Assembly (NCBI GenBank): GCA_002281755.1
Contig: NCHB01000019.1
Coordinates: 1 to 35,721 of the forward strand
DNA: 35,721 nucleotides
Direction of reading: 5' to 3'
DNA from: Sulfurovum sp. 16-42-52
GTDB taxonomy: Bacteria; Campylobacterota; Campylobacteria; Campylobacterales; Sulfurovaceae
Shown: one piece after another, positions 1 to 35,721 of the stretch
How positions within the stretch are numbered: position 1 is the stretch's first letter
Layout of the letters: every line of letters starts with the position of its first letter
The notes under the pieces: generated by a model
Databases searched by the model: none
The model's input: only the letters and a program-made list of their open reading frames with translations
What the model was told of the DNA's origin: nothing
Translations under genes and position numbers: made by a program

Positions 1-64
1 TTCAAAGAAAAATAGCTAAAAATTAGAGAGTTTATTTTTTAGATGCTACAATATTTGAAATCAG

Positions 65-2119
65 ATGGATTCTTTGGGTTTTTCAGAGGGTTCAATTATC
101 AATTATCAATATATTTTTGCAGACCCCGATAACCAAGATGATATCATTGTTGAAGACTTCATCTCTTCACTCTCAGAATTAAGCGATGAAGAACTTCTCC
201 AAAAAGAGCAAATAGCTACTAAAGATCCGCTGGTTTCAGGGTACATGATCAGTGAAGACGGAAAAACGGCGATGATTGCAGCCAAGCGTTGTGCGATATT
301 GAACGAAAAAGAGTCCATCAATCTTGCGCTTATAGATGCAACAAAAAAAATACTCGACAAAGAGCATCTTGAAAGCGGATACGACTTTTATATCAGCGGT
401 GGCCCTGCCATCAATGCAGCATTGGTAAAAATTGCCAGTAAAGATGCTGCTATTTATTTGCCTATGGCACTTGGTGTGATGATTCTGATTTTATGGTTAT
501 TTTTTAGAAATATTTTAGGCGTGGTCATTCCTTTGATGATTATCTTAGGCGCTACACTCATCACGCTGGCAATACACCACTATTTGGGATTGAAGCTCAA
601 CAACTTTACGGTAAACATACCTTTATTTATTGCAGCAATCGGCATTGCAGATGCGGTGCATCTCTATATCGCATGGATACATAACAGGTACAAAAACCTC
701 TCCAATCATGATGCAATAGCAAAGGCAATCCGTCATAATATCATCCCCATGACACTGACCACCATCACCACTGCAATTGGTTTTATCACGCTTACCAACA
801 GTGAGATTGTCCCTATATCTTCTTTGGGATTGGCGATTGCCATCGGTTCGATTAGTGCTTTGATACTTACGGTGTTTTTGATTCCTGTGGTTTTATTGAT
901 TTTGCCTAAAAATTATCTGCCTAAAAACTTCATATTTTGCCAGCTTGACAGAAAAAATATATTTGATTACTCTGCATTTGTTATCCGTAACCATAAAAAT
1001 ATTATTGCACTATGTTTTGCGGCTTTGCTTCTTTCCTCTGTCGGGCTATTGTGGGTCAAGATGGACAGTAACAGCTTAAAATATTTTACAACTTCAGTAG
1101 ATGTTCGTCAGGCAGCAAACTTTACGATGCAGCATATCACTGGGCCTCAAAGTTATGAGATTATCATAGACTCACGCGTTGATGACGGCATTAAAGACCC
1201 CAAGTTTCTCTTGGAAGTGGAGCGCTTTTCACATGAGTTGCAAAAACACTATCCGGAGATACGCCATCTGAGCTCCCTTCTTGATATTATGAAAAGATTT
1301 CAAGATGTGATCAATCCTCTACACAGCAAAGATGACATGATTGGCAAAACAAAAGAAACAAATGCGCAATACTTATTATTGTATTCTCTATCGATTCCAC
1401 AGGGCATGGAGATAAACGATAAGATGGATATCAAACAGCGTCAACTACGCATGACAGCCCAATCAGACATAGTTGATTCTTCACGGACACTTGAAATGAT
1501 GACATGGATTGAGCAGTGGTGGAAAAATACTCCATACGAAGCACATGTTGGCGGACAAACCGCGATGTTTACACAAATGGAGATTTTGCTTACTCAGACA
1601 TTGGTTTATTCGCTAGGCGGAAGTCTTTTGATGATTGCACTGATTATGCTTTTTGTTCTTAAGAGTTTCAAGAAACTGCTTATCTTTCTAACCCCAAATT
1701 TATTCCCAATTGTATTTATGATTGGAATTACGGGGTGGTTAAATATCCCCATTGATCTTGGCATTGCCATTGCGTCAGCCATTATTCTCGGTCTTGCTGT
1801 TGATAACACCATCTATTACTTTACTCACTATTTTGAGTCTCAAAGAAAAGGGTTTAGTATGGCAGATTCTTTTGATGCCATACTCGATCATTCTGGCAGC
1901 GCAATGTTTTATACAACATTCATTTTATCGGGTGCATTTTTCACTTTTTTATTTAGTGATTTTATGCCCAATGTGCATTTTGCTTTCATGACTTTTTCTA
2001 CCCTAAGCATGGCACTGATTTCAGATATATTTCTCACCCCTTCACTGCTGACTTATTTCAGTAACTCTACTTCACAATGCTCACAAGATAGGCTTATGGA
2101 TGCAGAACTGATTGCTTAA
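65..2119 (+). CDS. RND/MMPL-family exporter, N-terminal part missing (probable 5'-truncated gene)
   Basis: Inner-membrane protein of the RND superfamily (MMPL-type), which uses ion gradients to move lipids or hydrophobic compounds. Seen: 684 residues with about eleven membrane segments, including the repeated RND transmembrane motifs around GIADAVHLY and GLAVDNTIYY, one in each half of the molecule. Family members normally begin with a cytoplasmic tail, a first membrane helix and a long periplasmic loop. Here the protein opens directly in the distal part of that loop, so TM1 and roughly 100 or more residues are absent. The frame is closed upstream by TGA at 56-58 and TAA at 17-19, and the ATG at 65 has no Shine-Dalgarno. 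The C-terminal half looks intact. I infer a 5' deletion or rearrangement, so the product is probably non-functional. An alternative is a deeper frameshift upstream of the window. Substrate unknown. Confidence 0.8.
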   Translation: MDSLGFSEGSIINYQYIFADPDNQDDIIVEDFISSLSELSDEELLQKEQIATKDPLVSGYMISEDGKTAMIAAKRCAILNEKESINLALIDATKKILDKEHLESGYDFYISGGPAINAALVKIASKDAAIYLPMALGVMILILWLFFRNILGVVIPLMIILGATLITLAIHHYLGLKLNNFTVNIPLFIAAIGIADAVHLYIAWIHNRYKNLSNHDAIAKAIRHNIIPMTLTTITTAIGFITLTNSEIVPISSLGLAIAIGSISALILTVFLIPVVLLILPKNYLPKNFIFCQLDRKNIFDYSAFVIRNHKNIIALCFAALLLSSVGLLWVKMDSNSLKYFTTSVDVRQAANFTMQHITGPQSYEIIIDSRVDDGIKDPKFLLEVERFSHELQKHYPEIRHLSSLLDIMKRFQDVINPLHSKDDMIGKTKETNAQYLLLYSLSIPQGMEINDKMDIKQRQLRMTAQSDIVDSSRTLEMMTWIEQWWKNTPYEAHVGGQTAMFTQMEILLTQTLVYSLGGSLLMIALIMLFVLKSFKKLLIFLTPNLFPIVFMIGITGWLNIPIDLGIAIASAIILGLAVDNTIYYFTHYFESQRKGFSMADSFDAILDHSGSAMFYTTFILSGAFFTFLFSDFMPNVHFAFMTFSTLSMALISDIFLTPSLLTYFSNSTSQCSQDRLMDAELIA

Positions 2120-2149
2120 GATGGTAAATATTTTTGTAACATCCATCTT
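2118..2149 (+). terminator. Weak hairpin at the end of the RND gene
   Basis: AAGATGG (2118-2124) and CCATCTT (2143-2149) form a perfect 7-bp inverted repeat with an 18-nt loop, overlapping the stop codon of the RND gene. No uninterrupted T-run follows, so it is at best a weak terminator. Confidence 0.3.
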
Positions 2150-2286
2150 GAGTTTGTTAATTTTGTAATGACAAAAAGCTAATACCCTTACTAAACCATA
2201 AAGCCCATACCAAACCTTTAAAGTGTATAATAAAAGAGTGTCACAACAGAATGTGCAGGATTTTAAGCCAAATCGTACTTTTTGGC

Positions 2287-2315
2287 TTGACCCGCGTGAT
2301 TTTTTGTGCTATAAG
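2287..2315 (+). promoter_or_regulatory. sigma70 promoter of the suf operon
   Basis: TTGACC at 2287-2292 and TATAAG at 2310-2315 are separated by exactly 17 bp, and TGC directly precedes the -10 box, giving an extended -10 element. Transcription would start near 2322, about 50 nt before sufB. A hairpin (AAGCCAAA at 2265-2272 with TTTGGCTT at 2281-2288) lies just upstream and runs into the -35 box. A second TATAAT at 2226-2231 lacks a partner -35 and may be a minor start. Confidence 0.7.
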
Positions 2316-2331
2316 TTAAATGAGACTAAAT

Positions 2332-2349
2332 TTATCCGAATAAGGATAA
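2332..2349 (+). promoter_or_regulatory. Palindromic candidate operator in the suf leader
   Basis: TTATCC (2332-2337) and GGATAA (2344-2349) form a perfect inverted repeat with a 6-nt spacer, roughly 10 nt downstream of the predicted suf transcription start and upstream of the sufB Shine-Dalgarno. The position fits a repressor site, for example of an Rrf2/IscR-type Fe-S regulator. That assignment is inference only; the arms are short and could arise by chance. Confidence 0.35.
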
Positions 2350-2371
2350 TGCATCATAAAAAGGATTGTAT

Positions 2372-3811
2372 ATGGCAAACGAAGGACTAGATAAAGCTGT
2401 CTCCGGCGAGTATGCGCTTGGTTTTGAGATAGATATCGAAACCGAAACCGTACCACCGGGGCTAGATAGAGGCACTATCGAATTCATCTCAAAGAAAAAA
2501 GACGAACCACAATGGATGTTGGATCTTCGTCTCAAAGCACTTGAAAAATGGTTCACGATGACCGAACCCCACTGGGCACACTTGGAGTATGAACCTATAG
2601 ATTACCAATCTATCTCTTACTTTTCAGCCCCCAAAGAGGGTCTCAATAGCCTCGATGAAGTCGATCCGAAGATACTCGAAGCGTACAAAAAACTGGGTAT
2701 CTCTCTTGAAGAGCAAAAACAACTCGCAGGTGTAAAAGTGGCGGTTGATGCGGTTGTGGACTCGGTGTCCGTCAAGACAACCTACTCTGAAGAGTTGCAA
2801 AAACACGGGGTTATCTTTTGTTCTATCTCAGAAGCCATCAAAGAGCATCCTGAACTCATTAAAAAATATATGTTCTCTGTAGTTCCTATGGCGGACAACT
2901 ACTTTGCAGCCTTGAACTCTGCGGTGTTTACCGACGGTACATTTGTTTACATCCCCAAAGGGGTTCGCTGTCCAATGGAGCTTAGCACCTACTTTAGGAT
3001 CAACGCGGTGAACACGGGGCAGTTTGAACGCACACTTATCGTTGCTGATGAAGGCTCGTATGTCAGCTACAACGAAGGGTGTTCTGCACCGACAAGAGAT
3101 GAACATCAGCTTCATGCAGCCGTAGTTGAGTTGGTCATCATGAAAGATGCAGAGATCAAATACTCTACCATACAAAACTGGTTCCCCGGAGATGAAAATG
3201 GCAAAGGTGGTATCTACAACTTCGTTACCAAACGCGCACTCTGCCAAGGCGATAACTCTAAAGTCTCATGGACACAGGTAGAAACGGGCTCTGCTATCAC
3301 ATGGAAGTACCCAAGCTGTATCCTAAAAGGTGACAACTCTGTGGGTGAGTTTTACTCGGTGGCTGTCACTACTTTGGCACAACAAGCAGACACGGGTACA
3401 AAGATGATACATCTGGGTAAAAACACCTCTTCCACCATCATCTCTAAAGGTATCTCCGCGATGAGAGGACAAAATACCTACAGAGGGTTGGTGAAGATCG
3501 GCGCCAATGCAACAGGTGCACGAAACTACTCTGAGTGTGATTCACTGCTCATAGGACCAAATTGTGGTGCACACACTTTCCCGTATCTTGAGTCCAAAGA
3601 CACACAAGGGCAGATAGAACACGAGGCCACAACATCAAAGATTAGTGATGAGCAGCTTTTTTACCTTCGTCAAAGAGGGATCAACGAAGAAGATGCCGTG
3701 TCCATGATCGTACACGGTTTTTGTAAACAAGTTTTCAGCCAACTTCCGATGGAGTACGCGGTTGAAGCCAAAGCATTATTAGAATTAACATTAGAAGGAA
3801 GCGTAGGATGA
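2372..3811 (+). CDS. sufB: Fe-S cluster scaffold protein SufB
   Basis: Central scaffold subunit of the cytoplasmic SufBCD complex, on which Fe-S clusters are assembled. Seen: 479 residues, close to the usual 470-495, ending in the highly conserved SufB core with [17 protein letters not shown] and EHEATTSK. Cys389 and Glu418 line up with the E. coli SufB residues Cys405 and Glu434 needed for sulfur transfer and cluster formation. The ATG at 2372 is preferred over an in-frame TTG at 2366, because AAAGGA at 2360-2365 then sits 6 nt upstream. The stop codon overlaps the sufC start (ATGA), so the two are translationally coupled. First gene of the suf operon. Confidence 0.97.
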
Positions 3812-4566
3812 GTACAAATAGCATTATGACCATAGAAAATTTACAAGCAAAAATCGGTGACAAAGAGATACTTAAAGGACTAAATCTGCAACTTGAAGCA
3901 GGTAAAGTCCATGCCATCATGGGGCCAAACGGTGCAGGTAAATCAACACTCTCTAAAACACTCGTAGGACACTATGATGTGACCGTCACAGGCGGAGACA
4001 TCTTTTACAAAGGCAAAAGCATCAAAGAGATGGAAGCTGAAGAAAGAGCGCTAGAGGGCATCTTCCTTTCGTTTCAGCACCCTGTAGAGATTCCTGGAGT
4101 TAACAATGCTTACTTCTTACGCTCTGCGCTCAATGCAAAACGTAAACACGAAGGCAAAGAAGAACTCAACGCTGCGGAGTTTTTACGTCTGATGAGAGGT
4201 CACCTGGAAATGCTCGGCATGAAATCAGACATGATCAGCCGTTCACTCAATGAAGGTTTCTCAGGTGGAGAAAAGAAACGCAACGAAATCCTACAAATGC
4301 TCATCCTCGAACCTGAAGTGATCATCCTCGATGAGATAGACTCAGGTCTTGACATCGATGCGCTTAGAGCGGTCTCAGAGGGTATCAACAAGATGAAAGA
4401 CGGCAAACGCAGCTTTTTGGTGATTACGCACTATTCTCGTATTTTGGACTATATCAAACCTGATTATATCCATGTACTCAAAGACGGACGCATCATCAAG
4501 ACAGCTGGTCCTGAACTTGTAGCACAGCTTGAAGAACACGGATACGACACGATAGAGGAGGAATAA
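3808..4566 (+). CDS. sufC: Fe-S assembly ATPase SufC
   Basis: ABC-type ATPase that drives conformational change of the SufB-SufD heterodimer. Seen: 252 residues with Walker [10 protein letters not shown] (39-47), the Suf-specific signature FSGGEKKR starting near residue 151, Walker B VIILDE (171-176) and the switch His208 in VITH. No membrane segment, as expected for a soluble ABC protein. The start overlaps the sufB stop by 4 bases and the stop overlaps the sufD start by one base (TAATG), so expression of the three subunits is coupled. Confidence 0.97.
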
Positions 4567-5753
4567 TGAAACTCTCAACGCTCAAAAACATACAATTTGA
4601 AGAGATGGCAACACTCTTGCATGTTAAAGGAAGAGAGCAACTGCTTGAAAAGTTTTGCTCCCTTGGGTTGCCGGACAAAAAGAGTGAAGCTTACCGCTAT
4701 TTTGATGTGGAAAAACTCTTCGAGTCTGACTATACCGTTACCCCTGCACTACCTGGAGCAATCGGCATAGGCAAAAAAGTTGTCATCATTGATGGCGTGG
4801 TAAGCACTGCACCCAAAGGGCTTCGTATCTACTACAAAGAGTGTGAGTCAGCCGATATGGAGCATTTTGATCCGATGTATTTTCTGGGACATCTGCTTTC
4901 GCCGGTGATTATCAAGATAGAAGTGGATGGGGATGCTGAACTGGAAATAGAACACCACTTTACCAAGAGTAACAGTCTTGTGCCCTACCGTATTGTCTTG
5001 CACAATCAAGCCAATCGTCATGCGACTATCTATGAAAGTTTTATAGCTGATGACATCGAAAATACGCTGGTATTGTACGGTTACGATATGCATGTGGCGC
5101 AAGACTCTACCCTTAGAGTGGTAAAAATGCACAGTATGCCAGACAGTCGCTACGCGATGATCGCCTCACATAAAGTCAATGTCGCCAAACAAGCCAATGC
5201 GCTCATTAAAAGTTTTGATTTGGGTGGAGGTCAAGCGCTACAACTGATGAAGATAGAGCTCGACACCTATGCACATGTCGATGCAGCGCATCTTTTGTAT
5301 CTGAATAAAGACTCCAAGCGCGGTACGGTCTCTCAGATGATACACAAAGGGGAGCACTCTACTTCCAAACAAGAGGCAAAAAACATCTTAGATGGCAAAG
5401 CAAGAGGGATATTTGATGCGCTCATCAAGGTAGAACATTCAGCCAAATATAGCAAGGCAGAACAAAACTCAAAAGCGATTTTGCTTCATAAAGAGGCTTA
5501 TATGGCAGCCAAACCACAGCTTGAGATCTACATCGATGAGCTTGAAGCCAGCCACGGTGCTACGACGGGACAGTTGAGTGAAAAACAGCTGTTCTATCTG
5601 CAAAGTCGTGGTATCAGTTACACCGAAGCAAGGAAAATACTCGTCATCGCATTTGCCAACACGCTGATAGAGACAGTCAAAGACACCAGACAGCAAGAGC
5701 AGATCAAAGCTGCTTTTGAAGAAGTGTTTTACACCACACACCAAAGGGGTTAA
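4566..5753 (+). CDS. sufD: Fe-S assembly protein SufD
   Basis: Partner of SufB in the SufBC2D scaffold, implicated in iron entry. Seen: 395 residues, with the SufB/SufD-type beta-helix core and a typical C-terminus SHGATTGQLSEKQLFYL. His330 in the SHGAT motif corresponds by position in the motif to the functionally important SufD His360 of E. coli. Its length is slightly below the 420 or so residues typical of Enterobacteria, and the N-terminal region is poorly conserved, as is usual for SufD. Coupled to sufC by a one-base overlap and followed one base later by sufE. Confidence 0.95.
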   Translation: MKLSTLKNIQFEEMATLLHVKGREQLLEKFCSLGLPDKKSEAYRYFDVEKLFESDYTVTPALPGAIGIGKKVVIIDGVVSTAPKGLRIYYKECESADMEHFDPMYFLGHLLSPVIIKIEVDGDAELEIEHHFTKSNSLVPYRIVLHNQANRHATIYESFIADDIENTLVLYGYDMHVAQDSTLRVVKMHSMPDSRYAMIASHKVNVAKQANALIKSFDLGGGQALQLMKIELDTYAHVDAAHLLYLNKDSKRGTVSQMIHKGEHSTSKQEAKNILDGKARGIFDALIKVEHSAKYSKAEQNSKAILLHKEAYMAAKPQLEIYIDELEASHGATTGQLSEKQLFYLQSRGISYTEARKILVIAFANTLIETVKDTRQQEQIKAAFEEVFYTTHQRG

Positions 5754-5754
5754 G

Positions 5755-6177
5755 ATGAATATGGAAGAAACCGTAGCACGATACAAAGAGGATTTTGATC
5801 TTTTTCCTACAGCCGATGAAAAACTGGAGTATATTTTTGACTTAGGCAAAAAGCACACGACACTTTGCGATGAAGAAAAAAATGATGTAACCTATGTTCA
5901 TGGCTGTGCAAGCAATGCATGGCTCATGGGTGAATGTAAAGACGGTTTGCTATTACTCAGAGGTGAAGGTACTTCGGAGATGGCAAAAGGGATGTTGACA
6001 CTATTGTTAGACATCTTTGCCAACCGTCCAGTTGACGAGATACTGGGTTTTGATCCAGCTAAACTGCATGAGATGGGCATCGTAGAACTGCTTTCTCCTG
6101 TACGCCAGCAGAGTCTTGAAGCCTTTTTGAAAAAAGTCTATACCTATGCACAACAGTGCAAAGAGCAAGGAGCTTAG
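5755..6177 (+). CDS. sufE: Sulfur acceptor protein SufE
   Basis: Small cytoplasmic protein that takes persulfide sulfur from a cysteine desulfurase and hands it to SufB. Seen: 140 residues with the active-site loop YVHGCASNAWL. Cys51 is the predicted persulfide carrier, at the same position number as in E. coli SufE. Start chosen at the ATG at 5755, one base after the sufD stop; a second in-frame ATG lies at 5761. A longer reading frame upstream only overlaps sufD and is not needed. Its usual partner SufS is not encoded in this operon, so SufE must work with a desulfurase encoded elsewhere. Confidence 0.93.
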   Translation: MNMEETVARYKEDFDLFPTADEKLEYIFDLGKKHTTLCDEEKNDVTYVHGCASNAWLMGECKDGLLLLRGEGTSEMAKGMLTLLLDIFANRPVDEILGFDPAKLHEMGIVELLSPVRQQSLEAFLKKVYTYAQQCKEQGA

Positions 6178-6179
6178 TT

Positions 6180-6569
6180 ATGAGTGAACAAAGCATCACT
6201 GAAAAAATGGCAGAGGAAAAAAGAAAATTCCTCGAAAATCAGCCCACCGATGAGGGCATGAAAGAGATTATTATTGCTCATCTTAAAGAGATTTATGACC
6301 CCGAACTTCCTGTCAACATTTATGATTTGGGTCTTGTGTACAACATCGATGTATGGACAGATGAAGTCTCCATGCTTAAAAAAGCGAAGATCACTATGAC
6401 ACTCACTTCAGCGACCTGTTCTTTTTCTCAAGTCATTATTGACCTGGTCAAAAGCATCGCTTCCCGTCAAGAAGGGCTTGAGTCGCTTGAAGTTGATATC
6501 GTGTTTGACCCACCATGGGGACAAGACAGCATGAGTGATGATGCAAAACTGGCAATGGGATTGTTGTAA
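6180..6569 (+). CDS. sufT: SufT-like MIP18/DUF59 family Fe-S assembly factor
   Basis: Small protein of the MIP18/DUF59 family, which helps mature or deliver Fe-S clusters in bacteria using the Suf pathway. Seen: 129 residues with the family signature DPELPVNIYDLGLVY (40-54), a conserved strand MTLTSATC with Cys80, and a C-terminal DPPWGQDSMS segment. In many relatives the cysteine lies in a TxxGCP context; here it is SATCSF, an acceptable variant. The gene begins 2 bases after the sufE stop and is the last gene of the suf operon. It might instead be named a generic metal-sulfur cluster biosynthetic enzyme, but the context supports SufT. Confidence 0.88.
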   Translation: MSEQSITEKMAEEKRKFLENQPTDEGMKEIIIAHLKEIYDPELPVNIYDLGLVYNIDVWTDEVSMLKKAKITMTLTSATCSFSQVIIDLVKSIASRQEGLESLEVDIVFDPPWGQDSMSDDAKLAMGLL

Positions 6570-6573
6570 TATA

Positions 6574-6592
6574 TTTGTAACATTAATACAAA
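6574..6592. promoter_or_regulatory. Palindrome upstream of the cytochrome c peroxidase gene
   Basis: TTTGTA (6574-6579) and TACAAA (6587-6592) are perfect inverted arms with a 7-nt spacer, 18 bp upstream of a likely -10 box. The spacing and location suggest a regulator site. Which regulator is unknown; an oxidative-stress or redox regulator would fit the gene. Confidence 0.3.
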
Positions 6593-6609
6593 ATTAAGCT
6601 AAAGGGTAC

Positions 6610-6615
6610 TATACT
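6610..6615 (+). promoter_or_regulatory. Likely -10 box of the peroxidase gene
   Basis: TATACT at 6610-6615 lies 37 bp before the ATG. No good -35 box is seen at 16-18 bp, which is common for promoters in Campylobacterota. The downstream stretch 6621-6636 is an AT-rich Fur/PerR-like tract but too degenerate to call. Confidence 0.4.
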
Positions 6616-6651
6616 TAAAGGATAAAAATTATCATTTAAAAGGAAATATCC

Positions 6652-7674
6652 ATGAAACGTTCTGTATTACTTGCTACTACGTTGTGTCTTACTTCATTTT
6701 TGTCCGCTGCCCCATCCATCGCAGATACGGCTAAACAAAACGGTCTTGTGGCAATACCGCAAGATCACAAAGAACTTCTTAAACTAACTGACCCCAACAG
6801 CACCATCACACCTGAAACAGTAGAACTCGGTAAAAAGCTCTACTTTGAACCTAGACTCTCAAAAAGTGGTATCATCTCTTGCAACACTTGTCATAATCTT
6901 GGATTGGGTGGAGCAGACGGTGTGAGCGCAGCAGTAGGACACCAGTGGACTCCAAACCCGCACCATCTTAACTCACCGACTGTGTACAATGCGATGTTCT
7001 TTAAAGCACAGTTTTGGGATGGCAGAAGCCCGCATCTTGAAGATCAGGCACAAGGACCTATGCAGGCAGCACCCGAAATGGCAGCAGCACCTTCTCTTGT
7101 TGTAGAGAGAATCAACTCTATCCCTGCCTATGTTGAGGAGTTTAAAACAGCGTACGGCAAAGATGTCAAGATTGATTTTGAAACCATCACGGCTACTATA
7201 GGTATCTTTGAGAGAACTTTGGTGACACCTTCACGATTTGATGATTTTCTTAACGGTAAAGCGGACGCACTGAGTGATGCTGAGAAAAAGGGTCTTCAAA
7301 CTTTTATGGACAAAGGATGTGTATCATGTCATACAGGCATCGCACTTGGTGGTACGATGCAACCGTTTGAAGTAGCAGGAAAATACAAATTTGCCGCTGT
7401 AGGTGACTTCAAAGGTGATAAAAACGGTATGGTCAAAACACCGACACTTAGAAACATCACAGAGACAGCACCCTACTTTCATAACGGGGCTATCTGGAGT
7501 CTTGCTGATGCCGTTAAAGAGATGGGAAGCACACAACTGGGCATAGAGATAACTGATGAAGAAGCGGCACAGATTGTCACATTCTTCGGTGCACTTGAAG
7601 GCAGAAAACCAGAGATTACTTACCCGCAATTTCCTGCTAGTACAGCCACAACACCTAAACCTGACTTTAAATAA
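6652..7674 (+). CDS. Periplasmic di-heme cytochrome c peroxidase
   Basis: Reduces hydrogen peroxide to water in the periplasm with electrons from cytochrome c. Seen: 340 residues with an N-terminal signal peptide (basic MKR, hydrophobic core, Ala-rich cleavage region near residue 25) and two c-type heme sites, CNTCH at 77-81 and CVSCH at 223-227, in the N- and C-terminal domains typical of the CcpA/MauG family. The late motif KTPTLRNITETAPYFHNG is also characteristic. Length matches the 320-350 of bacterial peroxidases. The Shine-Dalgarno AAGGAA lies 8 nt before the ATG. A terminator follows directly, so it is monocistronic. MauG-like enzymes are an alternative, but the motif pattern favours the classical peroxidase. 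Confidence 0.95.
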   Translation: MKRSVLLATTLCLTSFLSAAPSIADTAKQNGLVAIPQDHKELLKLTDPNSTITPETVELGKKLYFEPRLSKSGIISCNTCHNLGLGGADGVSAAVGHQWTPNPHHLNSPTVYNAMFFKAQFWDGRSPHLEDQAQGPMQAAPEMAAAPSLVVERINSIPAYVEEFKTAYGKDVKIDFETITATIGIFERTLVTPSRFDDFLNGKADALSDAEKKGLQTFMDKGCVSCHTGIALGGTMQPFEVAGKYKFAAVGDFKGDKNGMVKTPTLRNITETAPYFHNGAIWSLADAVKEMGSTQLGIEITDEEAAQIVTFFGALEGRKPEITYPQFPASTATTPKPDFK

Positions 7675-7680
7675 CTTTCG

Positions 7681-7706
7681 AAGCCTCTTTTTTTAAGAGG
7701 CTTTTT
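7681..7706 (+). terminator. Rho-independent terminator of the peroxidase gene
   Basis: AAGCCTCTT (7681-7689) pairs perfectly with AAGAGGCTT (7695-7703) around a five-T loop, and the 3' arm runs into a T5 tract. It begins 6 bases after the peroxidase stop. Confidence 0.9.
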
Positions 7707-7809
7707 CTAAAAGACTTTTTTAAAATACATTCTTGCACTCTTCACTTTCATTACACATACTTTACACATAGGTTATCTAAACTTGATTCAAACATTTAAA
7801 GGAGTTTTT

Positions 7810-8397
7810 ATGACACATGTATTGATGGATTTACCTTTTGCTGCGGATGCTTTAGAGCCGTATATCTCCAGAGAAACACTGCAGTATCACCACGGCAAAC
7901 ATCATGCCACTTACGTGAACAATCTCAATAAGCTCATTGTCGGTACACCTTTTGAGGAGATGAGTCTTGAAGCCATCATCACCAGTAGCAGTGGGGGCAT
8001 CTTTAACAACGCAGCGCAGGTGTTTAATCATGATTTTTACTTTAATGGTATGAGCAATGCCAACACCATGCCTTCTGATAAAATGCTAGAGCTACTCACG
8101 AGAGATTTTGGTTCAGCCGAAGCATTTAAAGAGAAATTTATACAGATGGCATTGGGTCTTTTTGGCTCAGGATGGGTATGGCTCAGTATGAACAGTAACG
8201 GCGTGTTAGTACTTGAACCACACTCCAATGCGAGCAATCCTCTACTGAGTGGTCTCACGCCACTGCTTACCTGCGATGTGTGGGAGCATGCCTATTATAT
8301 CGACTACCGTAATGCCAGAGTGGACTATCTTGAAAAGTGGTGGACGCTGATCGATTGGGATTTGGTTTCTCGCAAACTTGAGGCTGCACAGCAGTGA
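7810..8397 (+). CDS. sodB: Superoxide dismutase, iron type
   Basis: Cytoplasmic enzyme that converts superoxide to oxygen and hydrogen peroxide. Seen: 195 residues, the usual FeSOD length, with metal ligands His27, His74, Asp156 and His160 (motifs YHHGKHH, FNHDFYF and DVWEHAYY). Gln70 in AAQVFNH is the position that typically marks the iron enzyme, and the protein lacks a signal peptide. The ATG at 7810 has AAAGGAG 7 nt upstream; an upstream in-frame TTG at 7783 is rejected because it lacks such a site. The product H2O2 could be handled by the peroxidase next door, though the two act in different compartments and are separated by a terminator. Confidence 0.95.
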   Translation: MTHVLMDLPFAADALEPYISRETLQYHHGKHHATYVNNLNKLIVGTPFEEMSLEAIITSSSGGIFNNAAQVFNHDFYFNGMSNANTMPSDKMLELLTRDFGSAEAFKEKFIQMALGLFGSGWVWLSMNSNGVLVLEPHSNASNPLLSGLTPLLTCDVWEHAYYIDYRNARVDYLEKWWTLIDWDLVSRKLEAAQQ

Positions 8398-8446
8398 GCC
8401 TCAGTACACTATAATGCTCTATTAAGTTGATTATAATCATTTGCTA

Positions 8447-8475
8447 TTGATTATTTTAAAGTATCGTGCTATAAT
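8447..8475 (+). promoter_or_regulatory. Strong sigma70 promoter of the helicase gene
   Basis: TTGATT (8447-8452), a 17-bp spacer and a perfect TATAAT (8470-8475) with a TGC extended -10. Transcription would begin near 8482, leaving about 206 nt of untranslated leader before the preferred ATG at 8688. A further TATAAT at 8410-8415 lies upstream and may act as a second start. Confidence 0.75.
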
Positions 8476-8481
8476 GTCGAA

Positions 8482-8687
8482 CTTTTCTGCAAGAGAGTAC
8501 TAAACTCCTTTTACGAGATATCCTTATCTCTTCTATTTTACACAGATGTGTCCTAGCAATTTACGCTATGAAGTTTGGTATCAGTTTGCATAAAACAGGG
8601 TTTGACGCCTCTTGATACCATGGTTTACACACACTACTATAACACAAGATGAATACAACACCGACTATTTTAACACAAAGAAACACA
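8482..8687 (+). promoter_or_regulatory. Structured 5' leader of the DEAD-box helicase mRNA
   Basis: The leader contains a tight hairpin, GAGATA (8515-8520), loop TCCT, TATCTC (8525-8530), and a longer-range perfect 8-bp inverted repeat, TGGTATCA (8576-8583) with TGATACCA (8613-8620). It also holds a possible 15-codon reading frame from ATG 8568 to TGA 8613-8615 without a visible ribosome site; its stop codon falls inside the second stem. Long structured leaders are known for cold-shock helicases such as E. coli csdA/deaD; autoregulation here is inference. The remainder of the gap 8398-8481 holds the promoter. Confidence 0.45.
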
Positions 8688-10202
8688 ATGAAATTTACAG
8701 ATTTTAACCTCAAAGAGACTATCCAAGCTGCTATTACAGAAGCTGGATTTACAGAGCCTTCACCGGTACAAAAAGATGCCATTCCACTCATCCTTGAAGG
8801 GCATGACATTATCGCTCAGGCGCAAACAGGAACAGGAAAAACCGCTGCATTCGGCCTTCCTACCATGTCTATGATGAAAGGCGATGGAAGTGTAGAAGGA
8901 CTGGTCATCGTCCCTACCCGTGAACTTGCGATGCAGGTCAGTGATGAACTCTTTCGTTTTGGTAAACTCTCAGGTATCAAAACAGCAACAGTGTATGGCG
9001 GTACTGCTTACGGTCAACAGTTAGAGCGTATCAAACAGGCGTCTATTGTCATCGCAACGCCGGGGAGACTTCAAGACCTCCTCATGAGTGGCAAGGTCAA
9101 AATGAGCCCCAAATTTGTCATCCTTGATGAAGCAGATGAAATGCTGGATATGGGCTTTTTGGATGAGATCAAAAACATCTTCACTTTCTTGCCTAAAGAA
9201 CGCCAGACATTGATGTTCTCAGCAACCATGCCGAATGCCATCAGAAAACTGGCTGAAGAGATTCTCAATGATCCTAAAACAGTTTCCATTACCAAATCAG
9301 AAAAAACCAATACAAAAATCACACAGTTCTACTATGTGGTACAGGAAAAAGAGCGTGATGATGCGTTGGTAAGACTCATCGACTATAAAAACCCTGACAA
9401 ATGTATCATTTTTTGTCGTATGAAAAAAGAGGTCGATAGACTGGTTGCACACATGACAGCACAAGGATTTAAAGTATCGGGTCTGCATGGCGATATGGAG
9501 CAAAAACAAAGAGAAGTAACGATTCGCGCCTTTAAAAGTGGCGGAATCGATATCTTCATCGCAACCGATGTCGCTGCACGTGGACTGGATGTCAATGATG
9601 TTACCCATGTTTTCAACTACCACATTCCTTTTGATTCAGAGTCTTATGTACACCGTATCGGACGTACAGGACGTGGCGGTAAAACAGGTGAGGCGATCAC
9701 CCTTGTGACACCCAATGAGCTTAAAACCATCAAACGCATCGAAAAAGATGTCGGTACCACGATGACGACTCAGGTTATCCCAACACGTATGGAAGTACAA
9801 AATAACCGTTCCGATGCACTCATTGCTAAAATCGCTGAGACAAAAGTGACGGAAAATGCCATCAACCTTGTCAAAACACTGCAGCATGACCTCGATATCG
9901 TAACCATTGCCCATTTGCTTGCTTCACTGGTACAAGAAGAGAACTTTGTACAAGGTAAAGACAACATCGGTCTTGGGCTCGAAGAGATAGAACTACTCAT
10001 CCAAAGAGCCATGAACAGCAGAAGTGGTGGCAGTGGGGATCGTAGTGGAAACCGTAATCGTAGTGGTGGTGGCGGTGGTTACCGTGGCAACAAACCAAGA
10101 ACGGGCGGTGCCGGCGGCGGCTCCTCAGATCGTCATGGTCGCAACGGACGAAGCAGTGGTGGCAGAGACAGCCGTAACGGCGGACAAGGAAGCAGAGGAT
10201 AA
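8688..10202 (+). CDS. DEAD-box ATP-dependent RNA helicase with RGG-like tail
   Basis: Unwinds RNA duplexes using ATP, likely in ribosome assembly or mRNA turnover, often important in the cold. Seen: 504 residues with a Q motif (Phe3, Gln28), motif I AQTGTGKT (45-52), PTRELAMQ, TPGRLQDL, DEAD (147-150), SAT (178-180), ATDVAARGLD and HRIGRTGRGG from residue 322. From about residue 445 the protein ends in a low-complexity tail of Gly, Ser, Arg and Asn, like the RNA-binding tails of RhlE- and CsdA-type helicases. The ATG at 8688 places the Q motif at the expected distance; an in-frame ATG at 8649 would add 13 residues. Neither has a strong Shine-Dalgarno, consistent with control by the leader. 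Confidence 0.95.
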   Translation: MKFTDFNLKETIQAAITEAGFTEPSPVQKDAIPLILEGHDIIAQAQTGTGKTAAFGLPTMSMMKGDGSVEGLVIVPTRELAMQVSDELFRFGKLSGIKTATVYGGTAYGQQLERIKQASIVIATPGRLQDLLMSGKVKMSPKFVILDEADEMLDMGFLDEIKNIFTFLPKERQTLMFSATMPNAIRKLAEEILNDPKTVSITKSEKTNTKITQFYYVVQEKERDDALVRLIDYKNPDKCIIFCRMKKEVDRLVAHMTAQGFKVSGLHGDMEQKQREVTIRAFKSGGIDIFIATDVAARGLDVNDVTHVFNYHIPFDSESYVHRIGRTGRGGKTGEAITLVTPNELKTIKRIEKDVGTTMTTQVIPTRMEVQNNRSDALIAKIAETKVTENAINLVKTLQHDLDIVTIAHLLASLVQEENFVQGKDNIGLGLEEIELLIQRAMNSRSGGSGDRSGNRNRSGGGGGYRGNKPRTGGAGGGSSDRHGRNGRSSGGRDSRNGGQGSRG

Positions 10203-10229
10203 TCTTCCTTTGCGCTTTACTTGCCCATC

Positions 10230-11057
10230 ATGACACAAAAACCAATTTATATCACTGATTTAGACCATACCTTTTTACGTACTGATCAGAGTATCAGTGA
10301 TTTTTCTGCAAACATATGGAATAACAAATCCAAAGACAACATACTCACCATAGCAACCGCTAGAAGCTTTCAAAAGTCATGTGACTTCTTGTCCAAGCTT
10401 CACCTAGATGCTCCCATGATACTTTTGGATGGCAGCATGGTTGTCACACCCGATAAAAAGCTTATCGACATCAAAATTATCTCCAAGCCTTTAGCCGATG
10501 CTATCATCCACGAAGGAAAAAAGTTCAACATTTTACCCTTTATCATCGCGCTTAAAGATATGCAACTCAATGAAGCCTTTTTGTTTCCCACTACACTCAA
10601 TACCCATCAGCATGGTGTACTAGAAAACTACCGTAATGACCCCCGTATGATAGCCTGTGAGACACTCTACGCGATGGAGATGAACCTAAAACTGGTTTAT
10701 TTTGGAGATTTTGAGATACTCAAACCGCTTGCCGTACATTTGCAGAGTGTTTTTGGGAAAGAGCTGGAGTACAAACTTGCTCCTGAAAAATACTCAGACG
10801 GCTACTTTTTAACCATACTACACCCAGAAGGTGATAAAGCCCATGCTCTGCAAAAAGTCATGGAGTATCTAGGACGAGAGGTTGCTGATGTCACAGTATT
10901 TGGCGACAGCATCAATGACATTGGGATGTTTAAACTCGCAGGAACTTCGGTAGCAGTTGCCAACGCACTAGATGAAGTTAAAGCAGTAGCAGATATCATC
11001 CTGCCCCACTCCAACGATGAGGATGGCGTTGCACACTATTTGGATGCGCAACCCTAA
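10230..11057 (+). CDS. HAD-superfamily phosphatase, Cof-like type IIB
   Basis: Predicted cytoplasmic phosphohydrolase, probably acting on sugar phosphates or similar small substrates. Seen: 275 residues, with the nucleophile motif DLDHT (Asp10, Asp12), a motif II region around ILLDGS, and the late acid motif GDSINDIGMF (225-234), which together with the long cap in the middle match the Cof/YidA group. The start is the ATG at 10230; an in-frame TTG at 10221 is less likely. No clear ribosome site is seen. It lies 27 bases after the helicase stop and may be cotranscribed with it. Substrate cannot be told from sequence. Confidence 0.85.
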   Translation: MTQKPIYITDLDHTFLRTDQSISDFSANIWNNKSKDNILTIATARSFQKSCDFLSKLHLDAPMILLDGSMVVTPDKKLIDIKIISKPLADAIIHEGKKFNILPFIIALKDMQLNEAFLFPTTLNTHQHGVLENYRNDPRMIACETLYAMEMNLKLVYFGDFEILKPLAVHLQSVFGKELEYKLAPEKYSDGYFLTILHPEGDKAHALQKVMEYLGREVADVTVFGDSINDIGMFKLAGTSVAVANALDEVKAVADIILPHSNDEDGVAHYLDAQP

Positions 11058-11076
11058 AGGTTCTTAGAGAACCTTT
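11056..11076. terminator. Shared bidirectional terminator of two convergent genes
   Basis: AAAGGTTCT (11056-11064), loop TAG, AGAACCTTT (11068-11076) form a perfect 9-bp stem. It includes the end of the HAD stop codon and the last codons and stop of the convergent pstS-like gene. A T4 run closes the plus-strand side; on the minus strand only three T residues follow. Confidence 0.7.
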
Positions 11077-12065
11077 TCATCCCAATATTCATCTATCTCT
11101 TTAAGAGTCTCTTTAGGTAACATGGCAAATCCGTGTTTATTGGCTATGGCTTCTCCATTTTCAAATGCCCAATTAAAAAAATCTACTACCTCTTTATTTT
11201 TTTCTTTCCCTTCATACGGCAATAAGACAAATGATGTAGCGATAATCGGATAAGAAGTTTGTCCTTTTGGATAAGCGATGATGCCGTAAAAATTATTTTT
11301 CTTTTTGAGGTGTGCTGATTTTGCGCCATCGGTGGATGTTTGTAAAGAAGGGGCAACCCATTTACCTACTCTGTTTTCAAGTGTTGCCACGCTAAGGTCA
11401 TACTTTTGTTTGTAAGAAAAATCGGTATAGCCAATGCTATACGGTGTTGCTTTGATAGTCTCTGAGAGTCCGCTGCTTCCCTCTGCTGCAATCGTGTCTG
11501 CTTTCCAGTCAAGTTTCTTCACGGCTTTTCTAAAATGTGCGTAGTCAATCTTACGCAGATAATAGGTAAAGTTATAGGTCGTACCCGAACCGTCTTTACG
11601 TACCGCTACTTTGATGGGTTCATGGGGCAGATTTAAAGCTTTGTTGTTTTTGGTGATTCTGGCATCATCCCAAAACTTTGCTTCACCGGAAAAGATAGCA
11701 CCGATGGCTTCTTCATCTAGCCTAAGTGCATTGTCTTGTACTCCGGGGATATTATACGCCAAAACGATGCTTCCCACTACAACAGGGAACATTCTGAGTT
11801 TGTAGCGCTCCAGTCTCCATGACCGTAAGGGTTTGTCAGTGCCTGAAAAGTCAGATTTTCGTTGTACTGCAGAGACGATGCCATCACCTGAACCTGTTGG
11901 CTCATAGTGTATCTTATTACCTGTTTGGGCTTCATAGGCTTCCATCCATTCTGTATAGACCGCTTTTGGAAACGTCGCACCCCGTGCATCGATATCGCTT
12001 GCCTGCAAGGCAGATAAGACCACCATCACACACAACCACACACCTGCAATAATCTTGGTTTTCAT
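11064..12065 (-). CDS. pstS: Phosphate ABC transporter substrate-binding protein, PstS type
   Basis: Periplasmic phosphate-binding protein. Seen: 333 residues with a signal peptide (MKTK, hydrophobic stretch to about residue 20, cleavage near LQA-SD) and PstS motifs: GATFPKAVYTEW, a TGSGDGI phosphate-contact loop, DFSGTDKPL, VRKDGSGTTYNFTYYL and, near the end, SYPI followed by a hydrophobic strand. AAAGGAGAGCTC precedes the ATG, an excellent ribosome site. The usual partners pstC, pstA, pstB and phoU are not in the window, so the binding protein is either used by a transporter encoded elsewhere or has a different role. The 3' end is embedded in the shared terminator. Confidence 0.92.
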   Translation of the reverse strand: MKTKIIAGVWLCVMVVLSALQASDIDARGATFPKAVYTEWMEAYEAQTGNKIHYEPTGSGDGIVSAVQRKSDFSGTDKPLRSWRLERYKLRMFPVVVGSIVLAYNIPGVQDNALRLDEEAIGAIFSGEAKFWDDARITKNNKALNLPHEPIKVAVRKDGSGTTYNFTYYLRKIDYAHFRKAVKKLDWKADTIAAEGSSGLSETIKATPYSIGYTDFSYKQKYDLSVATLENRVGKWVAPSLQTSTDGAKSAHLKKKNNFYGIIAYPKGQTSYPIIATSFVLLPYEGKEKNKEVVDFFNWAFENGEAIANKHGFAMLPKETLKEIDEYWDEKVL

Positions 12066-12216
12066 GAGCTCTCCTTTTAATTTTTATACGCACTTATTAT
12101 CTGTTCGTGCAACAATACAACAGATTGGTTACACACCCATAACATCCAAAAAAGAGAAAATATGAAGTAAAGTGAGGCTATGATACAAGATTCAATACTG
12201 CTATCAAGGAGAGGCA

Positions 12217-12909
12217 ATGCGTGCGCACTACTTACAACATGTACATTTTGAAGGTTTAGGCAGTATCGCGTCTTGGCTTCAAAACAAAGGGTATGAGACC
12301 ACACACACGGCTTTTTTTGATGAACCCACTCTGCCTGAAGCTAAGACCATTGATTTTTTGATCATCATGGGTGGTCCGATGAGTGTCAATGATGAGCCCA
12401 TTTATCCGTGGCTAGTAGCTGAAAAGGCATTTATTCGCGAAGTGATAGCCTTTGGAAAACCTGTTTTAGGCATTTGTCTGGGTGCACAACTCATTGCAAG
12501 TGCGATGGGTGCAAAGATATACCCCAATCCTCAGAAAGAGATAGGATGGTTTCCCATAGAAGCAGTGAGTACTGACAAAAAAGATACCTTTGTTTTTCCG
12601 GCTTTTTTTGAAGTGTTTCATTGGCATGGTGAGACTTTTGATCTTCCATCGGGAGCAAACCTCTTAGCCAGCAGTTCAGGATGTAAGAATCAGGCATTTC
12701 AACTGGGAAAAAATGTGATGGGATTGCAGTTTCATCTTGAAATGACAGCTGATTCCGTCAAAGAAATCATCTCACATAGTCGTGATGAACTGACTTGCTC
12801 AGTGTATATCCAAAGTGAAGAAACGATGCTCTCTGCCTCACCACAGCACTACACGGATAATACAAAATGCCTGTATGACATTCTTGAGTATTTAACGCAA
12901 CAAGGCTAA
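12217..12909 (+). CDS. Class I glutamine amidotransferase domain protein
   Basis: Stand-alone glutamine amidotransferase of the GMP-synthase-like class; releases ammonia from glutamine, probably for an unidentified partner synthase, or hydrolyses gamma-glutamyl compounds. Seen: 230 residues with the nucleophile Cys87 in GICLGAQ, an oxyanion region at MGGPMSVND, and the catalytic pair His173/Glu175 in LQFHLE. AAGGAGAG lies just before the ATG. It is divergent from pstS (151-bp gap, 12066-12216, with no clear feature apart from their ribosome sites) and its stop overlaps that of murU on the other strand by 4 bases. No synthetase domain is attached. Confidence 0.88.
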   Translation: MRAHYLQHVHFEGLGSIASWLQNKGYETTHTAFFDEPTLPEAKTIDFLIIMGGPMSVNDEPIYPWLVAEKAFIREVIAFGKPVLGICLGAQLIASAMGAKIYPNPQKEIGWFPIEAVSTDKKDTFVFPAFFEVFHWHGETFDLPSGANLLASSSGCKNQAFQLGKNVMGLQFHLEMTADSVKEIISHSRDELTCSVYIQSEETMLSASPQHYTDNTKCLYDILEYLTQQG

Positions 12910-13574
12910 TAACGGTTTAAAAGCTGTGCATTGAGCTGTTCAAGTCTTTGGGGTGTGCCGATGTCCAACCACTCTCCTTCATAGAGTTCTCCTGTGACTC
13001 TTCCCTCTTTCATCGCAGCTCTCAGTAAAGGCGCTAAAGCACTTTTGCCATAAGGCACTCCTTCAAAAAGCTTTGGTGAATAGTAGCCTATACCTGAAAA
13101 AGTGTACTGTTTTACATCCACCACATGGTTACCGTCAAGCGCAAAGTCACCTTCGGGGTTATGTTCGGGGTTTGGTACCAAGATAAGATGCGCCAAAATG
13201 CCATCAGCCAGTTTTCTGTTTGCCTGAAAATCATAGTCTGTCCAAATGTCACCATTGAGCACCAAAAAGGTCTCTTCTCCTAGTAGTGGTAACGCTTTGA
13301 TGATGCCCCCTGCACTCTCAAGCCCACCCTCTTCTTGTTCATCTGAGTAGATGATGTTCACTCCCGATTCTGAGCCATCACCAAGAGTCTGAGGAAAGAG
13401 ATAGCCCAAATGCGCGATATTGATGACTACTTCCGTAAAATCATCATGCGCCAAACGCTCCAAATGCCAGACAATAAGCGGTATGCCTCCAACTTTAAGC
13501 AAGGGTTTGGGCGTTACATCAGTGAGGGGACGCATGCGCTCCCCGAGTCCTGCGGCTAGTATCATGGCTTTCAT
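12906..13574 (-). CDS. murU: MurU-like sugar-1-phosphate nucleotidyltransferase
   Basis: Predicted to make UDP-MurNAc from MurNAc-1-phosphate and UTP in the peptidoglycan recycling route first described in Pseudomonas putida. Seen: 222 residues, matching MurU, with the nucleotidyltransferase signature LAAGLGERMRPLT then PKPLL (22-26), and a metal-binding VLNGDIW motif. GGAG lies 5 nt before the ATG. It starts 9 bases after anmK in the same direction, so they form an operon. The partner kinase AmgK is not next to it. A role as a mannose- or glucose-1-phosphate transferase is the alternative; the AnmK neighbour supports MurU. Confidence 0.82.
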   Translation of the reverse strand: MKAMILAAGLGERMRPLTDVTPKPLLKVGGIPLIVWHLERLAHDDFTEVVINIAHLGYLFPQTLGDGSESGVNIIYSDEQEEGGLESAGGIIKALPLLGEETFLVLNGDIWTDYDFQANRKLADGILAHLILVPNPEHNPEGDFALDGNHVVDVKQYTFSGIGYYSPKLFEGVPYGKSALAPLLRAAMKEGRVTGELYEGEWLDIGTPQRLEQLNAQLLNRY

Positions 13575-13583
13575 TTTAACTCC

Positions 13584-14669
13584 TTATTCATAGATGCCAC
13601 CTAGTATGGTATTTTCACACGCACCTGTGACATCTTTGAGATTGACTTTTTCTTTATGGATGCGTTTGTAGGCTAACCATGCAAAGGTCATCGCTTCTAG
13701 CTCATCCGCATAGTCTGCTATGCGTACTTCAGTGTTTGGCATCAGTGCTTTGAGTCGCTCTACCAAAAAACAGTTTTTAGCGCCACCACCACACAAGATA
13801 AGCACATCTGTGTTAAAACGCAATACTTCGTTGCTGATGCTAAGAGCGGTCAGTTCAAGTAAAGTACGCTGTACATCTTGCTCTAAAACCAGTGAACATA
13901 CGCCAGAACCTCGTCTTGTCAGCATATCATCCAACCAGACTTTGTTAAACTTCTCCCTACCCGTGCTTTTGGGGTATGATAATTTAAAGTAGCTATCAGA
14001 TCGCATGGCATCCAAAAGTCTCTCATCCACACTTCCTGTTTTTGCCCACGCCCCCTCTTTATCGTATGCGCTCCCTTGATGCTCTGCTATCCAACTATCT
14101 AAGAGGACATTGCCACAACCGGTATCGTACCCCACAAGAGTCTCTCCCAATACCGTGATGTTTGCCATTCCCCCGATATTTACTATGCATACAGAAGCGT
14201 TGATACTACCAAATATAAACTCATGAAAAGCAGGTGCAAAAGGTGCACCCTGCCCACCTAAAGCGACATCTTTTCGTCTAAAATCGCTGACTACGGGTAT
14301 GCCTGTTTGGGATGTCAAGATGTTGGGGTCACCCAGTTGCATCGTCACGCCATTTTGGGGCGCATGCCATAGGGTTTGCCCATGTAACCCAATGGCTCTA
14401 ATGCTCGTGGCATCTATATTGTGACGCGTCAGTAAAGCATCCACAGCCCCAGCAAACAAGACTCCCAAACGATGGTCTAACTGCCCTACTTGCTCCAGGG
14501 TGCTGTTGCCCTCTATCATCATTAGTATCTCAGATTTGAGTTCCAATGAGAGCGGGTATTCTAGTGAAGCGATAAGGGCACAAGCGCTTGCATCTATCTC
14601 ACAGAGTACCACATCTACGCCATCGAGTGATGTACCCGACATAATGCCTATATAGCGTTCTTTATGCAT
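13584..14669 (-). CDS. anmK: Anhydro-N-acetylmuramic acid kinase AnmK
   Basis: Hydrolyses the 1,6-anhydro bond of anhydro-MurNAc and phosphorylates it to MurNAc-6-phosphate in the cytoplasm, part of cell-wall recycling. Seen: 361 residues, with the N-terminal IGIMSGTSLDGVD (GTSLDG 12-17), GLHGQTLWH, a long conserved block containing SDFRRKDVALGGQGAP, and INIGGMANIT plus GYDTGCGN, all diagnostic of AnmK. The ATG at 14669 is preferred to a GTG one codon upstream; GAGG lies about 10 nt before it. Upstream of murU in a two-gene operon. Confidence 0.95.
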   Translation of the reverse strand: MHKERYIGIMSGTSLDGVDVVLCEIDASACALIASLEYPLSLELKSEILMMIEGNSTLEQVGQLDHRLGVLFAGAVDALLTRHNIDATSIRAIGLHGQTLWHAPQNGVTMQLGDPNILTSQTGIPVVSDFRRKDVALGGQGAPFAPAFHEFIFGSINASVCIVNIGGMANITVLGETLVGYDTGCGNVLLDSWIAEHQGSAYDKEGAWAKTGSVDERLLDAMRSDSYFKLSYPKSTGREKFNKVWLDDMLTRRGSGVCSLVLEQDVQRTLLELTALSISNEVLRFNTDVLILCGGGAKNCFLVERLKALMPNTEVRIADYADELEAMTFAWLAYKRIHKEKVNLKDVTGACENTILGGIYE

Positions 14670-14796
14670 CACTTTTTGCCTCTATTTTTATCTAAGTTTA
14701 TCCTCTTCTCTCTCAAAGGGAAATGAACGCAGGCGGACTTAAAAAAATCATGGTATTCTTAGAAAATTTGACCCAATATTATAGCAAGGAAGACAC

Positions 14797-15213
14797 ATGA
14801 CATATTCTGAATGGTTTTATCAACACGGTGACAAACACAAAGTTATCATGGATAGACTTGAGCATCTAGGAATGGATGAAGTGATCGAATACTTTAGGTT
14901 TGAGAACATGGTAGAAAATGAGCCTGACTTTTGTGAACTGTATGCAGAAAACAAAAAATGTCATGATATTGCAGGACTCAACTGCTACCTCTGCGCCTGC
15001 CCTCATTTTAGATTTAAAGACAAAGGCTTTAGTATGCGCGAAGATAAAATGCTCTATTCTGTTTGCAGCATCAACTCCAAAGAAGGCGGACGCTTCATCA
15101 CAGAAGATGCCATCCACCAAGACTGCTCAAAATGCTACATACCCCACAGAGAATCCTACATTAAAAATGTGTTTGATAGAGACTGGTTTGAGATAATGGA
15201 GAATGTGTGTTAG
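14797..15213 (+). CDS. Cysteine-rich small-domain protein, function unknown
   Basis: Function unknown. Seen: 138 residues with nine cysteines at 46, 55, 63, 66, 68, 90, 110, 113 and 138. The core pattern (CHDIAGLNCYLCACPHF, then GGRF and DCSKCYIPHR) resembles the Pfam cysteine-rich small domain PF04071, which is thought to bind metal; this family call is from memory of the motif. It has neither signal peptide nor membrane segment, so a cytoplasmic metal or Fe-S protein is likely. AAGGAAGACACATG gives a good ribosome site. It is a single plus-strand gene between two minus-strand groups, next to the AIPR gene. The upstream gap 14670-14796 carries a T-A-rich stretch but no clear promoter. Confidence 0.8.
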   Translation: MTYSEWFYQHGDKHKVIMDRLEHLGMDEVIEYFRFENMVENEPDFCELYAENKKCHDIAGLNCYLCACPHFRFKDKGFSMREDKMLYSVCSINSKEGGRFITEDAIHQDCSKCYIPHRESYIKNVFDRDWFEIMENVC

Positions 15214-15215
15214 GA

Positions 15216-15275
15216 ATCTTGAACACTATCTAGGTATATGATTTAATCCATTCTGTATCAGCATCTTGAACACTA
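15216..15275. repeat. Pair of 13-bp direct repeats beside the AIPR gene
   Basis: ATCTTGAACACTA occurs at 15216-15228 and again at 15263-15275, a period of 47 bp, starting two bases after the stop of the Cys-rich gene. A shorter repeat, AATCCAT, follows each copy (15245-15251 and 15278-15284) at different distances. No coding potential is seen here. Confidence 0.75.
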
Positions 15276-15319
15276 CCAATCCATAGCTCAACGTATATTT
15301 AGGACCGTTATCATAAGCA

Positions 15320-17011
15320 TTAACCTTGTAACTCATTCTTTGTTACAAAACCCATTTCTCTATCAAGATCAGTCCTAGACTTTGAGGCTTTAAAATATCC
15401 ATTATGAGAGTATGTTAAATTTTTGCCTTCTAAAAACTTCTTTTCATTTTCAATAATAATACGTATTGTATCGCAAACCTTAGGATATGAGATTTCAAAT
15501 TCTTCATTTTGTTTATAAATTCCATATGCTATAAGTTCATCAGAATATTTAATGAAATCTGTTTCTATGTTTTCATTACGCTTATTAACTACAAATTTAT
15601 ATATTTGATATGCTTTTAGTAATTGTTCGTAAATTGGTGAATCTTTTGAACCGTTAAATAAACTATATAGTTTATTGGTGCTATCACTACTTGCTTCAAA
15701 TATCCATTCTAAGAGTTTTGATTTTGAGTTTTTTGCAAACTCAGGTAACTCTTGGTATGTTGCATACCAGTATTTAAAAACTGTATCACTATGTACTGAC
15801 TCTTTTAATTGTTTGCTTAGACTATTTTCAAAAGTATCTCCTCTTTTTGCTAGAAAACCTATATTGTTTGACTCAAAAATAGCTTTTGTGTATTTGATAA
15901 AATTTTTGTTACTTATCTTATCTCTATAGTTAATGGGAGATTGTGTATTTGTAGCATCTGTAATTTTGTCTACAATGACTGGATCATTTGTCTCATATAG
16001 TCTTATCAATACATAAACTCCATCTAATTTATCACGATCTTTTTGATACATATCATAGATAACGCTTGTCGTTTGAAGTCCGTTAACAATAACAGGATTT
16101 TTTGTTTCAATCGGATAATATCCAGCTTGTATGTCATTTGGTATTTTTAGTTGTTCTGATATTATTGTAATTCCGTTATTTAAAAAAGGGAAGTATTCAG
16201 AATAATCACTCTCTAGTGTCTCTTTAATTTTTTTATTTGTTTTGTTGTATTTCAAAAAACCTCTAATGTTATCGCTAAAAACTGTATCTATTCGCTGGTT
16301 TATATTTTTTTCTTCATCCAATAAAGCACATAAATCAAGTGCTTTTAGTCTAAAATTAATTGCTTTAACATTTTGAATTTGAAATGAAATTAATGCTTGA
16401 GGGTCTTTTCTTAATGAGATATTTGATTTTTCTGCCATAAAACTAAACTTAATATCTTTACGTTTTTTATGCTCAGAAATAAGAGTGTCAATTCTATTGT
16501 ATAAGTCATTTATATCATAAATTGAAAGTTCATTATTATCATCAAGATGTCTTTGCATTATTTCTTGATCATTTTTTTCTTTTTCTCCTGAGAATATAAA
16601 ATATAATTTCACGTCTACGATTTTACCTGAGGAAACAATACTTGTATATCTTTCTAAAAAAGATTGAACTTTTGAATTTAGAGGGATATTTAAGCTATTG
16701 CCATAAGCAAAAATATTTCTGTAATCATTAATAAATTTCGAGAGTACATTATCGCCTAGACCTTTTGAGTTTTTAATTTGAAAAACATGCATAGTACATT
16801 CATTTTCATCTTCATCAATAAATATTCCATCTATACCACCGTCGTGTTCACCATTTCCATTAACAATAGTGCTAATGTTTTGAAAAACTTCATCAAAACT
16901 TTGATCTAGAAGAGTTGTAATGGCTAAAATTTCAAAGGCAAAATCTTTACGGAGTGAGAATTTTTTTTCTATTCGTTCAATATAACCGTTAATGAATAAC
17001 TCTTTGTTCAT
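15320..17011 (-). CDS. AIPR-family protein with N-terminal PD-(D/E)XK nuclease domain, predicted phage defence
   Basis: Predicted defence protein. Seen: 563 residues. The N-terminal region carries a restriction-endonuclease-like core: GGIDG with Asp61 and, after a beta strand, QIK with Gln78 and Lys80, as in Mrr-like nucleases. From about residue 225 the AIPR (abortive infection phage resistance) domain follows, with DNIRGFLKYN (247-256), FPFLNNGITI (274-283), NPVIVNGLQTT (305-315) and TDATNTQSPI (351-360). GAGGATTTTACATG is a good start. The gene is strongly AT-rich: 27 of 120 sampled bases (15481-15600) are G or C, against 57 of 120 in the flanking samples 13441-13500 and 18301-18360. That and its solitary state suggest horizontal gain. 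Acts in the cytoplasm on nucleic acid; the trigger is unknown. Confidence 0.88.
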   Translation of the reverse strand: MNKELFINGYIERIEKKFSLRKDFAFEILAITTLLDQSFDEVFQNISTIVNGNGEHDGGIDGIFIDEDENECTMHVFQIKNSKGLGDNVLSKFINDYRNIFAYGNSLNIPLNSKVQSFLERYTSIVSSGKIVDVKLYFIFSGEKEKNDQEIMQRHLDDNNELSIYDINDLYNRIDTLISEHKKRKDIKFSFMAEKSNISLRKDPQALISFQIQNVKAINFRLKALDLCALLDEEKNINQRIDTVFSDNIRGFLKYNKTNKKIKETLESDYSEYFPFLNNGITIISEQLKIPNDIQAGYYPIETKNPVIVNGLQTTSVIYDMYQKDRDKLDGVYVLIRLYETNDPVIVDKITDATNTQSPINYRDKISNKNFIKYTKAIFESNNIGFLAKRGDTFENSLSKQLKESVHSDTVFKYWYATYQELPEFAKNSKSKLLEWIFEASSDSTNKLYSLFNGSKDSPIYEQLLKAYQIYKFVVNKRNENIETDFIKYSDELIAYGIYKQNEEFEISYPKVCDTIRIIIENEKKFLEGKNLTYSHNGYFKASKSRTDLDREMGFVTKNELQG

Positions 17012-17056
17012 GTAAAATCCTCAAATTTATTTTATTAATAAATATATTTTGCTTTA

Positions 17057-17065
17057 TTCTACCAT
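17057..17065 (-). promoter_or_regulatory. Extended -10 promoter of the AIPR gene
   Basis: On the minus strand TGG-TAGAAT (17065 to 17057) is an extended -10 box about 45 bp before the AIPR start. No strong -35 is seen. The rest of the gap 17012-17126 is AT-rich and otherwise featureless. Confidence 0.4.
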
Positions 17066-17126
17066 AGTATCATTCACTTGAACATATTAAAACTACATAC
17101 AGATAAATTTTATAGCCTTAAAAAAT

Positions 17127-18647
17127 TCACTTTTTATTCTTCCCACCCATCATCACCCCAAACGCGACAATCGTGCCAATGACTATCTGCCATGCAAAGC
17201 CGATTTTGAAGCCTAAGAATGTGCCGATGCCCTCACCAAACACATAAGGTTGAAGCAGCAATACAGTCATAAACCCACCGATAAGCGCAAAGGGTACCGT
17301 GGTAGCATTGCCCCGCTTAGTAAAAAGTGCTGCGCCATACACACCCAAAAGCCCTGTATAGGCAAATCCCATCACACCTAGAGCAAAGCTCAGAAGAGGA
17401 AGTCCTGAGTAGCGTTGCCAGTAGTAACTGAGCATCGCCATTACACACAGCGCCATAGCAAACACTAAGATGGAAATCCTGCTGGCTTTGACATAGTACA
17501 TCTCATCTTGCGGTGATGTGTTCTGCTTCCACGGCTTATAGATGTCTTCGATGGCTACTGAAGACATCGCGCTCAATACAGAGTTGATGCTCGATAGTGC
17601 AGCTGCCACCGCACCTACTGTTACAAGCCCACGCATACCCTCAGGCATTTCATGTAAGATGTAGTACATAAAGATGGTGATTTTTTCTCCTTCAAATTGC
17701 TGTACTACTTCTGTATGCAGGTGTGAAAGTTCGGGATGATGGTAAAAAAGATATAGCAGTAACCCTATGCATAAAAAAAGTAAAGCTACGGGAATCGTGA
17801 TATAGATACTTGCCATCAAAGAGTTTTGTGCCTCTTTGACATTTTTACAGGTGAGTGCCTTTTGTGTCATATCTTGATTGAGACCGTAGGCGGCGATGTT
17901 CAAAAGAAGCCATCCACCCAATAGTGCCCAAAGTGAAAACTCACCAGACAAGGAGAAATCTAACAATTTTAACTTCTCTTCGTGATGCAATGTCCCAATC
18001 ATGGTTGCAAAATCGGCATCAAGGCTTATATAAAGATATATCAAAACGGCTATACCTGCACCCACATAGGTGATGGCTTGTATGATATCTGAAAATATGA
18101 TTGATTTCACACCGCCAAAATAGACATACGCCAACGCACCAAACATCAAAATGACAATCGATATGCCTACATGCATCGCGGTAATATCTAAGAAAAGTAT
18201 CATAGAGATAGCCAGTGAGCCGATATAGAGTCTCACACCTGCAGCAAAAAGCTGTCCTACTAAAAACATCATCCCCGTCTGTTTTTTCGCCGATGCACTG
18301 TAACGCACCTCAAGCAACTCATACACGGTTACGGCATTGATGGCATAAAAACGGGGTATCAGTACTTTAGCAACAAATATCACAGCTAGAAAAGCAGAAA
18401 TATAAAACCCTAAAAAAGTAAGGTCTATGGTGTAGGAAAATTCCGGTGCACCCAAAAATGTTGCTGCTGATTGGGATGTTGCCAAAACAGAGATGGCTAC
18501 GGCAAACATCGGTACAGAGTTGCCTCCTACAAAATAGTCCCTTGTAGAACGTATCTTGCCTTGGCTTAGTAGTACAGAAGTGAAGATAAGTACCAAAAAA
18601 TAGACAACAAAAATAGCCCAATCAAGCGCAGCAAAAGCACTCTGCAT
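17127..18647 (-). CDS. Sodium:solute symporter (SSS family)
   Basis: Inner-membrane sodium-coupled importer. Seen: 506 residues with about thirteen hydrophobic segments in SSS arrangement, the early DYFVGGNSVPMFAVAISVLATSQSA motif region (family-typical glycine and Na+-site serines), and SSINSVLSAMSS later. Length matches the family. The ATG at 18647 overlaps the amidase stop by one base (TGATG), showing translational coupling, so symporter and amidase probably work together. Substrate not determinable; the coupling to a peptidoglycan amidase and closeness to AnmK/MurU suggest a cell-wall sugar or peptide (inference). Some SSS members carry sialic acid or other amino sugars. Confidence 0.9.
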   Translation of the reverse strand: MQSAFAALDWAIFVVYFLVLIFTSVLLSQGKIRSTRDYFVGGNSVPMFAVAISVLATSQSAATFLGAPEFSYTIDLTFLGFYISAFLAVIFVAKVLIPRFYAINAVTVYELLEVRYSASAKKQTGMMFLVGQLFAAGVRLYIGSLAISMILFLDITAMHVGISIVILMFGALAYVYFGGVKSIIFSDIIQAITYVGAGIAVLIYLYISLDADFATMIGTLHHEEKLKLLDFSLSGEFSLWALLGGWLLLNIAAYGLNQDMTQKALTCKNVKEAQNSLMASIYITIPVALLFLCIGLLLYLFYHHPELSHLHTEVVQQFEGEKITIFMYYILHEMPEGMRGLVTVGAVAAALSSINSVLSAMSSVAIEDIYKPWKQNTSPQDEMYYVKASRISILVFAMALCVMAMLSYYWQRYSGLPLLSFALGVMGFAYTGLLGVYGAALFTKRGNATTVPFALIGGFMTVLLLQPYVFGEGIGTFLGFKIGFAWQIVIGTIVAFGVMMGGKNKK

Positions 18648-19321
18648 CAATCACTTCCCGGAGCGCGTTTAAGCCCCAAGTTTTTGGTTTTACTAAACAC
18701 TTTTTGCACAAATGTATCCCCCGGATCATTTTTAGCTGTTCTATATCCTGTGTCTTTTTCAAGCCAAAGTGGTGTTTTCTCCATCGTTCTGTATTCATGA
18801 TGACCGACAAGGTACTCGATGCTCGGGTATTTGTTTTTGAGGTAGCGTACCAACGCAATGTTGGAAGCCATCTGTGCAGGTGTGAGGTCATCTTTACTAT
18901 CACCATGCCCCCCTACATTTTCGATGCCGATGCTTGAGTAGTTGAGTCCTATGACATGTCGCGCCATCCAATTCTCTGGCATTAAGCGGTAAATCGTTCC
19001 ATCTCGTGCGACCAAAAACTGCGCTGAGACATTGAGCGCAGAGGCTTGCATGATGTCTTTTCTGTCTGAGAGCAGTTTTTCAGGCTTTAGCCGCGCAAAT
19101 GATTTAACTAAATCCATCTCCGCCGTCCAATGCAATAAGATAATCTTAGGCGTTATCCGTATGGTGTCTGTCGTGATACCGTAATGCGATTTGATATACG
19201 CCTTGGTCATCTCGATGCGCTCTTTACTAAAATCAATAGGTTTATCTATGATGGTGATGTCTGCAATAGCACACGTAGCAAGTATGAAATAAGTCAGTGA
19301 TATCAATAAACGGTGTTTCAT
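18647..19321 (-). CDS. Periplasmic N-acetylmuramoyl-L-alanine amidase (Amidase_2)
   Basis: Zinc amidase that removes peptides from muramic acid residues. Seen: 224 residues with a signal peptide (MKHR, hydrophobic stretch to Ala20) and the Amidase_2 fold: zinc ligand His64 in ILLHWTA, Glu134 in GIENVG, His174 in VGHHEY and Asp199 in NDPGD. The Amidase_2 class includes AmpD and phage T7 lysozyme; here the signal peptide places it in the periplasm. The ATG at 19321 has AGGA 8 nt upstream; an ATG at 19330 would lack a site. Followed by the coupled symporter, preceded by a membrane protein gene. Confidence 0.92.
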   Translation of the reverse strand: MKHRLLISLTYFILATCAIADITIIDKPIDFSKERIEMTKAYIKSHYGITTDTIRITPKIILLHWTAEMDLVKSFARLKPEKLLSDRKDIMQASALNVSAQFLVARDGTIYRLMPENWMARHVIGLNYSSIGIENVGGHGDSKDDLTPAQMASNIALVRYLKNKYPSIEYLVGHHEYRTMEKTPLWLEKDTGYRTAKNDPGDTFVQKVFSKTKNLGLKRAPGSD

Positions 19322-19348
19322 GGAAGTCATCCTGTATTAAAATGGAGA

Positions 19349-19888
19349 TTATTGCGTAGCAGTTTGTTTTTCGGTTAAAAGTACACTTACAAGTACAATA
19401 AACGGAAGCGCTAAAGAGAATATATAGCTAGGAATGTCAAGCAAACCTTGGCGATTCAAGTACATAAACCCCAAAATAAGCAAGCCATACGCACCCAGTC
19501 TATAGACAGAGAGTGCGGCTTTGGTGTCTTTGATAGTTTGAAATATGGAGCGTCTGTTCTCTTTGAGTTTTTGTTTTTCTTCTTTGAGCACCTCTGCAAA
19601 GGCTTTTTCTTCATCTTGAGGAATGTCTTCACTGTAGAGATCGTAGGGATCTTCAAGTCTGTCGATGACATCTTTACTGTCATCGGTGGTGATGATGTTG
19701 TGCACTACACGTGCTGTAACCATACGTTTGTAACTCAGCAGTGAGGCTATCATCACCGTCGTAGCGGTTAGATAGGCGATTTGAGTACTGTACAGTGCTT
19801 TTATATCAAAAAATAGTATGACCAGTAAAAGCAGTAACACATCAACTGCCACCAGTGCTAAAAAGAGTCTGCTGTTGCGGTTAGGCAT
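19349..19888 (-). CDS. Four-helix membrane protein with charged cytoplasmic loop, function unknown
   Basis: Function unknown. Seen: 179 residues with hydrophobic segments near 8-27, 34-53, 130-145 and 152-171, and a charged middle part (about 65-125) rich in Glu, Asp and Lys that looks helical and possibly coiled-coil. No catalytic motif. The first codons overlap the end of the AtpZ gene by 8 bases, so the two are coupled. The start is taken as the second of two adjacent ATGs (19891 and 19888); a much longer frame upstream would only overlap AtpZ and has an unlike N-terminus. It may assist the ATP synthase or another membrane complex, but nothing proves this. Confidence 0.75.
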   Translation of the reverse strand: MPNRNSRLFLALVAVDVLLLLLVILFFDIKALYSTQIAYLTATTVMIASLLSYKRMVTARVVHNIITTDDSKDVIDRLEDPYDLYSEDIPQDEEKAFAEVLKEEKQKLKENRRSIFQTIKDTKAALSVYRLGAYGLLILGFMYLNRQGLLDIPSYIFSLALPFIVLVSVLLTEKQTATQ

Positions 19889-20183
19889 CATCGTCTTCAT
19901 CATCGTAGCGTTCTTGCTGCTCTTTTTTGTAGGTGTAGCGTGGGTCGTTTGCCAGTTCATCGAGTGATTTTTTCTGTTTGGCATAGGCTTTATAGACATT
20001 GAGTATGGCTGCGCCTACGCCTATGAACACGCCTATCCAGAGTGTCCATCCTGCACTTGTAAGGTTTTGAAGTCCCAACCCGATACCCACACCGATGAGC
20101 ACTGCTACCACCATGGAGATACCCAGACTCAGTCCATCGGCTGCATCAACTACTTTTTTAAATCTTGGTTCTTCTTGCATCAT
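19881..20183 (-). CDS. AtpZ/AtpI-family small membrane protein
   Basis: Small protein of the AtpZ/AtpI group, thought to help assemble or load ions for the F-type ATP synthase. Seen: 100 residues with two helices (about 21-38 and 46-67), glycine-rich as usual ([19 protein letters not shown]), and an acidic, hydrophilic C-terminus ending in DDEDDDA. The ATG at 20183 overlaps the hemL stop by 4 bases (ATGA); a second ATG follows one codon later. ATP synthase genes are not in the window. This position next to hemL is plausible in Campylobacterota, but I did not verify it. Confidence 0.82.
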
Positions 20184-21475
20184 GAGCCTTTTATCTCTGC
20201 CATCACTTCATAGGCAGCTTTGATGCTCTCTTCTATCATCTCATCAGTGGTTGCAGCACAGATAAACCCTGTCTCATACGATGAACAGGCAAGATACACA
20301 CCTCTGTCTAACATGCCTTTGTGAAACTTTGCAAACATTTTGGTGTCATTGGCAAGGGCATCATCAAAGTTTTTGATTTGTCTGTCTGAAAAGAAAAAAC
20401 CAAACATCGAGCCTCTCACATCGGTTACCAAAGGGATGCCTGCAGCTTGAGCTGCATTACTAAAACCTTCCATGAGTTTTTTGGCTTTATTTCCAAGTGC
20501 CACGTAGAGTGAAGGGTTAGACTTGAGTTTTCTAAGGCTTGTTAGTCCTGCTGCCATGGCTACAGGATTGCCTGAGAGTGTCCCTGCTTGGTACACCGGT
20601 CCCTCGGGTGAGAGATACGCCATGATCTTACTTGATGCACCAAATGCACCTACAGGCATCCCCGCACCGATGACTTTACCCAGTGTCACAATGTCGGGTT
20701 TAACCGTAGAGATACCCTGTGCCCCTTTGAGTGATGCTCTAAACCCGCTCATCACTTCATCAAAGATGAGCAATGCACCGTGTTTGGTACACAAACATCT
20801 AAGCTCTTCCAAAAACGCTTCATCTGCAGGCACCAGTCCCATATTTCCCGCTATTGGCTCAATGATGACACAGGCGATACCCTCGGGCAATGCCTCAAAA
20901 CACTGTTGCACAGAGAGGATGTCGTTGTAGGTAGCAAGCAAAGTGTGTTTGGTAAGATCTTCAGGTACTCCAGGGCTAGAAGGTGTGCCAAAAGTAGCCA
21001 AGCCTGAGCCTGCCTGCACCAAAAGTGAATCCGAATGTCCATGATAACACCCTGTAAACTTCACGATGGCATCTCTGCCTGTCACACCTCTAGCCAAACG
21101 AATGGCTGACATCACCGCTTCTGTGCCAGAGCTGACAAAACGTACTTTGTCGATGCTGTCAAAAAGCGAAACGATTTCACTAGCAAGTTCAGTCTCCAGA
21201 GTAGTCGGTGCACCAAAACTAAGCCCTCTTTTGACCGCCTCGATGACGGAAGCCTCAATGTCTGCATCACAGTGCCCAAAGATAAGCGGTCCCCAGCTTT
21301 GCACAAAGTCGATGTATCGGTTGCCGTCGATGTCAAAAAGATACCCGCCCTCACCACGTTCTATAAACGGCGGAGTACCCTCTACACCCGAAAAGGCACG
21401 CACCGGTGAATCAACACCGCCGGGGATGACCTGATAGGCTTCTTTAAATGCCGCAATGCTTTTATCATATACCAT
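20180..21475 (-). CDS. hemL: Glutamate-1-semialdehyde 2,1-aminomutase
   Basis: PLP enzyme that makes 5-aminolevulinate, the precursor of heme, in the C5 pathway. Seen: 431 residues, the family length, with [10 protein letters not shown] at the N-terminus, SSGTEA (115-120), FDEVMSGFR (238-246) and the PLP-binding Lys267 in [13 protein letters not shown]. The ATG at 21475 has GAGGA 8 nt upstream; a longer frame from 21505 lacks homologous sequence. First gene of the minus-strand group hemL-AtpZ-membrane protein-amidase-symporter, with overlaps or short gaps throughout, so they may be transcribed together. Confidence 0.97.
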
Positions 21476-21507
21476 TTTATTAATCCTCATTCTGTATAAT
21501 TGCACCG

Positions 21508-21537
21508 ATTATACACTATAGGCACTTAGGGCTACAA
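21508..21537 (-). promoter_or_regulatory. Probable hemL promoter
   Basis: On the minus strand TTGTAG (21537-21532) and a perfect TATAAT (21513-21508) are separated by 18 bp, with transcription start near 21500. Lies in the 76-bp gap between hemL and the divergent tonB-like gene; another TATAAT on the plus strand at 21495-21500 may serve the latter but has no good -35. Confidence 0.5.
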
Positions 21538-21551
21538 ACAAGGAGCAAACC

Positions 21552-22457
21552 ATCACAACGCTTAGAAAAGGGTTACTGCTTTCACTGTTATTGCATTTAC
21601 TTCTTTTACTCTTCTTTGTCAGCTTTGATGAGAAGCTCAAATTCCCGCCGCCACAGAGTCAGGAAAAGAAGATAAGCCTCAACCTCCAGCACTTTGTCAC
21701 GCCACCGCCTGCACCCAAGCCTGTCACACCACCAACCCAGCCCGTAGTCACACCGCCCAAACCCATCATAAAAGAAGAGCAGCAACCTGTCACCCAGAGT
21801 CCACAAAAAAAAGTATTGGATACGCGTGAAAAAACCTTTGCTCTTAAAAGCAATGATGAGAACAATGTCACCAAACCAGCTAAAAAGATAGTCAAAAAAG
21901 AAGCAAAAAAACCTGTCAAAAAGGTAGTCAAAAAAACTGATCCAAAAAAAATCCAATCTAAAAATGTTCAGCCCAAAAGAGTGGTACAAAAAACACCGCC
22001 ACGCCAACCTGCCCAACGCTCCAACAGTGCACTTGCAAAGTCCCTGCTTGCGCAAGGAAGCTCCATGAGTCCATCGTCTTCGAGAAGGGCTTCTTCAGGC
22101 AGCTATGCTTCCAAAATGATCAAACAACTCTACGGTGGTGAGTTCAATACCTACAGCCCTGCACAAAAAGAGTTCATAGAAAACAACTTGGGTACTATCC
22201 ACCAAATAACCCAACGCACCCTCACCCTCAATGGCTACCCTGCCATAGCAGTACGCACGAGACAACAAGGCACCAACGTCGTCTCATTTTACCTGCATCC
22301 CAACGGAGACATCTCAGACCTCAGACTCAAAAGACGCATCGGCTACGAATCGCTCGATCAAAACACCCTCGAAGTCATCCGCATTGCCTACAAAGACTAC
22401 CCGCTACCCAACAAAAAAACAAAGATTATGTTTTATGTGCAGTATAGTTTGTATTAG
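21552..22457 (+). CDS. TonB-like energy transducer, apparently starting at ATC
   Basis: Predicted TonB: links proton-motive force to outer-membrane receptors. Seen from 21552: 301 residues, a basic start (TLRKG), a leucine-rich membrane anchor, a Pro-rich part (about 48-72), a Lys-rich spacer and a C-terminal TonB domain (NVVSFYLHPNGDISDL, then YESLDQNTLEVI). AAGGAG at 21540-21545 lies 6 nt before ATC at 21552, with no ATG, GTG or TTG between the upstream stop (21519) and 21591. A TTG at 21591 would give 288 residues but removes the basic residues and half the anchor and has no ribosome site. ExbB/ExbD are not in the window; TolA is a less likely alternative. Confidence 0.82.
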   Translation: MTTLRKGLLLSLLLHLLLLLFFVSFDEKLKFPPPQSQEKKISLNLQHFVTPPPAPKPVTPPTQPVVTPPKPIIKEEQQPVTQSPQKKVLDTREKTFALKSNDENNVTKPAKKIVKKEAKKPVKKVVKKTDPKKIQSKNVQPKRVVQKTPPRQPAQRSNSALAKSLLAQGSSMSPSSSRRASSGSYASKMIKQLYGGEFNTYSPAQKEFIENNLGTIHQITQRTLTLNGYPAIAVRTRQQGTNVVSFYLHPNGDISDLRLKRRIGYESLDQNTLEVIRIAYKDYPLPNKKTKIMFYVQYSLY

Positions 22458-22482
22458 GTTTTTCTGTAGATTTTTACACCTA

Positions 22483-22932
22483 TCAACAGTATTTTGTTAA
22501 AAACTTATGCAGCTGATTTGAAAACTCGTGGGCGTCTTTTTGGGTGAAGGGTGCGGGGCCTTTGGTGGGTTCTCCGCTGTCTCTGATGGATTGCATGAGA
22601 TTTCTCATTGCTAGATATTGTTTGATATTATCAACGCTATACAGTTCACCACGATGGTCTATCGCATGTGCCTTTTTACTGATGACACTATCTGCAAGCG
22701 GGATATCTGCTGTGATTACCAAATCACCTTCTTCTACCATTTCTGCTATTTTAAAATCGGCCTTATCTGCTCCGGCTTCTACAAGAATGTACCGTATGTA
22801 TTGTGATTGTCCTATGTCTATTTTTTTATTTGCCACGACAATAGTTTGGATCTTAAGTCTCTCCAGAGAACGAAGCAAAATAGGCTTCAAGAGGTTTGGG
22901 AAAGCATCTCCATCTACATAAATACTAAGCAT
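22483..22932 (-). CDS. UPF0178 (YaiI/YqxD, DUF188) family protein
   Basis: Family of unknown exact function with a PIN-like nuclease fold. Seen: 149 residues, with IYVDGDAFP (Asp at 6 and 8), a conserved GADKADFKIAEM, DLVITADIPLAD and the Arg/Gly-rich end KGPAPFTQKD. This order is diagnostic of YaiI/YqxD. The ATG at 22932 follows a TTG one codon upstream; no strong ribosome site is seen. Convergent with the TonB-like gene (25-bp gap without a convincing terminator) and downstream of the L,D-transpeptidase by 35 bp in the same direction. Confidence 0.9.
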   Translation of the reverse strand: MLSIYVDGDAFPNLLKPILLRSLERLKIQTIVVANKKIDIGQSQYIRYILVEAGADKADFKIAEMVEEGDLVITADIPLADSVISKKAHAIDHRGELYSVDNIKQYLAMRNLMQSIRDSGEPTKGPAPFTQKDAHEFSNQLHKFLTKYC

Positions 22933-22967
22933 CAAGCAAATCCACTAAACAAAAAAGTACATACAAA

Positions 22968-23660
22968 TTATCTCACTTGCCCTAGCAACTCTCTCACCAC
23001 ATCCACAGTCCCCTGCACCAACAAAGGGTTTGCGTGTGGATTGAGCCATGCGATGAGCCCTTTCATCTGTGCTTCATTCATCACCGTGCACCCAGCAGTG
23101 GGTATGGCTTTGATATGCATAAATATACATGAACCTGCACCCTTTTTTGCACCTGCTTCATTGATGTGGTTGTGGTTGACGATGATGCCGTATTTGTAAA
23201 AGTCTTTGGGGAATTTCATGTGTTCAAAACTTGTGTAGTCTGCTGTTGTTTTTGTACTGTCCACTATCTTGTTGTAGTACGCCGAGTGCACATCATCCAC
23301 GCAGTGGTCTGTCTCTTTGTAGGTTTTATAAGGGTAAGCAACTTTTACCGGCTCATACCCAAAAGCGTTCCCCAGCGCAAAGATACCAGCTGGTGATTTA
23401 CCGTCTCCCTCTTTTTTGATGATGGCTGTATCTTTAGGTATTGTGTGCAGCCCTACGCCCCAGCCTAAGCCGTTTCTACCCAGTAAAATGGCTATGGGTT
23501 TGCCTGTTTTTTGCCATGTATTGCCCACTTTTTCGTAACGCTGAAGTGTGCCTTTGGGTGTTTTCCAGTCTGCAGTGGTGACAACGATGAGCTGTGAAGT
23601 GTTGGGCATTTGTGCCTGAAGCAAGAGAAACGAGAAACAAAAGAGAAGCACGAACTTCAT
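22968..23660 (-). CDS. L,D-transpeptidase (YkuD-type) family protein
   Basis: Periplasmic enzyme of the YkuD fold, probably acting on peptidoglycan cross-links. Seen: 230 residues with a signal peptide (MKFVLLFCFSFLLLQA, cleavage near residue 16), a GDGKSPAGIF motif (86-94) and the active-site region with His163/His165, His182 and the nucleophile Cys191 in FMHIKAIPTAGCTVM. The C-terminal half is typical for the ErfK/YnhG-related group. A longer frame reaches to 23762 but the signal peptide fixes the start at 23660. AGGAGG (23676-23671) is the ribosome site, 10 nt upstream, and overlaps the control region of the divergent antiporter gene. Confidence 0.9.
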   Translation of the reverse strand: MKFVLLFCFSFLLLQAQMPNTSQLIVVTTADWKTPKGTLQRYEKVGNTWQKTGKPIAILLGRNGLGWGVGLHTIPKDTAIIKKEGDGKSPAGIFALGNAFGYEPVKVAYPYKTYKETDHCVDDVHSAYYNKIVDSTKTTADYTSFEHMKFPKDFYKYGIIVNHNHINEAGAKKGAGSCIFMHIKAIPTAGCTVMNEAQMKGLIAWLNPHANPLLVQGTVDVVRELLGQVR

Positions 23661-23661
23661 G

Positions 23662-23670
23662 TGGTATAAT
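23662..23670 (+). promoter_or_regulatory. Extended -10 promoter of the NhaC-type antiporter, close to its start codon
   Basis: TGG-TATAAT (23662-23670) ends 6 bp before ATG 23677, so transcription would begin at or near the start codon itself. The same 20 bp hold the ribosome site (CCTCCT on plus, 23671-23676) and start codon of the divergent L,D-transpeptidase gene. Confidence 0.5.
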
Positions 23671-23676
23671 CCTCCT

Positions 23677-25056
23677 ATGGAATACGGCATTTTATCGATA
23701 GCAATCCCGCTACTTACTATTTTTTTAGCCATTATAACCAAAGATGTGATTATCTCCCTCATCGGCGGGATCTTTGTAGGCTTTTTGGTGCTTCATGGCT
23801 ACAACCCTGCCCAGGCATTTGTCGCACTCTTTGATGGAGTTATCGCACTCTTTAAAGAAGCATGGATAACTAAAACCCTACTCTTCATCGTGCTAGTAGG
23901 TGCGGTGATTCGTTTGCTGACACTCAGCGGTGCAGTTGAGAGTTTTGTGCTTTATCTCAGTCAAAAAGCAAGGCATATAGACTCACCCAAAGGGGCGATG
24001 TTACTTGCCTATGGCATCGGTATCGTCATCTTTATAGAGTCTTCCATCACATCCCTAGTCGCAGGAACGGTAGCAAAACCACTTTGCGATAAAAACGGTG
24101 TCAGTAGAGAAAAACTGGCATACATCTGCGACTCTACCTCTGCACCTGTGTGTGCGCTCATCCCGCTCAATGCTTGGGGTGCTCTATTGCTCGGACTCAT
24201 CGTCACCGCTATAGATACCCGAGTTATCTCCGGAGATGCCGTCTCTTTGCTTGTTGCTTCTATACCCTTTAATTTTTACGCTATTGTGACGCTTTTACTT
24301 GTACTGGGTGTGATATTTTTAAATATCTCATTGGGTTCGATGCGCCGCAAACTCCCTATCTCTTACGCACCACCACATGATGAAACACACAAATCGACCC
24401 CCTACCCGATGCTTTTACCTATCGTTTTTATGGTCGTCATGGTACCACTTGGACTGTATCTCACGGGTGATGGAAACATCTTCAAAGGTTCAGGTTCCAG
24501 CGCGGTGTATTATGCGGTGATACTGACTTTAATGTTTATCTACCTCTATTTTATACCCACAAAAAGACTCACGCACGCGAACTACTTTAAGGGTCTCTAT
24601 GAGGGTATTGGTGAGATGATACCTGTGGGCATCATTATGATCTTTGCACTGCTCATCGGGACCGTTATCACGCAGCTGGAAACTGCTGGTTATCTGGCTC
24701 ATCTACTTCATGGAAACATTTCTCCCGTACTTATGCCGTTTTTTATCTTCCTTGTAGCCAGTATTACTTCTTTTGCCACAGGTACAAGCTGGGGAACTTT
24801 TTCCATCATGATGCCTATCGGTCTTGCACTGGGAGCGAGTATGGATCTGTATCTCCCTCTGGTTATCGCAGCAGTCATCAGCGGTGGCATCTTTGGCGAC
24901 CATGCTTCACCCATTTCAGACTCCACCATCATCGCCTCCATGGCAGCAGAGTGTGACCACATCAGCCATGTCAATACACAGTTGCCTTATGCACTACTGG
25001 CTGCCGGTGTCTCTTCGCTGGCATTTTTGATAGCGGGATGGGTGACGCTTTCATGA
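23677..25056 (+). CDS. Na+/H+ antiporter, NhaC family
   Basis: Inner-membrane sodium/proton antiporter keeping pH and sodium balance. Seen: 459 residues with about eleven hydrophobic segments and NhaC-type motifs including GIGIVIFIESSITSLVAGTVAKPL, CDSTSAPVCALIPLNAWGA and the closing GGIFGDHASPISDSTIIASMAA, in which the Asp and Ser residues are typical of the ion site. The ATG at 23677 follows the predicted transcription start; an ATG at 23659 would have no ribosome site and lie upstream of the promoter. The stop overlaps the lpxB start (ATGA), so lpxB translation may be coupled to it. Confidence 0.92.
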   Translation: MEYGILSIAIPLLTIFLAIITKDVIISLIGGIFVGFLVLHGYNPAQAFVALFDGVIALFKEAWITKTLLFIVLVGAVIRLLTLSGAVESFVLYLSQKARHIDSPKGAMLLAYGIGIVIFIESSITSLVAGTVAKPLCDKNGVSREKLAYICDSTSAPVCALIPLNAWGALLLGLIVTAIDTRVISGDAVSLLVASIPFNFYAIVTLLLVLGVIFLNISLGSMRRKLPISYAPPHDETHKSTPYPMLLPIVFMVVMVPLGLYLTGDGNIFKGSGSSAVYYAVILTLMFIYLYFIPTKRLTHANYFKGLYEGIGEMIPVGIIMIFALLIGTVITQLETAGYLAHLLHGNISPVLMPFFIFLVASITSFATGTSWGTFSIMMPIGLALGASMDLYLPLVIAAVISGGIFGDHASPISDSTIIASMAAECDHISHVNTQLPYALLAAGVSSLAFLIAGWVTLS

Positions 25057-26099
25057 AACTCTTAGTCAGTGCACTTGAACCCTCTTCCAACCTTCACCTC
25101 AAAGAAGTGCTCAAACACACCCATGATGTAGAACTGCTAGGTATCTTCGATAAGCAGATTAAAGAAGGAATACCATTGTATGACATCAGCGAAATGGCGA
25201 TCATGGGGGTGGTGGATGCACTCAAAAAACTACGGTGGTTTTTTAAGGTTGCAGATAAGATGGTGGCTCTGGCTGCAGAAGCAGACAAGATATTACTGAT
25301 GGATTCATCTGGCTTCAACTTGCCTTTAGCGAAAAAACTTAAAGCCAAATATCCAAATAAAGAGATTATTTACTACATTTTGCCACAGGTCTGGGCAAGC
25401 CGTCCTAAACGGGTTAAAAAACTAGAGCAGTACTGTGACAAACTGCTAGGCATACTTCCTTTTGAAATAGCCTATTATCAAAGTAAAGCACAGTATGTGG
25501 GTCACCCCTTGCTGGATGAAATCACTGTGCATCGAGATGAAGCCCAAACCAAAGGGTGTATCGCGTTTTTGCCGGGTTCTCGGGCTTCGGAAATCACGCG
25601 TTTGATGCCCATCTTTTTAGAACTCAGACGCAAAATGGGCAATGACATCAGACCACTTCTAGTCATCCCGCCTGCTTTTTCAAGAGACAAGATAGCCAAA
25701 CTTTACCGTGGCAACAGAGAGTTTGAAGTGGTACGTAACACCCATGAGGCACTCAGACGCGCTGAGTTTGCCTTTATCTGTTCGGGTACAGCGACGCTTG
25801 AAGCTGCACTTATGGGTGTGCCTTTTACGCTGGCGTACATCGCCAAAAAAGTAGATTTTTTCATAGGCACAAAACTCTTAGGCATCAAGCAGGTGGGACT
25901 TGCCAACATCATCTTAACCCATTATAACAACAGCACTTTGCACCATGAATTTCTGCAAGAAAATGTGACGGTTGACAACCTGCTCAAAGCGTACTACAAT
26001 ACCGACCGACAAATCTTCGCCGAAAAAGCGGAAGAACTTAAAACCTATCTTGCGCATGGCAGTTCACAAAATGTCGCCAAGATACTCATGGAATCCTAA
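25053..26099 (+). CDS. lpxB: Lipid-A-disaccharide synthase
   Basis: Joins lipid X and UDP-2,3-diacylglucosamine to form the lipid A disaccharide at the inner membrane. Seen: 348 residues with a GT19 pattern: an N-terminal start MKLLVSALEPSSNLHL (family usually AGExSGD; the variant here is as in Campylobacterota), YYILPQVWASRPKR, YVGHPLLDE, IAFLPGSRASEI and ICSGTATLEAALMGVPF. Slightly shorter than the roughly 370-380 of Enterobacteria. Coupled to the NhaC gene by a 4-base overlap and followed one base later by queH. Confidence 0.95.
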   Translation: MKLLVSALEPSSNLHLKEVLKHTHDVELLGIFDKQIKEGIPLYDISEMAIMGVVDALKKLRWFFKVADKMVALAAEADKILLMDSSGFNLPLAKKLKAKYPNKEIIYYILPQVWASRPKRVKKLEQYCDKLLGILPFEIAYYQSKAQYVGHPLLDEITVHRDEAQTKGCIAFLPGSRASEITRLMPIFLELRRKMGNDIRPLLVIPPAFSRDKIAKLYRGNREFEVVRNTHEALRRAEFAFICSGTATLEAALMGVPFTLAYIAKKVDFFIGTKLLGIKQVGLANIILTHYNNSTLHHEFLQENVTVDNLLKAYYNTDRQIFAEKAEELKTYLAHGSSQNVAKILMES

Positions 26100-26100
26100 T

Positions 26101-27180
26101 ATGCTTGTACACATCTGCTGCTCGGTTGACAGCCACTACTTTTTGCAAAAACTCCAAGAGGAGTACCCCCAAGAGAAACTTACAGGGTTTTTTTATGATC
26201 CCAATATCCATCCCTACTCTGAGTATTATCTGCGTTTGCTTGATGTCAAACGAAGCTGTAAGATGTTGGGGATTGAGCTTATAGAAGGTGAGTATGATGT
26301 TGAAAACTGGCTCTCTTTAGTAAGGGGCTTTGAACATGAACCCGAAAAAGGGTCACGTTGTGGCATCTGTTTTGACAGACGCTTTGAAGTCTCTGCTAAG
26401 ATGGCAAGAGAAATGGGCGAGAGTGCTTTTACTTCAACACTGCTGACTTCACCCAAAAAATCACTTGAACAGCTCGAAGTAGTCGGCTCTGCTTTGGGCA
26501 AAAAAGAAGGTATCACTTTTGTTGCACCGGACTACCGAAAGGCTTCAGGCACGCAAGAGCAAAACATTTTGGCAAAAGAAGATGCGCTGTACCGTCAAGA
26601 TTACTGCGGATGTTTGTATGCACTCAACATCCAACGCGACCAGCAACAAAAGCTCGCAGATGAGCTTTTTATGCCTATCTCACAGCAAATCCAACCAGAA
26701 TCCATCGAAGAACGTATCGAAATGTATGAAGAGAGATGGAGACTGGAAGAAGAAAATATCCCCCACAAAATCATCAAACAGCGTTTTTTAAATTGGCGTT
26801 TGACGATGGGACTTTTGCGTGTTAGAAAAGAAGTGGTGCCTGCACACTTTTTGCCCTACTCTACCATCAAAGGCGAATACACCAGAGGTAAAATAGAATA
26901 CAACATCGGTGAAGTACACCACATGAGCCGTGATGAAGTACGGTTCATCACCCTGGCACATTACAATGCACTGGCAAACACCGACTACCAAAGTGTCACA
27001 GCACTCATCTACTCTCCTCCTAGCTTTGAGAAAGAAGTGCAACTGCGAACCAAACTGGGTGTCACCCCCTATGATTTATCGACCATCATCGTGACAGAAG
27101 AGATACCCAAAAGCAAAATAGAAATACTCTGCCAGAGTAAAACTTATGAAGATGTCAAAGAGGTATTGATCAAACTCTAA
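26101..27180 (+). CDS. queH: Epoxyqueuosine reductase QueH, with C-terminal extension
   Basis: Last step of queuosine tRNA modification in a cytosolic Fe-S enzyme unrelated to QueG. Seen: 359 residues. The DUF208/QueH core spans about 1-180, with HICC (Cys6, Cys7), FFYDPNIHPYSEYYLR, RCGIC (Cys87, Cys90) and YCGC (Cys169, Cys171), which together bind an Fe-S cluster and metal. Typical QueH ends near 180-220 residues; here about 175 more follow, which I do not recognise. The ATG at 26101 is one base after the lpxB stop; an upstream frame only overlaps lpxB. Confidence 0.9.
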   Translation: MLVHICCSVDSHYFLQKLQEEYPQEKLTGFFYDPNIHPYSEYYLRLLDVKRSCKMLGIELIEGEYDVENWLSLVRGFEHEPEKGSRCGICFDRRFEVSAKMAREMGESAFTSTLLTSPKKSLEQLEVVGSALGKKEGITFVAPDYRKASGTQEQNILAKEDALYRQDYCGCLYALNIQRDQQQKLADELFMPISQQIQPESIEERIEMYEERWRLEEENIPHKIIKQRFLNWRLTMGLLRVRKEVVPAHFLPYSTIKGEYTRGKIEYNIGEVHHMSRDEVRFITLAHYNALANTDYQSVTALIYSPPSFEKEVQLRTKLGVTPYDLSTIIVTEEIPKSKIEILCQSKTYEDVKEVLIKL

Positions 27181-27237
27181 ACGGCTTCTTACCAACTCTT
27201 GGGTAAAATAAGCCAATTTTTACAAAAAGGTTTGCTA

Positions 27238-27687
27238 GTGCTTTATAACGTTGTAGACATACAAAATATCTTACCTCACAGATATCCATTTTTATTGGTA
27301 GACAGAATCACCGAACTCACTCCGGGTACCTACATCGAGGGGCTTAAAAATGTTTCTATCTCAGAACCTGTTTTTCAGGGACATTTCCCAGGTCATCCCA
27401 TCTATCCGGGTGTGATGATTATCGAAGGTATGGCGCAAGCTGGCGGTGTGTTGGCATTTAAAAGCATGAACTTAAACACACAAGAAGAGATGCAAAACAA
27501 AGTTGTCTACTTTATGAGTATAGACAATGCAAAGTTCCGTTCACCCGTTACGCCTGGAGACCAGCTCATCTACAAAATATCTGTCATCAAAAACAAGGGT
27601 GCGGTATGGCAGCTTGATGCCAAAGCCTATGTTGATGACAAAGTCGTTGCGCAGGCTGAACTTAAAGCCATGATTGTAGATAAATAG
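27238..27687 (+). CDS. fabZ: 3-hydroxyacyl-ACP dehydratase FabZ, GTG start
   Basis: Dehydrates beta-hydroxyacyl-ACP in fatty acid elongation; cytoplasmic. Seen: 149 residues with [13 protein letters not shown], the helix motif [22 protein letters not shown], catalytic His49 and Glu63 (spaced 14 apart, as in the E. coli enzyme). The start is the GTG at 27238, with AAAGG about 7 nt upstream; a TTG at 27199 would add a poorly conserved extension. First gene of the fabZ-lpxA-clpX-mreB-mreC cluster. The short upstream gap from queH has no clear promoter. Confidence 0.94.
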
Positions 27688-27694
27688 GTCTGTG

Positions 27695-28495
27695 ATGTCA
27701 CGCATCCATCCTACCGCAGTCATAGAAGACGGTGCCATTTTGGGAGCCAATGTCTCTGTGGGTCCCTTTGCCTATATCGGGGCAAATGTTCGCATCGGCG
27801 ATAACACAACTGTGGCTTCCCATGTGGTCATTGAGGGGCATACAAGCATTGGTAAAAACAACCGTATTTTCCCGCATGCTGCCATAGGTACCATACCGCA
27901 GGATTTAAAATACAATGGTGAACATACCGAACTGATCATCGGGGATAATAATACCATTAGGGAGTTTACCCTCTTTAATCCTGGCACCAAAGGCGGTGGA
28001 TCAGTCACCAGAATTGGTAACACAAATCTCTTTATGGGGTATGTGCACCTGGGGCATGATGTCATTATCGGTGATCACTGCATATTGGCAAACGGTGCTA
28101 CACTGGCAGGGCATGTTGAACTGGGTAATCATGTCGTTATCGGCGGACTCACTCCGGTACACCAGTTTGTGCATATCGGTGATTATGCGATGATTGGCGG
28201 AGCCAGTGCTTTGGCACAGGACATCCCTCCGTTTTGTCTTGCTGAAGGAAACCGTGCAAGTCTAAGAGGTCTCAACCTTACAGGACTGCGGAGACATATG
28301 GAGCGTGATGATATCAATGCACTTAAAATTGCCTACAGAGAATTGTTTGAAAAAGGAAATCCTTTACAGGAAGTGGCACAAAGCCTTTTTGAAAGCAACC
28401 CATCAGACAAAGTCAAACAACTCTGCGGGTTTATCATGACCTCTACACGAGGTATACCATTTACAAGGAAAGAAAATGTCACTGAAAGTCTGTAG
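27695..28495 (+). CDS. lpxA: UDP-N-acetylglucosamine acyltransferase
   Basis: First enzyme of lipid A synthesis, adds a beta-hydroxyacyl chain from ACP to UDP-GlcNAc. Seen: 266 residues made mostly of hexapeptide repeats (left-handed beta helix), with catalytic His121 in [10 protein letters not shown], followed by [19 protein letters not shown] and VHQFVHIGD, and a helical C-terminus [11 protein letters not shown]. The length equals that of E. coli LpxA. The ATG at 27695 is preferred to a GTG one codon earlier. The end overlaps clpX by 20 bases. Confidence 0.96.
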
Positions 28496-29696
28496 TTTTT
28501 GTGAAGCGATAGAAAGCGAAGAAAACCCCCTCATCGCGGGAGAAAATGTCTATATCTGCTCAAACTGTGTCATTTCTGCTTACAAAATACTCTTTGGAGA
28601 TGAAGACCAAGATGATCTCCAATCAGACTATGGTGTGCATACACTCTATACACCTAAAGAGATCAATGCACTGCTAGATGACTATGTTATCGGGCAAGAA
28701 AAAGCCAAAAAAACCCTCTCCGTGGCTGTATACAATCACTACAAACGTATCTTCAAAGACAATGTAGATGACGATACTCAAATCGCTAAATCCAATGTAC
28801 TGCTCATCGGACCCACCGGTTCAGGAAAGACGCTTTTAGCGCAAACTATCGCAAGGTTCCTCAATGTGCCTATAGCCATCGCCGATGCAACCAATCTAAC
28901 TGAAGCGGGGTATGTGGGAGAAGATGTAGAAAACATCCTCACCAAACTTCTTATGGCTGCCGATGGAGATGTTGAGCGTGCAGAACAAGGCATCGTTTTT
29001 ATCGATGAAGTTGACAAGATAGCCAGAATGGGTGAAAACCGCTCTATTACACGTGATGTATCAGGTGAAGGGGTACAGCAGGCACTGCTGAAACTCATTG
29101 AAGGTTCTGTGGTGAATATCCCGCCAAAAGGCGGACGCAAGCATCCCAATCAGGATTTTATACAGATTGATACTTCAAACATACTCTTTATTTGCGGTGG
29201 GGCGTTTGATGGACTCAATGATATTCTCAAAAGAAGACTGGGTGCAAACACGCTAGGGTTTGGTCAGGAAAAACGCTCCAAAAAAGAAGAAGAAAATCTC
29301 CTTCACCTTGTTGAGGCAGATGATCTTGTCACCTATGGTATTATTCCTGAACTGATTGGAAGGCTTCATGTGCTTGCAACCCTTGGTGAGATTTCGGAAG
29401 AAGATATGGTGCGTATTCTTGTAGAACCCAAAAATTCACTTATCAAACAGTATCAAAAACTCTTTGAAATTGATGATGTCACACTCAGTTTTGAAAAAGA
29501 AGCGCTCTTGCTCATCGCTCAAAAAGCCATCAAGCGTAAAACCGGTGCAAGGGGTCTTCGCTCTATTTTGGAAGAGATATTGCTCGATATTATGTATGAA
29601 CTTCCTGAACTCAGTGGCTATGAAGTCGTCATTACTTCTGATGTCATCGAACTGGGCACAAAACCTTTATACATCAAAAACAAAAAAACCGCATAA
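28476..29696 (+). CDS. clpX: ATP-dependent Clp protease ATP-binding subunit ClpX
   Basis: AAA+ unfoldase of ClpXP, cytoplasmic. Seen: 406 residues. A zinc-binding domain with Cys6, Cys9, Cys28 and Cys31, then Walker A GPTGSGKT, the pore-region motif [11 protein letters not shown], Walker [11 protein letters not shown], and LGFGQ resembling the IGF loop that docks to ClpP. Length agrees with the family. AAGGAAAG lies 4 nt before the ATG. The start lies inside the 3' end of lpxA, so the two are coupled; mreB follows by 18 bp. clpP is not in the window. Confidence 0.97.
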
Positions 29697-29714
29697 GAGA
29701 AAAAGGATATCAAA

Positions 29715-30749
29715 ATGTTTAAAAAATTATTGGGCATATTTTCTAACGACTTAGCCATCGACCTTGGAACCGCCAATACACTTGTCTTGGTAAAAGGTCA
29801 AGGCATTTGCATCAACGAGCCTTCAGTTGTTGCTATACAGTATGACAAACAGGGACGACAACGTATCTTGGCCGTTGGTCAAGAAGCAAAAGACATGGTA
29901 GGTAAAACACCGGGAAATATCAAAGCCATACGCCCAATGAAAGATGGGGTTATTGCAGATTTCGAAGTCACGGAGATGATGATTCGTTATTTCATAGAAA
30001 AAGCACATAAACGAAAAGGGTTTTTCTCTCCACGTATCATCATCTGTGTACCATATGGGCTGACGCAGGTTGAAAGACGTGCCGTAAGAGAATCCGCTGC
30101 CAATGCGGGAGCACGGTATGTTTATCTGATAGAAGAGCCTATGGCAGCTGCTATCGGTGCGGGCATCCCTGTCAAAGACCCTAACGGAAATCTGGTTGTA
30201 GATATCGGGGGAGGAACAACAGAGATTGGTGTTACCTCTCTTGGCGGACTCGTGATCTCAAAATCCATTCGTGTGGCAGGCGACAACATAGACCAAGATA
30301 TCGCGGACTACATCAAGAAAAATTTTAACCTGCTTATCGGTGAACGTGTGGCTGAAGAACTCAAGATCAAAATAGGAACCGCCATACCATTGGAAGAAGA
30401 ACTCACTACAATAGTCCGCGGTAGAGATCATATCGAAGGAAGCCTTACTTCGGTGGAAATTACTTCAGAGCACATCAGAGCTGCGATGAAAGACTCCATT
30501 GAAGCCATTGGAGATGCGCTCAAAAGTGTGTTAGAGCAAATGCCACCTGAACTCGCAGGTGATATTGTTGAAAACGGTATCGTGCTTACCGGTGGCGGTG
30601 CACTTATTAGAGGTCTGGACAAATATCTCTCTGAACTGGTCAAACTTCCTGTCTATATTGCCGAAGAGCCGTTGCTTGCCGTTGCAAGAGGGACAGGCAT
30701 CGCACTTGATGAAATAGATCTTCTTCAACAAACGGCTTATGAAGACTAG
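29715..30749 (+). CDS. mreB: Rod-shape determining protein MreB
   Basis: Actin-like filament protein directing lateral wall synthesis under the inner membrane. Seen: 344 residues with the phosphate motif IDLGTANTLV, the MreB-specific CVPYGLTQVERRAVRES, and VVDIGGGTTEIGV plus VLTGGGALI near the C-terminus. AAAAGG lies 8 nt before the ATG. It follows clpX with an 18-bp gap, and its last 11 bases overlap mreC. This gene order is the classical Campylobacterota arrangement. Confidence 0.97.
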   Translation: MFKKLLGIFSNDLAIDLGTANTLVLVKGQGICINEPSVVAIQYDKQGRQRILAVGQEAKDMVGKTPGNIKAIRPMKDGVIADFEVTEMMIRYFIEKAHKRKGFFSPRIIICVPYGLTQVERRAVRESAANAGARYVYLIEEPMAAAIGAGIPVKDPNGNLVVDIGGGTTEIGVTSLGGLVISKSIRVAGDNIDQDIADYIKKNFNLLIGERVAEELKIKIGTAIPLEEELTTIVRGRDHIEGSLTSVEITSEHIRAAMKDSIEAIGDALKSVLEQMPPELAGDIVENGIVLTGGGALIRGLDKYLSELVKLPVYIAEEPLLAVARGTGIALDEIDLLQQTAYED

Positions 30750-31818
30750 ACTGATTGTCATAGCCATACTGTTACTCATCCTGACAGTATTGCTCTCCCG
30801 AAACGATGAACGCATTTCAGATGTCGTTTTGGATGTTATTAATCCTGTCAAACAAAACTATCAGAATTTTATACAAAACATTCAAGACAAAGGTCACAGC
30901 TACATCTTTCAAAAAGAATCCATCGAAAAACTCACTACAGAAAACCGTGTTTTACGCAAACGCCTTCTAGAACAGGTGCACTATATCTCTCAAGTAAAAA
31001 ACATTTATGATATGCTTCCCAAACTCACGCGCCTGCCTGTTGCCAATATATCTTTAGTCGAAACCATCTCCTATGTCAAACTGAACAGCTTTTCTCAGGT
31101 CATCCTCACTAAACCCAGCGGACTTCAGAACGATACGCTTTATGGACTGATGCAGGGCTATGTTGTTGCAGGTATCGCGCAAGTGCGAAACAATCAACTC
31201 TACGGGTATCTCACCTCAGACAGCAAGTGCCGTTTTTCAGTGTTTATAGGCAAAAGTAAAGCTCCGGGTATTGCTCTGGGAGTAAAAGAAAATGAAATGC
31301 TCATCAAGTTTATCCCCAAATGGCACAAAATCCAAATAGGCGACCAAGTCGTTACCTCCGGACTCGATAATATTTTCTTTGCAGATATCCCTGTGGGTAT
31401 CGTGAGTAAAATCGAAGTGCAAAGCGCTTATACGGTTGCGCATATCAAAACATACAGTGATGTGTATCATCCCAAAACATTTTTTCTTATCAATGATGCC
31501 CGTGCCACACTCGCTGAAGGGTTTGACTCCAATGCCACAGACCTACCGACATTTGCTCCTATATTAGCCGAATCAAACAACAGTGTCGAACACAATGCGT
31601 CAGCCCAAATACAGAACACCTCCACTGATGAAATACAGGAACTAAATGCAACCATGCCTAGCATCTCAAGCATACCAAGCCGTATCGACCAAACGCAAGA
31701 AGAAGTCATCGAACCGGTGGTTCCTGATGAGGATGTACAAGAGCCTAAAAAAATACACACCGATACGCCAAAACCACCAAAACCAAAGGCGGATTCCAGC
31801 AGTTTAGATCTCTTTTAG
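30739..31818 (+). CDS. mreC: Rod-shape determining protein MreC with a long C-terminal tail
   Basis: Periplasmic part of the elongasome anchored in the inner membrane. Seen: 359 residues. One membrane helix (about 4-22), a coiled-coil region beginning near 55 (IEKLTTENRVLRKRLLEQ), the beta-domain core to about residue 265, then about 90 residues of low-complexity sequence rich in Ser, Asn, Glu, Pro and Lys, which most MreC lack or have much shorter. The start overlaps the mreB end by 11 bases. mreD is not present after it, as is common in this phylum. The next gene, carB, is separated by 92 bp. Confidence 0.93.
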   Translation: MKTRLIVIAILLLILTVLLSRNDERISDVVLDVINPVKQNYQNFIQNIQDKGHSYIFQKESIEKLTTENRVLRKRLLEQVHYISQVKNIYDMLPKLTRLPVANISLVETISYVKLNSFSQVILTKPSGLQNDTLYGLMQGYVVAGIAQVRNNQLYGYLTSDSKCRFSVFIGKSKAPGIALGVKENEMLIKFIPKWHKIQIGDQVVTSGLDNIFFADIPVGIVSKIEVQSAYTVAHIKTYSDVYHPKTFFLINDARATLAEGFDSNATDLPTFAPILAESNNSVEHNASAQIQNTSTDEIQELNATMPSISSIPSRIDQTQEEVIEPVVPDEDVQEPKKIHTDTPKPPKPKADSSSLDLF

Positions 31819-31829
31819 TCCAGTGATTT

Positions 31830-31857
31830 CTCCTTAAAAATACTTTGATTTAAGGGG
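31830..31857. terminator. Hairpin after mreC, weak terminator
   Basis: CCTTAAA (31832-31838) and TTTAAGG (31849-31855) form a perfect 7-bp stem extended by a G-T wobble and a C-G pair to 9, loop 10 nt. No T-run follows; it may end mreC transcripts weakly, or it could be part of control of carB. Confidence 0.35.
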
Positions 31858-31876
31858 GCTGTTTGCCTGCTTTGGC

Positions 31877-31882
31877 TATAAT
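31877..31882 (+). promoter_or_regulatory. Likely -10 box of carB
   Basis: Perfect TATAAT at 31877-31882, 28 bp before the carB ATG, in a context where no -35 is visible at the right distance. The gap 31819-31910 contains nothing else recognisable apart from the hairpin. Confidence 0.5.
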
Positions 31883-31910
31883 CTAAAACTAAAAATCAAG
31901 GGTATTCTCC

Positions 31911-34900
31911 ATGCCAAAACGCACTGACATCAAAACTATTTTACTTATCGGTTCGGGACCTATTGTGATTGGACAAGCCTGTGAATTTGATTATTCCGGA
32001 ACACAGGCAGCCAAAACGCTCAAAGAACTTGGCTACAGAGTCGTACTCATCAACTCCAACCCCGCTACCATTATGACAGATCCCGAATTTGCAGATCGTA
32101 CCTATATTGAACCCATTACACCCGAAATCATTGACAAAATCATCAAACAAGAAAATGTTGATGCGATTTTGCCTACTATGGGTGGACAGACAGCGCTTAA
32201 TGTCGCGATGGATATGCATGAAGCGGGGATGCTTGAAGGCATAGAGTTTCTAGGTGCCAAACCCGAAGCGATCAAAAAAGGTGAAGACAGACAGATTTTT
32301 AAAGAAGCAATGATCAAGATAGGGATGGATTTGCCTATCTCCCAGTATGCCTACAACATGGATGAAGCCCTTGATGCGGCTAAAAACATAGGTTTTCCTC
32401 TCATTATACGTGCTTCTTTTACCATGGCAGGTGGCGGATCGGGCGTTGCTTACAATATGGATGAGTACAAAGAGATCGTCAAAAGCGGTTTGGAAGCCAG
32501 CCCTATTTCTGAAATCCTCATAGAAGAGTCTTTGCTCGGATGGAAAGAGTATGAGATGGAAGTTATCCGTGATAAAGCTGATAACTGCATCATTGTCTGC
32601 TCCATCGAGAACTTTGATCCGATGGGTGTTCATACGGGTGACTCTATTACGGTGGCACCTGCACTGACACTCACCGATAAAGAGTATCAAAACATGAGAG
32701 ATGCTTCTTTCAAGATTTTGCGTGAAGTCGGTGTTGATACGGGCGGCTCTAATGTTCAATTCTCGATCAATCCAGATACAGGACGTATGATTGTTATAGA
32801 GATGAACCCACGCGTCAGCCGCTCATCTGCTTTAGCATCTAAAGCAACGGGTTATCCTATTGCCAAAGTAGCGACCCTGCTTGCAGTGGGTTTCACGCTG
32901 GATGAGATTACCAATGACATCACTGGTACACCGGCATCTTTTGAACCGGTCATCGACTACATCGTAACTAAACTGCCACGCTTTACTTTTGAGAAATTCC
33001 CGCATGCAAACTCTACACTCACCACAGCGATGAAATCAGTCGGCGAAGTGATGGCGATAGGACGTACTTTTAAAGAATCCTTCCAAAAAGCGCTGTGTTC
33101 TCTTGAGACGGGTCTTATTGGATTCAACCCCATTGAGTGTGAAGAAGAAGAGCTCTTGCGCGAAATCCGTCGCCCCAATGAACATCGTATGCTCTACGTC
33201 TTTGAAGGGTTTAGGCGTGGGTTGAGTGCAGATACTATTTTTGATCTGTGTCACATTGACAGATGGTTTCTCTATCAGCTAGAAGAACTGGCACTGCGTG
33301 AAAAAAAGATGGATATTGCCCTGCTTAGTGATGTCACACGACTGAGAACAGTCAAAAGTGAAGGCTTTAGCGATGCGATGATAGCCAAAGTCATCAACCA
33401 AAAAGAGGGACTGTCTCTTAGTGAAAATGATATCTACACAGCAAGAGAGAAATTAGGTATCACGCTAGAGTACAATGAAGTCGATACCTGTGCGGCAGAA
33501 TTTAAAGCGCTTACGCCTTACCTCTACTCGACTACCAACATCAGTACACTTCCGCAAACTGCTACCACCCCCTCTACACAGAAAAAAGTGCTGATTATCG
33601 GCGGTGGTCCTAACCGTATCGGTCAGGGAATAGAGTTTGATTATTGTTGCGTGCATGCCGCATTTGCGCTTAAAGATATGGATGTTACCTCCATTATGTA
33701 CAACTGTAATCCTGAGACGGTTTCTACGGATTATGATACTTCTGACATACTCTACTTTGAGCCTATTGATTTTGAACATGTCAGGTCTGTGATTGAAACA
33801 GAAAAACCAGATGGTGTTATTGTGCATTTTGGCGGTCAAACACCACTAAAGCTTGCCAAAAATCTCACCGCTATCGGCGCAAAGATTTCAGGTACTTCGG
33901 CAAAAGTCATTGACCTTGCTGAAGACAGAGAGCAGTTTTCCACCTTTATAGACCAACTGGGACTCAAACAGCCGGACAACGGTACAGCTTTTGCCAAAGA
34001 TGAAGCGATGGCGATTGCCAATCGTATCGGTTATCCTGTACTGGTACGCCCTAGTTTTGTTTTGGGTGGACGCGGCATGAAAACGGTCTATAGCGATAAA
34101 GAACTACGCCGATATATGGATGAAGCCGTAAGTGTCTCTCACGATGCTCCGGTACTCATAGATAAATTCCTTGACAATGCCATCGAACTGGATGTCGATG
34201 CGATTTGTGACGGTACGGATGTCTACATCGGTTCTGTGATGCAGCACATCGAAGAAGCCGGTATTCACTCGGGTGATTCAGCGTGTTCATTGCCACCGGT
34301 GAGCATCTCCATAGAACTTCAAGAAGAAGTGAAAGCACAAACAGCCAAGATAGCACTTGGTTTGGGTGTAGTAGGTCTGATGAATATCCAGTATGCCATC
34401 CATAAGGGCGAGATTTATCTCATCGAAGTCAATCCACGAGCCTCAAGAACCGTGCCTTTTGTCTCTAAAGCAACCGGTGTTCCTTTGGCCAAAGTTGCCA
34501 CAAGGGTGATGGTACAAGGCAACCTCAAGGAAGCGCTGAAATTTTATGATACATTCAATGTAGTAAACTTTGACAAAAAAATTATGGAACCAAATTTAAA
34601 GGGTCATGTTGCGGTTAAAGAAGCGGTTTTCCCGTTCAACAAACTGCCAGGATCTGACCTTATCCTAGGACCTGAGATGAAATCAACGGGTGAAGTCATG
34701 GGTATCTCCAACACCTTTGGTATGAGTTTTGCAAAAAGTCAATTTGCTTCGAAAAACAACATTCCAATGCAAGGAAAACTCTTTATCTCACTGACACAAA
34801 ATGACAAACAATATGCAGGCGAAATAGGCACTATGTTTACCGATTTAGGATTTGAGATTGTAGCCACTTCGGGTACACATGCTGCGCTAGAAGCCGCTGG

Positions 34901-35171
34901 CGTTCCTGCTCAAAAGGTACTCAAAATTTCTGAAGGCCGTCCCAATATTGATGACATGATACGCAATGAAGAGATTGCTCTAGCCATCAACACCTCTGAC
35001 AATGCAGGCAGCAAAACAGATGCCAAAACCATTAGACAGTCTGTTTTGTCCAATCATGTTGCCTACTTCACGACCATTTCAGCCGCCAAAGCAACGGCTA
35101 TGGCGATTAGAGAGCTTAAGGCTACAAATGGAGCACTTGAGCCCAAAGCCTTACAGGATTATCTCTCATAA
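31911..35171 (+). CDS. carB: Carbamoyl phosphate synthase large subunit
   Basis: Makes carbamoyl phosphate from bicarbonate, glutamine-derived ammonia and two ATP, for pyrimidine and arginine synthesis. Seen: 1086 residues, the expected size, with the two homologous ATP-grasp halves (start of half one at [19 protein letters not shown], half two at [19 protein letters not shown]), the oligomerization region between and a C-terminal MGS-like allosteric domain from about residue 950. The small subunit CarA is not nearby, as often seen in Campylobacterota. ATG at 31911 preceded by AAGGG. Followed by the Sua5-like gene after 18 bp. Confidence 0.98.
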
Positions 35172-35189
35172 GCAAAGAGTACATAGCAG

Positions 35190-35636
35190 ATGCCAAACAA
35201 TACGCTAAAAGATAAAGTCTTTTTGACTCAAACCGATACTACTATCGGTTTTGTTTCACAAAATGCAGAGAAACTGACAGAAATCAAACAACGCCCTTCA
35301 CACAAACACTACATTCAGGCAGTTAATTCGCTGCACACACTCAACACCTTTACACGTGTACCCCAAAAACATAAAAACAGGGTTCGCAGATCCAAAAAAA
35401 CGACTTTTGTGATGCCAAACAAAGTCTCTTACCGCGTCATTGTTGATGCACATCACCTTTTACTTTTAGATAGATTCAAATGGGTATTAACGAGTTCTGC
35501 CAACTTAAGCAACGAAGCCTATGATGAGCGTTTTGCTATAAAAATGGCAGATGTCATCGTAGAACCGCTCTTAGGACCCAAGGAGGCTTCACGCATTTAT
35601 AAACTTGGTTCTCACACCCTTAATAGGATACGCTAA
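35190..35636 (+). CDS. Short Sua5/YciO/YrdC-like protein
   Basis: Related to threonylcarbamoyl-AMP synthases, which help make the t6A modification in tRNA, but only about 148 residues. Seen: FLTQTDTTIGFVSQNA and the KQRP segment resemble the family's nucleotide-binding start, and VLTSSANLSNEA resembles its ITSTSANLSG motif; the central part is compressed. TsaC is about 190 and Sua5 about 340 residues, so this is at the short end and may be a divergent paralog rather than the t6A enzyme itself. It starts 18 bp after carB; its stop overlaps the next start by one base (TAATG). Confidence 0.65.
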   Translation: MPNNTLKDKVFLTQTDTTIGFVSQNAEKLTEIKQRPSHKHYIQAVNSLHTLNTFTRVPQKHKNRVRRSKKTTFVMPNKVSYRVIVDAHHLLLLDRFKWVLTSSANLSNEAYDERFAIKMADVIVEPLLGPKEASRIYKLGSHTLNRIR

Positions 35637-35721
35637 TGTCACTGATCTACGATAATGAAACGATCAAAATCGAAGTACAAGAGAGTGAAATACCCTGGCT
35701 TAAAATTTTTACCAAACATCC
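35636..35721 (+). CDS. Start of a further gene, possibly a HIT-family protein (cut by window end)
   Basis: Partial: 28 codons from the ATG at 35636, with IPWLKIFTKH near the cut. This string resembles N-termini of HIT-family nucleotide-binding proteins from Campylobacterota as I remember them, but the catalytic HxHxHxx motif lies beyond the window, so it cannot be confirmed. It overlaps the preceding stop by one base (TAATG), showing coupling. Confidence 0.45.
   Translation, partial: MSLIYDNETIKIEVQESEIPWLKIFTKH

Follow-up and report, generated by a model that had tools for sequence, protein, structure and literature searches.

A lone AbiU/AIPR-family gene with a putative anti-phage function in a Sulfurovum chromosome, and its integron-cassette copies in other Campylobacterota

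The genome of Sulfurovum sp. 16-42-52 contains a solitary AT-rich gene of the AIPR type, which raises the question of whether a single gene, acquired from elsewhere and placed between unrelated neighbours, could constitute a complete anti-phage system, and in what form such a gene would travel. We analysed it within its window, the whole 35,721-nucleotide stretch of DNA studied here, in which a phage-defence-family gene has settled singly in the chromosome. The gene (15320-17011, minus strand) starts with ATG and encodes a protein of 563 amino acids. Residues 245-522 match the Pfam AIPR profile PF10592 over profile positions 1-299 of 308 (E 1.1e-41), the 144 bits lying above the curated gathering cut-off of 25 bits, and residues 2-490 match the PADLOC AbiU profile over positions 1-467 of 537 (E 4.5e-42, 142.9 bits), a lengthwise match that also takes in the nuclease part of the protein. 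Both profiles identify the protein as a member of the AbiU/AIPR family. An AIPR core (residues 244-371) is shared with MzaE of the MZA system, but the score of 28.4 bits against the MzaE profile NF041935, which has a cut-off of 1050, shows that the protein is not an MzaE, and no MZA partner genes were recognised near the window gene.

In an alignment of 27 proteins, the other members of which are 15-93% identical to the query, Asp57, Asp61, Gln78 and Lys80 are invariant. Asp61 belongs to a GGIDG motif starting at residue 58 and Lys80 to a QIK motif starting at residue 78, and the D...(E/Q)xK signature of PD-(D/E)XK nucleases (D61, Q78, K80) is thus conserved in 27 of 27 proteins. Within the AIPR domain, N248, R250, most of NNGIT (residues 278-282), N-G-Q-T of the NGxQT motif (310-314) and N-Q of the TNxQ motif (354-357) are invariant as well. 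The original prediction had read an Mrr-like nuclease core joined to an AIPR domain, with Asp61 and Lys80 at these positions; the PF10592 match, the alignment and the fold matches described below bear this out, and the notion of a transferred single gene held too, whereas the AbiU identity, the ParB/sulfiredoxin-like fold, the cassette copies and the IS256 relics had been overlooked. Values of dN/dS between 0.035 and 0.10 against five homologues indicate that the protein is maintained by strong purifying selection. A ribosome-binding site (GAGGA, 17018-17022, minus strand), read by eye, lies 6 nt upstream of the ATG, and an extended -10 promoter-like element (TGGTAGAAT, 17056-17064, minus strand) was picked out by eye, without a statistical test, from the upstream sequences. 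Since similar elements, again judged by eye, are present upstream of it at the five remaining loci, the gene probably carries its own promoter.

AbiU1 confers phage resistance in Lactococcus. The window protein resembles it in the profile match over most of its length, the AIPR motifs, the GxD...QxK residues and its occurrence as a single gene on mobile DNA, and differs in belonging to another phylum, in having no recognised AbiU2-like neighbour and in its identity of only about 24% to a Lactococcus plasmid relative, which scores 590 bits as AbiU and has the invariant residues in common. Distant relatives are found on plasmids and in a P2-like prophage, each time as a single gene; the one in the prophage is annotated 'abortive infection protein, prevents superinfection'. 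The close alignment contributed no relatives in viral contigs; the broad alignment contained 49 distant loci in viral contigs. By analogy with the AbiU family and with these relatives in plasmids and P2-like prophages, we infer a putative anti-phage function, and we consider it reasonably probable that the window contains a horizontally acquired, stand-alone AbiU/AIPR anti-phage gene, whose product would combine a PD-(D/E)XK nuclease with a ParB/sulfiredoxin (Srx)-like domain and be gated by NTP.

Close homologues are present in 6 of about 470 Campylobacterales genomes, in a comparison that covered 78 genomes of the genus (the source genome and 77 others) and 399 of the order. Besides the source genome, the carriers are one genome of the genus (G073, with an AIPR protein 78% identical to that of the window) and, among the 399 order genomes, four outside it: Sulfurovum FS08-3 (94%), a Campylobacteraceae MAG (89%), G142 (74%) and Sulfurospirillum sp. 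SCADC (72%). FS08-3 belongs to the same family as the source genome, and G142 and SCADC to one genus. For all five other carriers, the DNA shared with the window stops where the ORF ends or close by, and each of the six carriers has different flanks and different neighbours, with no partner gene conserved beside the close homologues. In every close locus examined, the sequence context thus marks the AIPR gene as standing alone.

AlphaFold2, run on the 27-row alignment, gave a model of moderate confidence for the full-length protein (pLDDT 76, pTM 0.55) and a pLDDT of 83.8 and pTM of 0.73 for the C-terminal part alone (residues 206-563). For residues 206-563, the first 17 rows returned by VIA-align all belong to the ParB/Srx superfamily, with middling Z scores of 4.7-6.4, and include ParB, Noc, sulfiredoxin, SspE, a DndBCDE-DndI entry and BrxU/GmrSD. 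The putative ParB/sulfiredoxin-like part of the AIPR domain, assigned from VIA-align and PF10592, comprises residues ~212-361 (15929-16378, minus strand), and in the model its NGxQT motif seems to lie at a strand-helix junction where ParB has GERR. The C-terminal region (residues 362-563; 15320-15928, minus strand) is predicted to be mostly helical and is without a clear fold match. With Foldseek alone, neither model had a match below E 0.001. Searches by sequence, with the single protein or the 27-member profile, found no solved structure of an AIPR protein, and no agreed mechanism was found for this widespread, defence-associated family.

A ParB/Srx-like domain and a nuclease, the pair predicted for the window protein, are joined in one protein in SspE and GmrSD (BrxU), and the candidate ParB-like part of the window protein matches them in fold with middling Z, although their HNH nuclease follows the ParB-like domain whereas the predicted PD-(D/E)XK nuclease of the window protein precedes it. 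GmrSD is a ParB-HNH restriction enzyme (PMC12839542), and SspE is described as an effector that uses GTP hydrolysis as a switch for DNA cleavage (PMC13251355). By analogy, the AIPR protein may follow a similar working principle without being a member of that family.

Instead of acting as a stand-alone effector, the AIPR protein could serve a modification/restriction system whose genes lie elsewhere in the genome, either as a regulator resembling DndB or as an accessory. DndB has been placed in the AIPR/ParB superfamily, specifically in the AIPR family (PMC3506569), and acts as a regulator (PMC3506569, PMC4507180); furthermore, AbiU1/AIPR genes are frequent near RM systems (PMC3506569), and a chain from the DndBCDE-DndI study can be aligned to the model of the AIPR domain with Z 5.3 across 259 residues. 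However, DndB regulates within dnd operons and no such operon was recognised at the window gene, nor was an RM or Dnd gene recognised beside any of the six close homologues. With a full nuclease motif under strong purifying selection and a promoter-like element before each copy also speaking against it, we judge a DndB-like role unlikely.

In two carriers the gene has the form of an integron cassette. FS08-3 (locus L055) contains five attC-like sites (6679-6747, 7383-7439, 9239-9307, 9744-9799 and 10543-10612) of uniform polarity, which over positions 6679-10612 frame a MazF/PemK-type gene, the AIPR gene, a GNAT gene and an MNT-HEPN pair (names assigned by eye). In the MAG, an attC site follows the AIPR gene at positions 160-216 of locus L056. 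The five FS08-3 sites and the MAG site align with a common TAACAAA...TCA..CGTTA, and in both genomes the AIPR cassette begins with GTTAGAA, which is exactly complementary to the R'' sequence TTCTAAC of its own attC, a pattern to be expected if the cassette has been circular. In the inner stem of the AIPR-cassette attC (CACCGA-A-CAGG/CCTG-TCGGTG), the R'' side is longer by one base. The FS08-3 copy thus has an ORF followed by attC, a place in an array of one polarity and an R'' complementary to the cassette start, and the sequences of FS08-3 and the MAG identify the AIPR gene in both as an integron cassette with attC. The FS08-3 array is without a nearby integrase.

The place of the AIPR gene among toxin-antitoxin-type cassettes in FS08-3, together with the richness of integron cassettes in TA genes (PMC8618304), would suit a selfish or plasmid-stabilising toxin-like gene, an addiction module, instead of phage defence. 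Against this, an antitoxin-like ORF is neither present inside the insert nor conserved beside any AIPR copy, and the AbiU profile matches over most of the length of the protein; we regard an addiction function as rather improbable. A role in phage defence, which we favour, has precedents among cassettes: integrons are already known as stores of phage-defence genes (references in PMC12444791 and PMC13092281), and anti-phage integron cassettes have been reported (doi 10.1126/science.ads0768, 10.1126/science.ads0915 and 10.1038/s41564-025-01927-7, cited in PMC12444791). Like these, the FS08-3 and MAG copies are a defence-family gene in a single-gene cassette with attC; unlike them, the window copy is without detectable attC, and the reports concern Vibrio and mobile integrons. 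Our literature search found no relevant paper linking AIPR with integrons. The novelty is modest: one defence-family gene occurs both in cassette form, in two Campylobacterota, and as a lone insert in the chromosome of others. The cassette copies would add the little-studied integrons of Campylobacterota to the known stores and carriers of phage-defence genes.

Scanning for attC by stem and R boxes gave many chance matches (3-8 per region in shuffles), and therefore only sites also backed by the aligned array and by a model of attC, R1, were used. This model scores sequence only and contains no base pairs, as RNAalifold found none; Rfam gave no attC match. Outside its training set, R1 found similar sites in G073, G142, SCADC and the MAG, and at E <=1e-8 it found sites in 34 of 200 order genomes, representing 24 of 70 genera, which suggests widespread integron relics or single-cassette insertions in Campylobacterales. 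Sites of one sequence type often number one or two per chromosome in this order. Model R1 detected no attC at the insert in the window, where the best candidate (E 1.1) lies elsewhere, and none at E 0.01 in the source genome, with the best candidates per genome scored; the window copy accordingly has no detectable attC 3' of the gene that would mark it as a cassette. With the IntI profile TIGR02249, the curated cut-off was reached in no carrier genome, and the source genome has low-scoring tyrosine-recombinase matches only, far under that cut-off. In G073, which belongs to the same genus, contig C170 contains an intI-like pseudogene interrupted by four in-frame stops (L139 8542-9753); an attC site lies at a distance of about 0.8 kb, and the integron is apparently dead. 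In the MAG, a C-terminal fragment resembling IntI is located at the end of a contig. Integration by IntI at a non-attC site (attG) has been reported (doi 10.1038/s41564-023-01548-y, cited in PMC12444791). Candidate routes by which the AIPR gene may have entered the window site are IntI acting at a non-attC site, movement with an IS and homologous recombination.

An older paper assigns AIPR proteins an N-terminal HEPN RNase and links them to RM operons (PMC3506569), and abortive infection would then proceed by action on RNA, a different mode with possible partners. Residues 1-179 (16475-17011, minus strand), however, form a PD-(D/E)XK nuclease-like domain according to the AlphaFold2 model, VIA-align and the alignment. 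The model, although of moderate confidence, has the element order of an alpha-beta-beta-alpha-beta core, and VIA-align retrieves FokI (Z 8.8; 149 residues, rmsd 4.3), N.BspD6I (8.1), MspJI (8.0), Avs4 (7.5), HamA (7.5), Card1 (6.3) and Shedu (5.5), a consistent set of PD-(D/E)XK nucleases that includes several phage-defence effectors. The N-terminal domain thus resembles an Mrr-type PD-(D/E)XK endonuclease with Asp61, Gln78 and Lys80 as its predicted active site. In addition, GxD...QxK is invariant, and a survey of HEPN proteins, in the part accessible, lists AbiU2 and not AbiU1/AIPR (PMC3710099), so that a HEPN RNase is very unlikely.

For the stand-alone anti-phage gene that we favour, we propose, as the most likely mechanism, a protein in which an Mrr-type nuclease would be followed by an AIPR domain of ParB/sulfiredoxin-like fold and by a tail of helices. 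The ParB/Srx-like domain would bind nucleotide and/or DNA; upon a trigger supplied by infection, which could be phage or modified DNA or an altered nucleotide pool, it would free the nuclease to cut DNA, and this cutting would halt phage production either directly or via the death of the infected cell. The gene would need no neighbour and would be expressed from its probable extended -10 promoter. Among Campylobacterota it would travel as a module of one gene, which takes the form of an integron cassette in two or more genomes and, in the window, that of a 1.9-kb insert next to relic IS256 ends. With its set of conserved residues, two predicted folds and six copies free of partners, it lends itself to direct testing as a one-gene system. 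More tentatively, we hypothesize that AbiU/AIPR proteins are single-gene, NTP-gated restriction factors, a counterpart of SspE/GmrSD with the nuclease exchanged, which in Campylobacterota might travel as integron cassettes and settle outside integrons with later loss of attC.

Comparison with a relative that has an empty site delimits what was acquired. Window positions 12226-15212 match 1-3001 of locus L044 in G031 at 89% and positions 17139-18691 match 3020-4572 at 88%, and G031, the CarB of which is 95% identical to that of the source genome, has 18 nt where the window has ~1.93 kb. The acquired insert (15214-17138, ~1.9 kb) contains the AIPR gene only. G016, the nearest relative by CarB (98%), is unusable as a second empty site, as its contig ends just past the symporter. 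The gene has a G+C content of 0.272 and a GC3 of 0.174, whereas same-length stretches from the rest of the window have a mean G+C of 0.436 (sd 0.017, minimum 0.375), a contrast far from chance; all six copies have a G+C of 0.25-0.29, with flanks of 0.30-0.44. The AIPR protein is more similar than the housekeeping protein CarB in FS08-3 (94% versus 83%) and the MAG (89% versus 72%), and CarB identities to G073, G142 and SCADC are 88, 75 and 75%. Taken together, these comparisons indicate that the AIPR gene was acquired horizontally. An old vertical housekeeping gene with deviant base composition is practically refuted by the presence of a close homologue in only 2 of 78 genus genomes, the empty site in G031, the differing flanks of the carriers and an identity across genera and families above that of CarB.

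Transfer, as proposed by the original prediction from base composition, is thus upheld by the few carriers, the empty site, the differing flanks, the G+C content and the comparison with CarB in FS08-3 and the MAG, and the vertical conservation across the genus that it had named as counter-evidence was not seen. The contrast is real at 27 versus 44%, although the 22 and 47% given at the time, taken from a short sample, overstated it. The search for homologues and neighbours that it had called for returned six close loci with no common partner. No adjacent partner was expected except possibly the Cys-rich gene (14797-15213, plus strand; a weak PF04071 match below the cut-off), and only the first part of this stood: the Cys-rich gene is 97% identical in L044 of G031, which is without the AIPR gene, and 77% identical in L048, and is therefore a resident neighbour and not a partner. 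The sodium:solute symporter on the other side (17127-18650, minus strand; PF00474), found in 67 of 78 genus genomes, is likewise resident.

In the intergenic DNA that separates the Cys-rich gene from the AIPR gene, the window retains relics of IS256-family elements. Positions 15237-15277 (plus strand, tip towards the AIPR gene) align to 41 bases of an IS256 end with a local score of 37, compared with a best of 27 in 500 shuffles, and a second IS256-type tip copy, ATCTTGAACACTATC (15216-15230, plus strand), lies directly 3' of the Cys-rich stop. The word ATCTTGAACACTAYC occurs here in two direct copies (15216-15230 and 15263-15277) and, as an element tip, at two other sites of the source genome, one of them a contig end. 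IS256-family element ends in that genome are located at L147 1-957 and L148 2580-2678 (contigs C6 and C43), one at a contig end. An ORF fragment near such an end is an IS256-family transposase (NF033543, E 2.3e-26; below the model cut-off because the fragment is truncated), and after it comes this end once more, in degenerate form. Given the two tip copies and the alignment to an IS256 end, one or two IS256-type elements, now worn down, were probably once located 3' of the AIPR gene. A reading of the repeats in 15214-15319 as a decayed attC was rejected after a search of both strands, as they are IS256 ends. G142 has the same IS256 end (L142 2640-2681) on the 3' side of a further cassette-like gene; there, an 825-aa ORF lies between an attC site and this end (L142 2640-5411), an echo of the window junction. 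What lies 3' of the symporter gene varies within the genus (L051 3524-5784, L048 3973-4505): G073 has a GNAT-like ORF and a HipBA-like pair there, G010 has a RelE-like pair (all these names assigned by eye), and the window has the AIPR gene.
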